From positions 1 to 60,342 of the forward strand of contig JAUXWS010000057.1 of assembly GCA_030685015.1 (NCBI GenBank): a DNA stretch of 60,342 nucleotides, written 5' to 3'. Positions within the stretch are counted from its first letter, which is position 1. Every line of letters starts with the position of its first letter. The notes under the pieces were generated by a model. The model saw only the letters and a list, made by a program, of their open reading frames with translations, searched no databases and was not told the origin of the DNA. Position numbers and translations under genes: made by a program. Below are positions 1 to 60,342 of this stretch, piece after piece. This DNA comes from a bacterium (GTDB lineage: Bacteria; CAIWAD01).

Positions 1-1
1 G

Positions 2-1075
2 GGCTCCACTCGGCTCCAGAAGGCATCCGACAATTCCCAGCTCGCCAATCGCGACATGGCTGACTCCTCCAGTTGTGATGGAGGAAGCTGGCTCAACGGA
101 ATCGAAATGTCAACCTATTTACGGATAAGCTCTAAGTCCGATGGCACGATCGTGGCATGGGGATCAAACATAGAGTATGGCGGCGGCGGTTATACTGGCC
201 AATGCGATGTCCCGGCGCCCAATACGAACTTCATAGCGATCGCCGGTGGCGAGAACCACAGCTTGGGGTTGAAGACGGACGGTTCGATTGTGGCATGGGG
301 GAGTAACGAGGCTGGCCAGTGCAATGTCCCCGCGCCCAATGCGAACTTCGTGGCGATCGCCGCTGGCGAGCTTCACAGCCTGGGCCTGAAAGGCGACGGA
401 TCGATTATGGCCTGGGGAGCCAATTGGGATGGCCAATGCAATGTCCCCGCGCCCAATACGAACTTCATAGCGATCGCCGGTGGCCTTCTTCACAGCAGCC
501 TGGGCCTGAAGGCCGACGGCTCGATTGTGGCCTGGGGGTGGAATGAGTATGGACAATGTGATGTCCCCGCGCCCAACGCGGACTTCGTGGCGCTCGCCGG
601 AGGCGCGTACCATAGCCTGGGACTGAAGGACGACGGCTCGATCGTGGCCTGGGGCAGTAACGAGTATGGTCAATGCAGCATTCCCGCGCCCAATGCCGGC
701 TTCATGGCGCTCGCGGCAGGCGGATACTCCTCACTGGGATTGAAGTCCATGAGCACCGGAATCGAAGCGCCTGACTTGGTTTCGTCAACCCCCAGCGACA
801 TCCAGATTCATGCGCTATCCCCGAATCCCTTCAACCCATCCACCTTGCTCTCCTTCGCCACATCCATTCCTGGACAAATGACCCTCGGTGTGTTTGATCT
901 GGCCGGGCGACAGGTGATGCGGCGGGACCTGGGCACGCTGGGGACCGGCTTCCATCATGTGAGATGGGATGGTCGAAGTTCCGACGGCCACAATGTGGCG
1001 TCCGGGATCTATGTGTTTCAGTTGTCGCACTCCTCAGGGGAATCACGAACAGTAAAGGGGATGCTCCTTCGTTAG
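2..1075 (+). CDS. RCC1-repeat secreted protein with C-terminal sorting domain (5' partial)
   Basis: The frame is open to the left window edge. The first ATG in view is at 56, but the residues after it do not form a signal peptide, so the true start is probably outside the window. The protein carries five tandem repeats of about 39 residues (GQC-x-VPAPN...HSLGLK-x-DGSIVAWG), typical of RCC1-like beta-propeller blades. The last 85 or so residues contain SPNPFNPST, a VFDLAGRQV strand and ASGIYVFQL, which is the FlgD-like/T9SS type A C-terminal domain that directs secretion and anchoring in FCB bacteria. I infer a secreted or surface propeller of unknown ligand. Its base composition looks less GC-rich than the neighbouring genes. 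Family call is sure; the N-terminus is not. Confidence 0.85.
   Translation, partial: GSTRLQKASDNSQLANRDMADSSSCDGGSWLNGIEMSTYLRISSKSDGTIVAWGSNIEYGGGGYTGQCDVPAPNTNFIAIAGGENHSLGLKTDGSIVAWGSNEAGQCNVPAPNANFVAIAAGELHSLGLKGDGSIMAWGANWDGQCNVPAPNTNFIAIAGGLLHSSLGLKADGSIVAWGWNEYGQCDVPAPNADFVALAGGAYHSLGLKDDGSIVAWGSNEYGQCSIPAPNAGFMALAAGGYSSLGLKSMSTGIEAPDLVSSTPSDIQIHALSPNPFNPSTLLSFATSIPGQMTLGVFDLAGRQVMRRDLGTLGTGFHHVRWDGRSSDGHNVASGIYVFQLSHSSGESRTVKGMLLR
197..748 (+). repeat. Five in-frame coding repeats (RCC1-like blades)
   Basis: Repeat units start at the GQC codons at 197, 314, 431, 551 and 668. The spacing is 117, 117, 120 and 117 bp; the single 40-codon unit carries one extra Ser codon. The nucleotide similarity between units is high, including the shared stretch around CCCGCGCCCAAT. 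The last unit is truncated where it joins the sorting domain. Such an array can gain or lose units by slippage or recombination without breaking the frame. Confidence 0.85.
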
Positions 1076-1310
1076 CAGAATCCGAGACATCACGTTGACC
1101 AACACGTGTGAGGTCTCCCGAGTCAAGCTGGCGTAGAGATCCTTTCCGGCTCTGCTTCGCTTCTTTGGCGTGACGGGGCAGGGCGGATCCCGGCGCGGTC
1201 CCGAGCGCTGGCGCAAAGGATGATGGCCGGGCCGGTCTCGACATCCATCCGTCATATGGCTTGGCCCAGCATGAGGCCCATGACTTGAGGGCAACCAGGA
1301 GGAAGCGGCC

Positions 1311-1697
1311 ATGAGGCGCGTCACCGGCATCGGCGGAATCTTCTTCAAATCCAGGGACCCCAAGGGCCTGGCGGCCTGGTACCAGACACACCTGGGCCTG
1401 CAGGTCGAGGAGTGGGGTGGGGTCGTCTTCCCCTGGGCCGGCCCGGAGAATCCGGCGGGGACGGGCACGACGGTTTGGAGCCCCTTCGCGGACGACACGG
1501 ACTACTTCGCCCCGGGCGCGGCGCCCTTCATGATCAACTACCGGGTGGAGGATCTCCACGCGCTGCTGGCCCTCTTGCGCGGCGAGGGGTGCCAGGTGGT
1601 CGACCAGGTCGAGCAGTCGGAGTTCGGCACCTTCGGCTGGGTGATCGATCCGGACGGAAACAAGCTGGAGTTGTGGGAGCCGCCCGCCGGCCGCTGA
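1311..1697 (+). CDS. VOC (glyoxalase/bleomycin-resistance) family protein
   Basis: This 128-residue protein is the usual length for a single vicinal-oxygen-chelate domain. It opens with a strand (GIGGIFFKSRDP), then the AWYQTHLGL helix typical of the family, and ends with GWVIDPDGNKLELWEP, the standard C-terminal VOC signature. The Glu in LELWEP is the usual metal ligand position. A strong ribosome binding site (AGGAGGA, 1297-1303) supports the start at 1311. Members range from lyases to dioxygenases to antibiotic-binding proteins, and the substrate cannot be told from sequence. It stands alone, 142 bp before the next gene. Confidence 0.85.
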   Translation: MRRVTGIGGIFFKSRDPKGLAAWYQTHLGLQVEEWGGVVFPWAGPENPAGTGTTVWSPFADDTDYFAPGAAPFMINYRVEDLHALLALLRGEGCQVVDQVEQSEFGTFGWVIDPDGNKLELWEPPAGR

Positions 1698-1838
1698 GGG
1701 CCGGGTTGTCACAACTTCAACCGCTCCAGAGTGGCGTGCCCGCGCGGCAGGTGCCAGCTTGGCCCGGCCGGGACGCCACGCCGCTGGGCGCGGCGGCAGC
1801 CGGCCCACCTCCCAACGCAAGCGAAAGGGGCCGTCCCC

Positions 1839-2288
1839 ATGCCCACCGGCACCGCCCGCCTGCAGCGCATCCTGCGCTGCCCGCCCGACCGCGCCTACCG
1901 GGCCTTCCTGGATCCCGCCGCCCTCTGCAAGTGGATCCCGCCCTACGGCTTCACCTGCACCGTCCACGAGCAGGACCCGCGCGTGGGCGGTGGCTTCCGC
2001 ATGTCCTTCGCCAATTTCGGCAGCGGGCACAGCCACAGTTTCGGCGGCGCCTACCAGGAGCTGGTCCCCGGCGAGCGCCTGGTCTACACCAACCGCTTCG
2101 ACGACCCCGCCCTGCCCGGCGAGATGAGGACCACGGTCTCGCTGCGGCCCGTCTCCGGCGGCACGGAGCTGACCATCGTCCAGGAAGGCCTGCCTGAGAT
2201 GGTGCCCGTCGAGCTGTGCCTGCTCGGCTGGCAGGAATCCCTGGCCCAGCTGGCCCGCTTGGTCGAGCCCGAGATTCCCGACGCCTGA
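1839..2288 (+). CDS. SRPBCC / AHSA1-like domain protein
   Basis: The 149-residue protein matches the START-like AHSA1 family in layout: a first strand and helix with RCPPDRAYRAFLDPAALCKW, then the glycine-rich GGGFRMSF strand, the YTNRFD strand and a C-terminal helix (LGWQESLAQLARLVEP). These proteins form a cavity for hydrophobic ligands, and many bacterial members have no known role. The frame extends upstream to an ATG at 1731, but that segment is Arg/Pro-rich and low in complexity, and GAAAGGGG (1823-1830) precedes the ATG at 1839, so the shorter start is preferred. Confidence 0.8.
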   Translation: MPTGTARLQRILRCPPDRAYRAFLDPAALCKWIPPYGFTCTVHEQDPRVGGGFRMSFANFGSGHSHSFGGAYQELVPGERLVYTNRFDDPALPGEMRTTVSLRPVSGGTELTIVQEGLPEMVPVELCLLGWQESLAQLARLVEPEIPDA

Positions 2289-2501
2289 CCGGCCGCGCTG
2301 GTGGTGGATCCAGGCGGATCGATCGCCGGCGAAGCGGGCGTCGACGGCGGGTGGACTGCCGCTCGCGGGATGCCGGATCTGGCGGCGCGGCCCATCGCAC
2401 GCCCTCCGCGGGCAACCTGTCGCCGGCAAGCGGCCGATCACGCCACTGGGTTCACTAGCTTGCCGCCCGATTCCGCCAGTAACAGGGCAGGGGAGGGACC
2501 G

Positions 2502-3275
2502 GTGACACGCTTGGGAGCCCCGGAGGCGATCCAGGAACAGGGCTACGACTTTCCCTACCACTACATCCCCAACTGGGACGGGAAGCGCTATTCCCATCAT
2601 CGCTCCCTGGCCTGGGGCCATGAGTACTTGAGCTACCTGGGCTTTCTGCTGGACCTGGCGGGGCGGGACCCCCACGGTTCCCTGCTCGACGTGGGATGCG
2701 GCGACGGCCGATTCCTGGGGCTGCTCCACGCGCGGCATCCCGGTGCCCGCCTGACCGGCATCGACTTCTCGCCGCGGGCCATCGCCTTTGCCCGGGCCTT
2801 CCATCCGGACCTGGACTGGCGCTGCGAGGACGCGGGAGACGATACGCTGCTGCCCGAACGCCATGACCTGATCACGCTGGTGGAGGTCCTCGAGCACATC
2901 CCGCCGGCGCAGGTCGGCGCCTTCCTGGCTAACCTGCGCGCCCGGCTCGCCGACGAGGGCCGGCTCATCCTCAGCGTGCCCAGCACCAACATCCGGGTCA
3001 GCCGCAAGCACTACCAGCATTTTGACGAAGGCAGCCTGCGGCAGACCCTGGCTGAGACCTTCGCCATCGAGGAGCTGCATCATCTCAACATCCGCTATGC
3101 ACCCTCCCTCCAGCTGATGCGACTGCTCCTCCACAACCGTCTCTTCATCCTCAACAACCGGACGCTGCTGGCGTGGTGCTATCGCTTCTACACGCGCCGC
3201 CACCTGCACGTGAAGGAATCCAACTGCCGGCGGTTGATTGCAGTCTGTCGACCGCTGTGGTCAACCGTCGCGTGA
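2502..3275 (+). CDS. Class I SAM-dependent methyltransferase
   Basis: A GTG start at 2502 is preceded by GGGAGG (2491-2496) and gives 257 residues; the longer frame upstream is unlike protein. Motif I (LLDVGCGDGRFL, residues 61-72) and the acidic GIDFS strand end (Asp88) bind S-adenosylmethionine, and LITLVEVLEHI is the usual motif of the UbiG/methyltransferase-11/12 group. The C-terminal part (from about residue 200) has aromatic and basic residues and a hydrophobic helix (LLLHNRLFILNN), as in methyltransferases that act on polyprenyl or glycan intermediates. The substrate is not identifiable. No operon partner is evident. Confidence 0.8.
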   Translation: MTRLGAPEAIQEQGYDFPYHYIPNWDGKRYSHHRSLAWGHEYLSYLGFLLDLAGRDPHGSLLDVGCGDGRFLGLLHARHPGARLTGIDFSPRAIAFARAFHPDLDWRCEDAGDDTLLPERHDLITLVEVLEHIPPAQVGAFLANLRARLADEGRLILSVPSTNIRVSRKHYQHFDEGSLRQTLAETFAIEELHHLNIRYAPSLQLMRLLLHNRLFILNNRTLLAWCYRFYTRRHLHVKESNCRRLIAVCRPLWSTVA

Positions 3276-3348
3276 GTTGAAACCAAGCGTCCCCGTCCAC
3301 CCAGGCTGGCGGGAGGTGTCCAGGTTGATAGACGGTGTGCATAAGGTG

Positions 3349-3463
3349 CCAGGGCAACACCAGGGCAACACCAGGGCAGCACCAGGGCAACACCAGGGCA
3401 GCACCAGGGCAGCACCAGGGCAACACCAGGGCAGCACCAGGGCAGCACCAGGGCAGCACCAGG
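3349..3463 (+). repeat. 11-bp minisatellite (10 copies plus a partial one)
   Basis: Ten head-to-tail copies of CCAGGGCARCA occupy 3349-3458, followed by a partial unit (CCAGG). Only one base varies, giving the order A A G A G G A G G G. The array ends 8 bp before the ribosome binding site (GAGGG, 3471-3475) of the acid phosphatase gene, so it lies in that gene's 5' untranslated or promoter region. Eleven bp is close to one helical turn, and copy-number changes would alter spacing by whole turns. The unit is not a multiple of three and all three frames stay open through it, which makes apparent coding here spurious. Confidence 0.95.
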
Positions 3464-3481
3464 TGCAATAGAGGGTCCACC

Positions 3482-4312
3482 ATGAGGTCTTACATCATTC
3501 TATTAGTCTACCTGCTGGCAGCTCGGAACGGTGAAACACGCGAAAGTGCTCACCTCAACGCCACCCTCTGGACCCAGCGGGCGCCCGAGCATGGCGCCAC
3601 CCTCCGGTCGCTCTTCGAACTGGCCCGGCAACGCCTGGATGAGGCGCTGCGGGACAGCGCCTGGACCGCCACCCCCGCCGAGCAGCTTCCCCCCTATGCC
3701 CACAAGCCGCCGGCCGTCATTCTCGACCTGGACGAGACGGTGCTGGACAATTCACCCTTCGTCGCCTGGCTGCTCCTGCAAGGTCGACACTACGACGAGG
3801 CCGCCACCGCGGACTGGGACCGCTGGGTGGGGACGGCGCGGGCGGAAGCCCTGCCCGGCGCCCTGGAGTTCATCCAGCAGGCCAGGGAGCGGCAGGTGGC
3901 CGTCTTCTTCATCTCCAACCGGGAGGCGGCGCAGGAGGAGGCCACCCGTCGCAACCTGGCGGCCCTTGGGGTGGCGCTGGAGGCGGACGTGGACGAGATC
4001 CTGCTCAAAGGCGAGCGGCCGGCCTGGCGCTCCGACAAGGGGTCGCGCCGCCGGCTGGTGGCGGACTCCCATCGGGTTCTGCTCATGGTGGGGGACAGCC
4101 GGGAGGATTTCCCCGACAACTCGCGGGAGCAGGCCTTGACCAGCGCCGGGCTGGGCGATCCCCATGCAGCACGCTGGGGGCGGGAATGGATCATGCTGCC
4201 CAATCCCATGTACGGCTTGTGGGAGGAAGCGGCCGGCCAGGCGGGATCCTGGCCGCGCCATGAGCAGATCAGGGCCATGCGGGAGGAGCTGCGCCCTTGG
4301 GACGGGAACTGA
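3482..4312 (+). CDS. HAD-superfamily acid phosphatase / 5'-nucleotidase (e(P4)-like)
   Basis: This 276-residue protein carries the class B/C acid phosphatase signature DLDETVLDN at residues 82-90. Asp82 would be the nucleophile and Asp84 the acid/base. A second acidic motif is present (LMVGDSREDF). The spacing of an ISN motif (FFISNRE) and a late lysine region fits lipoprotein e(P4)-type phosphatases, which release phosphate from nucleotides such as NMN outside the cytoplasm. A short hydrophobic N-terminus (YIILLVYLLAA) is consistent with export. No lipobox Cys is seen, so it is probably not a lipoprotein. The start is set by GAGGG at 3471. The 11-bp tandem repeat directly upstream could tune expression. 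Confidence 0.85.
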   Translation: MRSYIILLVYLLAARNGETRESAHLNATLWTQRAPEHGATLRSLFELARQRLDEALRDSAWTATPAEQLPPYAHKPPAVILDLDETVLDNSPFVAWLLLQGRHYDEAATADWDRWVGTARAEALPGALEFIQQARERQVAVFFISNREAAQEEATRRNLAALGVALEADVDEILLKGERPAWRSDKGSRRRLVADSHRVLLMVGDSREDFPDNSREQALTSAGLGDPHAARWGREWIMLPNPMYGLWEEAAGQAGSWPRHEQIRAMREELRPWDGN

Positions 4313-4394
4313 ACCAGTCGTCCAGGGCGCGGGGCTGGCCATGCCCGATGGATCGGTGCGAGCGGGGGATGTCCAATAATCATTGGCGATCAAG

Positions 4395-4437
4395 CAAAGT
4401 GTCCGACCCATGGTCGGACACTTTGGCAAAATTTGCC
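4395..4437. repeat. Dispersed palindromic element, copy 1
   Basis: A perfect inverted repeat with 14-bp arms (CAAAGTGTCCGACC) around a 3-nt CAT spacer spans 4395-4425. It abuts a second small perfect palindrome (GGCAAA-A-TTTGCC, 4425-4437). The same two-palindrome layout recurs at 55012-55054, and a related element lies at 4569-4593, so this is a dispersed repeat rather than a gene-specific site. It sits in the 343-bp gap between the phosphatase gene and hisC. No T-run follows, so it does not look like an ordinary terminator. Confidence 0.85.
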
Positions 4438-4568
4438 CCTGTTTCAGCCCCGCACCGCCTACGAAGCTCCCGCACGTGACGTGGACTCGCGCGTTTTGGT
4501 CTTCCTCGCGTGGTCCGGCGTTCGCACCGCGACTGCCAGTGTCAATCATGCAGGACAAGTTTACACGT

Positions 4569-4593
4569 GGTGTCCGACCATGGGTCCGACACC
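4569..4593. repeat. Dispersed palindromic element, copy 2 (imperfect)
   Basis: This 25-bp imperfect palindrome shares the GTGTCCGACC core of copies 1 and 3 and is followed by CTGGCAATTG, which resembles the flank of the other two copies. Its two arms differ at two symmetrical positions. It lies 63 bp upstream of the hisC start. The rest of the 4313-4655 gap shows no convincing gene. Confidence 0.75.
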
Positions 4594-4655
4594 CTGGCAA
4601 TTGTTTCCCATCCCGCCGACTGGTGCCATCTTGCGGCAAAGCAGAGGACGCCGCC

Positions 4656-5744
4656 ATGACCCGCCCGCTCGTACCCGACTACATCCGAGACCTGACCCCC
4701 TACAAACCCGGCAAACCCATCCGGGAGGTGCAACGTGAACTCGGGCTGGAGCGGGTGGTGAAGCTGGCCAGCAACGAGAATCCCCGCGGAGCAAGTCCCC
4801 TCGCCCTGGAGGCCATCCGAAATAGCCTGGCTGAACTGGCCCGCTACCCGGACGTGGGTGCCCTGGACCTGCGCGACGCCATCGCCGCCCACTACCAGCT
4901 GCGCCGGGAGAACGTGATCTGCGGCGCGGGCTCGGAGAGCATCCTGGCCACCATCCTGCGCACCTTCCTGGACCAGGACGACGAGCTGCTCACCAGCGAG
5001 GGGACCTTCGTCGGCTTCTATGTCCTGGCCCAGAGTCGTGGCCTGCCCCTGCGCACGGTGCCGCTCAAGGACTACGCCTTCGACCTGGAGGCCATGGCGG
5101 CGGCCATGGGTCCGCGGACGCGCCTGGTTTACCTGGCAAACCCCAACAACCCCACCGGCAGCATTTTCTCCAAGGCCGCCTTCACGCGCTTCATGGAGCA
5201 GGTGCCCTCCCACACACTGGTCGTCCTGGACGAAGCCTACATCGATTATGTGGAACCAGGCGCCAGCTACCCGGACAGCCTGCTCTACCGCTTCGACAAC
5301 GTGCTCACCCTGCGCACTTACTCGAAGGCCCAGGGCCTGGCCGGCCTGCGCCTGGGCTACGGCTTCGGCCACGGCGACCTCATCGCCAACCTGATGAAGG
5401 TGAAGCTCCCCTTCGAGCCCAGCATCCCCGCCCAGTCGGCGGGCATCGCGGCCCTGTCCGACGGCGCCTTCCTGCAGGAGACGATCGCCTTGAATGCGGC
5501 GGGCCGCCGCCGCTTGATGGACCTCCTGACGGCCAAGGGGCTGGCGCCCGTGCCCAGCCAAGCCAACTTCGTCATGTTCCCCCTCGCCGACGAGGAGGAG
5601 GCCGACCACTTCGCCCGTCACTGCCTCTTGCGCGGCGTGATCGTGCGGCCCCTGGGCGCCTTCCGCCTGCCCCACTGCATCCGGGTCTCGACGGGCCTGC
5701 CAGAGGAGATCGAGGCTTTCGCCGAGGCTCTCGCCGCCTGGTAG
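4656..5744 (+). CDS. hisC: Histidinol-phosphate aminotransferase
   Basis: HisC transfers an amino group from glutamate to imidazole-acetol phosphate in histidine synthesis, using PLP. The 362-residue length is typical. Visible motifs are the N-terminal YKPGKP, KLASNENP, YLANPNNPTG for cofactor contacts, VVLDEAYIDY, and TYSKAQGLAGLRLGYG, in which the Lys forms the Schiff base with PLP. The C-terminal VRPLGAFRLPHCIRVSTG matches the substrate-phosphate-binding end. The frame stays open upstream to 4383, but that part runs through two palindromic repeats, so the ATG at 4656 is chosen. No other his genes are near. Related aromatic or phenylalanine aminotransferases of the same fold cannot be fully excluded. 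Confidence 0.9.
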   Translation: MTRPLVPDYIRDLTPYKPGKPIREVQRELGLERVVKLASNENPRGASPLALEAIRNSLAELARYPDVGALDLRDAIAAHYQLRRENVICGAGSESILATILRTFLDQDDELLTSEGTFVGFYVLAQSRGLPLRTVPLKDYAFDLEAMAAAMGPRTRLVYLANPNNPTGSIFSKAAFTRFMEQVPSHTLVVLDEAYIDYVEPGASYPDSLLYRFDNVLTLRTYSKAQGLAGLRLGYGFGHGDLIANLMKVKLPFEPSIPAQSAGIAALSDGAFLQETIALNAAGRRRLMDLLTAKGLAPVPSQANFVMFPLADEEEADHFARHCLLRGVIVRPLGAFRLPHCIRVSTGLPEEIEAFAEALAAW

Positions 5745-5812
5745 ACGCCGGGCCATTCTGGCGGGGCGATGGGTCATCGTTGCCCGAAACTAGATCACGA
5801 CGGGGATGGGGA

Positions 5813-6517
5813 ATGGAAGGCCGCCTCAACATCCAGTTCCAGCCCGATGACACGGCCTGCGGACCCACCTGCCTGCATGCCGTCTACTCCTACTGGGGCG
5901 ACATGGTGACCTTGCCCCGCCTCGTCCGCGAGATCCCCCGCGTGCGCGGCGGCGGCACCCTGGCCGTCATGCTCGCCTGCCACGCCCTGGAGCGGGGCTA
6001 CCGGGCCACCCTCTACACCTACAACCTGCACCTCTTCGATCCCACCTGGTTCGCGCCGCCCGTGCCCGACCTGCCGCGCCGCCTGCGCGAACAGGCCCTC
6101 ATCAAGGACAAGGGCCGGATCAGAGTGGCCACCCAGGCCTATTTGCGCTTCCTCGAGCTGGGGGGCGAGCTGCGTTTCAAGGATCTCACCAAGCAACTGC
6201 TGCGCGGCTTCATCCAGCGCGGACTGCCGGTGCTGGCCGGCCTTAGCTCCACCTACCTCTACCACGCCGTCCGCGAGCGCGAGGAGGACGGCGACGACGA
6301 CGACCTGGGCGGCAAGCCCACGGGTCACTTCGTCGTCCTCTGCGGCCACGAGCACGGCGGCTTGGTGCGGGTGGCCGACCCCTATCCGCAGCATCCCCTC
6401 GCCGACAGCCCTTACTACACGGTCTCCATGGACCGGGTGCTGGGCGCCATCCTGCTCGGCGTGCTGACCCACGACGCCAACTTTCTCATCATCCGCCCGC
6501 GAACCAAGCGAGAGTAG
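5813..6517 (+). CDS. C39-like cysteine peptidase of a RimK/ATP-grasp cluster
   Basis: This 234-residue protein has the papain-fold C39 layout. The probable nucleophile is Cys16 in DTACGPTC, with His172 in GHFVVLCG and Asp189 in VADPYP completing the triad. Strand order and the late LLGVLTHDANFLII segment fit the stand-alone C39-like proteins found beside RimK-type ligases, not the domain fused to bacteriocin ABC exporters. No signal peptide is seen, so it should act in the cytoplasm. The ATG at 5813 follows GGGGATGGGG; a TTG start at 5780 is possible. The ligase gene begins 6 nt after its stop. I infer that it trims or releases a peptide made or modified by the two ligases that follow. Confidence 0.8.
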   Translation: MEGRLNIQFQPDDTACGPTCLHAVYSYWGDMVTLPRLVREIPRVRGGGTLAVMLACHALERGYRATLYTYNLHLFDPTWFAPPVPDLPRRLREQALIKDKGRIRVATQAYLRFLELGGELRFKDLTKQLLRGFIQRGLPVLAGLSSTYLYHAVREREEDGDDDDLGGKPTGHFVVLCGHEHGGLVRVADPYPQHPLADSPYYTVSMDRVLGAILLGVLTHDANFLIIRPRTKRE

Positions 6518-6523
6518 CGACGC

Positions 6524-8002
6524 ATGGACGTGCTCGTCGTAGTCAACAACCCGGAAGACTGGCCGCTCAAGCCGGCCAAGGTGCAGGTGATGGCGGCCCG
6601 CGACTACCTGACCAACCCCGGCCTGGTGGAGCGCAAGAGCCTGCGCGTCTTCAACCTGTGCCGCTCCTACCGCTACCAGAGCACGGGCTACTACGTGTCC
6701 CTGCTGGCCGAGGCGCGCGGCCACCGCCCCTTCCCCGACCTGACCACCATCCAGGACCTCAAGTCGAGCGCCATGCTGCGCATCCACTCCGAGGAGCTGG
6801 ACGAGGACATCCAGCGCGCCTTCGCCGGGCTGCGCTCCCCGGAGCAAATCCTCAGCATCTACTTCGGACGCAACCTGGCCCGCAAGTACGACCGGCTCTG
6901 CCAGCAGCTCTTCAAGTCCTTCCAGGCGCCCTTCCTCCGCGCCCACTTCACCTGGCACGAGGGGGAGGAGCGCTGGCAGCTGCAGGGCATCCGCCCCATC
7001 GCCGCCAGCGAGATCCCGGCCGACCACCTGCCCTTCGTCCGCGAGCGGGCCGCCGAGTTCTTCGCCGGCCATCAGCGGGTGTCCCGGCCACGCCACCGCT
7101 GGCGCTACGACCTGGCCATCCTCTACAACGAGGAGGCCACGCAAAAACCCTCCAACGCGCGGGCCATCCGCCACTTCGTGCGCGCCGCCGAGTCCCTCGA
7201 CCTGGCCACCGAGCTGCTGGGGCGGGAGGATTCCGCCCGCCTGGCCGAGTTCGACGGCCTCTTCATCCGCGACACCACCAACGTCCACCACTACACCTAT
7301 CGCTGGGCCCGCCGCGCCGCCGCCCAGGGCCTTGTCGTGGTGGACGATCCCGTCTCCATCCTCAAGTGCTCGAACAAGGTCTTCCTGGCCGAGCTGCTTC
7401 AGAAACACCGCGTGCCCATCCCCCGCACCGTGACCTGCTACAAGGAGATCAGCCCGGAGCTGCTGCGCGAGCTGGGCCTGCCCTGCATCCTCAAGCAGCC
7501 TGACTCCAGTTTCTCGCAGGGCGTGGTGAAAGTGGAAAGCCGCGAGGAGCTGCTGGCGGAGGGGGCCCGCATGTTCGCCAAGAGCGACCTGCTCATCGCC
7601 CAGGCCTTCCTCCCCACCACCTTCGACTGGCGGGTGGGCGTCTTCGACCGGCAGCCCATCTATGTCTGCCGCTACCACATGGCGGACAAGCACTGGCAGA
7701 TCGTCCATCGCGACGAGACGGGCGACACCACCTACGGCCGGGTGGACTCCATCCCCGTGGAGCACGCCCCCACCCCGCTCCTGAAAATCGCCCTCAAGGC
7801 GGCCAACCTGATCGGGGACGGTTTGTACGGCCTCGACATCAAGCAGATCGGCGACCAGTTTGTCGTGATCGAGATCAACGACAACCCCAACATCGACGCC
7901 GGCTACGAGGACGAGATCCTCAAGGACGAGCTCTACCTGCGCATCATGCGGGTCTTCCTGCGCCGCATCGAGCACAGCAAGACGGGAGGGTACGTGGCGT
8001 GA
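6524..8002 (+). CDS. RimK-family ATP-grasp ligase with RLAN N-terminal domain
   Basis: The 492-residue protein begins with the RimK-like ATP-grasp N-terminal (RLAN) domain (about residues 1-180; VVVNNPEDWPL, SLRVFNLCRSYRYQS, QILSIYFGRNLARKYD). A RimK-type ATP-grasp domain follows (about 260-480), with SILKCSNKVFLAELL, a PCILKQPDSSFSQGVVKV lysine strand, and the Mg-ATP motif VVIEINDNPNID near the end. Such enzymes join an amino acid, often glutamate, to a carboxylate or peptide through an acyl phosphate. The gene overlaps the next by 4 nt (GTGA), so the products are probably made together. The actual substrate of this family is not known to me. Confidence 0.88.
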   Translation: MDVLVVVNNPEDWPLKPAKVQVMAARDYLTNPGLVERKSLRVFNLCRSYRYQSTGYYVSLLAEARGHRPFPDLTTIQDLKSSAMLRIHSEELDEDIQRAFAGLRSPEQILSIYFGRNLARKYDRLCQQLFKSFQAPFLRAHFTWHEGEERWQLQGIRPIAASEIPADHLPFVRERAAEFFAGHQRVSRPRHRWRYDLAILYNEEATQKPSNARAIRHFVRAAESLDLATELLGREDSARLAEFDGLFIRDTTNVHHYTYRWARRAAAQGLVVVDDPVSILKCSNKVFLAELLQKHRVPIPRTVTCYKEISPELLRELGLPCILKQPDSSFSQGVVKVESREELLAEGARMFAKSDLLIAQAFLPTTFDWRVGVFDRQPIYVCRYHMADKHWQIVHRDETGDTTYGRVDSIPVEHAPTPLLKIALKAANLIGDGLYGLDIKQIGDQFVVIEINDNPNIDAGYEDEILKDELYLRIMRVFLRRIEHSKTGGYVA

Positions 8003-9258
8003 CGGATTCGCCGCTGCATCTGCTGCAGGGCTTCGGCCTGGAGCTGGAGCTGATGGTCGTCGACGCCCGCACCCTGGATCCGCTGCCCGTGGCCGACGCC
8101 CTGCTCGCCGCCGCCGCCGCCGAGCCGGACGCCCGCTGCGAGTGCCAGCCCGGGGAGGCCGTGGACGATGTGGAGTTCGGGGACTTCGGCTGGTCCAACG
8201 AGCTGGTCCTGCACCTCATCGAGTTCAAAACGGCGGGGCCGGTGGCCTCGCTGGCCGGGGTCGAGCGCGGCCTGCAGGAGCAGGTGGCGCGCGCCAACCG
8301 CCTGCTGGAGCCGCTGGGCGGCCGCCTGCTGCCCGGCGCCATGCACCCCTGGCTGGACCCGGCTCGCCACACCCGCCTGTGGCCCCACGGCAACCGCGAG
8401 GTCTACGCCGCCTACGACCGCATCTTCGGCTGCGCCGGCCACGGCTGGAGCAACCTGCAGAGCGCGCACCTCAACCTCGCCTTCGCCGACGACGCCGAGT
8501 TCGCCCGCCTGCACGCCGCCGTCCGCCTCGTCCTCCCGCTCATCCCCGCCCTGGCCGCCGCCTCGCCCGTGGTGGAGGGCCGCGCCACGGGCTGGCTGGA
8601 CACGCGCCTGGAGGTCTACCGCGGCAACCAGGCGCGCATCCCCTCCATCGCCGGCCTGCTTGTGCCGGAGCCGGTCTGGACGCGGCGCGCCTACGAGGAG
8701 CGGATCCTGCGCCGCATCTGGGCCGACATCGCCCCCCACGACCCCGACGGCCTGCTGCGGCACGAGTGGCTCAACTCCCGGGGCGCCATCGCCCGCTTCG
8801 ACCGGATGGCGCTGGAGATCCGCCTGGTGGACGCCCAGGAGTGCCCCGCCGCCGACGCCGCCGTGGCGGCGGCCATCGGGCAGGCCGTGGCCCATCTCGT
8901 CCAGGAGCGCTGGGCCTCCCTGGCCGCCCAGCAGGCGCTGTCCACGGAGGCTCTGGCGGAAACACTGTGGGCCTGTGCCCGCGACGGGGAGCGGGCCCTG
9001 GTGCACGACGAGTCCCTGCTCGCCTGCTTCGGCCGCGGCCGGCCGCTGGAGGGGGGGGATCTATGGCGCTGCATCCTGGCCGAGCGCCCCCTGATGGACC
9101 CCGCCCATTCCGCCACGATCGACCGTCTCCTGACAGCCGGCCCCCTCGCCCGCCGCCTGCTGGCCGCGCTGGGGCCGGATCCGGACGGCGCCCGCTTGAA
9201 GGATGTGTGGGAGCGGCTGGCGGACGGCCTGGCGGCGGGGCGGCTCTTCCTGCCCTGA
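7999..9258 (+). CDS. Glutamate-cysteine-ligase-like (GCS2-type) carboxylate-amine ligase
   Basis: This 419-residue protein resembles the GCS2 family of carboxylate-amine ligases. It opens with GLELELMVVDARTLDPL, has a conserved HPWLDP strand, and a central SAHLNLAF region followed by TGWLDTRLEVYRGNQARIP. The fold is related to glutamine synthetase and binds ATP and Mg. Its GTG start at 7999 overlaps the preceding stop, which shows translational coupling to the ATP-grasp ligase. Two different amide-bond ligases with a C39 peptidase suggest a small dedicated pathway that makes a gamma-glutamyl or similar isopeptide compound. The exact product is unknown and the glutathione pathway is not implied. 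Confidence 0.82.
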   Translation: MTDSPLHLLQGFGLELELMVVDARTLDPLPVADALLAAAAAEPDARCECQPGEAVDDVEFGDFGWSNELVLHLIEFKTAGPVASLAGVERGLQEQVARANRLLEPLGGRLLPGAMHPWLDPARHTRLWPHGNREVYAAYDRIFGCAGHGWSNLQSAHLNLAFADDAEFARLHAAVRLVLPLIPALAAASPVVEGRATGWLDTRLEVYRGNQARIPSIAGLLVPEPVWTRRAYEERILRRIWADIAPHDPDGLLRHEWLNSRGAIARFDRMALEIRLVDAQECPAADAAVAAAIGQAVAHLVQERWASLAAQQALSTEALAETLWACARDGERALVHDESLLACFGRGRPLEGGDLWRCILAERPLMDPAHSATIDRLLTAGPLARRLLAALGPDPDGARLKDVWERLADGLAAGRLFLP

Positions 9259-9281
9259 GGCATGAAACCGGGGATTTGTCT

Positions 9282-9722
9282 TCAGCTTCCCTCTTTCGGT
9301 GTCCAACCGGCAGCGCCACGTTCGGCGATCAACCGGGTAAAGGTCAGCACGTCGTCCAGTCCTTCCGTGATGACCCAGTCAACGATGTCCAGGTCCAGCT
9401 CCATGTACTGATGCACGGCCGTGTTGCGGAAACCCACCATGGCCGCCAAACTGCGACGCAGGGTGGCCTCGATCACGTGGTCCCGCTCCAGCAGAAGAAA
9501 GCTCTCGGCGCTGGTGGCGGGAATGCCCAGTCCCCGCTCCCTGACCACATGGTTGGCCAGATCAATGGCCTGCTCGCAGGCCCGCGTGATGTTGAGCAGG
9601 GCCGCGTCCTGTCGCGTCCAATCGACGCGGAAGCCCGAGCCAGCCGCGCTGCGCTCCTGGCGCGCGCGTTTCACGCAGCGCTGGATGCTCTGGATCTTCT
9701 GGGTCACCACATCTTTCAGCAT
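9282..9722 (-). CDS. hepT: HepT-like toxin RNase (HEPN family)
   Basis: This 146-residue all-helical protein has the HepT/DUF86 motif RNTAVHQY (Arg99, His104, Tyr106), the RX4HXY signature of HEPN ribonucleases. In characterised MntA/HepT systems the toxin cleaves RNA and is silenced when the antitoxin adds AMP to the Tyr of this motif. Its start overlaps the upstream nucleotidyltransferase by 7 nt, the usual antitoxin-first order. It lies between two unrelated operons, as mobile defence or stability modules often do. Confidence 0.88.
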   Translation of the reverse strand: MLKDVVTQKIQSIQRCVKRARQERSAAGSGFRVDWTRQDAALLNITRACEQAIDLANHVVRERGLGIPATSAESFLLLERDHVIEATLRRSLAAMVGFRNTAVHQYMELDLDIVDWVITEGLDDVLTFTRLIAERGAAGWTPKEGS

Positions 9723-10138
9723 CGGTAGGCCCGGCCGGTCCTCTGGAATTGCTCCAGAAGCGCCCTCCGCTCCTGGTTCAACTTCTGATAAAGGGAAATG
9801 GCATACATCTCGAAGGTGGCCACCGCCACAGGGTCCAAGCAGATCAGACGGCGCCCGCGCAAGACCTGCATGCGCAGGACCGCATCAGCCCGCCTCAGGT
9901 CCAGCAGGTCCACGCGACGCTGAATGGCTTCCTCGCACAAGGCCCGCACGGCCATCAGACGGAGGCCCGGGCGATCCCCCCTCTGCCCCCGCGCCAGAAG
10001 CACGGCCAGGTCCAGGTCGCTCCCGGGATGGTCCCCCCCGTCGACTCGTGAACCGAAGAGGTAGAGTGCCTGCAAGTCCGGCAGCTCCCTCCGAAGGATG
10101 GGTTGGATCAAGTCCAAGGCTTGCGTCGTGTCGTTCAT
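9716..10138 (-). CDS. mntA: MntA-like minimal nucleotidyltransferase antitoxin
   Basis: The 140-residue protein has the minimal nucleotidyltransferase motif GSX10DXD (GSRVDGG...SDLDLAV) and a third acidic strand (RRVDLLDL). In the known family this enzyme AMPylates the HepT toxin. The ATG at 10138 is preferred over the longer frame reaching 10279, whose first 47 codons overlap the tail of the ABC transporter gene and show no family similarity. The pair HepT/MntA is complete, with no missing catalytic residue visible. Confidence 0.87.
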   Translation of the reverse strand: MNDTTQALDLIQPILRRELPDLQALYLFGSRVDGGDHPGSDLDLAVLLARGQRGDRPGLRLMAVRALCEEAIQRRVDLLDLRRADAVLRMQVLRGRRLICLDPVAVATFEMYAISLYQKLNQERRALLEQFQRTGRAYRC

Positions 10139-10265
10139 GGTCGAAATATGGCGTTCGCGACGGCCTTGGTCAGCATGGATTGGCTCGGCCCTGAAAGAAG
10201 TCGCCAGGGCAAGCGCCAGGCGAAGCTCGGCAGTCCCACACAATCCATCGTGCATTTGAGCGGAC

Positions 10266-11975
10266 CTATTCCCGGGCAAACAGCTCGCGGTAGCCCGGTT
10301 CGCGGGCCAGCAGCTCGTCGTGGCGGCCCTCGTGGATGAAGCGGCCTTTCTCCAACCACAGGACGCGGTCGGCGACGCGGGCGGTGGCCTCGCGGTGGGT
10401 GGCCACCAGCACGCCGGTGGCGGGCAGCTCGCGGCGCAGGCGCTCCCAGAAGAGGCGCTCGGTGGCGGCGTCCAGGGCGCTGGTGGCGTCGTCCAGGAGC
10501 AGGAAATCGGGGCGGGTCGCCAGGGCGCGGGCCAGGGCCACGCGGCCGCGCTGGCCGCCGGAGAGGCCGACCCCGCCCTGCTCGATGCGCCGCTCGGGCG
10601 GAAACTCGTCGGCCACGCAGGCCGTCGTCAGGGCGTGCCGGATGGCCTCCCCGTCCACCGCCGGGCGGTCCAGGCGGACGTTCTCGGCCACCTCGCCCGA
10701 GAAGAGCAGGCTCTCCTGGGGCACCCAGCCCAGGCAGCGGCTGCGCGCCGCGGAGGTCAGCGCCGCCACCGGAGTCCCGTCCAGATGGACCTGGCCCCCG
10801 CCGGCGTCCTGGATGCCCGCCGCCAGCTCGAGCAGGGTGGTCTTGCCGCAGCCCACCGGCCCCACCACGGCCACCGTCTCCCCCCGCCGCAGGACCAGGT
10901 CGAGGCCGTCCAGCAGGGGTGGCGCCTCGGATGTCCAGGCGAAGCGCAAGCCTTCCAGGTGGAGGCGGCGGCAATCGACCGGCCGCGCCTCGCCATCAGT
11001 GCGCTCGGGCAAATCCTCCACCTGACGCATGCGGTCCACCGAACTGGAGACCACGTTGGTGGAGACGAAGAACCAGGAGATGGTCCAGAGCGGGCCGGTC
11101 AAGCTGCTCAGGTAGGCGACGAAAGCGTAGAAGTCGCCCAGGGTGATCTGCCCTTTCATGAGGAAGATGCCGCCGGCGAAGAGCACGATGATGACGCCGC
11201 TCTGGTTGAGGAGGGAACCCAGCCCCTCCAGCACGGCGCGCAGGGTCAGCACATTCTTCTCGCTGCGCACGCGGCGCTCGAGGGCCCGCAGGAAGAGCAG
11301 GTCCTGGGCCTTTTCCGCCGCGTAGCCGAGCACGATGCGCACGCCGCTGAAGGCGGCCTCCAGCACGTCCACCGTCTCGCTCGTGCGCTTCTGGCGCTCC
11401 GAGTAGTGCTTCTCCTGCAGATGCTCGGTGCGCGTCATGAGCCAGACCACCAGCGGCAAGGGGGCCACCGAGAGCAGCGTGAGGCGCCAGTCCAGGCTCA
11501 TCATGACGGCCAGGGCGAAGACGAGGCGTAGCACGGCCTCGATGGGCCGGAACACGCCCGAGCAGGAGTACCAGGCCAGCTTGTCCTCCACGTCCACGTC
11601 GTCGGTGAGGCGCGTCACCAGGTCCCCGCTGCGGAACTTGGCGAAGAAGGCCGCCGTCTTGCGCAGGATGCGCCGCAGCAGGGCGAGGCGGATCTCCATG
11701 GCGTTGCCCAGGTTCTGCGCGGCGCGGGAGACGGGCAGCAGCCATTGCAGCACCTGTTGGAGCAGGCCCGCGCCCAGCAGGGCCAGCACCCACTGGCGGG
11801 CCGCCAGCGGATTGTCCTGCTGCACCAGCTCGTCCAGGACGAACTTGAAGAGGAGAGGATAGACGGTGTTGGCCGCCACGCCCAGGGCGGTCAGGGCCAG
11901 GACCAGGACCATGCCGCGCCGGCGCAGCCGCCAGTACGGCGTGAACCAGGCCACCACCTTGCGCAGGACCTTCAT
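10266..11975 (-). CDS. ABC exporter half-transporter, degenerate-site subunit
   Basis: This is a type IV ABC exporter half (569 residues) with six membrane helices in about residues 20-310 and an ATPase domain from about 340. Walker A is GPVGCGKTT, the signature is LSGGQRGR, and Walker B reads LLLDDATSALD, where Asp replaces the catalytic Glu. The partner subunit has the normal Glu but an altered signature (LSYGQ). This is the arrangement of heterodimeric exporters such as TM287/288, in which one nucleotide site is degenerate. The start overlaps the partner stop by 4 nt. The cargo (drug, lipid or peptide) is not predictable from sequence. Confidence 0.9.
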   Translation of the reverse strand: MKVLRKVVAWFTPYWRLRRRGMVLVLALTALGVAANTVYPLLFKFVLDELVQQDNPLAARQWVLALLGAGLLQQVLQWLLPVSRAAQNLGNAMEIRLALLRRILRKTAAFFAKFRSGDLVTRLTDDVDVEDKLAWYSCSGVFRPIEAVLRLVFALAVMMSLDWRLTLLSVAPLPLVVWLMTRTEHLQEKHYSERQKRTSETVDVLEAAFSGVRIVLGYAAEKAQDLLFLRALERRVRSEKNVLTLRAVLEGLGSLLNQSGVIIVLFAGGIFLMKGQITLGDFYAFVAYLSSLTGPLWTISWFFVSTNVVSSSVDRMRQVEDLPERTDGEARPVDCRRLHLEGLRFAWTSEAPPLLDGLDLVLRRGETVAVVGPVGCGKTTLLELAAGIQDAGGGQVHLDGTPVAALTSAARSRCLGWVPQESLLFSGEVAENVRLDRPAVDGEAIRHALTTACVADEFPPERRIEQGGVGLSGGQRGRVALARALATRPDFLLLDDATSALDAATERLFWERLRRELPATGVLVATHREATARVADRVLWLEKGRFIHEGRHDELLAREPGYRELFARE

Positions 11976-13927
11976 CGGCCCGCCTCCCCCCCGGCGGCGG
12001 GGGCCTGGGGATCGTCGTGCAGCGGAACGCCCGGCAGGGCGCCGGGCAGGTGGGCGAGGCTTCCGGCCAGGGCGGGCTCGGCGGCCGGGGCCGGCGCCTC
12101 CGGGCCGCCGGGGCCGGCCTCCGGCGGCGCTTCCGCGTCGGACCGGCCATCCTGGCCCATTTGCTGGGTGCGCAGCAACTCGGCGTAGTGGCCGCCGGCG
12201 GCGAGCAGCTCATCGTGGCTGCCCTGCTCCGCCACCCGGCCCTCCACGATGACGAGGATGCGGTGGGCGTGGCGGACGGTGGAGAGGCGGTGGGCCACCA
12301 CCAGCGTCGTGCGGCCCGCCGTGAGCGCCTCCAAGGTGCGCTGGATGTGGCGCTCGGTGCGCGGGTCCACGCTGCTGGTCGCCTCGTCCAGCACGAGAAT
12401 GGGCGGATCCACCGCCAGGGCGCGGGCCAGGGCCAGCAGCTGGCGCTGGCCGTAGGACAGGTTGGCGCCGCGCTCGGCCAGGATCGCCTCGTAGCCCTGG
12501 GGCCGCCGCAGGATCTCCTCCTCGATCCCCGCCACCTGGGCCGCCTGCCGCACCCGCTCCGCCGGCACATCCTCGCGGAAAGCCCGCAGGTTGTCCTCCA
12601 CGCTGGCCGGAAAGAGGTAGAGGTCCTGCAGGACCAGGCCGAAGAGGCGGCGGTACTGGCGCGGATCATGCTCGCGGATGTCGACCCCGTCCAGCAGGAT
12701 GCGCCCGGCGCTCACGTCGCGCAGGCGGGTGGCGAGATTTAGGATCGTGCTCTTGCCGCCCCCCGTCGGTCCCACCAGGGCCACCGTCTCCCCCGCCTCG
12801 ACGCGCAGGTTGAAGTCGCGCAGGACGGGCTTGTCCGCCACGTAGCCGAAAGTCACGTCCTGGAACTCGAGGACGCCGGGCCGCGCGGGCAGGGGCCGGG
12901 GCCGGGCGGGGTGGGGCACCGTGTCCGGCGTGTCCAGCATGGTGAAGATGCGGTCGGCCGCCCCGCCGGCGCGTTGGATCTCGGCCAGCTGCTCGGACAG
13001 CTCGATGATGGGCCAGTAGATCATGCCCGCGTACTGGGCGAACATGACGAGGGTGCCGGTGGTGAGCGAGCCGTCGGCGATCCACACGCTGCCCAGCCAG
13101 AGGGCGAGGCAGGTCATGAGGATCTGCACGAGGCCCATCCCGCTCCAGAGCGAGTACTCCAGCAGGTTGAGCCGCACCACGAAGCGCTTGTAGCCGCGAT
13201 TGCGGGCGGCCAGCCGCTCCTCGGCCCAGGCCTCCACGCCCAGGGCCTGGATGAGCCGCGCCGCCGGCGCCAGCTCCGCCACCTCGCCCGAGATCTGGGC
13301 ATAGCGGCGCCGCTCCTCGCGGAAGCGGGCGCGCATGCGGGAGAAGATGATCCAGGTGCCCACCAGCATCACCGGGAGAAAGGCGAGGCTGATGTGGAAG
13401 AGGCGCGTGTCCACCCGGCCGATGATGACGACGGAGCCGATGATCATCACCACGGCGCTGAGGATGCGCACGGCCATGGTGCTGGTCAGGTTGACGAGGC
13501 GCTGGCTGTCCGACTCGATGCGCGAGACGAGGGTGCCCACCGGCTTGCTCTCCACCCAGGCGAGGCCCAGGGCCAGGGCCTTGGCGAAGAGGTCCCGCTT
13601 GATCACGTTGACCACGTCCACGCCGCCCCGCCCCAGCATGACGGTGGCCAGGCCGCCCGCCAGGCTGCCCCCCGCCATCAGGCCCAGGTAGGCCAGGGCG
13701 CTGCGCAGGAGGCCGCCCGTGTCGCCGGCGGGGAAGTCCACGTCGACGATGCGCTTGAAGATGACGGGTTGGAGCAGCATGAGCCCCACGCCGAGCAGGG
13801 CCAGCAGGAAGGCGGCGAGGAAGACCGGCAGGTGCGGCCGCACATAGGGGTGGACGCGGCGGAGCATGCCCCAGGTGGGCAGCGCGCCCGCCTGCGGCTC
13901 GATCTCGTTGTCCCGTTCCCACCACAT
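11972..13927 (-). CDS. ABC exporter half-transporter, catalytic-site subunit
   Basis: This 651-residue half-transporter has six membrane helices (about residues 35-330) and an ATPase domain with Walker A GPTGGGKST, the unusual signature LSYGQRQ, and Walker B ILVLDEATSSVD with the catalytic Glu. It would pair with the overlapping downstream gene. The start at 13927 is preceded by GGGAGAG; a start 16 codons further upstream is possible. The C-terminal tail of about 60 residues is Pro/Ala-rich (EAPPEAGPGG...) and probably disordered. The DMT-transporter operon upstream is separated from it by a terminator at 13978-14001. Confidence 0.9.
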   Translation of the reverse strand: MWWERDNEIEPQAGALPTWGMLRRVHPYVRPHLPVFLAAFLLALLGVGLMLLQPVIFKRIVDVDFPAGDTGGLLRSALAYLGLMAGGSLAGGLATVMLGRGGVDVVNVIKRDLFAKALALGLAWVESKPVGTLVSRIESDSQRLVNLTSTMAVRILSAVVMIIGSVVIIGRVDTRLFHISLAFLPVMLVGTWIIFSRMRARFREERRRYAQISGEVAELAPAARLIQALGVEAWAEERLAARNRGYKRFVVRLNLLEYSLWSGMGLVQILMTCLALWLGSVWIADGSLTTGTLVMFAQYAGMIYWPIIELSEQLAEIQRAGGAADRIFTMLDTPDTVPHPARPRPLPARPGVLEFQDVTFGYVADKPVLRDFNLRVEAGETVALVGPTGGGKSTILNLATRLRDVSAGRILLDGVDIREHDPRQYRRLFGLVLQDLYLFPASVEDNLRAFREDVPAERVRQAAQVAGIEEEILRRPQGYEAILAERGANLSYGQRQLLALARALAVDPPILVLDEATSSVDPRTERHIQRTLEALTAGRTTLVVAHRLSTVRHAHRILVIVEGRVAEQGSHDELLAAGGHYAELLRTQQMGQDGRSDAEAPPEAGPGGPEAPAPAAEPALAGSLAHLPGALPGVPLHDDPQAPAAGGEAGR

Positions 13928-13977
13928 GGCGCGCTCTCCCAAGCCGGCATACCGCGTCCGTCCCCGCGTCACCACAC

Positions 13978-14001
13978 AAAAACGCCGGCGGCAAGCCGGC
14001 G
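13978..14001 (-). terminator. Rho-independent terminator of the rhodanese-to-EamA operon
   Basis: On the minus strand a perfect 7-bp GC stem (CGCCGGC, 13983-13989 with 13995-14001, 5-nt loop) is followed at once by five T residues (13978-13982 read in reverse). It lies 87 bp after the EamA-transporter stop and before the ABC exporter start, so it separates the two minus-strand operons. Confidence 0.8.
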
Positions 14002-14088
14002 GTCATGGGGGCGGCTGGGGGGCAAGTCGGCCTCCATCCTAGCAGAGCATTCAGCCAATGTCAAGCAGGGTGCCGCGAGGGGCGGCGC

Positions 14089-14973
14089 TCAGACCGGTCC
14101 GGGCCGGGTTTCCACCGGACCGGGATCGGCCAGGCGCAGGGCCAGCAGGATGAGCCCGCCCCCCGCCCACTCCAGCGGTCCCAGGCGCTCGCCCAGGATG
14201 AGCAGGGCCATCAACGCGGCGAAAACGGGCTCGAAGCTGTAGACGAGGGCGGCCCGCTCCGGCGTGGTCTGCGGCTGGTAGCGTAGCTGCAGGCCCAGCG
14301 CCACCACCGTGCCGAACACGCTGTTGATGAAGAGCGAGACGGCCAGCTGGGCGTCGGGCCGCCAGCGCGCCTCGCCCAGCAGCAGCCAGCCCGCCGCGGA
14401 GAGGGCGGCCACCGTGGCGATCTGCCAGAAGTGGAGGGTCCACACCCGGCCGGCCACGGGCAGGCGGTCGGCCAGGATGATCTGCAGGGCGAAGAGGGCG
14501 GCGCAGAGGATGGTGAGGGCCTCCCCCAGGCCCAGGTCGAGGCGCTGCCCGCCCGTCCCCAGGCCGCTCAGCAGCGTGACGCCGCCCAGCGAGACAAGGG
14601 CGGCGCTCAGAGTCCGCAGCGAGGGGCGCCGCCGCTCCCAGCCGGCCAGCAGCAAGGGGACCATCACGATGTAGAGCGCGGTGAGGAAGCCGGAGCGGGA
14701 GGCGGTGATGCTCTGCAGGCCCAGGGTCTGCGTGAGGAAGGCGAGGAAGAGGACGGCCCCCAGCCAGAGGCCGCGCCGGCGCGTCGTCTGGTCCCCCAGG
14801 TCGATGTGGCGGCCGAAGAGGAGCAGACAGGCGGGAATGGCCAGGCCGAAGCGCAGGGTGAGGAAGAGCCAGGGGTCGGTCCCGTCCAGGCTCTCGCGCA
14901 CGAGGGAGAAGGTGCTGCCCCAGATGACGCACATCAGGGCCAGGTTGAGTTCGGCCTTGAAGCGTGGGGTCAC
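14089..14973 (-). CDS. EamA/DMT-family transporter
   Basis: The 294-residue protein has about ten hydrophobic helices arranged as two EamA repeats. The first opens with LNLALMCVIWGSTFSLVRESL and the second with ALTILCAALFALQIILADR. The late EPVFAALMALLILGE is the family signature before the last helices. These drug/metabolite transporters usually export amino acids or other metabolites. The GTG start at 14973 overlaps the hydrolase stop by 4 nt (GTGA); a longer frame to 15057 would overlap the hydrolase extensively and is rejected. Specificity is unknown. Confidence 0.85.
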   Translation of the reverse strand: MTPRFKAELNLALMCVIWGSTFSLVRESLDGTDPWLFLTLRFGLAIPACLLLFGRHIDLGDQTTRRRGLWLGAVLFLAFLTQTLGLQSITASRSGFLTALYIVMVPLLLAGWERRRPSLRTLSAALVSLGGVTLLSGLGTGGQRLDLGLGEALTILCAALFALQIILADRLPVAGRVWTLHFWQIATVAALSAAGWLLLGEARWRPDAQLAVSLFINSVFGTVVALGLQLRYQPQTTPERAALVYSFEPVFAALMALLILGERLGPLEWAGGGLILLALRLADPGPVETRPGPV

Positions 14974-15761
14974 GGCCGGGCCGCGGGGGCCTGGGGCGGA
15001 TCCTCGAGCAGGGCCAGCAGCCAGCGGCTCCATGCCTCGGGGTGGCTGCGCTGGCAAAGGTGGGCGCCCCCGGGCAGGATCTCGACGTGGGCCGGTCCTC
15101 CCAGCGCCGCCCCCAGTTCGTGGGCGTGGCGATCCGGCACGATGCCGTCCAGCTCGCCCTGCAGGACGGCGACGGGACAGCGCACGGCCGCCAGCTCCGC
15201 CTCGATGCTCCAGCCCTGGGCGCAGATGGCGAGCCAGTCCGCCAACCAGGCGCGCAGGGTGCGCTGCTGGTGCGGCTCATCGGGCGCGGGCGGGCCGTGT
15301 TTGGCCGTGAAGCGCTCCTGCATGTCAAGCAGGACGGGGACCATGGTGGGCTCGGTGCGGTAGTGGGCGCCGTCCACGGCCAGGGCGGCCACGCGCCGAC
15401 CCCAGCGGGCGGCGGCCAGCAGGGCCAGGGTGCCGCCGTCGCTGGTGCCTTGCAGGACAAGAGGCTCCCCCGGCGCCAGCACGTCCAGCGCCTCTTCCAA
15501 CTGGGCCAGATCCTCGTCAAAAAAACCGGGCGGGAAGCCAGTCGGCCGGGGATCGCTCAATCCGTAGCCGAGGCGGTCGACGCGCAGGACGCGCCAGGGC
15601 ATGGGGCCGGCGACCAGCTCGGGAATGGGGGCAGGCCAGGGGTCGGACCCGTAGCCGCCCCCGCCGTCGTGCAACATCACCAGGGTGCGGCCCGCCGTGC
15701 CCAGCTCCCCCACGTGCAAGTGGCCGCCCTGCGTCCGGATGCGGTGCGACCGCCCTTCCAT
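14970..15761 (-). CDS. Alpha/beta hydrolase
   Basis: This 263-residue cytoplasmic hydrolase has the canonical order: oxyanion region VMLHDGGGG, nucleophile elbow GTSDGG, Asp in LQGELDGIVP and a late His in LPGGAHLC. The family covers esterases, lipases and haloperoxidase-like enzymes, and the substrate is not clear. It begins 10 nt after the MauE-like gene and is translationally coupled to the EamA transporter after it, so all four genes probably share one transcript. Confidence 0.85.
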   Translation of the reverse strand: MEGRSHRIRTQGGHLHVGELGTAGRTLVMLHDGGGGYGSDPWPAPIPELVAGPMPWRVLRVDRLGYGLSDPRPTGFPPGFFDEDLAQLEEALDVLAPGEPLVLQGTSDGGTLALLAAARWGRRVAALAVDGAHYRTEPTMVPVLLDMQERFTAKHGPPAPDEPHQQRTLRAWLADWLAICAQGWSIEAELAAVRCPVAVLQGELDGIVPDRHAHELGAALGGPAHVEILPGGAHLCQRSHPEAWSRWLLALLEDPPQAPAARP

Positions 15762-15771
15762 GTGGTCGGGC

Positions 15772-16230
15772 TCAGTCCCGCAGGCGGCGCGACTCGCGCC
15801 ACCAGAGCCAGACGGCCATGGCCAACAGGACGAGGTTGCGCCCGACGGAGAGCGGGGTGACCTTGCCGGCCAGCACGCTCATGTAGACGCCCAGCTTGCC
15901 GAAGCAGCCGCAGTCCACCTCCAGGCCCAGGACCAGCACCCAGATGAAGAGCCCCAGGAAGCCGGCCAGGAGAATGGCCAGCCAGGCGGCGGCGCCGCGG
16001 CGCCAGGGTCCGGTGATGAGCAGGAGTCCGGCCAGACCCTCGACCCAGGGCAGGGTGATGGCCGGCACGTTGGTCCAGGCGATGGGCAGGACATGGAACT
16101 TGCGGATGGCCGCCGCGAACTCGACGGGGTTCTGGATCTTGCCGAAAGCGGCGAAGAGGAAGAGGCCCCCCAGCACCAGACGAAAGATCCAGGCGAGCGC
16201 GTCCTCCCAGCGGGGATGCCTGCCGCTCAT
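15772..16230 (-). CDS. MauE/DoxX-like membrane protein
   Basis: The 152-residue protein has four hydrophobic helices and the motif VDCGCFG in the loop after the third, a hallmark of the MauE/DoxX-like family. Members sit in the inner membrane and are linked to thiol or quinone redox chemistry, such as disulfide formation in periplasmic proteins. The ATG at 16230 overlaps the rhodanese stop by 4 nt (ATGA). Pairing with an anchored rhodanese suggests a periplasmic sulfur or thiol redox role. Confidence 0.85.
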   Translation of the reverse strand: MSGRHPRWEDALAWIFRLVLGGLFLFAAFGKIQNPVEFAAAIRKFHVLPIAWTNVPAITLPWVEGLAGLLLITGPWRRGAAAWLAILLAGFLGLFIWVLVLGLEVDCGCFGKLGVYMSVLAGKVTPLSVGRNLVLLAMAVWLWWRESRRLRD

Positions 16231-16706
16231 CGCTCCACCGGCTGTCCCATGGCGTCCCATTCCGCCCAGCCGCCGGCGTAGACCCGGACTTTCTGGAAGC
16301 CCGCGTCCGCCATGAGCTTGGCCAGGTCATGGGAGGTCTCGCAGTCGGCGCCGCTGCAGTAGACCACCACCAGACTGCCCTTGGGGACCAGCAGCTTTTG
16401 CTTGCCGGTCTTGAAGTCGTCCGGCGTGATGTTGACCGCGCCGGGGATGCGCCCCTTGATGAAATCGACCGCATCCCGCGCGTCGACGAAGATCGCCAGC
16501 TCCTTGCGGTAAAGGGCGTCGGCCTCCTCGAAGCCGATCACCGCCAGCTTGACGGTGGCCACGGCCAGGGTGTCGGCCCCACCCGCCTGCTGTGTCAGCA
16601 TGGGATCCGCCTTGATCGGCAGGCTGCCGGCACGCAGGGAGTTGAAGCCAAAGCCCCCCGCCAGTCCAATCAACCCGATGAGGATGAATTGCTTCCACGT
16701 GGCCAC
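16227..16706 (-). CDS. Membrane-anchored rhodanese-like protein
   Basis: The 159-residue protein has an N-terminal membrane anchor (FILIGLIGLAGGFGF, residues 7-21) and one rhodanese domain (about 62-157). It carries FVDARDAVDFIKGRIPGAVN and the active-site loop YCSGADC with Cys117 as the persulfide-forming residue. A catalytically competent single-domain sulfurtransferase facing the periplasm is likely. It is first in the run rhodanese, MauE-like, hydrolase, EamA transporter, and overlaps the MauE-like gene. Confidence 0.87.
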   Translation of the reverse strand: MATWKQFILIGLIGLAGGFGFNSLRAGSLPIKADPMLTQQAGGADTLAVATVKLAVIGFEEADALYRKELAIFVDARDAVDFIKGRIPGAVNITPDDFKTGKQKLLVPKGSLVVVYCSGADCETSHDLAKLMADAGFQKVRVYAGGWAEWDAMGQPVER

Positions 16707-16787
16707 AATCGACTCCTTCCTGGTGGTTCGGATCCATTGCCATCGGAGCTTGTTGCGTCCGCGGCCTTTAGCGCGCGACGTCCTCCG

Positions 16788-17303
16788 TCAATCGCAGCGG
16801 ATCTCCATGGCGGGACCTTTCTGGCTCGGCAAATGCCGCGTATCCAGGCGAAAGCCCCGACTCTGTCCAAAGATCTGGTTGAGCATGGGCAGCAGCATGG
16901 TGCCGGCCGGCATGCCGTTCATTCCGGTGGCCACTGGCCCAGGGAGCCGGCTTTGCAGCCGCCGCACCACCCAATAGAGTGGCGTCTTGAGCGGTGGCAG
17001 CCATACGGCCAGGGGACGCCTCCCATCCTCCCGCGGCAGGAAGCTCAGGTAGCGCGCCCGGCCCGTGGCGCCCTGCACCGTCCCCTGGAGCCGGCGGGGG
17101 TAATCCCAGGCCAGGCCAAGGCGGATTCCGCCAAACAGCACGAACCAGGCGGCGCCCGCCCACCAGTTCAGGCCAAGCCAAGCCCAAAGCAGAAGCAAGG
17201 CCAGGCCCAGCGAGGCCACGCTGTAGCGGCGGGGCCCTCCCAGCACCACGCAGCTGAGCAGCGCCAGGAGACTGAAGGGGACCAGCAAGATCAGGATCCA
17301 CAT
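16788..17303 (-). CDS. Hypothetical two-helix membrane protein
   Basis: I do not recognise this protein. The ATG at 17303 gives 171 residues with two hydrophobic segments near the N-terminus (about residues 2-24 and 30-62), followed by a soluble part with TGRARYLSFLPREDG and a C-terminal GQSRGFRLDTRHLP. The frame stays open upstream but that part is low in complexity. It is divergent from the MATE transporter, with a 199-bp shared upstream region containing a TATATT-like stretch near 17313. It may be the first gene of the following minus-strand operon (81-bp gap). Confidence 0.6.
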   Translation of the reverse strand: MWILILLVPFSLLALLSCVVLGGPRRYSVASLGLALLLLWAWLGLNWWAGAAWFVLFGGIRLGLAWDYPRRLQGTVQGATGRARYLSFLPREDGRRPLAVWLPPLKTPLYWVVRRLQSRLPGPVATGMNGMPAGTMLLPMLNQIFGQSRGFRLDTRHLPSQKGPAMEIRCD

Positions 17304-17502
17304 GGCGGCGAATATACCACCGGCTGAGCTTTCGCCCCCACGACCGCCCCGGCCTGTTCCGAACCACGACGACAAGGGGCTTGGGCCGGGACGCGCCGCC
17401 GTTCTGCCGTCCTGTCGGACGGCCGCCCACCCAACACCATATTGGGCGAGCCCCTCCAACAAAGGATGGCGGCCCCAGGTTCCGTCAGGAGACGAGTCAC
17501 CC

Positions 17503-18945
17503 ATGCTTTCGCGCCTGACGGAGGCCATCCGTCGACCCGCCGACAGCACCATACCGGACTGGCGGCGCATCTACGGCCTGGCCTTGCCGGCCGCGGGCAG
17601 TGCCATCTTCGGCACCTTGTTCAGCATCAACGATTTTCTCTGGGCGCGGCTGCTGGGACCCTCCGCCACCTCGGCCCTCGGCCTGGTGGTGATGGTCACC
17701 ATCTTCAACGCCGGCCTGATGGCCCTGGTGCAGAAGGGCACCCTCAGCATGGTGGCCCGTCTGCGCGGCATGGAGGATCCGGCCGGCCTGCGCCGCGCCG
17801 CGCTGCAAGGCTTGATCCTCGGCTTCGGCTCCTCCCTCGTCTTCGGCGCACTGGGCATCATCTTCTCGCCGCGGCTTCTGGAGGCCATGGGCGGGAGCGG
17901 CGAGGTGCTGGAACTGGCCTCCCGCTACCTGCGCCTCCTCTATGCCGGCTTCCCCCTCATGAGCCTGGCGATGGTGATCGACGGCATCTTCATCGGCCTG
18001 GGCGACACCAAGACCCCCTTCCGCCTCCAGGTGGGCGGTGTCTTCCTCAACGCCGCCCTCTCCGCCGTCGTGCTGCTTGGCCTGGGGGCGGGCATCCGCG
18101 GCATCGCCCTCGCCTCCATCTGCACGCGCGGCCTGGTGGGCGCCACCGGCGCCCTCATCCTGGCCCACCGCCTGGCTCCGGGAGCCGCCCGCGCCATGAT
18201 CGCACGCCGCCGCGCCCTGCCGCGGCCCGATCTGCGGCTGTGGGGGGAGATCCTGCGCGTGGGCCTGCCGGTGGCCGCCTCCATCACCTTCTACTCGGGC
18301 ATCTTCATGGCCCTCAACCGCGTCTTGTCGCAGTTCGGACAGGAGGCCTTCAGCGTGCTGGGCATCGGCATCCGCGGCAACGAGGCGGTGGGCTACATGG
18401 TGCTGGTCGGCTTCGGCGCCGCCGCCTCCACCCTGACCGGCGCCGCCATGGGCCGCGAGTCGCGCCAGGCCACGTCAGACCTGGCCGGCCATGTACGCGG
18501 CACCGTCCTGCGCGTCCTCGTGGCCGCCGCCCCGGTGGCACTCCTCTTCTCCACCCTTTGGCTGATCGTGCCCGAGCCGCTCTGCTCCATCTACACGGAC
18601 GACCCGCACCTGATCGAGCTGTCCTCCGCCTACTTGAGGCTGGCCGCTTTCGCCAACCTCTTCCAGCTCCTGGAGATGGTGCTGGGCGAAGGCATGACGG
18701 GGGCCGGCATTTCCAGCTATCCCTTGATGGTGACGGTGCCGGGCAACCTGCTCCGCATTCCCCTCGCCCTCGCCCTGGTGGCCTGGACGCCCTGGGGCAT
18801 CAACGCCGTGTGGGCGGCCATCCTCGTCTCGTGCATGATCAAGGGGCTGGGCATGCTGTGGATCTTCCATCGTGCCGACTGGCCGGGCCAGGCCGCCCTT
18901 CGCACCCGCGAGCTGGGCCGGAGGGTGGCGGCGGCCCGCGCCTGA
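17503..18945 (+). CDS. MATE-family multidrug/metabolite efflux transporter
   Basis: The 480-residue length and twelve predicted helices in two homologous halves fit a MATE (NorM/DinF-like) antiporter. Family features include the first-helix LALPAAGSAIFGTLFSIND, DGIFIGLGDTKTPF and GLPVAASITFYSGIF at the start of the second half. MATE proteins use a sodium or proton gradient to export cationic or other small molecules. CAGGAGAC (17486-17493) supports the ATG at 17503. It stands alone, convergent with the response regulator gene. Confidence 0.9.
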   Translation: MLSRLTEAIRRPADSTIPDWRRIYGLALPAAGSAIFGTLFSINDFLWARLLGPSATSALGLVVMVTIFNAGLMALVQKGTLSMVARLRGMEDPAGLRRAALQGLILGFGSSLVFGALGIIFSPRLLEAMGGSGEVLELASRYLRLLYAGFPLMSLAMVIDGIFIGLGDTKTPFRLQVGGVFLNAALSAVVLLGLGAGIRGIALASICTRGLVGATGALILAHRLAPGAARAMIARRRALPRPDLRLWGEILRVGLPVAASITFYSGIFMALNRVLSQFGQEAFSVLGIGIRGNEAVGYMVLVGFGAAASTLTGAAMGRESRQATSDLAGHVRGTVLRVLVAAAPVALLFSTLWLIVPEPLCSIYTDDPHLIELSSAYLRLAAFANLFQLLEMVLGEGMTGAGISSYPLMVTVPGNLLRIPLALALVAWTPWGINAVWAAILVSCMIKGLGMLWIFHRADWPGQAALRTRELGRRVAAARA

Positions 18946-18987
18946 GTCCGGCTCCCCCGCGTCACCGACGCTTGGGAAGCGGCCGGG

Positions 18988-19614
18988 TCAGTGGACGAGG
19001 TCGGCGATCCAGCGGCTCAGCTCGCGGATCTGGATCGGTTTCATGAGGAGCGGCACGCGGGCGATCTGCTCCAGCCGCCGCACGTTCTGCTCGCCGGCGA
19101 AGCCCGTCACGACCAACACCGGCTGGTCCGCCCGCCGCGCCCGGATGCGCCGCAGGGCCTCCATCCCGTCCATGCGGGGCATCATCAGATCGAGCAGGAT
19201 GAGATCCCAGGCGTGGGGATCCTGCAGGAAAACCTCCACCGCCGCCAGGCCGTCCGGCATGGCCTCGACCTCGTAGCCCAGCGTGCGGATGAGATCACAC
19301 ATGGTGCTGCGCACCACCTCGTCGTCGTCCACCACCATGATGCGCCCCCGCCCCGGGGCCTTCTCCCGCGGCGCGACGGCGGCCTGGGGCGCCAGGGCCG
19401 GCATCGCCCTTCCCGCCGCGCCGGCGCGGAAGACGCTCCAGCCCTTCGCCTGGCATTGGCCGGCTTCGCCAGAGTCCGCCGCGGCCCGCACTACGCCGGG
19501 CGGGACGAGCCAGGCGGCGCGGCGCTGGTCGGCCAGCCGCTCCTCCAGGCGCGCCCACATCTGGCGCAGGCCGCCCTCGCTCTGGGAATCGCCGTCGGCA
19601 GTGGGCAGGGACAT
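18988..19614 (-). CDS. Response regulator with N-terminal extension and C-terminal receiver domain
   Basis: The 208-residue protein has an unusual layout. About 88 residues of non-conserved sequence with a charged helix (MWARLEERLADQRR) precede a receiver domain (about 90-208). Acidic residues 96-98 (VVDDDE), the phospho-acceptor Asp142 in LLDLMMPRMDG, the Thr in VVTGF and the Lys in LLMKP are all present. No DNA-binding or enzymatic output domain follows, so it may signal through protein interactions. The ATG at 19614 is preferred; a GTG at 19659 is possible. No kinase gene is adjacent. Confidence 0.82.
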   Translation of the reverse strand: MSLPTADGDSQSEGGLRQMWARLEERLADQRRAAWLVPPGVVRAAADSGEAGQCQAKGWSVFRAGAAGRAMPALAPQAAVAPREKAPGRGRIMVVDDDEVVRSTMCDLIRTLGYEVEAMPDGLAAVEVFLQDPHAWDLILLDLMMPRMDGMEALRRIRARRADQPVLVVTGFAGEQNVRRLEQIARVPLLMKPIQIRELSRWIADLVH

Positions 19615-19723
19615 GGGCGCCTCGAGTTGGACCAGTTTCACACCCGTTGCAATGGCCACAAAGCGGTGTCAGGAGGATATCGGCAAGCTGCAAGGCAGGT
19701 TTTAGCCAGGGACGGATGAGCAA

Positions 19724-19752
19724 AGCCTCCCTGGCGGCGGTCCAGGGAGGCT
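19724..19752 (-). terminator. Terminator of the aldolase gene
   Basis: A perfect 11-bp stem (AGCCTCCCTGG with its complement, 7-nt loop) lies 24 bp beyond the aldolase stop, read on the minus strand. A short T-rich tail (TTTGCTC) follows. The weak tail lowers confidence, but position and stem strength fit a terminator. Confidence 0.65.
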
Positions 19753-19776
19753 GGTCTGGGCAGGCTGGGAGGAGAC

Positions 19777-20829
19777 TCAGGCCACCGTCACCTCGGGGCA
19801 GAGATAGACATCCTGCACGGCGTGGATGATCTCGACGCCTTCCTTCATCGGCTTCTGGAAGGCCTTGCGACCCAGGATGAGGCCCATCCCGCCGCCGCGC
19901 TTGTTGATCACCGCCGTGCGCCCGGCCTGGGCCAGATCGTTCTTGCCCGACGCGCCGCCCGAGTTGATCATGCCGGCGCGGCCCATGTAGCAGTTGACCA
20001 CTTGCCAGCGCACCATGTCCACCGGGTGGTCGCTGATGAGCTCGCCATACATGCGGGGGTCGCTCTTGCCGAACTTGAGGGCGGGAAAGCCGCCATTGCA
20101 TTCGGGCTGCTTCTGCTTGATGATGTCCGCCTCGATGGTGACGCCCAGGTGGTTGGCCTGGCCGGTGAGGTCGGCCGCCACATGGTAGTCCTTGTCGCCC
20201 TGGGCGAAGGCCGGGTTGCGCATGTAACACCAGAGAATGGTGAAGAGCCCCTGCTCGTGGGCATAGGCGAAGGCCTCGGCCACTTCCATGATCTGGCGGT
20301 TGGACTCGGGGCTGCCGAAGTAGACGGTGGCGCCCACGCCCACGGCCCCCATGTCGATGGCCTGATCCACCTGGGCGAACATGATCTGGTCGAACTCGTT
20401 GGGATAGCTGAGCAACTGGTTGTGGTTGAGCTTCACCACGAAGGGGATGCGGTGGGCGAAGCGCCGGCTGACCATGCCCAGCACGCCCAGGGTGGAGGTG
20501 ACGCCGTTGCAGCCCGCCTCCATCGCCAGTCGGACAATGTTTTCAGGATCGAAGTAGGCCGGGTTGCGGGAGAAGCTGGCACCGGCGCTATGTTCGATGC
20601 CCTGGTCCACGGGCAGGATGGACAGGTAGCCCGTGCCACCCAGCCGGCCACAATCATGCAGGCTTTGCAGGTTGCGGAGGACACGGTTGTTGCGGTTGCT
20701 GTGGGCGAGCACCTTCTCCACGTGGTCGGGACCCGGCACGATCAGCCGGCTGCGCTCCACGGTGGTGCAGGCATGCTCCAGCAGGTGGGCCGCCTCGTCG
20801 CCAAGCTGGCGCTGAATCTGTGCGATCAT
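19777..20829 (-). CDS. fbaB: Class I fructose-bisphosphate aldolase (DhnA/FbaB type)
   Basis: The 350-residue protein matches the archaeal-type class I aldolase family (DeoC/LacD superfamily), the same length as E. coli FbaB. It has [13 protein letters not shown] near the N-terminus, [26 protein letters not shown], and the late phosphate-binding [12 protein letters not shown]. It cleaves fructose 1,6-bisphosphate reversibly through a lysine Schiff base in glycolysis or gluconeogenesis. GGAGGATG just before the start supports the ATG at 20829. Upstream, 238 bp is shared with a divergent HTH regulator, which might control it. Confidence 0.9.
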
Positions 20830-21067
20830 GGTTCATCCTCCGCCTATTGTTGCTGGAAAAAGCTAGGAATTGGTTGGCGAAGAAGACTGGTATATCCGGC
20901 AAAGCCTCCATACATTGGCCGCGTGGCCATGCGCGACAAGGGTTTCCACTGAAGGCCACCAACCACGACCGTTCTGTGACCCATTGGTCGTTTCCCATGG
21001 CGACTTTCGAATGGAGGTTGTGGACTGACCGACAACTATTCACCTGCATTAACTGATGGGGACCGCC

Positions 21068-21526
21068 ATGCAACGCAAGAGAATCGATCCACAGGCCAGG
21101 GTGATCCACACCCAGGTCGGCAAGACACTGCGCAAGCTCATGAACGACAACGGCGACGGCAAGGGGATTGGCATCATCCGCCTGGCCAAGCAAGCCGGAA
21201 TAGGCGTGGGCAGTGTCCAATCAATCCTGAATGATCCGGACCACAGCCCCAGCTTGCGCGTGCTCGACCGTCTTTCCAAGTATTTCAAGCTGAACGGCGT
21301 CTGGACCCTGGTCCGCGGCCTGGAGTACGAGGATGAGGTCAACACCTGGCTGGCCAACAACAAGCTGCCCTTCAAGCTGACCCAGGAGGACATCCTGCGC
21401 ATCCAGCGGCTCTGCCGCAAGATCCAGAGCTTCGATGCCGTGTCCTTCGCCCTGGGAGCCGCCCAGGACATGACCCGCGAGGAGTTCGAGACCTTCCTGG
21501 CGCGTCTGGAGAAGGCCGCCGGCTAG
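21068..21526 (+). CDS. HTH (Cro/C1-like) DNA-binding protein
   Basis: The 152-residue protein has a helix-turn-helix region around residues 37-70 (IIRLAKQAGIGVGSVQSILND then LRVLDRLSKYFKL), the pattern of Cro/C1 repressors. It is followed by a helical C-terminal domain of unknown type (EDILRIQRLCRKIQSF...FETFLARLEKAAG). A Shine-Dalgarno-like GGGGA supports the ATG at 21068 over the one at 21056. It lies between the divergent aldolase gene and the RND efflux operon, either of which it could regulate. A hairpin follows its stop. Confidence 0.7.
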   Translation: MQRKRIDPQARVIHTQVGKTLRKLMNDNGDGKGIGIIRLAKQAGIGVGSVQSILNDPDHSPSLRVLDRLSKYFKLNGVWTLVRGLEYEDEVNTWLANNKLPFKLTQEDILRIQRLCRKIQSFDAVSFALGAAQDMTREEFETFLARLEKAAG

Positions 21527-21553
21527 CCGCGCAGGTCCCCCATTGTTCCACCC

Positions 21554-21587
21554 AACCAGGAACGCCGGCTCGTCCGGCGTTCTGGTT
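21554..21587 (+). terminator. Strong hairpin between the HTH gene and the RND operon
   Basis: Arms AACCAG-G-AACGCCGG and CCGGCGTTCTGGTT pair over 14 bp with one bulged G and a 5-nt loop. It sits 27 bp after the HTH stop and 15 bp before the RND adaptor start. The stem is very stable but no T-run follows on the plus strand, so it may attenuate or shield rather than fully terminate. Confidence 0.55.
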
Positions 21588-21602
21588 AAAAATGGACCGT
21601 CG

Positions 21603-22841
21603 ATGAAAGACACCACCCGCAGCACCCTGGGGATCTCCGCCATCATCGTCGTCCTGGGCGTGGCCGGCTTCTTCCTGCTCATGCACCGGGGCCGGCCCGG
21701 CGAGGGGCCGCCGCGCGGCGCGCCGGCCCGCTCCGTGGACCTGCAGGTGGTGCGCTACGAGCCGCAGGCCACCACCGTCCGCGGACTGGGACGCGTCCAG
21801 AGCGCCGGCGACTTGGTGCTGGCGGCCCAGGTGGGAGGCCGCGTCCTGGCCACGGCCCACCCCCTCGGCCTCAAGCCGGGACTGGCCGTCCCCCGCGACG
21901 GCCTGCTCTGCCTCATCGACACGACGGACTACGCCCTGGAGGTGCGCCGCCTGCGCGGCCAACTGCGGCAAAGCGAGGAGCAACTGGAGCTGGCCCGCGC
22001 CGCCACGGCCCTGGCCCGCATGGACCTGGAGCGCCTGGAGGCCCTCCTCAAAGCGGACAATGCCAGTCCCCAGGCCGTCGAGCAGGCCCGTTTCACGCTG
22101 CTGGGCCGGCAGGAGAAGGAGATCGGGCTGGCCGCCCAGACCGGGCCGGAGGGCAGCGTCACCCTGGCCCTGCGCAAGGCCGAGCTGCAATTGGAGCGCT
22201 GCCGCATCACGGCGCCCTTCGACCTGGAGGTGGGCGCGGGCGACCTGGTGCCGGGGACGCTGCTGGCGCCGGGTCAGACCGTGGCCCGCGTGCTCAACCT
22301 GGCCGATCTGGAGCTGCGCGTCCCCCTGCGGGACAGCGAGGCCGCCTGGATCAGCCAAGCCCCGGCCGACCGGGAGGTGCGCCTCTCCTCCACCGAGAAC
22401 AGCGGGGCGGACCAGGTCTGGCGTGGTCGGCTGGCCCAGCTTTCCGGCAGGCTGGATCCCACCCAGCAGACCCGCGAGGCCGTGGTGCACGTGCCGGGCG
22501 GCCAGGCGGGGCTGCGCGCGGGCATGCTTGTCGAGGCTGTCTTCACCGGTCGCGTGCTGGAATCCGCCCTGCGCATTCCGCGGCGGGCCCTGCGCGAGAA
22601 TGACCGCGTACTCCTCTGGCGCGGCGGACGGCTGGAGATCGCCCAGGTGGAGGTGGCCTGGACAGGCCGCCACGAGGCGCTCCTGATAGGCGGCGTGGCC
22701 GAGGGCGACACCCTGGTGCTCACCGCGATCCAGGATCCCGTGCCCGGCATGCTGCTGCGCGCCAACGGAGCGCCCGCCCCTGCCGACGGTGCCGTGCCGG
22801 CAAAGGGCGAGGGTTCCGGGAAGGCCGGAGGCCGCCCGTGA
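21603..22841 (+). CDS. RND efflux periplasmic adaptor (membrane fusion protein)
   Basis: The 412-residue protein has an N-terminal membrane anchor (ISAIIVVLGVAGFFLLM), a split biotinyl-lipoyl region (VLAAQVGGRVLA... and CRITAPFDLEV), a coiled-coil hairpin (about residues 115-190, RQSEEQLELARAATALARMDLERLEALL) and a beta-barrel/membrane-proximal part. This is the HlyD/AcrA-like design that links an RND pump to its outer-membrane channel. No lipobox Cys is present. The pump gene overlaps its stop by 4 nt (GTGA). The C-terminal tail is Ala/Gly/Pro-rich. Confidence 0.9.
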   Translation: MKDTTRSTLGISAIIVVLGVAGFFLLMHRGRPGEGPPRGAPARSVDLQVVRYEPQATTVRGLGRVQSAGDLVLAAQVGGRVLATAHPLGLKPGLAVPRDGLLCLIDTTDYALEVRRLRGQLRQSEEQLELARAATALARMDLERLEALLKADNASPQAVEQARFTLLGRQEKEIGLAAQTGPEGSVTLALRKAELQLERCRITAPFDLEVGAGDLVPGTLLAPGQTVARVLNLADLELRVPLRDSEAAWISQAPADREVRLSSTENSGADQVWRGRLAQLSGRLDPTQQTREAVVHVPGGQAGLRAGMLVEAVFTGRVLESALRIPRRALRENDRVLLWRGGRLEIAQVEVAWTGRHEALLIGGVAEGDTLVLTAIQDPVPGMLLRANGAPAPADGAVPAKGEGSGKAGGRP

Positions 22842-25800
22842 CCTCCCTCCTGCGCTGGGGCATCCGCAACCTGCTCACCATCAACGCCATCATCGCCCTC
22901 GTGCTGATCTTCGGCGTGATCAGCATGCGCACCATCAATCGCGAGACCTTTCCCACCGTCATCCCCGACCAGGTGGAGATCAGCGTGCCCTTCCCCGGCG
23001 CCTCGGCCCAGGAGGTGGAGGAAGGCATCATCCTCAAGCTCGAGGAGGCGATCGAAGGCATCCCCGAGATCGAGGAGGTGCGCGCCACGGCCATGGAGAA
23101 CATGGCCTCCATGCTCGTCATCCTGCGCACGGGGGCCAGCGTGCAGGACCGGCTGCAGGAGCTGAAGAACGCGGTGGACGGCATCGTGGGCCTCCCGGCC
23201 GACGCCGAGCGGCCCATCGTCTCGCTCCAGCGGCGCGTCTCCCGCGTGATGACCCTGGCCCTGCATGGATCGGCGGACCGCGAAAGCCTGCGCCGCACGG
23301 CGGAGCGTCTGCGCGAGGAGCTGCAGGACCTGGACGCCGTCTCCCTGGCCAGCGTCCAGGGCGTGCCCGAGCGCCAGATCGCCATCGAGCCGCGCGAGGC
23401 GGACTTGCGCCGCCTGGGTCTCAGCTTCGACGAGATCACCAGGCGGGTGCGCGACTACAGCCTCAACCTGAGCGGCGGCAGCATCAAGACAGATGTGGAG
23501 GAGCTGCGCCTGCGCGTCTACGGACGCCGCTACGAGGCCGCCCAGTACGCCGACATCCCCCTGCGCGTGCTGCCCTCCGGCGCCATCATCCGCCTGGGCG
23601 ACGCGGCCGACGTGCGCGAGGACTGGGAGGACCGGCCCGACGCCCTGTGGTACCAAGGCAAAACCGCCGTCACCATCCTGGTCGAGAAGACGAACGACGA
23701 GGACAGCATCACCATCGTCAAGGCGGTCAAGCAGTGGCTGGCGGAGGCCACGAACCAGCTGCCCGGGGACCTGGAGCTGACCATCGTGCGCGACACGACC
23801 ATCGGCCTGCGCCAGCGCATCCAGCTCCTGGCGACCAACGGCCTGCAGGGGCTCTTCCTCGTCCTCTTCACCCTCACCCTCTTCCTCAACCTGCGCCTCG
23901 CCGCCTGGGTGGCCCTGGGCATCCCCGTGGCCTATGCCGGCATGTTCTTCCTCATGGGTTTCACCCCGGCCACGATCAACGTCATGTCCCTCTTCGGCAT
24001 GATCCTCGTGCTGGGCATGCTGGTGGACGACGGGATCGTGGTGGCCGAGAACATCTACACCATGACCGAACAGGGCGTGCCGCCCCACGAGGCGGCCATC
24101 CGCGGCACGCGCGAGGTCATTCCGGCCGTGGTCGCCTCCATCTCCACCACGGTGATCGCCTTCATCCCCTTCTTCTTCATGGAGGGGCGGATGGGCATGT
24201 TCATCTGGCAGATGGCCCTCATGGTGATCCTCGCCCTCGCCTTCAGCCTGCTCGAGTGCATCTTCCTGCTGCCGCCCCACCTGGCCCACAGCCGCGCCCT
24301 GCGCGCCAACCACAAGCCGGTCGGAGCCCTGCGCCGCCGGATCAACGGCTGGATCGATCTGGTCATCCGCCGCTGGTTCTCGCGCAGCCTGGCCGCCATC
24401 CTGCGCGTCCACTGGGTGACGGTGAGCATCGGCTCAAGCGCGCTGCTGCTCTCCATCGGCATGCTGACCAGCGGCCGCCTGCCCTTCCAGTTCTTCCCGC
24501 GCATCGACCAGGACGACGTCATCCTCGAGCTGCGCATGGCGGCCGGCACCCGCGAGCGCCGCACGCTGGAGGTCTTGCAGGAACTGGAGCAGGTCGCCCT
24601 GGGCATGGAGGAGTGGCTGCAGGCCGCCCAGCCGGACGGCCAGCGCGTGCTGCAGTCCATGACGGTCGAGTTGGGGCCGCAGAGCGAGCAGGGGCGCGTC
24701 ACCCTGCGCCTGCTCGATTCCGAGGTGCGGGCCATGGCCAGCCAGGATGTCGTGCGCGAATGGCGCCGCCGCCTGCCTCCCGTGCCCGACGCGGAGGACC
24801 TGACAGCCGGGCAGTCCGGCCGCAGTTTCGGCCAGCCCGTCAACCTCCGCATCTCGGGGGCCGACCCCGCGGAGCTGGACCGGGCGACGGAATGGCTCAA
24901 GGCGCGCCTCAAGCAGCTGCCCGCCCTCACCGACATCAAGGACAACCGCAGCCTGGGCAAGCGCGAGCTGCGCCTGCGCATGAAGCCCCAGGGCGAGGCC
25001 TTGGGCCTGACGCTGAGCGAGGCGGCCCGCCAGGTGCGCCAGGCCTTCTATGGACAAGAGATCCTCCGCTACCAGCGTGGCAAGGACGAGATCAAGGTCT
25101 GGGCCAGGCTGGGGGCGGCCGACCGGGCCAGCGTGGAGCAGCTGCGCGACATCCGCCTGCGCACCCCCAGCGGGGCGCTGGTGCCCTTCGGCGAGGCGGT
25201 GGATTTCGAGATCGGACCCTCGCTGCAGGAGATCCGCCACGTCAACGGCCGCCGCGTCATCGAGGTGAGCGCCGACGTGGATGAGAAATCCCCGGGGGCC
25301 GCCTCCGTGCAGGCGGATCTGCGGGCCCTGGTCCTGCCTGAACTGGCGCGCGCCCATCCCACCATCCGCAGCGCCTGGGGCGGCGAGCAGGAGCAGCAGG
25401 CCATGTCCAGCGCCAGCATGAGGCGCACCTTCCCCATGGCCCTCCTCGGCATCGCCTTCATCCTCATCGCCACCTTCGGCAGCCTGGTGCAGATGGGCAT
25501 CGTCCTGGCCATGATCCCCCTGGGCCTGGTGGGGGCCATCTTGGGCCACCTGCTGCTGGGCAAGCCCCTCTCCATCCTCTCCGTCTACGGACTGGTGGGA
25601 TTGGCCGGCATCATCGTCAACGCCTCGGTCGTTTTCGTGGACCGCATCAACCGCGAGCTGGAACTGGGCAACTCCGTCCGCGACGCCGTCTACCAGGCCG
25701 GCCTCAAGCGCATCCGGCCCATCCTGCTCACCACGGCGACAACGGTGGCGGGCATGATGCCCATCATCCTGCAGACCAGCCGCCAGGCCCAGTTCCTCAT

Positions 25801-26035
25801 CCCCATGGCCATCTCCATCGCCTTCGGCCTGCTCTTCGGCACCATCTTCACCCTCTACATCATCCCCTCGCTTTACATGGTCACCAACGACCTGCGCCGG
25901 CTGGGGGCCTACTTCGTCAACCGGCTGGCGGGACGCTTCGTGATGGGAGAGCCGCAGGAGCCGGGCTCCTGGTGGCCCACGGCCGAATCGCTCGAACCGG
26001 CCGTGATCCGAGCCCGACAGGAGACACAGCCATGA
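22838..26035 (+). CDS. RND-family efflux pump, inner-membrane subunit
   Basis: The 1065-residue length, two large periplasmic loops and 12 helices fit the AcrB/HAE-1-like group. The first helix (LLTINAIIALVLIFGVISM) leads into TFPTVIPDQVEISVPFPGASAQEVE, a hallmark of the family. The proton-relay helix holds GMLVDDGIVVAENI with Asp397-Asp398, and the second half repeats the pattern (GIAFILIATFGSLVQM and GLAGIIVNASVVFVD). It exchanges protons for substrates captured from the membrane or periplasm; drugs, lipids and other small molecules are all possible. It is coupled to both the adaptor gene and the channel gene by 4-nt overlaps. Confidence 0.93.
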   Translation: MTSLLRWGIRNLLTINAIIALVLIFGVISMRTINRETFPTVIPDQVEISVPFPGASAQEVEEGIILKLEEAIEGIPEIEEVRATAMENMASMLVILRTGASVQDRLQELKNAVDGIVGLPADAERPIVSLQRRVSRVMTLALHGSADRESLRRTAERLREELQDLDAVSLASVQGVPERQIAIEPREADLRRLGLSFDEITRRVRDYSLNLSGGSIKTDVEELRLRVYGRRYEAAQYADIPLRVLPSGAIIRLGDAADVREDWEDRPDALWYQGKTAVTILVEKTNDEDSITIVKAVKQWLAEATNQLPGDLELTIVRDTTIGLRQRIQLLATNGLQGLFLVLFTLTLFLNLRLAAWVALGIPVAYAGMFFLMGFTPATINVMSLFGMILVLGMLVDDGIVVAENIYTMTEQGVPPHEAAIRGTREVIPAVVASISTTVIAFIPFFFMEGRMGMFIWQMALMVILALAFSLLECIFLLPPHLAHSRALRANHKPVGALRRRINGWIDLVIRRWFSRSLAAILRVHWVTVSIGSSALLLSIGMLTSGRLPFQFFPRIDQDDVILELRMAAGTRERRTLEVLQELEQVALGMEEWLQAAQPDGQRVLQSMTVELGPQSEQGRVTLRLLDSEVRAMASQDVVREWRRRLPPVPDAEDLTAGQSGRSFGQPVNLRISGADPAELDRATEWLKARLKQLPALTDIKDNRSLGKRELRLRMKPQGEALGLTLSEAARQVRQAFYGQEILRYQRGKDEIKVWARLGAADRASVEQLRDIRLRTPSGALVPFGEAVDFEIGPSLQEIRHVNGRRVIEVSADVDEKSPGAASVQADLRALVLPELARAHPTIRSAWGGEQEQQAMSSASMRRTFPMALLGIAFILIATFGSLVQMGIVLAMIPLGLVGAILGHLLLGKPLSILSVYGLVGLAGIIVNASVVFVDRINRELELGNSVRDAVYQAGLKRIRPILLTTATTVAGMMPIILQTSRQAQFLIPMAISIAFGLLFGTIFTLYIIPSLYMVTNDLRRLGAYFVNRLAGRFVMGEPQEPGSWWPTAESLEPAVIRARQETQP

Positions 26036-27297
26036 TGAGCCTGCGCCATTGGCCGGCCGTCCTGGTCCTGGCCCTGCTGCCGGCCGTCCGCGCCGCCGCC
26101 CCTCCCCTCGACCTGGCCGGGGCGGAGCGGGAGCTGCTGGCCGGCCATCCCCGGGCCCTGGCCGCCGCGGAGGAGCTGGCCCGCGCCCGCAGCGCGGCCT
26201 GGGCCGGCTGGTCGGGCCTGCTGCCGCGGGCGGACCTGAGCAGCAACTGGACCCGCTACGAGGCGGTGCCCGCCGGCGGTGTCTGGCGCGAAGACGACGA
26301 GACGCAGCGCCATGTCCTGGCCCTCAGCCAGCCCCTCTTCGCCGGAGGCCGCCTGGCCGCGGGCGCGGCGGCTGGCAGCGCCGGCCTCAAGGCGGCCCGC
26401 GAGCGGCACCGCGCCGCCCTGGCGCAACTGGTCTACGATCTGCGCGCCGCCTGGGTGGACTGGCTGGCCGCCCGTGAGCTGCTGCAGATCGCCCAGGCGG
26501 GGGAGGAATTCGCCCAACGCCAGCTGCAGCGGGCCCTCCAGCAGGAGGAGCAGGGCGTGGCCAGCCGCATCGACCGCCTCTTCATCGAGAACTCGCTGGC
26601 CCTGGCCGGCTTGCAGCGCGAGGACGCCCTGACGACGGAGCTGACGGCGCGTCTCCGCCTGGAGGCGCTCCTGAGGACGGAGCTCTCCTCCGAGGCGGAG
26701 CTGGAGGACCTGGCCCGGCTCCTGGCCGGCCTCGGCGCCCCCCCGGCGGAGGCGGGGGAGGCTTCGCCCGAGCTGGCCTCCCTGCGCTGGGACATGCGCC
26801 AGGCCGCCTGGCAGGGCGTGGCGACGGCCGGGTCGCTCTGGCCCACGCTCAGCGCCGGGCTGACCTGGAGCAACGAGGGGAGCGATCCCTTCACCTACGA
26901 CAGCCGCCACACGACGCGCACGGTGGGTCTCAGCCTCAGCTGGAACATCTTCCGCGGCGGCGCCAACAGCCTGGCCAGCCTGGGCGCACTGGCCACGGCC
27001 CGCCGGGCGCGGCACCTGCTCGACGCGGGCGAGCTGGGCCTGCACGTGGAACAGGAGACGCTGGGCCGCCAGGAGGAGGCGCAGCGGCGCAAGCTGGAGC
27101 TGGCGGAGCGCTCCCGGGCCATCTCCCGGGAGAACCTGGGCCTGCTGGAGCAGAAGTACGGACTGGGGATGGTGCCGGTGACGGACCTGCTGCAGGGCGA
27201 GCAGAACCTGCGCGGCGCCCACGGCGGGCTGGTCCAGGCCCAGTCCGCCCTGCTCAAGGCGCACTGGTCGCGAGAACGCCTGGCGGGACGCTGGTAG
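26032..27297 (+). CDS. TolC-family outer-membrane efflux channel
   Basis: The 421-residue protein starts at the ATG at 26032 overlapping the pump stop, with a signal peptide (HWPAVLVLALLPAVRAAA). It shows two internal TolC-like repeats: LSQPLFAGGRLAAGAAAGSA in the first and LSLSWNIFRGGANSLASLGA in the second, each followed by a long helical hairpin. The C-terminal YGLGMVPVTDLLQGEQNL is characteristic. It completes a three-part export system with the two genes before it. Confidence 0.9.
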   Translation: MMSLRHWPAVLVLALLPAVRAAAPPLDLAGAERELLAGHPRALAAAEELARARSAAWAGWSGLLPRADLSSNWTRYEAVPAGGVWREDDETQRHVLALSQPLFAGGRLAAGAAAGSAGLKAARERHRAALAQLVYDLRAAWVDWLAARELLQIAQAGEEFAQRQLQRALQQEEQGVASRIDRLFIENSLALAGLQREDALTTELTARLRLEALLRTELSSEAELEDLARLLAGLGAPPAEAGEASPELASLRWDMRQAAWQGVATAGSLWPTLSAGLTWSNEGSDPFTYDSRHTTRTVGLSLSWNIFRGGANSLASLGALATARRARHLLDAGELGLHVEQETLGRQEEAQRRKLELAERSRAISRENLGLLEQKYGLGMVPVTDLLQGEQNLRGAHGGLVQAQSALLKAHWSRERLAGRW

Positions 27298-27309
27298 GGA
27301 TCGACAACC

Positions 27310-27906
27310 ATGACGCAGAGAACCTTCTTCAGCCCCCCGATCCCGGCAACACCTCCCAAGGTCCTGGTCAGCCGCTGCCTGACCGGGGAGCGCTGCCGCC
27401 ACGACGGCGCGGCGCGCCCGGCCGCCGCCCTGGAGCTGTTGCCCCGCCATTGGCTGCTGCTCGACCTCTGCCCGGAGAGCGACCTGGGCATGGGCGTGCC
27501 GCGTCCGCCCATCGGCCTGCTCACGGAGGGGGGTCGCCTGCGCCTGGTGGAGCGCAACGGCGGGCGTGATTGGACGGAGGAGATGGAGTCCTGGTGCGCT
27601 CTCCTGGCGCGCGTCCTGGTGGCGGACGGGGTGGCGGGGGCCGTGCTCAAGGCGCGCTCGCCCAGCTGCGGCCTGGGGGACGCCGATCTCTTCTCCAGCC
27701 GCGCCCTGATGGCCTGGCCCGGCCCGCCCGAGGCGGCCCTGCGCCGGGACGCGGATGGCCTGTTGACCCTGGCCCTGCGCGCCCACGACGGCGGCCTGCC
27801 CCTCATCGGCGATGAGAGCCTGGCCGGGGAAGCGGCCCGCGCCCGTTTCATCGAAGCCGTGGAGAGGCGGCACCGCGCCGCTGCCCCGACCCAGCCCTGG
27901 TTTTGA
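27310..27906 (+). CDS. DUF523-family protein
   Basis: The 198-residue protein has the hallmarks of DUF523 (YbbK-like): VLVSRCLTGERCRHDG near the N-terminus, LCPESDLGMGVPRPPI, and LKARSPSCG in the second half. The conserved cysteines suggest metal or redox chemistry, but no function is established. It begins 12 nt after the TolC-like gene, so it is probably cotranscribed, perhaps only by chance of position. Confidence 0.85.
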   Translation: MTQRTFFSPPIPATPPKVLVSRCLTGERCRHDGAARPAAALELLPRHWLLLDLCPESDLGMGVPRPPIGLLTEGGRLRLVERNGGRDWTEEMESWCALLARVLVADGVAGAVLKARSPSCGLGDADLFSSRALMAWPGPPEAALRRDADGLLTLALRAHDGGLPLIGDESLAGEAARARFIEAVERRHRAAAPTQPWF

Positions 27907-28006
27907 GGCCTCCGTCTTGCCTGCGCGGACGGCCCGACGGACCGTTCCGCCCGCCGCCGGTCCCCCGCCCTGGTCATCCTCCCGAGTCCGACCGCCCGAC
28001 CCGGCC

Positions 28007-28945
28007 TCAGCGGATGAGCGTGACGGGCAGGCTGTGGCCTCCCGCCCGCACCACGTAGGGACCGCTGGGGGCCGGGCGTCCCCGCTGGTCCAGGCCGTCC
28101 CAGATCAGCTCCAATGGACCGGCGCCGCCGAGGGGAAGCCGCCGCACCTGCTCCCCTGCCAAGTTGTGGATCGTGAGCGCCTCCGGCAGCGGCCCCAGGT
28201 CCAGGCGGATGCGACAGGCCGGATTGAAGGGATTGGGCCAGGCGCTGAGGGCGGACGAGCGGGGAAGGAGACCGGGATCCAGCGTGGCCGGATTCGCCCC
28301 CCAGCACACCAACTGGGCCAGGCCCGTCGACCAGTACCAGTTGAGCAGGATCTCCTCGCTGGCATCGCCCTCGATGTTGCCCGTCCAGGGTCCGGAGAGA
28401 TAGCCCGCCCCTGTCTGTTCGGCCAGCACCACCGCCCCGGTGGCCAGGCGGCGCACGGTCCAGGTGCTTGTCCAGGTGCTGCCATTCCAGGAGTGCCAGC
28501 TCCAGGCCAGCTCCAGCTGGCCGTCCCCGTCGAAGTCGCCGATACCGCCCTCCGTGATGTTCCCGGGCAGCAGGGCCGTGCTCCAGGCCGGGGCGGCCGC
28601 CCCGTTCTGATAGATGAAGAGACGGGCCTGCTGATCCGTGGCATTCTGCTGGCGGAAGACGCACCAGCCGTCCCGCTGCAGCCACAACTGGAAAGTGGTG
28701 CTGGCGGTGGGGGCGGGATCCTCCACGGTCCAGACCAGGGTGTAGGCATCCGCCCCGTCGAAGAACCAGCAGCCGGTGCCGTCCTCCTGGATCAGCTCGC
28801 GGACGCCGTCGCCGTCCAGGTCGGGCCAGGACCAGCTCACCACCACGTCGTTCTCCACCACCGCCCACTTCTGGACGATCTGCGCCTGGGTCGACCCGGC
28901 CAGGCCCAGAAGCAGGCCAAGGAGGGACACGATTGAAAGGTTCAT
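28007..28945 (-). CDS. Secreted protein with C-terminal PNPFNP sorting domain
   Basis: The 312-residue protein has a clear signal peptide (LSIVSLLGLLLGLAGSTQA). The middle part has FG-GAP/VCBS-like Asp-rich loops (DLDGDGVRE and DFDGDGQLE) that often bind calcium, and several Trp-rich strands. It ends with WPNPFNPACRIRLDLG and a FlgD-like domain (LVWDGL-type WDGLDQRGRPAPSGPYVV). It is the last gene of the minus-strand operon beginning at 35316, 10 nt after the UT-M23 gene, so it may be a partner or substrate of that system. Confidence 0.85.
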   Translation of the reverse strand: MNLSIVSLLGLLLGLAGSTQAQIVQKWAVVENDVVVSWSWPDLDGDGVRELIQEDGTGCWFFDGADAYTLVWTVEDPAPTASTTFQLWLQRDGWCVFRQQNATDQQARLFIYQNGAAAPAWSTALLPGNITEGGIGDFDGDGQLELAWSWHSWNGSTWTSTWTVRRLATGAVVLAEQTGAGYLSGPWTGNIEGDASEEILLNWYWSTGLAQLVCWGANPATLDPGLLPRSSALSAWPNPFNPACRIRLDLGPLPEALTIHNLAGEQVRRLPLGGAGPLELIWDGLDQRGRPAPSGPYVVRAGGHSLPVTLIR

Positions 28946-28955
28946 GATGCCTCGC

Positions 28956-31166
28956 TCAGCTATCCTGCAGATGGAAGTCGGCCACCGGCGCGCCGCTCCC
29001 GGTGGTGACGCGGAAACGGACCAGGCCGCGGTGCGCCTCGGCGCTGAACTCGCCCAGCAGCACGGCGCGGCCTCCCGCCTCCACGCGTGAACGTGCCGCC
29101 AGCCCAGGGAGCGGGTCGTCGACCCGGCGGAAGTCAGTGGTCAGCAGGCCGTCGCTCTCCAAGGAGAGCAGGCGACGCCAGCCCCGGGCCAGACCGAAGG
29201 AGCGGAGGTCGCAGGTGGCATGCAGCTCCTCGGGACCCCGGCAGGGCAGGCAGGAGGCCAGCAGCAGCAGCAGGTCGACCAGACTGTCGCGGCCGCACAG
29301 GCGGCGGCGCTCCGGATCGCCCTCCGGCAGGGGCAGCAGTTGGACCCAGCCCGGCCACCAAGCCACCTGGGCCGTGCTGTCGCCGTCGTCCAGGATGAGC
29401 CGCCCTCCACCTCCAGCCCGCAGCGTCAGCTCCCCGGTGCGTTCGGGTCCGCCCTTGCCCATGCGGCAGGTCCAGCGCCAGCTTCGTCCCGGCACGGCCA
29501 GCGGGAAGAAGGCGCTCCAGTCGGGCCAGTCCAGGTCGGCCAGCGCCGCCACGCGCATGCCCTGCCGCGGGCGGCCCAGCGGATGGAAGAGGGGCGGCGC
29601 CCCGTCGCGCAGCTCCACCCAGGATCCGAAACGGGCGGGCAGGCTGCGCGAGGCGAGCCAGGGACCCTCGTTCAATTGAAGGTGCAGGTGCGGCTCCGGG
29701 CTGCGGCCGCTGTTGCCCAGCTGGGCCAGCTCCTGGCCCCGGGCCACGCGCTGTCCGGGCAGGACGCGCAGGCTGCCGGCGCGCAGGTGCGCCAGGAGGC
29801 TGGCCGTGCCGCCATCGTGGCCGATCATCACCCAATTGCCCCAGGGATTGGCCGTGTCGGCGGCATGGACCGGGTTGTCGGGCAGGCTGCCCTCCACGGC
29901 GATGACCCTCCCCTCCGCCGGCGCCTTCACGGGGCAACCCCAGCCGTGGAACTGGTCCACCTCGCTTCCGGGCCAGTCGGCGGCCCTGCCCTCGGCGTCC
30001 AGCAGCATGAGATCCCAGGCCTCGGCGCCGGGCAGCGTGTTGTGCGTCAGCTCGCCGCCCGGCCCCTGGGTGACGGTCCAGATGCCGAGGAGGGGCAGGC
30101 TGAGCACGGGGGCCGGCACGAGGCGGTCGCGCTTCCAGCGCTCGAAGGCGCGCAGGTTGTCCTCGGCCCGGCCCACCAGCTCCAGCGGCGGAGCCCAGAT
30201 GTCGAGCCGCTCGCAGTCGAGGCCGCCCTGCCGCAGGGGGAGGAGGAAGAGCCAGACGGTCAGGGTGAAGGGGAGGGCGAGCACGGGCAGGCCCAGCACG
30301 GCCAGCGGCGTGTGGAGTCCGATGGCGACCAGCATGGTGGCCGCCACCGCCAGGGCCGCGTAGACCAGGCTGCGCGGGCTGAGGGCCAGGAAGAGGCCGC
30401 AGAGCGCGCCGGCGGTCAGGATGGCGTTGAAAGCCACGAGGCCGAACGCGGCCTGTTGGATGGCGCCGCCGGCCAGGACCTGCAACAGGACGGTGCCCAG
30501 GACGCCGCCCAACACCATGGCCAGGGCCGTGATGCGGGAGCCCAGCAGCAGGCCGGTCAGGACCAGCAGGCCGCCCGTCAGGGAGGGCAGGAACAGCAGG
30601 GAGCCAAAACTGCGCAGGTATTGCTGGACGAGCAGGGGCAGCCACCGACCCAGCTCCGCCTCCGCCTGGTCCAATCCAGGCAGCAGCGGCTGCAACTCGG
30701 GCCAGGGCAGCGGTCCGTGGTGGAGCACGACGGCGCCGGCCAGTCCGGCGAAGGTGGCCAGCACGAAGGGCATGGCCAGGACGGGCAGGCCGCGCCGCGC
30801 CAGCAGGGGGCCCAGCACTGTGACGAGCAGGGCGGCCAGGGCCGCGATGAAAGGCACCAGCAGCAGGGAGCCGGCCCCCGCCGGCAGATAGGTGGCGAGG
30901 GCGGCGCCGCTGAGCAGCCCGGCGCCGTGATGGAGGCCCAGCCGGTGCCAGGGGGAGTCCGGCGCCAGGAGACGTCCACAGGCGGCCGCCGTCGCCAGGC
31001 CCAGCAGGCCGAATCCGGCGTGGCGTGGACTGCCCGCCAGGGCCAGCAGGAAGAAGAGGCCGCTGCGCCGCCGGGAGGTGAAGAGCACGCCGCCCACGGT
31101 GCCCAGCAGCTCATCGGCCAGACGGAAAGGCAGGGGTCGCGGCGGCGGGGCGCCTGGCTCCCTCAT
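28956..31166 (-). CDS. Urea-transporter-like / M23 metallopeptidase fusion
   Basis: This 736-residue protein joins two families. Residues about 15-320 resemble urea transporters: two homologous halves, each with a LPVLAMPFVLATFA / LPVLALPFTLTVWLF signature, plus AFNAILTAGALCGLF and about ten helices. Residues about 370-500 form an M23 (LytM-like) peptidase with His375 and Asp385 as likely zinc ligands, His460 in LLAHL and His493/His495 in PHLHLQ. The C-terminal third (about 510-736) is beta-rich and unassigned. The M23 part should face the periplasm and cut peptidoglycan or peptides. The gene overlaps the PLP-enzyme gene by 4 nt. Such fusions occur in other bacteria, but their biology is unsettled. 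Confidence 0.85.
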   Translation of the reverse strand: MREPGAPPPRPLPFRLADELLGTVGGVLFTSRRRSGLFFLLALAGSPRHAGFGLLGLATAAACGRLLAPDSPWHRLGLHHGAGLLSGAALATYLPAGAGSLLLVPFIAALAALLVTVLGPLLARRGLPVLAMPFVLATFAGLAGAVVLHHGPLPWPELQPLLPGLDQAEAELGRWLPLLVQQYLRSFGSLLFLPSLTGGLLVLTGLLLGSRITALAMVLGGVLGTVLLQVLAGGAIQQAAFGLVAFNAILTAGALCGLFLALSPRSLVYAALAVAATMLVAIGLHTPLAVLGLPVLALPFTLTVWLFLLPLRQGGLDCERLDIWAPPLELVGRAEDNLRAFERWKRDRLVPAPVLSLPLLGIWTVTQGPGGELTHNTLPGAEAWDLMLLDAEGRAADWPGSEVDQFHGWGCPVKAPAEGRVIAVEGSLPDNPVHAADTANPWGNWVMIGHDGGTASLLAHLRAGSLRVLPGQRVARGQELAQLGNSGRSPEPHLHLQLNEGPWLASRSLPARFGSWVELRDGAPPLFHPLGRPRQGMRVAALADLDWPDWSAFFPLAVPGRSWRWTCRMGKGGPERTGELTLRAGGGGRLILDDGDSTAQVAWWPGWVQLLPLPEGDPERRRLCGRDSLVDLLLLLASCLPCRGPEELHATCDLRSFGLARGWRRLLSLESDGLLTTDFRRVDDPLPGLAARSRVEAGGRAVLLGEFSAEAHRGLVRFRVTTGSGAPVADFHLQDS

Positions 31167-32554
31167 GGGCGGGATGTCCCGTCCTGCAAGTGCGGTGGCA
31201 GCTGGTCCAGCTGCCGCCAGTAGGCGGGAGTCTCCGCCTGGCGCACGAGATGGCGGCCGCCGCGGGGATCCACCAGGACCACCGCCGGCCGGCCATGGAT
31301 GAACTGCAGGCTCTGGCTGAGGTTGTAGGCCCCGATATGGCGCACCACGAGCAGGTCCCCGGGTCGCAGGGCGGGCAGGGGCACGCCCTTGCGCAGGACG
31401 TCGATCTGCATGCAGAGGTTGCCCAGCAGGGTGGTGTCCTCGAGGATCATCGAGCCCTGGCTGCCGACGGGGAGGATGTCATAGCGGTACCAGGCCGTGC
31501 TCGAGAGCAGATTGACTCCGGCGTCCACCACCAGGGCGCGGCTGCCGTCCCCCAGCCGGCGCTCCGAGACGACGCGCACCAGCAGGTGCATGGCCTCGTC
31601 CACCAGGGCGCGACCCGTCTCGAAGAAGAGCTCGGGCAGCTCCTCCCCGGGCTCCAGCGGCAGGGTGGCCAGCACGGGGCAGATCGCCTCGGCGTACTGC
31701 TGCAGGCTGGGACAGGTCACCTCGCCGCCCTGGTAGGCCCAGTGCAGGGTGTTGCGCGTGGCGAAGCCGCCCCCCATGTCCCACCAGCGCAGGCGGGCCC
31801 CGGTGAAGCGCCTCACCCAGACGGCCAGCTCCACCAGCCGTCCAGCGGCTCGCCGGTAGAGGTCCACGTTGTCCACGTAAGTGCCGATGTGCGTGTGGAG
31901 CCCGGCCAGTTCCAACTCGGCGCTGTCGGCCAGGCGGCGCGCCGCCTCGTGGGCCTGGCCCGATTCCAGGTTGAAGCCGAAACGGTCCCAGTGCTGGGCA
32001 TCCAGCTGCATGTTGACGCGGATGGCCACGGGCAGCCGGTCCCGGCCTGCCGGCAGGCCGACCTCGCGCACCAGGGCCTCCAGGCGGGGGATCTCCTCCA
32101 GGTGGTCGAGGTGGATCCTGGCTCCGCCGGCGATGGCGGCGCGCAGGGAATCGTCGTCCTTGTCCGGTCCGTTGTAGATGATGCGGTCGGCGGGGACATC
32201 CAGCTCCCGCGCCAGGCGGAACTCATGGCCGGAGACGACCTCCGCCCAAGAGCCCTCCTGCTGCATGATGCGACAGACCGCGCCCAGGTAGTTGGTCTTG
32301 TAGGACCAGGCCAGCCGCACCCGGGGATAGCGCGTCTCGAAGGCGCGGCGGAACTGCTGGACCTTGCGGCGCAGGGCGCTCTCGGAGAGCAGGTAGAGGG
32401 GCGTGCCGAAGTCCCGGGCCAGCCCGGCCAGCGGAACCCCGTCCAGCTCCTCCATCACCCGGAGGGTGGGCAGCTTGCCAAACTTGTTCTGCAGGCCGGC
32501 CTGGTGGCGGATCAACACGGGTTTCTCGTAGAGGCGGCGGGCTTCAGCGCTCAT
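31163..32554 (-). CDS. Fold-type III PLP decarboxylase (DapDC-like)
   Basis: The 463-residue protein resembles diaminopimelate decarboxylase: Lys in WSYKTNYLG would bind PLP, HTHIGTYVDN and MGGGFATRN contact the phosphate, FETGRALVDEA matches the EPGR motif, and CMQID and HIGAYNLSQS mark the second domain. It differs from housekeeping LysA in its N-terminal YEKPVLIRHQAGLQNKFGK and in its placement in a ligase operon. It may make or recognise a D-amino acid or DAP-like building block. It overlaps the upstream ATP-grasp gene by 11 nt. Confidence 0.85.
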   Translation of the reverse strand: MSAEARRLYEKPVLIRHQAGLQNKFGKLPTLRVMEELDGVPLAGLARDFGTPLYLLSESALRRKVQQFRRAFETRYPRVRLAWSYKTNYLGAVCRIMQQEGSWAEVVSGHEFRLARELDVPADRIIYNGPDKDDDSLRAAIAGGARIHLDHLEEIPRLEALVREVGLPAGRDRLPVAIRVNMQLDAQHWDRFGFNLESGQAHEAARRLADSAELELAGLHTHIGTYVDNVDLYRRAAGRLVELAVWVRRFTGARLRWWDMGGGFATRNTLHWAYQGGEVTCPSLQQYAEAICPVLATLPLEPGEELPELFFETGRALVDEAMHLLVRVVSERRLGDGSRALVVDAGVNLLSSTAWYRYDILPVGSQGSMILEDTTLLGNLCMQIDVLRKGVPLPALRPGDLLVVRHIGAYNLSQSLQFIHGRPAVVLVDPRGGRHLVRQAETPAYWRQLDQLPPHLQDGTSRP

Positions 32555-33659
32555 CGGTCGGCTCCCCGGCAGGGCGATGCACGGCGCGGCCGGAGATGCT
32601 CAGGCGCTCCAGCACGTCCAGATCACAAATGACGTCCACGGCGGCGCGGCTGTAGATGACCCCGCTGCGGGCGGGCGCCAGCGGCTCGCAGCGGCCCTCG
32701 AGGGCGAGACGGGCCAGGGCGGCTGGCAGGTTCTGCCCGGCCCCCGCGCAGAGGTAGCACCAGGCCGGAAAACGCGGATTGATCTCGATCAGGGCCAGCT
32801 CATCGTTCTCCTCCGCGCAGAGGATCTCCAGCTCGCAGGGGCCGCGCCAGCGCAGGGCGCCTATCATCCGGCGCGCCAGGTCCAGCAGGCGCGGCTCGCC
32901 CACCGTGACGCCGGACCAGGCCTTGCCCTTGTCCGTCACGCCCAGCTTGCGCATGGGCACGGCGCCGATCAGGCCGCCCGCCCCGTCCCCCAGGCAGCAG
33001 ATGTTGTACTCGAAGCCGGGCAGGCCCCGCTGGGCGATGACAGGCAGGCCCCAGCGGGCGGCGATCTCGATGAAGGCCGCTTCCGCCTGCTCGAGGACCC
33101 AGGCCTTGCGCGCCTCGTAGAAAACGCCCTTGATGTAGACCGGCTCCCGTCCGCCGGGATCGCAGAGATCCTCCCAGACCTCGCGCAGTCCCTCCAGGCT
33201 GTGCACCACCTCGGTGGGCGGCACGGCGAAGCCATGCTGCCGGCAAAACTCGGCCAGGCGCGACTTGGCGCGCATGGCGAGGCCCTGCTCGTCGGGCAGC
33301 AGACAGCGCACGCCCAGCTCCTCCAGCTCCGGCTGCAGGGTCAGGTAGAGCTCCATCTCGCTGTCCAGGGTGGGCAGGACCAGATCGAGCGGACCGTCGG
33401 CCCGCACCTGGCGCAGCTGGCCCATCAGGGCGTCGGACCCGCGGCGGGGGAAGGGCACGAGGTAGACCTCGTCGAAGAGCGACCCGCTGTAGACGCCGGC
33501 ATCCATGGGATCGTAGGCGAGGCCGACGAGGCGCCCGCGGTGCCCGGCCTCCCGCAGGCTGCGCGCCACGGCGATGCCCGGCGCCGGATTGTCCGCCGCG
33601 TTGAGGCCGCTGACGGCGATGCCGGCCCGGCGCCAGTCGGCGATGGGCTGCGGTCTCAT
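32544..33659 (-). CDS. ATP-grasp ligase (carbamoyl-phosphate-synthase-like)
   Basis: The 371-residue protein has a preATP-grasp N-terminal part (about 10-120; GIAVSGLNAADNPAPGIAVARSL) and an ATP-grasp domain (about 130-330), with YIKGVFYEARKA as the lysine strand and ELEILCAEENDELALIEINPRFPAW carrying the metal-binding Glu and Asn. Such enzymes activate a carboxylate with ATP and form an amide or related bond. It overlaps PqqD upstream (4 nt) and the PLP enzyme downstream (11 nt), so the three products should be made in step. The substrate is unknown; a peptide made or bound with help of PqqD is plausible. Confidence 0.85.
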   Translation of the reverse strand: MRPQPIADWRRAGIAVSGLNAADNPAPGIAVARSLREAGHRGRLVGLAYDPMDAGVYSGSLFDEVYLVPFPRRGSDALMGQLRQVRADGPLDLVLPTLDSEMELYLTLQPELEELGVRCLLPDEQGLAMRAKSRLAEFCRQHGFAVPPTEVVHSLEGLREVWEDLCDPGGREPVYIKGVFYEARKAWVLEQAEAAFIEIAARWGLPVIAQRGLPGFEYNICCLGDGAGGLIGAVPMRKLGVTDKGKAWSGVTVGEPRLLDLARRMIGALRWRGPCELEILCAEENDELALIEINPRFPAWCYLCAGAGQNLPAALARLALEGRCEPLAPARSGVIYSRAAVDVICDLDVLERLSISGRAVHRPAGEPTDER

Positions 33660-33937
33660 GCCGCCGCCTCCTGCTTGTCGCGCGGCAGGACGCGGTGGCG
33701 GCGCAGGGCCTGGACGAACTCGTCGAGATCGGTCGCCGCCTGGTCGGGGGCGACCTCCCAGGACTCGACCAGGGCGCGCAGGATGTCCGCCCGCGTCCGG
33801 CCCTGGATGAGGCGATCGAGGATGAAGGCGCCCGTGCCATTGGTGCTGAAGCTCAGTCCGCTGTGGTGATCGAAGAGGAAGCCCTGCGGATTGAGATGAA
33901 GGTGGGCCAGCGCGCCGGCCGCCCCGTCACTTGCCAT
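33656..33937 (-). CDS. PqqD-like (RiPP-recognition-element fold) protein
   Basis: The 93-residue protein has the small winged-helix shape of PqqD-like proteins: a strand pair (HLNPQGFLFDHHSGLSF), the conserved NGTGAFILDRLIQGRTRADIL and a C-terminal helix (DLDEFVQALRRHRVL). In PQQ and many RiPP pathways this fold binds a leader peptide and presents it to an enzyme. Here it stands next to an ATP-grasp ligase without any radical SAM gene. It overlaps the secreted-protein gene upstream by 11 nt and the ATP-grasp gene downstream by 4 nt. Confidence 0.83.
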   Translation of the reverse strand: MASDGAAGALAHLHLNPQGFLFDHHSGLSFSTNGTGAFILDRLIQGRTRADILRALVESWEVAPDQAATDLDEFVQALRRHRVLPRDKQEAAA

Positions 33938-34361
33938 GGGTCTGGGCCTTTCCCGCCCCCGCCGAGGCCGCCAGGCTGCCGTAGAGATAGAGCATCTGGT
34001 TCTCGAGGTGGTAGCCGTTCTTGTGGCACCATTCGCAGGGGCCGGCGCATTGGGCGGCGGCCACGCGCTTCTCCCAAAGGGCCACCTCCACCCCGCCGCC
34101 CGTCAGGCGGTCCGCCACCTGGAAGGCGTGCTCGAAGCGGCCGGCGGGCACCTGGAGGACCTGGTGGCTTCCATCAGCCAGCACGTTCTGGGTGCCGTAA
34201 GGGTAGAAGGAGATCCCCAGCCAGGCGGCCTTGTCCGTCCTTCCCGACACGAAGACCTTCTCCGGCTTCTGTCCCTTGGCGTCCAGTTTGAGGGTCATCC
34301 CCAGTTCCTGGGCCGTGGCGGCCTGGACCACCAGCAGCAGTCCCAGCAGCACTGCTTTCAT
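33927..34361 (-). CDS. Small secreted protein with a C-terminal CxxxCxxC motif
   Basis: I do not recognise the family. The ATG at 34361 gives 144 residues with a signal peptide (AVLLGLLLVVQAATAQ), a beta-rich middle with a YPYGTQN turn, and a CAGPCEWCHKNGYHLE segment in its last third. The His-containing Cys cluster is close to, but is not, a heme CXXCH, since CEWCH would itself read as C-x-x-C-H. A covalent heme at CEWCH therefore cannot be excluded. It is first of the coupled block (overlap of 11 nt with pqqD-like), making it a possible client or product of the downstream enzymes. It ends AGKAQTHGK. Confidence 0.6.
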   Translation of the reverse strand: MKAVLLGLLLVVQAATAQELGMTLKLDAKGQKPEKVFVSGRTDKAAWLGISFYPYGTQNVLADGSHQVLQVPAGRFEHAFQVADRLTGGGVEVALWEKRVAAAQCAGPCEWCHKNGYHLENQMLYLYGSLAASAGAGKAQTHGK

Positions 34362-34395
34362 GTCCGTCTCCCCCCTTGCCCTTGGCCATCCCCGT

Positions 34396-35316
34396 TCATG
34401 GCACGACGGCCCAGATCTGGCGGCTCCACCTCGTCCCCAGATAAAGCCAGCGGCTCTCGTGATCCTCCACCCGCTCCCAGCCGGTGGCGGCGGACAGGCT
34501 CCAGCCCGCCCCCATCTTGAAGTCCAGGCCCACGCCGATGGCCGCCCGCAAGGGGCGCGGCCCATCGTGCACGACCAGGCGCTCCACGTCGTACCAGTGG
34601 TCCAGCCGGCCGGCCAGCAGGCTGGCATGGAGACCCAGCCGACCAGCGCCCACCACGGCCGCTCCCCGCGCCAGGCCGGCGAGCTTGAGGCCCTCTTCCG
34701 ACCGCGTGGCCAGCAGGGCGATCCGTCCGCTGCCGGCGCCGAGCGGACGTCGCAGGTTCAACTCGGCGACGTGGATGCGGCCCCCCTCCGCCTCGCGGTG
34801 GGCCGGCCGCAGCCGGGCCAGGCGGATGCCCAAGACGAGCGGACGCCCGGTGGCGGGATGCGGGGACCAGGACAGCCCTCCCCCGACCAGCCAGCCGTGG
34901 CGGCTCTCCTCCCTGGCCCGTCCGGCCTCGGTCCAGGCCAGGCGCGTCGAGCTGCCGTGCCCCAGCGCCTCCACGCCCCAGCCCGGTGTGACAGCGCGGG
35001 TCAGCCACAGCGTGCGCTGCAGGCCGCGGTACTCCCAGCCATCCTCCTCCAGCCAGGCGGCGCTGCCCTCCTGGCGGAGGCGTTGGTCCGTCCAGCCCGC
35101 GGCGGCCAGCCAGCGCTCCCCGGCCCCCGCGCTGCCGAAGAGGGAAGAGCTGAAGGCCTTGGCGCGCTGGAAGCGGAAGGGGTCCTCGTCGGCGTAGCGG
35201 GCCGCCTCCAGACCGCCCCCCAGCGTGAGCCAGCGGTGTTCCATCGCCGCCCTGGCCCGGCCGCCGGAAAGGACAAGCAGGAGAAGCAGCGCCACCGACC
35301 ATGACCAGACTCCCAT
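34396..35316 (-). CDS. Secreted, probable outer-membrane barrel protein
   Basis: The 306-residue protein has a signal peptide (VALLLLLVLSGGRARA) and then alternating hydrophobic/polar strands rich in Gly, Trp and Arg (LTLGGGLEAARYAD..., GWLVGGGLSWSPHP, IAATG-like AIGVGLDFKMGAGWSLS). It ends WSRQIWAVVP, with an aromatic residue near the C-terminus. I infer a beta-barrel by this pattern, not by family match. GAGGGGAGATG before the ATG at 35316 supports the start. It heads the operon, 34 nt before the small secreted protein. Confidence 0.55.
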   Translation of the reverse strand: MGVWSWSVALLLLLVLSGGRARAAMEHRWLTLGGGLEAARYADEDPFRFQRAKAFSSSLFGSAGAGERWLAAAGWTDQRLRQEGSAAWLEEDGWEYRGLQRTLWLTRAVTPGWGVEALGHGSSTRLAWTEAGRAREESRHGWLVGGGLSWSPHPATGRPLVLGIRLARLRPAHREAEGGRIHVAELNLRRPLGAGSGRIALLATRSEEGLKLAGLARGAAVVGAGRLGLHASLLAGRLDHWYDVERLVVHDGPRPLRAAIGVGLDFKMGAGWSLSAATGWERVEDHESRWLYLGTRWSRQIWAVVP

Positions 35317-35445
35317 CACATCTCCCCTCTTCGCCGCGGAAACTGTCATCTTGGCGCCGCCGCCGTGTGGCAACAATGTGACAAGTCCCCGCCGCCGGGG
35401 GAGCCGGGCGCATTCCACCAAACGAACGACAGGGGAGATGATTGC
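35317..35445. promoter_or_regulatory. Divergent promoter region (two-component genes / envelope operon)
   Basis: A 129-bp gap lies between the minus-strand operon and the plus-strand OmpR-type gene. It should hold both promoters. Each side has a ribosome binding site (GAGGGGAG for the minus side, AGGGGAGATG for the plus side). The shared region suggests that the response regulator controls the operon, which is inference; no clear direct repeat was recognised. Confidence 0.55.
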
Positions 35446-36129
35446 ATGTCCGCCGCCCGCATCCTGATCGTCGAGGATGATCCCCACGTCCGCGACCTCA
35501 TCCATCGCGCCCTGGAGGACGAGGGGCTGTCCTGCGCGGTGTGCGGCGACCTGCGTTCCGCCTTGCAGTCCCTGCACGCCGGATTGCCCGACCTCCTTGT
35601 CCTGGACCGCATCCTGCCCGGCGGCGACGGCATCCGCATCCTGCACAAGGTGCGGGAGATCGGCTCCCTGCCCGTCCTCATGCTGACCAGCCTCAAGAGC
35701 GAGGACGACAAGGTGGAGGGGTTGGAGGCCGGCGCCGACGATTACCTGGGCAAGCCCTTCTCGCTGCGGGAGCTTAGCGCCCGCGTCCACGCCCTCCTCC
35801 GCCGCAGCCGCGCGCAACCGGGCACGAACCTGAGCCTGGGCGCCCTCAGCCTGGACAGCGACGGCCGCCAGGCCCGCCGCCACGGCCAGCCACTGGACCT
35901 GAGCCCCCTGGAGGTGCGGGTCCTGCGCATCCTGCTCCTTAACCAGGGCCGGGTCCTGGGCCGCGACGAACTGATCGAGCAGGCCTGGGGCGTGGACTAC
36001 GAGGGTTACGACCGCGCCGTGGACACGCTCATCGTCCGCCTGCGCCGCAAGATGGCCGGTCCCGGCATGCCCCAAGTGCGCACGGTGCGGGGCCGTGGCT
36101 ATTCCCTGACCCTGGACGAGGACTCGTGA
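35446..36129 (+). CDS. OmpR-family response regulator
   Basis: The 227-residue protein has a receiver domain (1-120) with Asp54 in LVLDRILPGGDG as phospho-acceptor, Thr81 and Lys103 (GKPF), then a winged-helix DNA-binding domain (about 135-225) with LSPLEVRVLRILLLNQGRVLGRDEL and TVRGRGYSL. The ATG at 35446 follows AGGGGAG. It is coupled to the kinase gene by a 4-nt overlap and divergent from the envelope operon, which is a likely target along with itself. Confidence 0.92.
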   Translation: MSAARILIVEDDPHVRDLIHRALEDEGLSCAVCGDLRSALQSLHAGLPDLLVLDRILPGGDGIRILHKVREIGSLPVLMLTSLKSEDDKVEGLEAGADDYLGKPFSLRELSARVHALLRRSRAQPGTNLSLGALSLDSDGRQARRHGQPLDLSPLEVRVLRILLLNQGRVLGRDELIEQAWGVDYEGYDRAVDTLIVRLRRKMAGPGMPQVRTVRGRGYSLTLDEDS

Positions 36130-37565
36130 GCCGCCCGCGGCGCCTGCCCGTCAGTCTGGCCGCCCGCTTCGGCCTGCTGCTGCTCCTCCTGCTCTGCCTG
36201 CAGGCCCTCCTCACCGGCCTGCTCGTCTCCCGCTGGATCCGCGCCCGCGACCTGGCCCTGCACCAGGTGGAGCTGCGCGAACAGGCCGGCCTCATCCTGC
36301 CCGCGGTGGAGGACAGCCTGCGGGCCTGGGCCGGGATGGGCCCCCTCATCAGCCGGCGGGCCGAACTGCGCCACCGCATGCAGCTCAGCCTGGGACGGCC
36401 CCAGGTGATGAGCCTGGTCTGGCTGGACGCCGGGGGCAACCTGGCGGCGGCCGGCTTCCTGGCGGAGGATCCCCGCCTGGGCGAACTCAAGGAGCTGGCC
36501 CTGGCCGGACTATCCCCCGCCGCCCTCGAGCGCTGGGCCGCCGCGCGGGAGCTGGCCCTGGTGGCGCGCCCCGCCGCCGAGGGCTGGCTGCTGCTGGCCG
36601 GGTCGCGGGGAGGCGGCCTCTGGCGGTCCGGCGGACAGGGGCTGCTCATCGCCATCCTGGCGGTTTCGGCCGCCATCGCCGGCCTGGCCGCCTGGCTGCT
36701 GGCCCGTCCTCTCCTGAGACGCCTGGGCCAGTTCCATGCCGCCTTCATCCGCCTGGGCCGGGGGGAGATGGACAGCCGCCTGCCGACGGGACGCGACGAC
36801 GAACTGGGCGGGTTGGCGCGGGAGTTCAACCGGATGGCGGCCCGCCTTGAGGACCTGACCGCCGAGCTGGAGAAAGGAGACCGCCGCCGCCGGCAGCTGG
36901 TCAGCGAGGTCAGCCATGAGTTGGGCGCCCCCCTGACCACGATCATGGGCAACCTGGATCTCCTCCTGCGGCAGCCATTGCCAGACGAGACCCGCCGCGC
37001 CATCCAGCTGTGCATGGCCCAGGCCCGGCGGCTGGACGCCCTCGTCACCGACCTGCTCGACCTGGCCCGGCTCGACGAGGCCGGCCTTCACCTGCAGCGG
37101 CGACCGCTCGATCTGGCCGACCTGGTGGACGGCGAGATCGCCGCCGTCGAGCTGGCCTGCCTGGACCGGGGCATCGCCCTGGAGTGGAGGCGTCCCGCCA
37201 CGCCGGCCCTGGTCCTGGCCGACGAGTCCCGCCTGGCGCAGGTGCTGCGCAACCTGCTGCGCAATGCCGTCAACCAGTTGGCGGCCGGGCCGGAGGGCGA
37301 GGCCCGCCTTGCCGTGCGCCTTGAGACAGCTGAGGATCAGGTCCGTCTGGAGGTGGAGGACAACGGCCCCGGCATCCACCCGGCGGACCTGGCTTACATC
37401 TTCGATCGCTACCACCGGCCCCACAGCAGCCGCGGCGAGGGCAGCGGCCTGGGCCTATGCATCAGCCGGCGCCTGGCGGAACTGCATGATGGCGCGCTGG
37501 AAGGGCTCTCCCGGGGAGTGAGCCAGGGCGCCGTCTTCGTGCTGACACTGCCCCGCGCCCATTGA
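36126..37565 (+). CDS. Sensor histidine kinase with HAMP domain
   Basis: The 479-residue kinase has a first membrane helix (GLLLLLLLCLQALLTGLLV), a periplasmic sensor part (about 40-175) with no recognised fold, a second helix (LIAILAVSAAIAGLAAWLLA), a HAMP region, and a phospho-acceptor His264 in SEVSHELGAPL. The ATPase part carries an N-box (QVLRNLLRNAVNQL), EVEDNGPGI and GEGSGLGL. The GTG start overlaps the regulator stop. The sensor domain faces the periplasm, so a cell-envelope signal is likely. Confidence 0.92.
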   Translation: MSRPRRLPVSLAARFGLLLLLLLCLQALLTGLLVSRWIRARDLALHQVELREQAGLILPAVEDSLRAWAGMGPLISRRAELRHRMQLSLGRPQVMSLVWLDAGGNLAAAGFLAEDPRLGELKELALAGLSPAALERWAAARELALVARPAAEGWLLLAGSRGGGLWRSGGQGLLIAILAVSAAIAGLAAWLLARPLLRRLGQFHAAFIRLGRGEMDSRLPTGRDDELGGLAREFNRMAARLEDLTAELEKGDRRRRQLVSEVSHELGAPLTTIMGNLDLLLRQPLPDETRRAIQLCMAQARRLDALVTDLLDLARLDEAGLHLQRRPLDLADLVDGEIAAVELACLDRGIALEWRRPATPALVLADESRLAQVLRNLLRNAVNQLAAGPEGEARLAVRLETAEDQVRLEVEDNGPGIHPADLAYIFDRYHRPHSSRGEGSGLGLCISRRLAELHDGALEGLSRGVSQGAVFVLTLPRAH

Positions 37566-37613
37566 TCAGAAGGCCTGCCCTCTGAAGGTCCGCCCGCGGA
37601 CGGCGGCCACCGC

Positions 37614-37650
37614 GGCGCCCCTTCCCCCAGGGCGCGGGGGAAGGGGCGCC
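37614..37650. terminator. Bidirectional hairpin between kinase and glnA
   Basis: A perfect 15-bp stem (GGCGCCCCTTCCCCC and its complement, 7-nt loop) lies between the two convergent genes, 48 bp after the kinase stop and 8 bp before the glnA stop. There is no T-run on either side. Position and stability suggest a shared terminator or RNA-end barrier. Confidence 0.7.
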
Positions 37651-37657
37651 ACTCGGC

Positions 37658-38995
37658 TCAATAGATGGCCAGGTAGCGGTCCAGCTCCCACTGTGTGACT
37701 TGCGTGCGGTAGGCATCCCACTCCTTGGTCTTGGCCACGAGATAGGACTGGAAGAGATCGTCGCCGAAGACGCGGCGGATGAGGCGGCTCTTCTTGTACT
37801 CGCGCACCGCCTCCCCCAGGGAGCCCGGCATGGACACCATGCGCATGCGGCGCGCCTCGGAGACGTGGAAGAGGTCCTCCTCGGCGGCGCGGGGGGCCGG
37901 CAGCTTGTTCTTGACGCCGTCCAGTCCGGCGGCCAGCATCACGGCGAAGGCGAGGTAGGGGTTGGCCGAGGGATCCGGGCAGCGCAGCTCGATGCGGGTG
38001 GCATTCTCGCGGCCGGGGCTGATGCGCGGCACGCGGATGAGGGCCGAGCGGTTCTGGCTGGCCCAGCTGACGTAGACCGGCGCCTCGTAACCCGGCACCA
38101 GGCGCTTGTAGCTGTTGACCAGCGGCGCGATGACGGCGCTCATGGCGCGGGCGTGGCTGAGCTGTCCGGCGATGAAGTGCTTGGCCAGCTCGCTCAGGCC
38201 GTGTTGGTCCTTCTTCCCGATGAAGGCGTTGCGGCCATTCTGCCAGAGGCTCTGGTTGGTGTGCATGCCGGAGCCGTTCTCGCCGTGGATGGGCTTGGGC
38301 ATGAAGGTGGCGTAGAGCCCGTGCTTCTGGGCGACGGCCTTGACCGCCAGGCGCAGGGTGATGGCCTTGTCCGCCGTGGCCAGGGCCTTGTCGTACTTGA
38401 AATTGATCTCGTGCTGGCCGATGGCCACCTCGTGGTGCAGGGCCTCGATCTCCAGCCCCAGTTGCACCAGGTGGTCCACCATGTGGCGGCGCACGGTGTG
38501 GGCCAGGTCGGTGGAGACGTCGAAATAGCCGGCGCGGTCCTGGGGCAGCAGCGGGAGCAGGCTGCCGTCCGGCTGGGGCTTGAAGAGGAAGAACTCCAGT
38601 TCGGTGCCGGTGAAGTAGGTGAATCCCTCCGCCTCCGCCGCCAGGACCATGCGGCGCAGCACGCGCCGCGGGTCGCCCTCGAAGGGGGAGCCGTCGGGGT
38701 GGTGGACGTCGCAGATGACGCGGGCGGTGGGCACGTCCTCGTCCCAGGGAATCTGCACGAAGGTGGGCAGGTCGGGCACCAGCATCATGTCGCTCTCGGC
38801 GATGCGGGCAAAACCCTGGATCGAGCTGCCGTCGAACCATTGCCCGTGGTCCAGCACGTCCTGCCACATGCTGACCGGGATCCCCACGCTTTTCACAATG
38901 CCGCTGATGTCCGTGAAATGGAGATTGATGAAGCGGATGCCCGCTTTCTTGATCAGCGCCGTGACCCTCTCCACCTGTCCCTTGTCGTGGTTCAT
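37658..38995 (-). CDS. glnA: Glutamine synthetase, type I
   Basis: GlnA makes glutamine from glutamate, ammonia and ATP. The 445-residue protein is of the short GSI-alpha type. FDGSSIQGFARIAESDMMLVPD and TELEFFLF hold metal ligands, and the ammonia site lies in HTNQSLW/HGENGSGMH. At the place of the adenylylation Tyr in enterobacterial GSI it has DLFHVSE, so adenylylation control is unlikely. A strong ribosome binding site (AAGGAGG) precedes the start. The AT-rich upstream region to 39275 is shared with the DUF2089 gene. Confidence 0.95.
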   Translation of the reverse strand: MNHDKGQVERVTALIKKAGIRFINLHFTDISGIVKSVGIPVSMWQDVLDHGQWFDGSSIQGFARIAESDMMLVPDLPTFVQIPWDEDVPTARVICDVHHPDGSPFEGDPRRVLRRMVLAAEAEGFTYFTGTELEFFLFKPQPDGSLLPLLPQDRAGYFDVSTDLAHTVRRHMVDHLVQLGLEIEALHHEVAIGQHEINFKYDKALATADKAITLRLAVKAVAQKHGLYATFMPKPIHGENGSGMHTNQSLWQNGRNAFIGKKDQHGLSELAKHFIAGQLSHARAMSAVIAPLVNSYKRLVPGYEAPVYVSWASQNRSALIRVPRISPGRENATRIELRCPDPSANPYLAFAVMLAAGLDGVKNKLPAPRAAEEDLFHVSEARRMRMVSMPGSLGEAVREYKKSRLIRRVFGDDLFQSYLVAKTKEWDAYRTQVTQWELDRYLAIY

Positions 38996-39228
38996 GGTGC
39001 GACCCGCCTCCTTGTAAAAGTTTTTTCACTTCTTCGTTCAACTGGAGTTCAAACCACTTGAAAAGCGATTTGAGCTAGCTGGAGCACAGATTGGCAATCA
39101 TTCATGGCCATGTCAAGCGGAAGATTGTCCGACTCCTTGCGGAATAGGTCCACCTGTGAAGGCAAAGGACGAGGCAGACCTTCCATCGCCAGAAAGATTG
39201 ATTTTTTTAATTCTTGCGCCAGCAAATA

Positions 39229-39256
39229 TTGATTTTCTAAAATCCAACATTATCTT
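39229..39256 (+). promoter_or_regulatory. Possible sigma70-like promoter of the DUF2089 gene
   Basis: TTGATT (39229-39234), a 16-nt spacer and TATCTT (39251-39256) lie 19 bp before the start codon at 39276. The stretch 39150-39260 is much more AT-rich than the rest of the window. The score against a consensus is modest, and sigma specificity in this organism is unknown. Confidence 0.4.
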
Positions 39257-39275
39257 TTGTCCAAGGAGGTCGGAA

Positions 39276-39689
39276 ATGGACAGCTGGCAACGCCTGACCC
39301 ACTGGACCCAGGGCAAGGAGTTCCGCATCGAACGGGTGCGGCTACCCGGCGAGGACCTGGTCATCGAGGGCTCCTTCGAGCCCTCACCCCTGGCCCGCCT
39401 CAAGGCGGAGGACCAGGTCTTCATCGCCGCCTTCGTCCGCTCCCATGGGTCCATCAAGCAGATGGAGGAAAGCTTCGGCCTCAGCTACCCCACCATCAAG
39501 AACCGGCTCCGCCGCCTGTCGGAGGAGTTGAGCTTCCTGGACGTGCAGATCGAGCGGGAGGCGGCGCCCCCCGCCGCCGGCCGGGTGGGGCGGCTGCTGG
39601 ATGGCTTGGAGCGCGGCAGCCTGAGTGTCAAGGAGATCCTCGAACAACTGGAGACCTCGGGGTCCGATCCGGAATCCCCGGTGAAGTAA
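39276..39689 (+). CDS. DUF2089-family protein
   Basis: The 137-residue protein has the DUF2089 core: LVIEGSFEPSPLARL, then LKAEDQVFIAAFVRSHGSIK and a helix-turn-helix-like MEESFGLSYPTIKNRLRRLSEEL. It looks like a small regulator. The family usually has a zinc-ribbon N-terminus; the present protein begins with DSWQRLTHWTQGKEF and lacks visible zinc cysteines. AAGGAGG at 39263 makes the ATG at 39276 likely. The SHOCT-like gene follows 13 nt later with its own AAAGGAGG, so they form an operon. Confidence 0.8.
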   Translation: MDSWQRLTHWTQGKEFRIERVRLPGEDLVIEGSFEPSPLARLKAEDQVFIAAFVRSHGSIKQMEESFGLSYPTIKNRLRRLSEELSFLDVQIEREAAPPAAGRVGRLLDGLERGSLSVKEILEQLETSGSDPESPVK

Positions 39690-39702
39690 AGGAGGTGTGG
39701 AC

Positions 39703-40140
39703 ATGGACGAGCGGAAGCGGATCCTGGAACTGCTGGCGGAAGGCCGCATCAATGTGGACGAGGCCGAGCGCCTGCTGGAGGCCGTCAAAGTGGAGGAGCG
39801 GGGCAACCCGGCCGTCGCCGCCGGGGCAGCGGAGACCCACAGGCAGGCCGAGAGTGGCGCTGCCAAGGCGAGGTTCCTGCGCGTCCTCGTGGTCAAGGAG
39901 GGCGGCGAGAAAGTCAATGTGCGCGTGCCGTTGAGTCTGTTGCGGGCCGGCATCAAGCTGAAGGGGCTCCTGCCGGACAGCGCCCGGGCCAAGGTGGACA
40001 TCGCCATGCAAGAGAAGGGGTTGAACTTCTCCGTGGACGACCTGGACGGCAAGGCCCTTGATGAGATCGTGCAGACTCTCCAGGAGACCGGCATCGACGT
40101 GGAGGGCGACGGTGAAACCGTGCGTGTCTACTGTGAATAG
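39703..40140 (+). CDS. SHOCT-like domain protein, operon partner of DUF2089
   Basis: The 145-residue protein begins with MDERKRILELLAEGRINVDEAERLL, a helical pair like the SHOCT domain, and ends in a small beta/alpha domain (LRVLVVKEGGEKVNVRVPLSLL... and IVQTLQETGIDVEGDGETVRVY). Proteins of this layout often follow DUF2089 or toastrack/bactofilin-like genes and may control membrane-stress responses. AAAGGAGG (39687-39694) precedes the ATG at 39703; a GTG at 39697 is the alternative. Function is not known. Confidence 0.75.
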   Translation: MDERKRILELLAEGRINVDEAERLLEAVKVEERGNPAVAAGAAETHRQAESGAAKARFLRVLVVKEGGEKVNVRVPLSLLRAGIKLKGLLPDSARAKVDIAMQEKGLNFSVDDLDGKALDEIVQTLQETGIDVEGDGETVRVYCE

Positions 40141-40466
40141 GCGCCGGGTCGAGGAGTCGACCGGCTGGCCCCTCCGGAGTGCCGGGCCACGCCACGACCA
40201 GTCCCGGCCATGCTCGCGCCGCCCCCTGCCTCCCGCCCCGGCGGGAGGCGATCCCTTTCACAGGGCAAAAACCCGTCCGGAACAGCGCCCGGCGCGGCCG
40301 CCCTCCCAGTTGATCCTGCCCCGGGGCCTTGATTGATGAAAGTCATGGCCGATTCATTCCATGAGCATTATCATGTTGGCTTTCGTTTCGCGCCGCGCCG
40401 AATCTCAGCCGCCGCCCAGGCCCTCGCGTCGCCCGGGCGCCGAAAACCGAAGGCAGACAGAAGACC
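40141..40466. other. Intergenic region before the alternative complex III operon
   Basis: This 326-bp stretch holds a terminator hairpin (40228-40249) and then an AT-richer part (40330-40380, TTGATTGATGAAAG and GCATTATCATG) which probably contains the promoter for the respiratory operon. No gene is supported. A clear FNR- or ArcA-type box was not found. Confidence 0.55.
40228..40249 (+). terminator. Hairpin ending the DUF2089 operon
   Basis: A perfect 10-bp stem (GCCTCCCGCC and its complement) with a 2-nt apparent loop lies 88 bp after the SHOCT-like gene. The tail (GATCCCTTT) is only weakly T-rich. Confidence 0.6.
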
Positions 40467-41063
40467 ATGCAGGCAGTTGACCGCTTCCTTCGCGTTGGTC
40501 TGCCGTTGACGGTGGTCAGTGTGCTGATCACCGTCATTCTGGTGGGCTGGAACACCCAACCGGACCGCTATCACATGGGTTACGCCCCGGAGCAGCCCAT
40601 TCCTTATTCCCACAAGGTCCATGCGGGGGACAACCAGATCCCCTGCGAGTACTGCCACAGCGGAGCCCGCGAAGGCCGCCATGCCATGGTGCCGGCCCTG
40701 GAGGCCTGTTTCAAGTGCCATGAGCTCACCCTGCCGGACAGCCCGCACATCCAGCGCCTGAAGGCGGCCCTGGAAGCGGGCGAGAGCTTCCCCTGGAAGC
40801 GGGTCCACGACCTGCCCGACCACGTCTATTTCGACCACAGCCCCCACGTCGCCCTGGGCATTGCCTGCCAGGAGTGCCACGGCCCCGTGGAGCGCATGGA
40901 GATCGTGGAACAAGTGCTCAACATGAGGATGGGCGCTTGCCTGCAATGCCATCGCGGCCAGCGCGAGTGGTCCACCCCCGTGCCGCCGCCCCGCGAAGGA
41001 ATGGTGGCCGCGGCCGCGGGCCACCCCACGGGGCCCACCAACTGCAACGCCTGTCATCGTTGA
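40467..41063 (+). CDS. actA: Alternative complex III subunit ActA (pentaheme cytochrome c)
   Basis: The 198-residue protein has an N-terminal membrane anchor (VGLPLTVVSVLITVILVGW) and five CXXCH heme sites (Cys60, 81, 134, 158, 193), as in ActA of Rhodothermus and related bacteria. It forms the periplasmic electron path from the quinol-oxidising core to cytochrome c or the oxidase. It is first of the act operon. The ribosome binding site is weak (AGAAGAC). Confidence 0.92.
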   Translation: MQAVDRFLRVGLPLTVVSVLITVILVGWNTQPDRYHMGYAPEQPIPYSHKVHAGDNQIPCEYCHSGAREGRHAMVPALEACFKCHELTLPDSPHIQRLKAALEAGESFPWKRVHDLPDHVYFDHSPHVALGIACQECHGPVERMEIVEQVLNMRMGACLQCHRGQREWSTPVPPPREGMVAAAAGHPTGPTNCNACHR

Positions 41064-41093
41064 CCTGAACAAGACGCAGGAGGATCCGTGCTG

Positions 41094-41285
41094 ATGGAGC
41101 GCACCAGTCGACGCGAGGCCCTGGGGACCCTGGGTGGCCTGCTGGCCGCCCTGGCCCTTGCCCCCCTGGCCGTGGCGCCGGCCTCCGCCGACCCGGTTCC
41201 GGCCATGGACCCTGCGCGGGAGGAATCCCGCGCCGGCGCGCCGGCCGTCCGTCCACCCCGCCATGCGGTGCGGCGTCATGGATAA
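41094..41285 (+). CDS. Small Tat-signal-like ORF between actA and actB
   Basis: A 63-residue frame begins 30 bp after actA, preceded by AGGAGGATCC (a GTG at 41088 is an alternative start). It reads MERTSRREALG followed by a hydrophobic stretch (GGLLAALALAPLAVAPASA) and a short polar tail. The twin Arg and AxA end look like a Tat or Sec signal peptide. The frame ends 8 nt inside actB. It may be a small exported protein, a leader that couples translation, or a relic. I know of no family match. Confidence 0.45.
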   Translation: MERTSRREALGTLGGLLAALALAPLAVAPASADPVPAMDPAREESRAGAPAVRPPRHAVRRHG

Positions 41286-44200
41286 TCGACCCGCCTCCCT
41301 TGATCCGTCCCGCTTCTGGCGCCTGGCGGACGAGCGGGCCGGAGATCCGCGCGTGGCCGGCCTGGCCGCCCGCGAGTTCGTCCCGGGCAGCGCCCAGGCG
41401 CCGGAGGATCCGGCCGCCGGCATGTCCCGCCGCCGCTTCCTGGGACTGCTGGGCGCCTCGGCCGCCCTCGCCGCCGGCACGGCGGGTTGCGGCCGCGACA
41501 TCGATCGAGGCAGCATCGTGCCCTACACGCGGCGTCCCGAGGACGGCCAGCCCGGGCGGGCCGTCTGGTACGCCACCTCATGGGCGGAGGGCTGCTGGGC
41601 CTTCCCGTTGCTGGTGAAGACGCGCGAGGCGCGCCCCATTCTCATCGAAGGGAACGACCGGCACGGCGACAGCCAGGGCAGCGCTCCCGTGCGCGCCCAG
41701 GCCGAACTGCTCGCCCTCTATGATCCGGAGCGGCTTCAGGGTCCGCGGCGCGAGAGCGCCGCCGTCACCTGGGAAGAAGCGGAGACGGCCCTGGCCGCCG
41801 CCCTGCGCGGCGGCCGCGCGCTGCTGGTGGTGCCGGCCGTGCTCTCACCTGCCCGCCAGGCCTTGTTGGAGCGCCTGGAACAGGCCCTTCCCGCCCTCGA
41901 GATCGTCTCCTGGGAGGCGGCCGCCCCCCACGGCGCCCTGGCCGCCTCCGCCGGGTTGAGCGGGGCGCAGCTGCTGCCCCGCCTTCACCTGGACCGGGCC
42001 CAGGTCGTGCTTGGCCTCGAGGCCGAGCTCTTCTCCGGCGAGGGCGAGGTGACGCGCCAGATCCGCGGCTTCGTGGCCGGCCGGCACTTCGAATCCCGCG
42101 AGGGGGCCTCCCCCCGGACCATGAACCGGCTGTGGGCGGCGGAGTCCCGCATGACCCTCACCGGCGGCAAGTCCGACCAGCGCCTCCCCCTGCGCGCCTC
42201 CCGTCTGGGAGCGCTGGGCTTCGCCCTGGCCCGCCGCCTGGGTGAACTGGGCCGGACCCTTCCCGCCGGCCTGCCGGCCGGTCCCTCGCTGGCGGAACTG
42301 GCCGCCGCCGAGGGCCTGGACGCCGCCCTCCTCGAGCAGTTGGCGCAGGATCTGCAACAGGCGGACCGCGCCGCCCTGGTCGTGGCCGGACACAGCGCCG
42401 ACGCCGACGCCCATGCCGCCGCTTGGCTGCTCAACCACATGCTGGGCGCCGAGGGCCACACGGTCGAGCTGCGGCCCGCCGCCCTGCGGCCCCTGGCCAC
42501 CCCGGCCGCCCTTGCCGCCCTGGCCGGACGCCTGGCGCGCGGCGAATACAGCGCTGCCGTGCTGTGGGAGGCCAACCCCCTCTACGACGCCCCCGGCGAC
42601 TGGACCCAGGCTCTGGCCGGCGTCGATCAGCGCTTCCGGCTGGGCACTCTGCCCGATGAGAGCGCGGCCGCCTGCGCCTGGACCCTGGCCACCCACCACT
42701 GGCTGGAGAGCTGGGGCGACCTGGCGGGCGGCCTGCTGCAGCAGCCGGTGGTGGCGCCGCTCTACGACACGCGCCAGGGTGAGGACCTCTTCCTCGCCGT
42801 GCTGCGCGGCCTGGGCCAGGATGTCCCCACCTCGGCCGAGGACTGGCTGAAGTCCCGCTGGCGCGGGGAATGGACCCGCCTGAACAGCCCGCTGGCCTTC
42901 GAGGCCTTCTGGCATTCCGCCCTGCACGACGGGTTCGCCACCCAGCCCGCCGCAGTCCCGCCGCCGGCCGGACGTTGGGAGGCCCTGGCCCGCCTCGCCC
43001 CCGCCGCCGCGCCGACGGAAGGCCTGGAACTGGTGCTCCACGCCGACCGCCACCTGGGCGACGGGCGCGGAGCCAACATCGGCTGGCTGCAGGAGCTGCC
43101 GGATCCGGTCACCAAGTGCACCTGGGGCAATCCCCTCGCCCTCTCCCCCGCCGACGCCCGCCGCCTGGGCCTCCAGGACGGCGACTCGGTGCGGTTGGCG
43201 GCGGCCGGGCACGAGCTGGCCTGCACGGCGCTGGTGCAGCCCGGCCAGCGGGAGGGCACCATCGCCCTGGCGCTGGGACACGGACGCCGCGCCCTGGGCG
43301 TGGCCGAGGGGATCGGCGTCAATGCCTTCCCCCTGTTGGCGGATGGGCGTTTCATCCTGTCCGCCCGCCTGGAGCGCGCCGGCGGCAAGGGGAGCGTCCA
43401 CACCACCCAGGAGCACCATCTGATGGAGGGCCGCGATCTGGTGCGCAGCCTGTCCGTGGCGGCCTACGCCGCCGGCGGGACGGGCGCCCCCGACCATGGC
43501 GGGGGCCATGACGCGACCCTGCCCACCGGCCACGACCACGGCGTGGCGATGGAGGAGCAGGCGCCCCTCTCCCTCTACCCGGACCACGAGTACAAGGGCC
43601 ACAAGTGGGGCATGGTGATCGACCTGACCGCCTGCGTGGGCTGCGCCGGCTGCGTGATCGCCTGCCAGGCGGAGAACAACATCCCCGTGGTGGGGCCGGA
43701 ACGCATCGACGAGGGGCGCGAGATGCACTGGCTGCGCATCGACCGCTACTACGAGGGCGGCCTCGACAACCCGGACATGGTCTTCCAGCCCATGCTCTGC
43801 CAGCACTGCGACCACGCCCCCTGCGAGAACGTCTGCCCCGTGGCGGCCACCACCCACAGCGAGGACGGTCTCAACCAGATGACCTACAACCGCTGCGTGG
43901 GCACGCGCTACTGCGCCAACAACTGCCCCTACAAGGTGCGCCACTTCAACTACTTCGACTACACGGGCGGCCTGGCCGAGGTGCTGCAGCTGGCGGCCAA
44001 CCCGGAGGTGAGCATCCGCCCCCGCGGCGTGATGGAGAAGTGCACCTTCTGCGTGCAGCGCATCCAGGTGGTGAGGAGCCAGGCCCTGAGCGAGGGACGC
44101 CCCGTGGCGGACGGCGAGGTGCGGCCCGCCTGCGCCGTGGCCTGCGCCGCCGGGGCCATCACCTTCGGCGACCTCAACGGGGAGACGCTGGTGGCGCGCC

Positions 44201-44316
44201 GGGCCGCCTCCGATCGCCGCCACAAGGTGCTGGAGGAGCTGGGCGTGCGCCCGGCGGTGACCTACCTGGCCGAAGTCCGCAACCCGATCGCCGCGGGAGA
44301 CGCCCATGAGTCCTGA
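41278..44316 (+). CDS. actB: Alternative complex III subunit ActB (molybdopterin-like plus Fe-S)
   Basis: The 1012-residue subunit fuses a molybdopterin-oxidoreductase-like part (about 1-720) to an NrfC-like iron-sulfur part (about 770-1000). As in other ActB proteins the Tat motif is internal ([18 protein letters not shown], from residue 47). The Fe-S part has [36 protein letters not shown] and CTFC...CAVAC, enough for three [4Fe-4S] and one [3Fe-4S] cluster. The molybdenum cofactor is generally absent from ActB. ATG 41278 is chosen over a frame extending to 41134, which overlaps the preceding small ORF. ActC overlaps by 11 nt. Confidence 0.93.
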
Positions 44317-45688
44317 CGCCATCCTGGCCGAGGTCCGCCCCAAGCCAATTGTCGTGGGCGAGGTCAGCCTGGGCATGGTGGACGATGCCGTCTTCCAGCC
44401 CATGGAGCGCAAGCCGCCGCTCGCCTGGTGGGTGGCCATCGCCTTCACCACGGCCCTCATGCTGGCCGGCTTCGCCCTCATCGGCTACACCTTCTACATG
44501 GGGATCGGGGTCTGGGGCAACAACGACCCCGTCTTCTGGGGCTGGGACATCACCAACTTCGTCTTCTGGGTGGGCATCGGCCACGCCGGCACGCTGATCA
44601 GCGCCGTGCTCTTCCTCTTCCGCCAGCGCTGGCGCAACGCCATCGCGCGTCTGGCCGAGGCCATGACCATCTTCGCCGTGATGTGCGCCGGCATCTTCCC
44701 CGCCATCCACGTGGGCCGGCCCTGGCTCGCCTTCTGGCTCTTCCCCTACCCCAACCAGCGCGGCATGTGGATCAACTTCAACAGCCCGCTGGCCTGGGAC
44801 GTCTTCGCCGTCAGCACCTACTTCACCGTCTCCCTCTTCTTCTGGTACGTGGGCCTCATCCCCGACCTCGCCAGCGCCCGGGACCGGGCCAAAGGAGTCG
44901 TCCAGCGGGCGGTCTACGGCGCCCTGAGCCTGGGCTGGCGCGGGGCGGCGCGGCACTGGAACCACTACGAGAAGGCCTACATGATCCTGGCCGGACTGGC
45001 CACGCCGCTGGTGCTCTCCGTGCACAGCATCGTCTCCTTCGACTTCGCCACCAGCGTCATCCCCGGCTGGCACACCACCATCTTCCCGCCCTATTTCGTG
45101 GCCGGCGCCGTCTTCAGCGGCTTCGCCATGGTGGTGACCGTCCTCGTCTTCGTGCGCCGCATCATGGGCCTCGAGCACCTCATCACCATGGACCACATGG
45201 AGGTGATGAACAAGGTGATCCTGGTGACGGGCTCGATGGTGGGCTACGCCTACGGCATGGAGTTCTTCATCGCCTGGTACGGCGGCGTGCCCTACGAGCA
45301 CTTCGTGTTCATGAACCGCGCCACCGGCCCCTATGCCTGGGCCTACTGGACGATGGTCAGCTGCAACGTCATCGCGCCGCAGCTCTTCTGGTTCCGGCGC
45401 ATCCGCCGCTCGCTGGCCGCCATGTTCGCCATCTCCATCGTCGTCAACATCGGCATGTGGTTCGAGCGCTTCGTCATCATCGCCACCAGCCTGCACCGGG
45501 ACTACCTGCCCAGCGCCTGGGGCTACTATCGGCCCACCCTGGTGGACATGGGCATCTTTGCCGGCACCTTCGGCCTCTTCTTCACCATGATCCTGCTCTT
45601 CGCCCGCACCCTGCCCGTCATCGCCACGGCGGAGCTGAAGGCCGTGCTGCCCGGCGCCCAGCCCCGGCATGGAGGCCACCATGAGTGA
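44306..45688 (+). CDS. actC: Alternative complex III subunit ActC (NrfD-like quinol oxidase subunit)
   Basis: The 460-residue protein has ten predicted membrane helices and the NrfD/PsrC fold. It starts with a soluble segment followed by [21 protein letters not shown]. ActC holds a quinol-binding site and conducts protons or electrons to ActB. Residues in [19 protein letters not shown] and [18 protein letters not shown] are typical of the NrfD family. It overlaps actB by 11 nt and the next gene by 8 nt. Confidence 0.92.
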
Positions 45689-46847
45689 TCGTCCCTTCCT
45701 GGTCCTGGGCCTCTACGAGGACGCCCAGCGCCTGGTGGAGGCGGTGCGCGCCCTGCGCCCCACCTTCGGCGAGCGTCTCGAGGCCTACACGCCCTATCCC
45801 GTCCATGGACTGGAGAAGGCGCTGGGGCTGCCCAAATCCCACGTGGGGAAGATCGTCCTCGTGCTGGGCCTGGCCGGGCTGGCCATCGCCCTGGGCTTCC
45901 AGACCTGGGTCTTCACCACCGACTACCAGATCCAGTTCGGCGGCAAGCCCTACTTTTCCTGGGCCAGTTTCATCCCCATCGTCTTCGAGGTGACGGTCCT
46001 GCTCGCCTCCATCGTGGGCGCCGTGTTCGGCATGCTGGCGCTGGCCAACAAGCTGCCCCACTACTCGCACCCCATCCTCGCCAGCCGCTCCATGCCGCGC
46101 ATCACGCGGGACCGCTTCGCCCTGGCCGTCAGCGTCGCCACGCCGGAAGAGGCGGCGGCGGCCGAGGCCGCCCTGCGCCAGGCGGGAGCGCCCGAGATCG
46201 AGCACGTGACCGGCAGCGACGACCTGGGCACGGGCACCCTGCTGCCGCTCAAGCCCGTCCTCGCCACCGTGCTCATTTGCGTGCTGGCCGGGATCGGCAC
46301 CTGGCACCTGGTGCGGCTGTGGAACGTGATTCCCCTCATCGCCGTGATGGACGAGCAGGAGCGGGTCCAGCCCTTCCGCCCGGCCGCCTTCTTCCCCGAC
46401 GGCCAGTCCATGCGGCAGCCGGTGGCGGGCACGGTGGCGCGGGGCGCCGCCCATGCCGCCTGGACCACCCCCGAGGAGGCCGGCCGCCTCCTGGCCAACC
46501 CGCTGCCGCCCTCCGCCGAGATCCTCGCCCGCGGCCGGCGCGCCTACGAGACCCATTGCCTGGTCTGCCACGGCCAGTTGGGGGACGGCGCCAAGCTCCT
46601 CTCCGACAAGTACACGGGCGCCCCGGCCAACTTCCACACGGCGCTGCTCAAGGGCGTGCCCGACGGGCACCTCTACGCGGTGATCAGCCAGGGCAAGAAC
46701 ACGATGGCGGGCTACGGCAAGGATATCAAGCCCGATGACCGCTGGGCGCTGGTCCACTACCTGCGCGCCCTGCAACGGGCCCTGGACGCCCCCGAGGGCG
46801 ACCTGCGCCACGCCGCCAGCCAACCGGCCGAGGGAGGACAGCACTGA
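45681..46847 (+). CDS. ActD-ActE fusion (DUF3341 plus cytochrome c)
   Basis: Two act subunits are joined in one 388-residue protein. Residues about 1-175 match ActD (DUF3341): [19 protein letters not shown], two helices ([36 protein letters not shown]) and LPHYSHPIL. Residues about 200-375 are ActE-like: a membrane anchor, then [15 protein letters not shown] (single CXXCH) and KNTMAGYG with a Met for the axial ligand. In the textbook order these are separate genes; fusions occur in some lineages. GGAGG before the ATG at 45681 supports the start, and actF begins inside its stop. Confidence 0.9.
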
Positions 46848-48007
46848 TGGACAAGGCCAGGCTTCATCCCTTCGTCCTGGGCATGACCATCCTGGGCGCC
46901 CTGGGCGTGGCCGCCTCCTGGTTCGCCGGCGGCCTGCCACGCTTCGGCGCCAACTGGATCATCTGGTCGCTCCTGCTGCTGTCGGTGGCCCTGGGCTCCC
47001 TCTTCCTGGTGGCGCTGGAGCACCTGACCCGCGCCCAGTGGAGCATCGTGCTGCGCCGCGTGCCGGAGCGCCTGGCCGGCCTGCTGCCCGCGCTGGCCAT
47101 CCTTTTCGCCATCGGCGCGGCGCTGGGCCTGGGCGGCGCCTTCGGCTGGGCCACGCCCGAGTTCCGCCAGGCCATGGTGACGGAGCACCACCAGCACAGC
47201 AAGGCCATCTGGTACGCCACACCCTTCTTCCTGGCGCGCCTGGCCGCCATCTTCGCCATCTGGCTGGTCTCCTGGCGCCTGCTGGCGGGCGGCTCGGTCA
47301 AGCAGGACGAGAGTCGCGACCCGCGCTTCAGCCTTTTCGCCAAGCGCTACAGCGCGCCCTTCATGTGGCTCTTCGCCCTCAGCGTCACCATCCTCGGGGT
47401 GGACTGGTTGATGGGCATGTCGCCGCGCTGGTTCAGCACCATGTTCGGCATCTACACCTTCGCCGGCGTCTTTCTCAGCGGCTTGGCCGCCACCACCCTG
47501 GGCATCCTGCACCTGCAGCGCCGGGGACGCCTGACGGAGGTGCGCGGCGACCACCTCTACAGCCTGGGCGGCTTCCTCTTCGCCTTCACCGTCTTCTGGG
47601 CCTACATCGCCTTCAGCCAGTTCATGCTCATCTGGTACGCCAACCTGCCCGAGGAGACCTTCTGGTTCCACGCGCGGCTGACGCAGGGCTGGTACCCGGT
47701 GACCATCCTCCTGGCCGTGGTGCGTTTCGTCATCCCCTTCTTCGCCCTCCTCTCGCGGGAGGTGAAGATGGACGCGCGCCGCCTGGCCTGGGTGGCTTGG
47801 CTCATCCTGGCCGGGCAGGCCCTCGACCTCTACTGGCTGATCTTCCCCGAGCTGGGTCTGGGCTTCGTCCTGGGTTGGCAGGAGCTGGCCTTCGCCCTCT
47901 GCTTCACCGGCCTGGGTCTGATCCTGGCGCAGCGCCGCATGGCCGTGGGGAAGGACCTGCCGGTGGGCGACCCCAATCTCGACACCAGCCTTCACTATCA
48001 CTTGTAG
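46847..48007 (+). CDS. actF: Alternative complex III subunit ActF
   Basis: The 386-residue membrane protein has about ten helices and the ActF features VTEHHQHSKAIWYATPFFLARL and SAPFMWLFALSVTILGVDWLMGMSPRW-type segments (here shortened). It is structurally related to ActC without the full quinol site. It shares one base with the stop of the previous gene (TGATG). Confidence 0.9.
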   Translation: MDKARLHPFVLGMTILGALGVAASWFAGGLPRFGANWIIWSLLLLSVALGSLFLVALEHLTRAQWSIVLRRVPERLAGLLPALAILFAIGAALGLGGAFGWATPEFRQAMVTEHHQHSKAIWYATPFFLARLAAIFAIWLVSWRLLAGGSVKQDESRDPRFSLFAKRYSAPFMWLFALSVTILGVDWLMGMSPRWFSTMFGIYTFAGVFLSGLAATTLGILHLQRRGRLTEVRGDHLYSLGGFLFAFTVFWAYIAFSQFMLIWYANLPEETFWFHARLTQGWYPVTILLAVVRFVIPFFALLSREVKMDARRLAWVAWLILAGQALDLYWLIFPELGLGFVLGWQELAFALCFTGLGLILAQRRMAVGKDLPVGDPNLDTSLHYHL

Positions 48008-48016
48008 GAAACGCCC

Positions 48017-48889
48017 ATGGCGCACAGCGACCGCCCATCCCTGCTGCCGACCCTGGCCTGGAGCCTGGCCATCCTGCTGGCCATGGTCATCTTCTTCGGC
48101 CTGCTGGTGGGTCCGGCGCTGACCCGGCCCGCCTCCCTGGCCGGCCACGGCTACCAGCCGCCCGCCGCCCCCGCCGATCTCACCGAGTTCGCGCCGGTGC
48201 CGGGCCGGCAGGCCCCGGGGATCGATCTGGCCCGCGCCCTGGCCGGGGATCCGGAGCTGCGCGGCTGGGCCAAGGCCGAGTACGACAAGATCTGCGTCGC
48301 CTGCCACGGGCCGCAGGGCAAGGGTGACGGTCCCGCCGGCGCCGCCCTGGGCGCGCGGGACTTCTCGCAGGCGACAGGCTGGAAAAACGGCCCCGCCTTG
48401 ACCGGCATCTTCGAGACGCTGACGCAGGGCCTGCCCCCCGGCATGCCCGCTTATGACACCTACGGACCCGCCCAGCGCCTGGCCCTGGCCCATGTCGTGC
48501 AGTCCTTCATGGCCTTTCCAGCGCCGGTGGCCGGGGCGGCCGAGGTGGCGGCGTTGGACGCGCGCCACAGCCTGAGCGCCGGCGTGCGCGAGCCGGCCCG
48601 CGTGCCGGTCCGCGTGGCCCTGGCCCGTCTGGCGGAGGAGGCCGTCGCGCCGACCCTGCGCCGTGAGACGCTGCCCGCCGATTTGCGCCATCTGGTGCTG
48701 GATGCGGGCCGCGCCGGGGCGACCCTGGCCGGTCTGCGCGGCCGGAGCGGCCCCGAGCTGGCCGCCGCCCTGCATGCGGGCGCGCCGGGCAACGGCTTCT
48801 CCCTTGCCCTGGGCACGCTGGGTGGAAGTGACTGGCAGCGCCTCGCCGCCGCCCTGCCGGGTGCCCTGGAGCTGGCCGCGGCACACTGA
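48017..48889 (+). CDS. Membrane-anchored cytochrome c, act operon
   Basis: The 290-residue protein has a membrane anchor (LAWSLAILLAMVIFFGLLV) and a cytochrome c domain (about 75-170) with one heme site CVACHGPQGKGDG and TQGLPPGMPAYD with the likely Met ligand. The last 120 residues are Ala/Arg/Leu-rich with no recognised fold. It may be a second ActE-like subunit or the electron carrier between ACIII and the oxidase. A terminator-like hairpin follows. Confidence 0.85.
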   Translation: MAHSDRPSLLPTLAWSLAILLAMVIFFGLLVGPALTRPASLAGHGYQPPAAPADLTEFAPVPGRQAPGIDLARALAGDPELRGWAKAEYDKICVACHGPQGKGDGPAGAALGARDFSQATGWKNGPALTGIFETLTQGLPPGMPAYDTYGPAQRLALAHVVQSFMAFPAPVAGAAEVAALDARHSLSAGVREPARVPVRVALARLAEEAVAPTLRRETLPADLRHLVLDAGRAGATLAGLRGRSGPELAAALHAGAPGNGFSLALGTLGGSDWQRLAAALPGALELAAAH

Positions 48890-48899
48890 CCGACAAGCG

Positions 48900-48935
48900 G
48901 GAGGCTGCCCGCCGCCGGATGGGCAGTCCTTTTTT
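48900..48935 (+). terminator. Terminator or attenuator between ACIII and oxidase genes
   Basis: GGA(GG)CTGCCC pairs with GGGCAGTCC (9 bp, one 2-nt bulge, 10-nt loop), followed directly by six T residues (48930-48935). It lies 10 bp after the cytochrome stop and 57 bp before sco. An AT-richer stretch after it could hold a promoter for the oxidase genes. Confidence 0.75.
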
Positions 48936-48992
48936 GATCTTGATTGTTTGGCTTGGCTAAGTTTGTTGGAGAAAAAACAGGTGAGGAGCGCC

Positions 48993-49882
48993 ATGCATGG
49001 GCCAACACGATCCCGCGGCCGCCTGCCCGCCGCGCTGCTGGGGTTATGCCTCGTCCTTTGGCCGGTGGCCGGATCCCTGGCGCGGGCCGGGGCGGGGGAG
49101 GCCACGGAGAGCGGGGCGGGCGAGGGGGTATTCTTCGATGAGCAGCTGGGCGGCGTCCTGCCCGGCGACATCGAGCTGGTGGACGAGGCGGGCCGCCCGG
49201 TGCGCCTGGCGGAGCTGGTGGACCGTCCCACCATCCTCACCTTCGTCTACTTCGACTGCCCGGGCATCTGCACGCCGCTCCTGAACGAGATCGCCGACGT
49301 GCTGGGCAAGACGGACCTGGACCCGCGTCAGCAGCCCTTCCAACTGCTCACGGTCAGTTTCGAGCCGCGGGACACGCCGGCGGTGGCCGCCGAGAAGCGG
49401 GCCAACTACCTGGCCCAGCTGAGCCGCCCCCTGCCCCCCGAGACCTGGCGCTTCCTGACCGGGGAGGCCGGGCAGCTCCAGCGGCTGACCAAGGCCGCCG
49501 GCTTCTCCTACAAGAAGGCCGGCTTCGAGTACGTCCATCCGGGGGGCCTCGTCCTCCTCTCGCCGGAGCGCAAGATCGTGCGCTACCTCTACGGCACGGA
49601 GTTCCTCCCCTTCGATTTAAAGATGGGCGTGATGGAGGCGGCCAAGGGCACCGTGCTGCCCACCACGGCGCGCCTGCTCACCATCTGTTTCAGCTACGAC
49701 CCCCAGGGCCGCACCTACGTCTTCAGCACGATGAAAGTGGTGGGCAGCAGCATGCTGCTCACGGTGGGGCTCTTCGCCGGCTTCCTGGCCGCCACCGGCC
49801 ACCGCGGCCGGCGGGGCCTGGGACGGCGCCCGGACACGACGCGCGGCACGGACAGCAGGGGACCATCCACAGGGGAGGGGGC

Positions 49883-49886
<4 letters not shown>
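48993..49886 (+). CDS. Sco1/SenC copper chaperone
   Basis: The 297-residue protein has a thioredoxin fold with the copper-binding CPGIC motif (Cys89, Cys93) and His182 (YVHPGG). It has an N-terminal signal or anchor (LPAALLGLCLVLWPVAGSLA) and a C-terminal membrane helix (SSMLLTVGLFAGFLAATG). Sco proteins load copper onto the CuA site of oxidase subunit II, matching the downstream genes. GAGGAG precedes the ATG at 48993. The end overlaps coxA by 4 nt. Confidence 0.92.
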
Positions 49887-51507
<1,621 letters not shown>

Positions 51508-51511
<4 letters not shown>

Positions 51512-52149
51512 GGCAGGCCGCCACCACCGCCGCGGCGGCGACCGTCGCCGCCCACGCCCCGCACAAAGACTACGAGGGCGCCAAGACGGGGATGTGGATC
51601 TTCCTCTTCACGGAGCTGCTCCTCTTCGGCGGCCTCTTCCTCATCTACGCCGTCTATCGCACCCTCTACACCCACGATTTCCACCTGGCCGCCATGGAAC
51701 TCAACGTGCCGCTGGGGGTGACCAACACCTTCGTCCTGCTCACCAGCAGCCTGACCATGGTGCTGGCCGTGACGGCCCTGCAGAAGGGGGACCGCGCCTC
51801 CGCGCTCAACAGCCTCTTCTGGACCATCTTCCTGGCGGGCGTCTTCCTCGTCATCAAGTTCTTCGAGTGGAGCGCCAAGTTCGTCCACGGCCTCAATCCG
51901 GGCGCCGAGCACCTGAAGTCCCTGCCCGCCGGCGAGGGCCTCTTCTACGGCCTCTACTTCGTGATGACCGGCCTCCACGGCTTCCACGTGGTGGTGGGCA
52001 TGGTCCTGCTCACCGTCATCGCCCTGCAGGTGAAGAGCGGGCGCATCCACCAGGGGGACTTCGTGAAGCTGGAGAACGCCGGCCTCTACTGGCACCTGGT
52101 GGACCTCGTCTGGATCTTCCTGCTGCCGCTCTTCTACCTGACGAACTGA
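51508..52149 (+). CDS. coxC: Cytochrome c oxidase subunit III
   Basis: The 213-residue protein has the heme-copper oxidase subunit III fold: TGMWIFLFTELLLFGGLF, LLTSSLTMVLAVTAL, FYGLYFVMTGLHGFHVVVGM and AGLYWHLVDLVWIFLLPLFYL. The ATG at 51508 overlaps the coxA stop by 4 nt. The gene is placed between subunits I and IV. Confidence 0.93.
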
Positions 52150-52159
52150 GGAGGACGCC

Positions 52160-52486
52160 ATGCCCGACCACGCGCACGACCAGGCCGGCGCCCATGACGA
52201 TGGCCGCGTCGCCACCCACGCGCCCCAGCCCTACTCGACCTTCATCGGGATCTGGGCGGCGCTGATGCTCCTCACCTGCGTCACGGTGACGGCCTCCATC
52301 CACTGGCCCGGCGCCGTGGGCACGGCTGTGGCCATGATGGTGACGCCCATCAAGGCGGCCCTCGTGCTCCTCTACTTCATGCACCTGAAGTGGGAGCCGC
52401 CCGTCTTCAAGATCATGTTCCTGGCCGCCGTGGCCCTGATGGCGGTCTTCATGGGCCTGAGTTTCTTCGACTACCTCTACCGCTAG
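52160..52486 (+). CDS. Prokaryotic cytochrome c oxidase subunit IV
   Basis: This 108-residue membrane protein has three hydrophobic helices and the motif TPIKAALVLLYFMHLKWE, typical of small COX IV (CtaF/COX4-like) subunits that stabilise the oxidase. A His-rich N-terminus (PDHAHDQAGAH) may bind metal. Confidence 0.9.
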   Translation: MPDHAHDQAGAHDDGRVATHAPQPYSTFIGIWAALMLLTCVTVTASIHWPGAVGTAVAMMVTPIKAALVLLYFMHLKWEPPVFKIMFLAAVALMAVFMGLSFFDYLYR

Positions 52487-52495
52487 GAGCCCGTC

Positions 52496-53389
52496 ATGCA
52501 GGGAGCCTCAAGCTATTCCGGCATCGTCGACCAGGCCTTCTGGTACATCCTGGGCATCTCGGCCTTGCTGCTGGTGGGCATCACCGCGGTGATGATCTGG
52601 TTCGCCGTGCGCTACAGCCGCAAGCGCAACCCCCATCCGGCGCAGATCCACGGCAGCGTCCTGCTGGAGACGCTCTGGACGGTGATCCCCACCCTCCTCG
52701 TCCTCAGCATGTTCTGGTACGGCTGGACCGGTTTCAAGGTGATGCGCAAGATCCCGGCGGACGCCATGCCCGTCAAGGTGACGGCCCGCATGTGGAGCTG
52801 GAGTTTCGAGTACGAGGACGGCCGCCGTTCCAGCGAACTGGTGGTGCCCCAGGGCCGCCCCGTGCGCCTCGAGATCGAGAGCCGCGACGTGCTGCACAGC
52901 TTCTTCGTGCCCGCTTTCCGCCTGAAGGAGGACGCCGTCCCCGGCCGCACCAACAAGGCCTGGTTCCAGGCCGACCGGGTCGGCGCCTACGACCTCTTCT
53001 GCGCCGAGTACTGCGGCGACCAGCATGCCCGCATGCTGAGCAAGGTCCATGTCCTGCCCGAGGCCGAGTTCGCGGTCTGGCGGGCCAATCCGCCCGCCCT
53101 GCTGCGCGGACCGGACCTGCTGGCCGCCAAGGGCTGCGTCACCTGCCACAGTCTGGACGGCAGCCGCCTGATCGGCCCCTCCTTCAAGGGCCTGCCCGGC
53201 CGTCGCACCCGCGTGACCAGCGGCGGGGCGGACCGCGAGATCACGGCGGACGAGGCCTACCTGCGACGCTCCATCCTGGAGCCCAGGGCGGACCTGGTCA
53301 AGGGCTACGATCCGGTCATGCCCGAGCAGCGGGACCTGCTGACCGACGAGGAGCTGGACGAGATCATCGCGACGCTGCTGGGCCTGTAG
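52496..53389 (+). CDS. coxB: Cytochrome c oxidase subunit II with cytochrome c domain (caa3)
   Basis: The 297-residue subunit has two N-terminal helices, a cupredoxin domain with CuA ligands His134, Cys169, Glu171, Cys173, His177 and Met180 (CAEYCGDQHARM) and a C-terminal cytochrome c with CVTCH (Cys214-His218) and PVMPEQ with the axial Met. This fusion defines a caa3-type oxidase. No signal peptide of the lipoprotein kind is seen. Order I-III-IV-II in this operon is unusual. Confidence 0.95.
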   Translation: MQGASSYSGIVDQAFWYILGISALLLVGITAVMIWFAVRYSRKRNPHPAQIHGSVLLETLWTVIPTLLVLSMFWYGWTGFKVMRKIPADAMPVKVTARMWSWSFEYEDGRRSSELVVPQGRPVRLEIESRDVLHSFFVPAFRLKEDAVPGRTNKAWFQADRVGAYDLFCAEYCGDQHARMLSKVHVLPEAEFAVWRANPPALLRGPDLLAAKGCVTCHSLDGSRLIGPSFKGLPGRRTRVTSGGADREITADEAYLRRSILEPRADLVKGYDPVMPEQRDLLTDEELDEIIATLLGL

Positions 53390-53434
53390 CGCAGGCCAGC
53401 CACAGAAGTTGGCCCACGTGGGAGGAGCCCGACC

Positions 53435-53785
53435 ATGATCCATCCGGACACGGACGAAGGCCGCATCTCCATCGCCGTCTATCGGCCCAAGCCCGGCCGC
53501 GAGGCCGAGCTGCTCCGGGTCGTCGCCGGGCACCTGCCCCTCCTGCGCGCCGAGGGGCTGGCCACGGCGCGGGAGGCCATCGTCATGCAGGCCGCCGACG
53601 GCACCATCCTTGAGGTCTTCGAGTGGGTCTCCGCTGCCGCCATCGATGAGGCGCACCACAATCCGCTCGTGATGGCCCATTGGGAGCGCCTCGGCGAGGC
53701 CAGTGACCACCTTCCGCTCAAGGATCTGGCCGAGGCCGTGTCGCTCTTCGCGGGCTTCCGCCCGCTCCCGGCGGGAGCGACATGA
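53435..53785 (+). CDS. ABM-like dimeric alpha/beta-barrel protein
   Basis: The 116-residue protein looks like the antibiotic-biosynthesis-monooxygenase/ferredoxin-like family: ISIAVYRPKPGREAELLRVVAGHLPLL, a second strand with GTILEVFEWVS, and HHNPLVMAHWERLGE. Members are small oxygenases, isomerases or heme-related enzymes. It sits between the oxidase and CtaB genes, so a link to heme is possible but not shown. Confidence 0.65.
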   Translation: MIHPDTDEGRISIAVYRPKPGREAELLRVVAGHLPLLRAEGLATAREAIVMQAADGTILEVFEWVSAAAIDEAHHNPLVMAHWERLGEASDHLPLKDLAEAVSLFAGFRPLPAGAT

Positions 53786-53813
53786 TGGCCCGGACGCCAG
53801 GCGGGGGACGGCG

Positions 53814-54701
53814 ATGAAAGCCCTCTTCGAGTTGATGAAGGTGAAGATCACGGTGGCCGTGACCTTCACCACCGCCGTGGGATACGTACTGGCCCGGGGC
53901 TCCTTCGACCCGGGCATCATCCTCACCCTCCTCGGGCTCTTTCTGCAGGCCGGCGGGGCGGCCGCGCTCAACCACGTGCAGGAGGCGGACATCGACGGCC
54001 GGGTGTCGCGCACGGCGGGACGGCCCATTCCCGCGGGACGGGTGACGCGGGCGCGGGCCACGGTCCTGGCGGCGGGCTTGTTGGCGCTGGGCAGCTTCCT
54101 GCTCTGGCTCCAGGGCGGCTGGGCGCCCATGGCCATCGGCCTGGCCACCGCCCTGCTCTACAACGGGGTCTACACCCCGCTGAAGCGGATCACGCCCTTC
54201 GCCGTGCTGCCGGGCAGCCTCATCGGCGCCCTGCCGCCCCTGGCCGGCTGGGCGGCCGGCGGCGGACACCTGCAGGATCTCACCATCCACCAGGTGGCCT
54301 TCTTTTTCTTCATCTGGCAGGTGCCGCACTTCTGGCTGCTCCTGCTCTTCCACGAGGGCCACTACCGGGCCAACGGCCTGCCCAGCCTTTTCGACCGCTT
54401 CGAGCGGCGCCAGATCCTGCGCCTCACCTTCGCCTGGACGGCCGCCACCGCCATCGCCGGCCTGCTCATGCCCCTCTTCCGCGCCGTGCGCCACGACCTG
54501 ACCGGTTGGCTGATCGCCCTCTGCGCGGCGGCTCTCATCGTGCTGGCGGCGCGCTGGCTGCGGGCGGGCTTCCGCCCCGTGACCCAACAGGAAGCGTCCA
54601 CCGGGGAGGTCGGCGACCGCGCCTTCATCCGCTGCTTCATGGCGATCAACAGCTATGCGCTCTTCGTCATGGTGGCGCTCATTGTGGATCGGGTGCTGTA
54701 G
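53814..54701 (+). CDS. ctaB: Protoheme IX farnesyltransferase
   Basis: CtaB adds a farnesyl group to protoheme to give heme O for the oxidase. The 295-residue membrane protein has nine helices and the two UbiA-family Asp motifs: NHVQEADIDGRVSRTAGRP and, in the second half, LLFHEGHYRANGLPS-type with acidic residues before RRQILR. YNGVYTPLKR is also characteristic. The ATG at 53814 follows GGGGGAC. No ctaA (heme A synthase) is in view. Confidence 0.92.
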   Translation: MKALFELMKVKITVAVTFTTAVGYVLARGSFDPGIILTLLGLFLQAGGAAALNHVQEADIDGRVSRTAGRPIPAGRVTRARATVLAAGLLALGSFLLWLQGGWAPMAIGLATALLYNGVYTPLKRITPFAVLPGSLIGALPPLAGWAAGGGHLQDLTIHQVAFFFFIWQVPHFWLLLLFHEGHYRANGLPSLFDRFERRQILRLTFAWTAATAIAGLLMPLFRAVRHDLTGWLIALCAAALIVLAARWLRAGFRPVTQQEASTGEVGDRAFIRCFMAINSYALFVMVALIVDRVL

Positions 54702-55213
54702 CGCAGGCGGGGAGGAGTCGCGTCGGATCTGGTTGACACCCGTCCGGACGACGGGGGAGCCATGGCCTGTCGAGGACAGCTGGATGGACAGGTGTCGGAC
54801 GAAGGGTCGGACGACGTGGAAGAAGCTGCCCTGCCTCAATTCTCTGCATGTCAGCAAGTCCAGCCACTGCGACGCCCGGCCTGCCTCACGAGCGCTGGAT
54901 GACCCAAGCACGCCACAGATGGTCTCGGCCCCCCGCAAGACTGGCCAGGAGCGAATGGACAGGTCGGGCCATGTGTCAGGAAGATGATGGCCAGCTATCC
55001 ATGTGGGCGAACAGGTGTCCGACCCATGGTCGGACACCTGGGCAGCTTCTGCCCGTCCCGGCGCTCCCGCCTTCCGTCGAGCCTGGACACCGGATGATCC
55101 TGGAGCCGGCGCCGGATCCTGTGTTCCACTGGCCGGACATGACCGGATGCGGGCAGCCTGCTTGATTAAGGCGCCTCGCTGTCCCTTGCGCGGCTTGACA
55201 CGCCCCGTGGCGG
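54702..55213. other. 512-bp intergenic region with repeat remnants
   Basis: No convincing gene is present. It holds a palindromic element at 55012-55054. A stretch at 54791-54815 has GTGTCGGAC and GTCGGAC and may be a decayed copy. The remainder is less GC-rich than coding DNA and shows no promoter I would trust. It separates the plus-strand oxidase genes from the convergent FGE-like gene. Confidence 0.55.
55012..55054. repeat. Dispersed palindromic element, copy 3
   Basis: A perfect inverted repeat with 13-bp arms (CAGGTGTCCGACC) around CAT (55012-55040) is followed by GGGCAG-CTT-CTGCCC (55040-55054). The core is identical to copy 1 at 4395, about 50 kb away, and the second small palindrome keeps its structure while its sequence has changed. 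Such paired compensating changes suggest selection for the fold. Confidence 0.85.
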
Positions 55214-56473
55214 TCAGGGCGCCGTGCGGCAGAGGCGGAAGCCCATGTTGGAGTAGAGCTGGCCCGGACTTGCCCCATAGCGGTTGTAGCTGTAGATGCC
55301 CCCTGGCTGCTCATCCCAGCCGCCGCCGCGGAAGAGGCGCGTGCTGCCCGTGGCGGGACCCACTGGATCCGTCTGCGACACGGGGGTGAACTGCCACCAG
55401 TCGTTGCACCACTCGTGGACATTGCCTGACAAGTCCAGCAGGCCCAGGGCCGAGGCGCCGTCGGGGAGGCTGCCCGCCGGCATGGTCCAGCCCACGCAGC
55501 GGTGCAGGTTGGGCAAGCCCGCGTAGTTGGCCTTCGCGCAACTGGGCGAGCTGTCGCCCCAGGGATAGCGCCGCATGTCGTTGGGATAGCGGGCGGCCAA
55601 CTCCCACTCGGCGTCGGTGGGCAGGCGGTAGCCTTCGGCCAGGTAGGGGTTGTCGGGGCTGGGGATCTGGCTCCACTGGCCATTGTAGTAGGGCGGCAGG
55701 CCGTCCATCTGGCTGCGCCAGTCGCAGTAGCAGGCCGCGCCAAACCAGGACACCCACTTCACCGGATGGCCCGCCGGGTCGTAGCCGGCCGGATAGGCGT
55801 GGCCCGGCCCCCAACTGCAGGGCGTGGCGCAGCCGCCGCCCGAGATGTGGGTTCCGGCATGCAGATAGAACTGCTGGCTGTTCGCGTCGAAGCGGATCTC
55901 ATGCCAGTCGGCGCCGCTCTGATTGATGCGCAGCAGGTTCTGGCCATGTTGGCGGACATGGTCCCCGACAATGGAGAGCAGGCCCTGGTCCCAAGCCCAC
56001 TGGAGGGCCTCCAGGTATTGCTGATTGGTCACCGCCGTCCGCCCCAGCAGGAAATCCCGCGTGATGACCATGTCCACCCAGAATTGGGGCGTGCTGGGGT
56101 TGCCCATGGTGATCACACCAGCAGGGATCAGCAACAGATCAAGCGGGCTCCCCGCCGCGCAGCTCCGGGCCAGCACCCGGTAGTAGCCGGCCTCCCCCGC
56201 CAGCGCCAGGTCCAGCTCCGTGGCGCTGGTCGTGGTGATCCAGGTGGCCTCCTCCGGCTCGAACCTGGCCGAGCTGGAGCCGTGCAGCGCGTACTCCACG
56301 CAGGCGAGGGGCTGGCCATCCACGTCCTGGGCGACCGGGGACCACAAAAAGCGCAGCGTCCCCGCGTCCACCAGCTGGATTTGCAGATCGTCTACGGGCA
56401 GCGGCATGACGGCGGGGAGTCGAAGCGCTCCGGCCAACAGCAGGCCCAGAGGCACAAGGCGCTTCATCAGCAT
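55214..56473 (-). CDS. Secreted protein with FGE-sulfatase (SUMF1) fold
   Basis: The 419-residue protein has a signal peptide (LVPLGLLLAGALRLPAV), a fibronectin-III-like segment (about 28-110) and an FGE domain (about 115-417): LLIPAGVITMGN, AVTNQQYLEAL, VKWVSWFGAACYCDW, RLPTDAEWELAARYP, GLLDLSGNVHEWCNDWW and NMGFRLCR. The paired catalytic Cys of true formylglycine-generating enzymes is not seen where expected (SYNRYGAS), so it is probably a binding or structural version. It lacks the PNPFNP domain. AAGGAAATG supports the start at 56473. Confidence 0.85.
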   Translation of the reverse strand: MLMKRLVPLGLLLAGALRLPAVMPLPVDDLQIQLVDAGTLRFLWSPVAQDVDGQPLACVEYALHGSSSARFEPEEATWITTTSATELDLALAGEAGYYRVLARSCAAGSPLDLLLIPAGVITMGNPSTPQFWVDMVITRDFLLGRTAVTNQQYLEALQWAWDQGLLSIVGDHVRQHGQNLLRINQSGADWHEIRFDANSQQFYLHAGTHISGGGCATPCSWGPGHAYPAGYDPAGHPVKWVSWFGAACYCDWRSQMDGLPPYYNGQWSQIPSPDNPYLAEGYRLPTDAEWELAARYPNDMRRYPWGDSSPSCAKANYAGLPNLHRCVGWTMPAGSLPDGASALGLLDLSGNVHEWCNDWWQFTPVSQTDPVGPATGSTRLFRGGGWDEQPGGIYSYNRYGASPGQLYSNMGFRLCRTAP

Positions 56474-56546
56474 GGCATTTCCTTGAGTTTGGATCGCGCG
56501 CCGTCGAGTCGTGAGGGCGCGGACCAGGGGTTATGAGCCGAACAAA

Positions 56547-56568
56547 CCCCCGGCCGCGGGGCCGGGGG
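56547..56568 (-). terminator. Terminator of the cysteine-rich secreted-protein gene
   Basis: A perfect 9-bp stem (CCCCCGGCC and its complement, 4-nt loop) lies 26 bp past the stop, read on the minus strand, and is followed by TTTGTT. Confidence 0.75.
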
Positions 56569-56593
56569 CTCGAGGTTTCGGATCAACCCGCGC

Positions 56594-57415
56594 TTACTTG
56601 ACCAACACCATCTTCTTGGTGGTGCTGACCGCGCCGGCCTGCAGCGTGTAGAAGTACACGCCCGTGCCCAGCTCGCTGGCGTCGAAGCTGACGACGTGCT
56701 CGCCACGCTCGGTCAGGCCGTTGACCAGGGTGGCCACTTCGCGGCCCGTCAGGTCATAGACCCTGAGGCTGGCCTCGCCCGTCTCGGGCAGGCTGAAGCC
56801 GATGGAGGTCGTCGGGTTGAAGGGATTCGGGTAGTTCTGACCCAGGGCGAAGCCGGCGGGCAGCTCATCGGCGCCCACCGTGCCGCCATCGCCTTCGCAA
56901 TTGATGCAGACAGTGAAGGGTCCCGGATCCACGAACTCGCAAGTGGCCGGATCGAAGGACGAGAAAGAATAGACCGTCAGCACGTAGGCGCCGGCGGGCA
57001 GACAATCGGGCGGGGTCGTGCCATCATTGGAAAAGGAATAGGCCTGGGTCATCACGTCCGGGGCCCACGAGCCGCAATCCCGCGGACAGAAGGGCGGATC
57101 GTCATAACCGACAAGGGAGATGCCGGGGCCGACGAGGCTGGTGAAATAGGTGTCCGTCTCGTCGGACAGGCAGGAGTTGATCTCCCAGTCGCAGCAATCC
57201 TCGGTCAGCACAAAGGTGATGTCGATGTACTCACCAGCGGCGATGAGGCCGCTCACGCAGAAGCTGCGGTCGGCGGCGCTCAGCTCGATGCTCTGGCTGG
57301 GGACGGCGAGGCCGGCGGCCACCTGGGCCTGGACCAGCTCACGCTCGGCCGGGGAGGCGGCCATCACCGGGGCGGCGAGAGCCGCGCCGAGACAGAGGTA
57401 CAGGGACTTGTTCAT
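56594..57415 (-). CDS. Cysteine-rich secreted protein with PNPFNP sorting domain
   Basis: The 273-residue protein has a signal peptide (LYLCLGAALAAPVMA), a PPC-like beta domain (about 45-165) with several cysteines (CCDWEINSC, FCPRDCGSW, PPDCLPAGAYVLTVYSF, CINCEG) that likely form disulfides, then YPNPFNPTTSIGFSLPE and the rest of a type A sorting domain ending GVYFYTLQAGAVSTTKKMVLVK-type motifs. It probably ends up on the cell surface or secreted. GGAAGGAAAG precedes the start. No enzymatic motif is seen. Confidence 0.88.
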   Translation of the reverse strand: MNKSLYLCLGAALAAPVMAASPAERELVQAQVAAGLAVPSQSIELSAADRSFCVSGLIAAGEYIDITFVLTEDCCDWEINSCLSDETDTYFTSLVGPGISLVGYDDPPFCPRDCGSWAPDVMTQAYSFSNDGTTPPDCLPAGAYVLTVYSFSSFDPATCEFVDPGPFTVCINCEGDGGTVGADELPAGFALGQNYPNPFNPTTSIGFSLPETGEASLRVYDLTGREVATLVNGLTERGEHVVSFDASELGTGVYFYTLQAGAVSTTKKMVLVK

Positions 57416-57753
57416 GGGTCTTTCCTTCCGTTAAGCTGTGTTAAGAATGTTTCGCAGGAATTCCTGCAGGGCGAGGCAGCTGTTGGCAACTCTCATGCCA
57501 ATGCATCTTTCTTTGTTTTGCCAAAGAAAGCAAAGCCAGCAAGCTTGTCATGAGTTTGACTCGTGTTCATTTCCGGGCAACGCAGCCCATTATTGAACAG
57601 TTTCCGCTGGTTTCCGCACCTGCCGCCCATCAGCACCGTCTGTTTCGATTTGGGCAGGTCATGGTCCCCCGGAGGACGCGGCGCCCTGCGCCCCATCGCG
57701 CCCCCTTGCCTACATTGCCTGCCCAATCGCCTGCTGAGAGGAGGAGGCCGCCC
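57416..57753. other. Divergent intergenic region
   Basis: This 338-bp region lies between the cysteine-rich protein (minus) and the hydrolase (plus). The left part is AT-richer (57416-57545) and likely carries the minus-side promoter. The hydrolase ribosome binding site (GAGGAGGAGG) starts near 57737. An open frame runs upstream of the hydrolase to 57550, but it has no family similarity and I treat it as noncoding. Confidence 0.5.
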
Positions 57754-58734
57754 GTGAGCAAGCTGCTGCGCCAGGGTCTCATCGTCCTGGCGGCCCTGTC
57801 GCTGGCTGTGGTTCTGGCGCTGGCCGCCTTGCGCTGGGTGTTGGGCCGGACGCCGCTGGACGCTCCGCCGCGGGAGCTGCGGGTGGTGGCGCAGCGCAGT
57901 TCCCTGGTGGACACTCCTGGTGGACCGCGCCAATTCCGGGACCTGGTGCTGCTCCGCGGGGGAGATCGGCGCCCGCCTCGCCTGGCGGACACGATCCACG
58001 TCTCCCTCAGCCTGCCCGCGGAGTGGGACGGTCGTCCGCTCCCCGCCATCGTGCTGATGGGGGGCGTGGCGGCCGGACAGCGCAGTCTGCGCTATCTGGA
58101 TCACCATGGGGCCAATGCCATTCTCGCCTACGAGTACCCCTATGACCAGCGGGAGGCGACCAGCCGTCGCTGGTACCACGGCCACACCCTGTCCCAGATG
58201 CCGGAGATCCGCCGCTCCGTCCTCGCCGTGCCGGCCCAGGTGCGTGACTTGCTGACCTGGACGGGGAGCCAGCCCTGGGCCGACCCGGAGCGCACCGTCC
58301 TGCTCGGCTTCAGTTTCGGCGCCCTCTTCGCCCCCGCCGTGCAGCAGGTCCTGCAGCGTCACGACCTGACCCCCGCGGCGACGGTGCTGGCCTACGGCGG
58401 CGTCGACCTGGGCCTCCTGTTACGCCACAACCTGCGCAAGGTGCCGCCCTGGAGCCGACCGATGCTGGCCTGGACGGTGGAGAGCCTCATCCGCCCGGTG
58501 GAGCCCGCCCGCCACCTGCCCGGCCTGAGTGGCGAGTTCCTGGCCATCAACGGCCGCCACGACGAGCAGATCCCCCTCGCCTGCGCCACGCGCCTGCACG
58601 CCGGCCTGCCCCCCGGCGCGGAGATCGTCCTGCTCGACGCCGGCCACCTGCACCCCCGCCGCCTGGAGCTGATGCGGCAGGTGGCAACCCTGGCGGCCGA
58701 CTGGCTGGTGGAACGGGGCGTGGCGGAGCCATGA
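57754..58734 (+). CDS. Membrane-anchored alpha/beta hydrolase
   Basis: The GTG at 57754 follows GAGGAGGAGG and gives 326 residues. A single N-terminal helix (GLIVLAALSLAVVLALAALRWVL) anchors it. The nucleophile is Ser in LLGFSFGALFAP, the acid Asp in NGRHDEQIP and the His in DAGHLHP. The overall layout (IVLMGGVAAGQRS, then YEYPYDQRE) recalls acyl or dienelactone-type hydrolases, but the substrate cannot be named. It should act in the periplasm or at the outer face of the inner membrane. Confidence 0.8.
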   Translation: MSKLLRQGLIVLAALSLAVVLALAALRWVLGRTPLDAPPRELRVVAQRSSLVDTPGGPRQFRDLVLLRGGDRRPPRLADTIHVSLSLPAEWDGRPLPAIVLMGGVAAGQRSLRYLDHHGANAILAYEYPYDQREATSRRWYHGHTLSQMPEIRRSVLAVPAQVRDLLTWTGSQPWADPERTVLLGFSFGALFAPAVQQVLQRHDLTPAATVLAYGGVDLGLLLRHNLRKVPPWSRPMLAWTVESLIRPVEPARHLPGLSGEFLAINGRHDEQIPLACATRLHAGLPPGAEIVLLDAGHLHPRRLELMRQVATLAADWLVERGVAEP

Positions 58735-58851
58735 ATCCGCGCTTGCCGCGGCCAGGGAGACAGTCGATGAGGCCGCAGCCGTGCAGCCCCGCACCACCGT
58801 CCGCCCAGGCGCTTGGGATTGGTAGCTTGTCCGCGCAACCAGGAGGAACAC

Positions 58852-59388
58852 ATGATCGACGCCTACACCGCCTGGGTCCGGGAATTCCCCTATTCCAGCG
58901 CCTCCCTGCAGTTCGCCCTGCTGGGGACTCTGGGGGAACTCATCCCCTGGTGGCTGAGGAGCGGCAAGGCCCTGCCCTGCACCAAGTCCCAGTTGTTGGG
59001 CAAGGTGGTCGGCTGGGCCCTGATGGGCCTCCTCATCAAGTTCGGCTTTCTCATGATGAAGGGCGCGGCGGCGGCGGTGATCGAGCACGGCCTGCTGCCC
59101 GCGGCCTTCCTCCAGGGCCTGGGCTGGGCCTTGCTCGTCTCCGTCCTCACCAACTGCTTCTTCGGGCCGCAGATGATGTTCTTCCACCGCCTCTGCGACA
59201 ACATCATCCTGCGCCAGCGCCACTGGACGGGCCTCGAAAAGGCCTGGTGGACCCTCATCTGGTTCTGGATCCCCGCCCACACCCTCACCTTCCTCCTGCC
59301 CGATGATTTCCAGATCGGGCTGGCGGCCTTGTGGAGCGTGGTGCTGGGAGTGATTCTGGGCGCCACCACCCACAAGGGGCAGCGCTGA
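58852..59388 (+). CDS. Small integral membrane protein
   Basis: The 178-residue protein has about four helices: LQFALLGTLGELIPWWL, VGWALMGLLIKFGFLMM, GLGWALLVSVLTNCFFGPQMM and TLIWFWIPAHTLTFLLPDD. Its size and the FGP...H and WW...F..PAH..TF patterns faintly recall the Mpv17/PMP22 family, but this is a guess. AGGAGGA at 58841 fixes the ATG at 58852. It follows the hydrolase by 117 bp. Confidence 0.6.
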   Translation: MIDAYTAWVREFPYSSASLQFALLGTLGELIPWWLRSGKALPCTKSQLLGKVVGWALMGLLIKFGFLMMKGAAAAVIEHGLLPAAFLQGLGWALLVSVLTNCFFGPQMMFFHRLCDNIILRQRHWTGLEKAWWTLIWFWIPAHTLTFLLPDDFQIGLAALWSVVLGVILGATTHKGQR

Positions 59389-59432
59389 TAGCTGGTGAGA
59401 CAGGGGGGGCCGTCCGGGGACACCGACGGCGA

Positions 59433-60342
59433 TCAGTGGCGGGGCGCCAGATCCTCCGGCACCAGTTGCAGGTCCGCCGGATCCTGACCCTGGTTGAGCA
59501 GCACCTGGCCCGCGATGAGGAGATGGTCGAGCTCTCCGCCCGCCCCGATGATGCGGCTCTCCCCCAGACTCAGGGCAAACTCGCCCAGGCTTTGCGCCAC
59601 GAAGGCCAGCCGGCAGGCCAGGCCGCTGGGGAAGTCCAGGCCGCGCCCATCCCCCGTTCGCCCCACGTCCACACGCGCCTGCTGCAGGCCGGCCTCCACC
59701 ACCTCGACCGCCACCGGACGCCCATCCTCCCCCAGTTCGGGACCGGCCTGGGCGTCAACCAGGCGCAGCGCCCCGGCGGGCCAGCCCGGTCGCAGGCTGA
59801 GGCCGGCCACGGCCAGGCCGCCGTTGAGGTAGACATCGACCATCAGCGTGTCGCCCAGGCTCAGGCTGGACCGGCCGGCGACGGGAATCAGCTCGGCCAC
59901 CGGTTCCAGCCCGCTCAGCAGCAGGGACCATGATTGCGCGGTCGGCAGGGAGGCGGCGGGCTGGATGAAGAGGAAGCAGTCTCGTCCGGATTCGATGTCG
60001 CCGTCCAGGCGCTCCACAATGTCCCGGTTGTTGCCTGCAGCCTGGGCAGGGGCGTCGGGAAGCTGGGGATCCAACGACCAGGCGCGTAGATAGGGGCCGC
60101 TGGTGAACATGCCGGTGAGGTTCAGGTCATGGATCAGTCTGGCGCTGGGATTGTCCAGGGCCGGGGCCAGCACCGTCGCCGGCGGATCGACCCAGCAAAG
60201 GGTGGCCCGTGCCGGTCCACCGATGGCCCGCGTGCGGATCAGCCGACCGGCGCCGCCGGGTCCCAGCTCCCCCTCGACGATGCGTCGGCGGCTCAGGTTG
60301 TCCGCGGCCACCAGGTCGGCGGCGGCGCGGGCGTTGACCAAG
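59433..60342 (-). CDS. C-terminal part of a subtilisin-like (S8) peptidase (5' partial)
   Basis: The frame is open to the right window edge, so the catalytic domain lies outside the window. What is seen matches the end of S8 proteases with a C-terminal beta-sandwich: the GxGxVNA-type helix end (NARAAADLVAADN), then GGPARATLCWVDPPAT, LDNPSARLIHDLNL, and GNNRDIVERLDGDIESGRDCFLF. A C-terminal part of about 120 residues (VDVYLNGGLAVAGLSLRPGW...) resembles a cohesin-like or secreted-protein tail. No PNPFNP motif is seen in this region. It is likely secreted, with activity unproven because the Asp/His/Ser triad is off-window. Confidence 0.75.
   Translation of the reverse strand, partial: LVNARAAADLVAADNLSRRRIVEGELGPGGAGRLIRTRAIGGPARATLCWVDPPATVLAPALDNPSARLIHDLNLTGMFTSGPYLRAWSLDPQLPDAPAQAAGNNRDIVERLDGDIESGRDCFLFIQPAASLPTAQSWSLLLSGLEPVAELIPVAGRSSLSLGDTLMVDVYLNGGLAVAGLSLRPGWPAGALRLVDAQAGPELGEDGRPVAVEVVEAGLQQARVDVGRTGDGRGLDFPSGLACRLAFVAQSLGEFALSLGESRIIGAGGELDHLLIAGQVLLNQGQDPADLQLVPEDLAPRH

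Follow-up and report, generated by a model that had tools for sequence, protein, structure and literature searches.

A conserved gene cassette with an apparent PqqD–leader pair between an ATP-grasp ligase and an FslC-like decarboxylase, tied to a urea transporter-type channel

Overview

The window (the whole stretch of DNA analysed here, 60,342 nucleotides) carries a seven-gene run on its minus strand. Judged by its sequence, this run is a real conserved system and more than a chance arrangement, because the seven-gene order recurs in three further genomes and its four-gene core in approximately 40 loci. The fixed core, as read from sequence, consists of PqqD, an active-type ATP-grasp ligase, an FslC-like decarboxylase with a YxxP tag, and a urea transporter-type (UT) channel accompanied by M23 in type I cassettes or by Sir2 in type II cassettes. 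The most interesting point is an apparent pair of RiPP recognition element (RRE) and leader between two enzymes of a metabolic pathway. We consider it moderately probable that the cassette is a conserved small-molecule pathway, in which PqqD docks on the tag, the ATP-grasp enzyme ligates an amide, the FslC-like enzyme decarboxylates it, and the UT channel exports the product with the help of M23 or Sir2. By these sequence comparisons the cassette is not a standard RiPP locus, as no precursor was found near the cassettes, and its decarboxylase is not LysA; it is probably not a peptidoglycan M23 system either.

Gene order and conservation

All seven open reading frames are present between positions 35316 and 28007 (Table 1), and they are closely packed. 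The barrel gene ends at 34396 and the small-protein gene starts at 34361, which leaves a 34-nt gap. The small-protein and PqqD genes then overlap by 11 nt (33927-33937), the PqqD and ATP-grasp genes by 4 nt (33656-33659), the ATP-grasp and decarboxylase genes by 11 nt (32544-32554), and the decarboxylase and UT-M23 genes by 4 nt (31163-31166); a 10-nt gap precedes the last gene, which encodes the FG-GAP/PNPFNP protein. Within the run, no promoter- or terminator-like sites were found with a consensus that may not suit this host. An initial annotation of this DNA had described the seven-gene run with its gaps, overlaps, and domain assignments, and the open reading frames, spacing, and Pfam searches agree with it; its label of "barrel" for the first protein is plausible, but that protein has no Pfam match.

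Table 1. Features of the seven-gene run, with positions in the window
Feature	Position	Strand	Evidence
Secreted, probable outer-membrane barrel protein (306 aa), accessory	34396..35316	-	ORF; no Pfam/NCBIfam match; barrel inferred only
Small secreted protein (144 aa), signal peptide and Ig/FN3-like beta-sandwich, C-terminal Cys pair, accessory	33927..34361	-	AlphaFold2
PqqD-family RiPP recognition element (93 aa)	33656..33937	-	PF05402 6.6e-13
ATP-grasp ligase (371 aa), predicted active	32544..33659	-	ATPgrasp_Ter 6.6e-8 (weak) and kept residues
FslC-like PLP decarboxylase (463 aa) with N-terminal tag, predicted active	31163..32554	-	7kh2 match 3e-65
Leader-like tag YEKPVLIRHQAGLQNKFGK, decarboxylase residues 9-27, proposed PqqD docking site	32474..32530	-	YxxPx[ILVFM]
			
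UT channel (~20-310), M23 (~350-530), and C-terminal beta-rich domain	28956..31166	-	Pfam, fold match; M23 predicted cytosolic
Secreted FG-GAP protein, PNPFNP/FlgD_ig C-terminal domain, lineage-specific accessory	28007..28945	-	FlgD_ig 2.9e-6, FG-GAP 1.2e-4

All seven genes stand in identical order in four of the five genomes sampled from this small phylum, and these four represent two genera. Across the three relatives (L006, L007, and L008), the decarboxylase is 86, 85, and 68% identical, the ATP-grasp ligase 80, 80, and 59%, and the syntenic barrel protein 49, 35, and 28%; synteny of the FG-GAP/PNPFNP gene is restricted to these three, i.e., to the window's own family. The core (PqqD, ATP-grasp, decarboxylase, UT-M23) extends much further, to approximately 40 further loci with the same order in many unrelated lineages. 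In a 386-genome sample across the domain, 15 genomes outside the window's family have a close ATP-grasp, and all 15 have PqqD directly upstream of it and the decarboxylase directly downstream, with a second ATP-grasp lying between PqqD and the decarboxylase at one locus (L046). The UT gene belongs to the same run in 12 of the 15, and the other three encode UT-M23 elsewhere in the genome. A second domain-wide sample held largely the same genomes as the first. Cassettes were found in 17/246 genomes of the phylum of locus L012 (Planctomycetia) and in 11/241 genomes of a further phylum, and forty loci were tabulated for the comparison of variants and tags. A scan of genome contigs with very specific patterns returned only four loci. 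No cassette relatives were found in plasmid and phage records, and further viral scans gave nothing beyond the phage contig described below. A second ATP-grasp-like match at L038 was discarded as a PurD-like gene outside the system.

The claim of a dedicated conserved pathway of PqqD, ATP-grasp, a non-housekeeping decarboxylase, and UT-M23, made in the initial annotation, is borne out by this order kept across lineages. The outcomes that it named as counting against the claim were an unconserved order and grouping with housekeeping homologues; instead, the order is conserved and the decarboxylases form a clade apart from LysA. As it had also said, no radical SAM gene belongs to the cassette. 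We found no account joining these parts in open-licence papers, and an older one (e.g., in the amidoligase surveys of Aravind and colleagues) is possible.

Type I and type II cassettes

Type I cassettes, such as that of the window, have one ATP-grasp ligase and a UT domain fused to M23. In type II, a Sir2-type deacylase is either fused to UT or encoded after it, and most loci encode a second ATP-grasp-like protein. This second protein is probably a pseudoenzyme, because it has lost the ATP- and metal-binding residues. In Sir2, the motif GAGxSTxSGxPDYR, the HG of the catalytic site, and four zinc cysteines are conserved, with one copy cut by a contig end. UT-Sir2 is a single polypeptide with intact Sir2 motifs in Planctomycetota genomes (L012:11252-13084 and L136-L143). 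In three loci the ATP-grasp and the Orn/DAP-type decarboxylase share one reading frame (L151:8908-11397, L153:5476-7824, and L154:3985-6210); the fusions of L151 and L153 have a separate UT gene close by.

PqqD and the decarboxylase tag

PqqD has the fold of an RRE (Table 1), and this is the sole copy in the window's genome. Its best NCBIfam match, at 7.2e-12 and under the cut-off of that family, is the lasso-peptide PqqD chaperone NF033530. The motif that such an element would recognise sits on the decarboxylase, whose N-terminus carries Y/W/F-x-x-P-x-[ILVFM] in 42/42 PqqD-bearing cellular loci, a correlation that owes part of its strength to shared ancestry. These 42 are 35 of 35 PqqD-bearing loci of the tabulation, the window, its three relatives, L149 and L150 (for which PqqD and the beginning of the ATP-grasp gene were located at the edges of separate contigs, L156 and L159), and L165 (a locus inspected once the rule was already in place). 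Tyr9 is kept in 41/43 copies and Pro12 in 42/43, on par with the PLP lysine (Lys86, 41/43), and in type I the motif is mostly followed by G-x-x-N-K-[FY]-G. The motif is missing from all 14 control decarboxylases, most of which come from these same genomes.

The tag is absent in L012, whose genome has no PqqD, and in the three ATP-grasp-decarboxylase fusions, two of whose three genomes are without any PqqD. If tag and PqqD serve to keep the ligase in contact with the decarboxylase, gene fusion would be the expected outcome once both have disappeared. Counting against docking, a PqqD is encoded elsewhere in one of the fusion genomes (G774). At L143 the tag is present, the contig ends inside the ATP-grasp gene, and PqqD was not found in the assembly. 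The sole exception among PqqD-bearing cassettes, also counting against docking, is a phage contig with PqqD, ATP-grasp, and decarboxylase in which YxxP is not recognisable. This viral contig (L152/L160:3405-5919, IMGVR_UViG_3300047160_011268) also encodes a family-A DNA polymerase and has no adjacent UT-M23; it is possible that the phage uses its cassette in small-molecule or DNA modification.

Lasso peptides are known to be recognised through YxxP, and W/Y/LxxP/L/I has been reported as the sequence that PqqD-like RREs bind (PMC12710340). Near the approximately 40 cassettes, a search for a precursor gave 14 scattered motif matches among 1738 short ORFs, none of them shared. Because YxxP is the lasso recognition motif and no short ORF bearing it is shared near the cassettes, the most likely role of PqqD is to dock ligase to decarboxylase through the tag, and not to present a RiPP precursor. 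The initial annotation overlooked this leader-like tag, which is the best candidate for the ligand of PqqD. The cassette is like the lasso systems (RRE and YxxP leader, FusE/PqqD type) in that a discrete PqqD-fold protein is paired with YxxPx[ILV] and in its nearest NCBIfam family; unlike them, it carries the segment on the N-terminus of a metabolic enzyme and has no nearby precursor, no cyclase, and no lasso-type leader peptidase. With graspetide (ATP-grasp RiPP) systems it shares an ATP-grasp ligase near a peptide-recognition element, but no precursor peptide was found with the cassette and its enzyme set is different.

We weighed two RiPP-type explanations against docking. One is a classical RiPP locus, with a short precursor elsewhere in the genome on which PqqD and ATP-grasp act and from which UT-M23 removes the leader. 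PqqD and ATP-grasp are typical RiPP parts, and lasso and PQQ clusters often contain discrete RREs (PMC12710340), yet the missing shared ORF argues against this explanation, which also leaves the tag and the gene fusions unaccounted for, and we regard it as very unlikely. The other makes the decarboxylase tail itself the precursor: PqqD presents it, ATP-grasp modifies a residue of GxxNKFG, and M23 or Sir2 cuts or reverses the modification. Such a tail does resemble a leader plus core. Most type I tails have the stretch GxxN-K-[FY]-G after YxxP, and type II, with Sir2 in place of M23, has lost it. That same loss can be held against it, since Sir2-type tails mostly do without the stretch; further, there is no invariant acceptor (Lys is replaced by Val in L008, and Asn is lost in L147 and L148), and cassettes with a fused ligase-decarboxylase or without PqqD keep the enzymes and not the tail. 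We consider this explanation unlikely. The Lys of NKFG was rejected as an obligatory attachment site, as it is not invariant.

Ligation and decarboxylation

The ATP-grasp ligase has a weak match in Pfam (Table 1) and a nearest solved structure (2pn1) at 1.6e-6 only. Its K132, K177, E278, E292, N294, and R296 are kept in all active-type copies and supply the residues for binding of ATP and Mg.

The decarboxylase matches the Orn/DAP/Arg decarboxylase N domain (3e-30) and C domain (1.2e-11) in Pfam and keeps its catalytic cysteine, Cys381, in 43/43 copies. Its nearest solved relative, ahead of LysA and BtrK, is the N-citrylornithine decarboxylase FslC of rhizoferrin synthesis (7kh2), with which it has in common the stretches CMQxD and GAYNxSxxxxFI. 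It scores under the curated cut-offs of both LysA (TIGR01048, 216 vs 297.9 bits) and the FslC type (NF041039, 210 vs 500 bits), and cassette decarboxylases group apart from control decarboxylases. The Arg of the RP motif in LysA binds the distal carboxylate of DAP. This motif is absent in 20/20 aligned cassette decarboxylases and present in the LysA-type controls over the cut-off.

The substrate is likely a diamino acid amide produced by the ATP-grasp ligase, because FslC is the nearest relative, the two stretches are shared, the RP motif is absent, and the catalytic residues are kept; the guess derives solely from the comparison with FslC. The DAP or D-amino-acid substrate suggested in the initial annotation fits poorly, as the decarboxylase lacks the arginine with which LysA binds DAP and has FslC-like motifs. 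In its chemical logic the cassette resembles both FslC and the butirosin pair BtrJ/BtrK. For FslC the ligation partner is an NIS synthetase, whereas the cassette uses an ATP-grasp, and the alignment with FslC begins after the tag region. In butirosin synthesis, BtrJ and BtrK are an ATP-grasp ligase and then a PLP decarboxylase working on a carrier protein; the cassette has the same order of ligase and decarboxylase, and matches BtrK at 1e-26, but no carrier protein gene was identified at it, and PqqD and the tag are there instead.

Could the run be an ordinary housekeeping operon for lysine/DAP or polyamines whose other genes are neighbours by chance, with LysA as its decarboxylase and a UT that takes up urea? 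Both are common families, and the window's genome is without a second LysA-like gene. Set against this are a separate LysA over the cut-off in 11/20 carrier genomes, the position of the cassette decarboxylase under the LysA cut-off and apart from the controls, the absent RP motif, and a gene order conserved across lineages, which together make a housekeeping operon highly improbable. A housekeeping LysA identity was rejected for the decarboxylase on these same grounds of cut-off, grouping, motif, and separate LysA genes. In the window's genome (G000, 97% complete), no LysA exceeds the cut-off, and the cassette decarboxylase is the only LysA-like match at E < 1e-20.

The UT-M23 membrane protein

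The UT-M23 protein matches UT at 3.4e-48 and Peptidase_M23 at 9.9e-15 in Pfam, and its UT part matches the D. vulgaris UT over its length (TM 0.85 on target), a full UT fold like that of the urea transporters dvUT and UT-B. What sets it apart from those transporters is the fusion to M23 or Sir2 and the genetic link with two biosynthetic enzymes. The zinc and catalytic residues of M23 (H, D, H, HxH) are kept in 24/24 copies. The mean pLDDT of the AlphaFold2 model is 55, so only its UT fold was used and the position of M23 was not taken from it.

M23 enzymes are normally extracytoplasmic. In both variants, UT has six loop segments of net positive charge, one of them the C-terminal flank, separated by four whose net charge is approximately zero or negative. 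The fused M23 domain is probably cytosolic and not periplasmic, because of this positive-inside pattern and because the NAD+-requiring Sir2 occupies the same position in type II; this departure from an extracytoplasmic location is a prediction. The C-terminal domain of UT-M23 has weak matches to periplasmic folds of the YmcC/LolA type (best 4.4e-3), which points against a cytosolic M23.

The initial annotation had placed the processing in the periplasm. The corresponding explanation is an envelope peptidoglycan system in which M23 faces the periplasm and the cell wall receives the modified amino acid or peptide. The secreted accessory genes, the usual action of M23 on peptidoglycan, and the weakly LolA/YmcC-like C-terminal domain would all suit such a system. 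It is difficult to reconcile with a full-length UT fold whose charge bias places the C-terminal domain inside, and with an NAD-dependent sirtuin at the same site in type II, and we judge it improbable. A periplasmic role for M23 was dismissed on the UT topology and the Sir2 replacement.

Proposed pathway

In the pathway that we favor, PqqD would bind the decarboxylase tag as RREs bind lasso leaders, so that ligase and decarboxylase would be held in one complex. The ATP-grasp ligase would couple an acid to an ornithine- or lysine-like diamino acid by an amide bond, and the decarboxylase would strip CO2 from the ligated compound, much as FslC decarboxylates N-citrylornithine. On the inner side of the channel, M23 or Sir2 may then open an amide or acyl bond, the small product may pass the UT pore, and secreted barrel, Ig-like, or TPR proteins may act at the envelope end. 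Only a small and probably neutral compound would be expected to cross a urea channel, and a charged amine product is a poor fit with this.

If docking is true, recognition of a leader by an RRE, so far known for the presentation of RiPP precursors, would also link two metabolic enzymes in place of a gene fusion, and genome miners who see PqqD beside ATP-grasp would hunt for a nonexistent precursor. The cassette would also suggest that a widespread new metabolite is linked with a urea-type channel, and that an M23 peptidase can work in the cytosol and be exchanged for a sirtuin. There is a slim chance that the N-terminal tail is instead a ribosomally made carrier arm, presented by PqqD and loaded by ATP-grasp, with the decarboxylase acting on the tethered substrate and the cytosolic M23 or sirtuin releasing the product into the pore; an enzyme would then contain its own carrier-peptide pathway, with transport coupled to it.

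Secreted accessory proteins

Neither the small secreted protein nor the probable barrel protein belongs to a Pfam family. The small protein is modeled by AlphaFold2 as an Ig/FN3-like sandwich (mean pLDDT 80.7), and a fold search returned only weak FN3/Ig-type matches, none of them informative. Its family occurs in 9/44 loci and a secreted TPR protein in 26 others, and the two never occur together (Fisher p = 7e-5, uncorrected for ancestry). Five loci have a different secreted protein of ~300 aa after UT-M23. One Cys pair of the "small Cys-motif protein" of the initial annotation is widely kept, and the rest of the motif is not. The proposal there that this protein is the modified client does not hold up well with a folded Ig-like domain present in only 9/44 loci, and on the model a role as peptide substrate or client is unlikely. 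Identities as a RiPP precursor or a c-type haem protein were rejected, with CxxCH not conserved and the model being a folded Ig-like domain. In L131 (10965-13535), a single secreted ORF with three tandem small Ig-like domains adjoins PqqD.

Genomic neighborhood

In the related genomes of L037, L038, and L039, genes for a DUF4405 membrane protein and a DUF2202 (rubrerythrin-like) protein lie directly upstream of PqqD. In the window, a response regulator and a HAMP histidine kinase are encoded divergently from the operon (35365-37565, plus strand), with homologous sequence in L006 and L007, and this pair is a possible regulator of the operon. Converging on the 3' end of the operon are genes for HlyD, an AcrB-type RND pump, and a TolC-type outer membrane efflux protein (21543-27906, plus strand), and within the same interval these are followed by a gene of the 2-thiouracil desulfurase family (PF04463).
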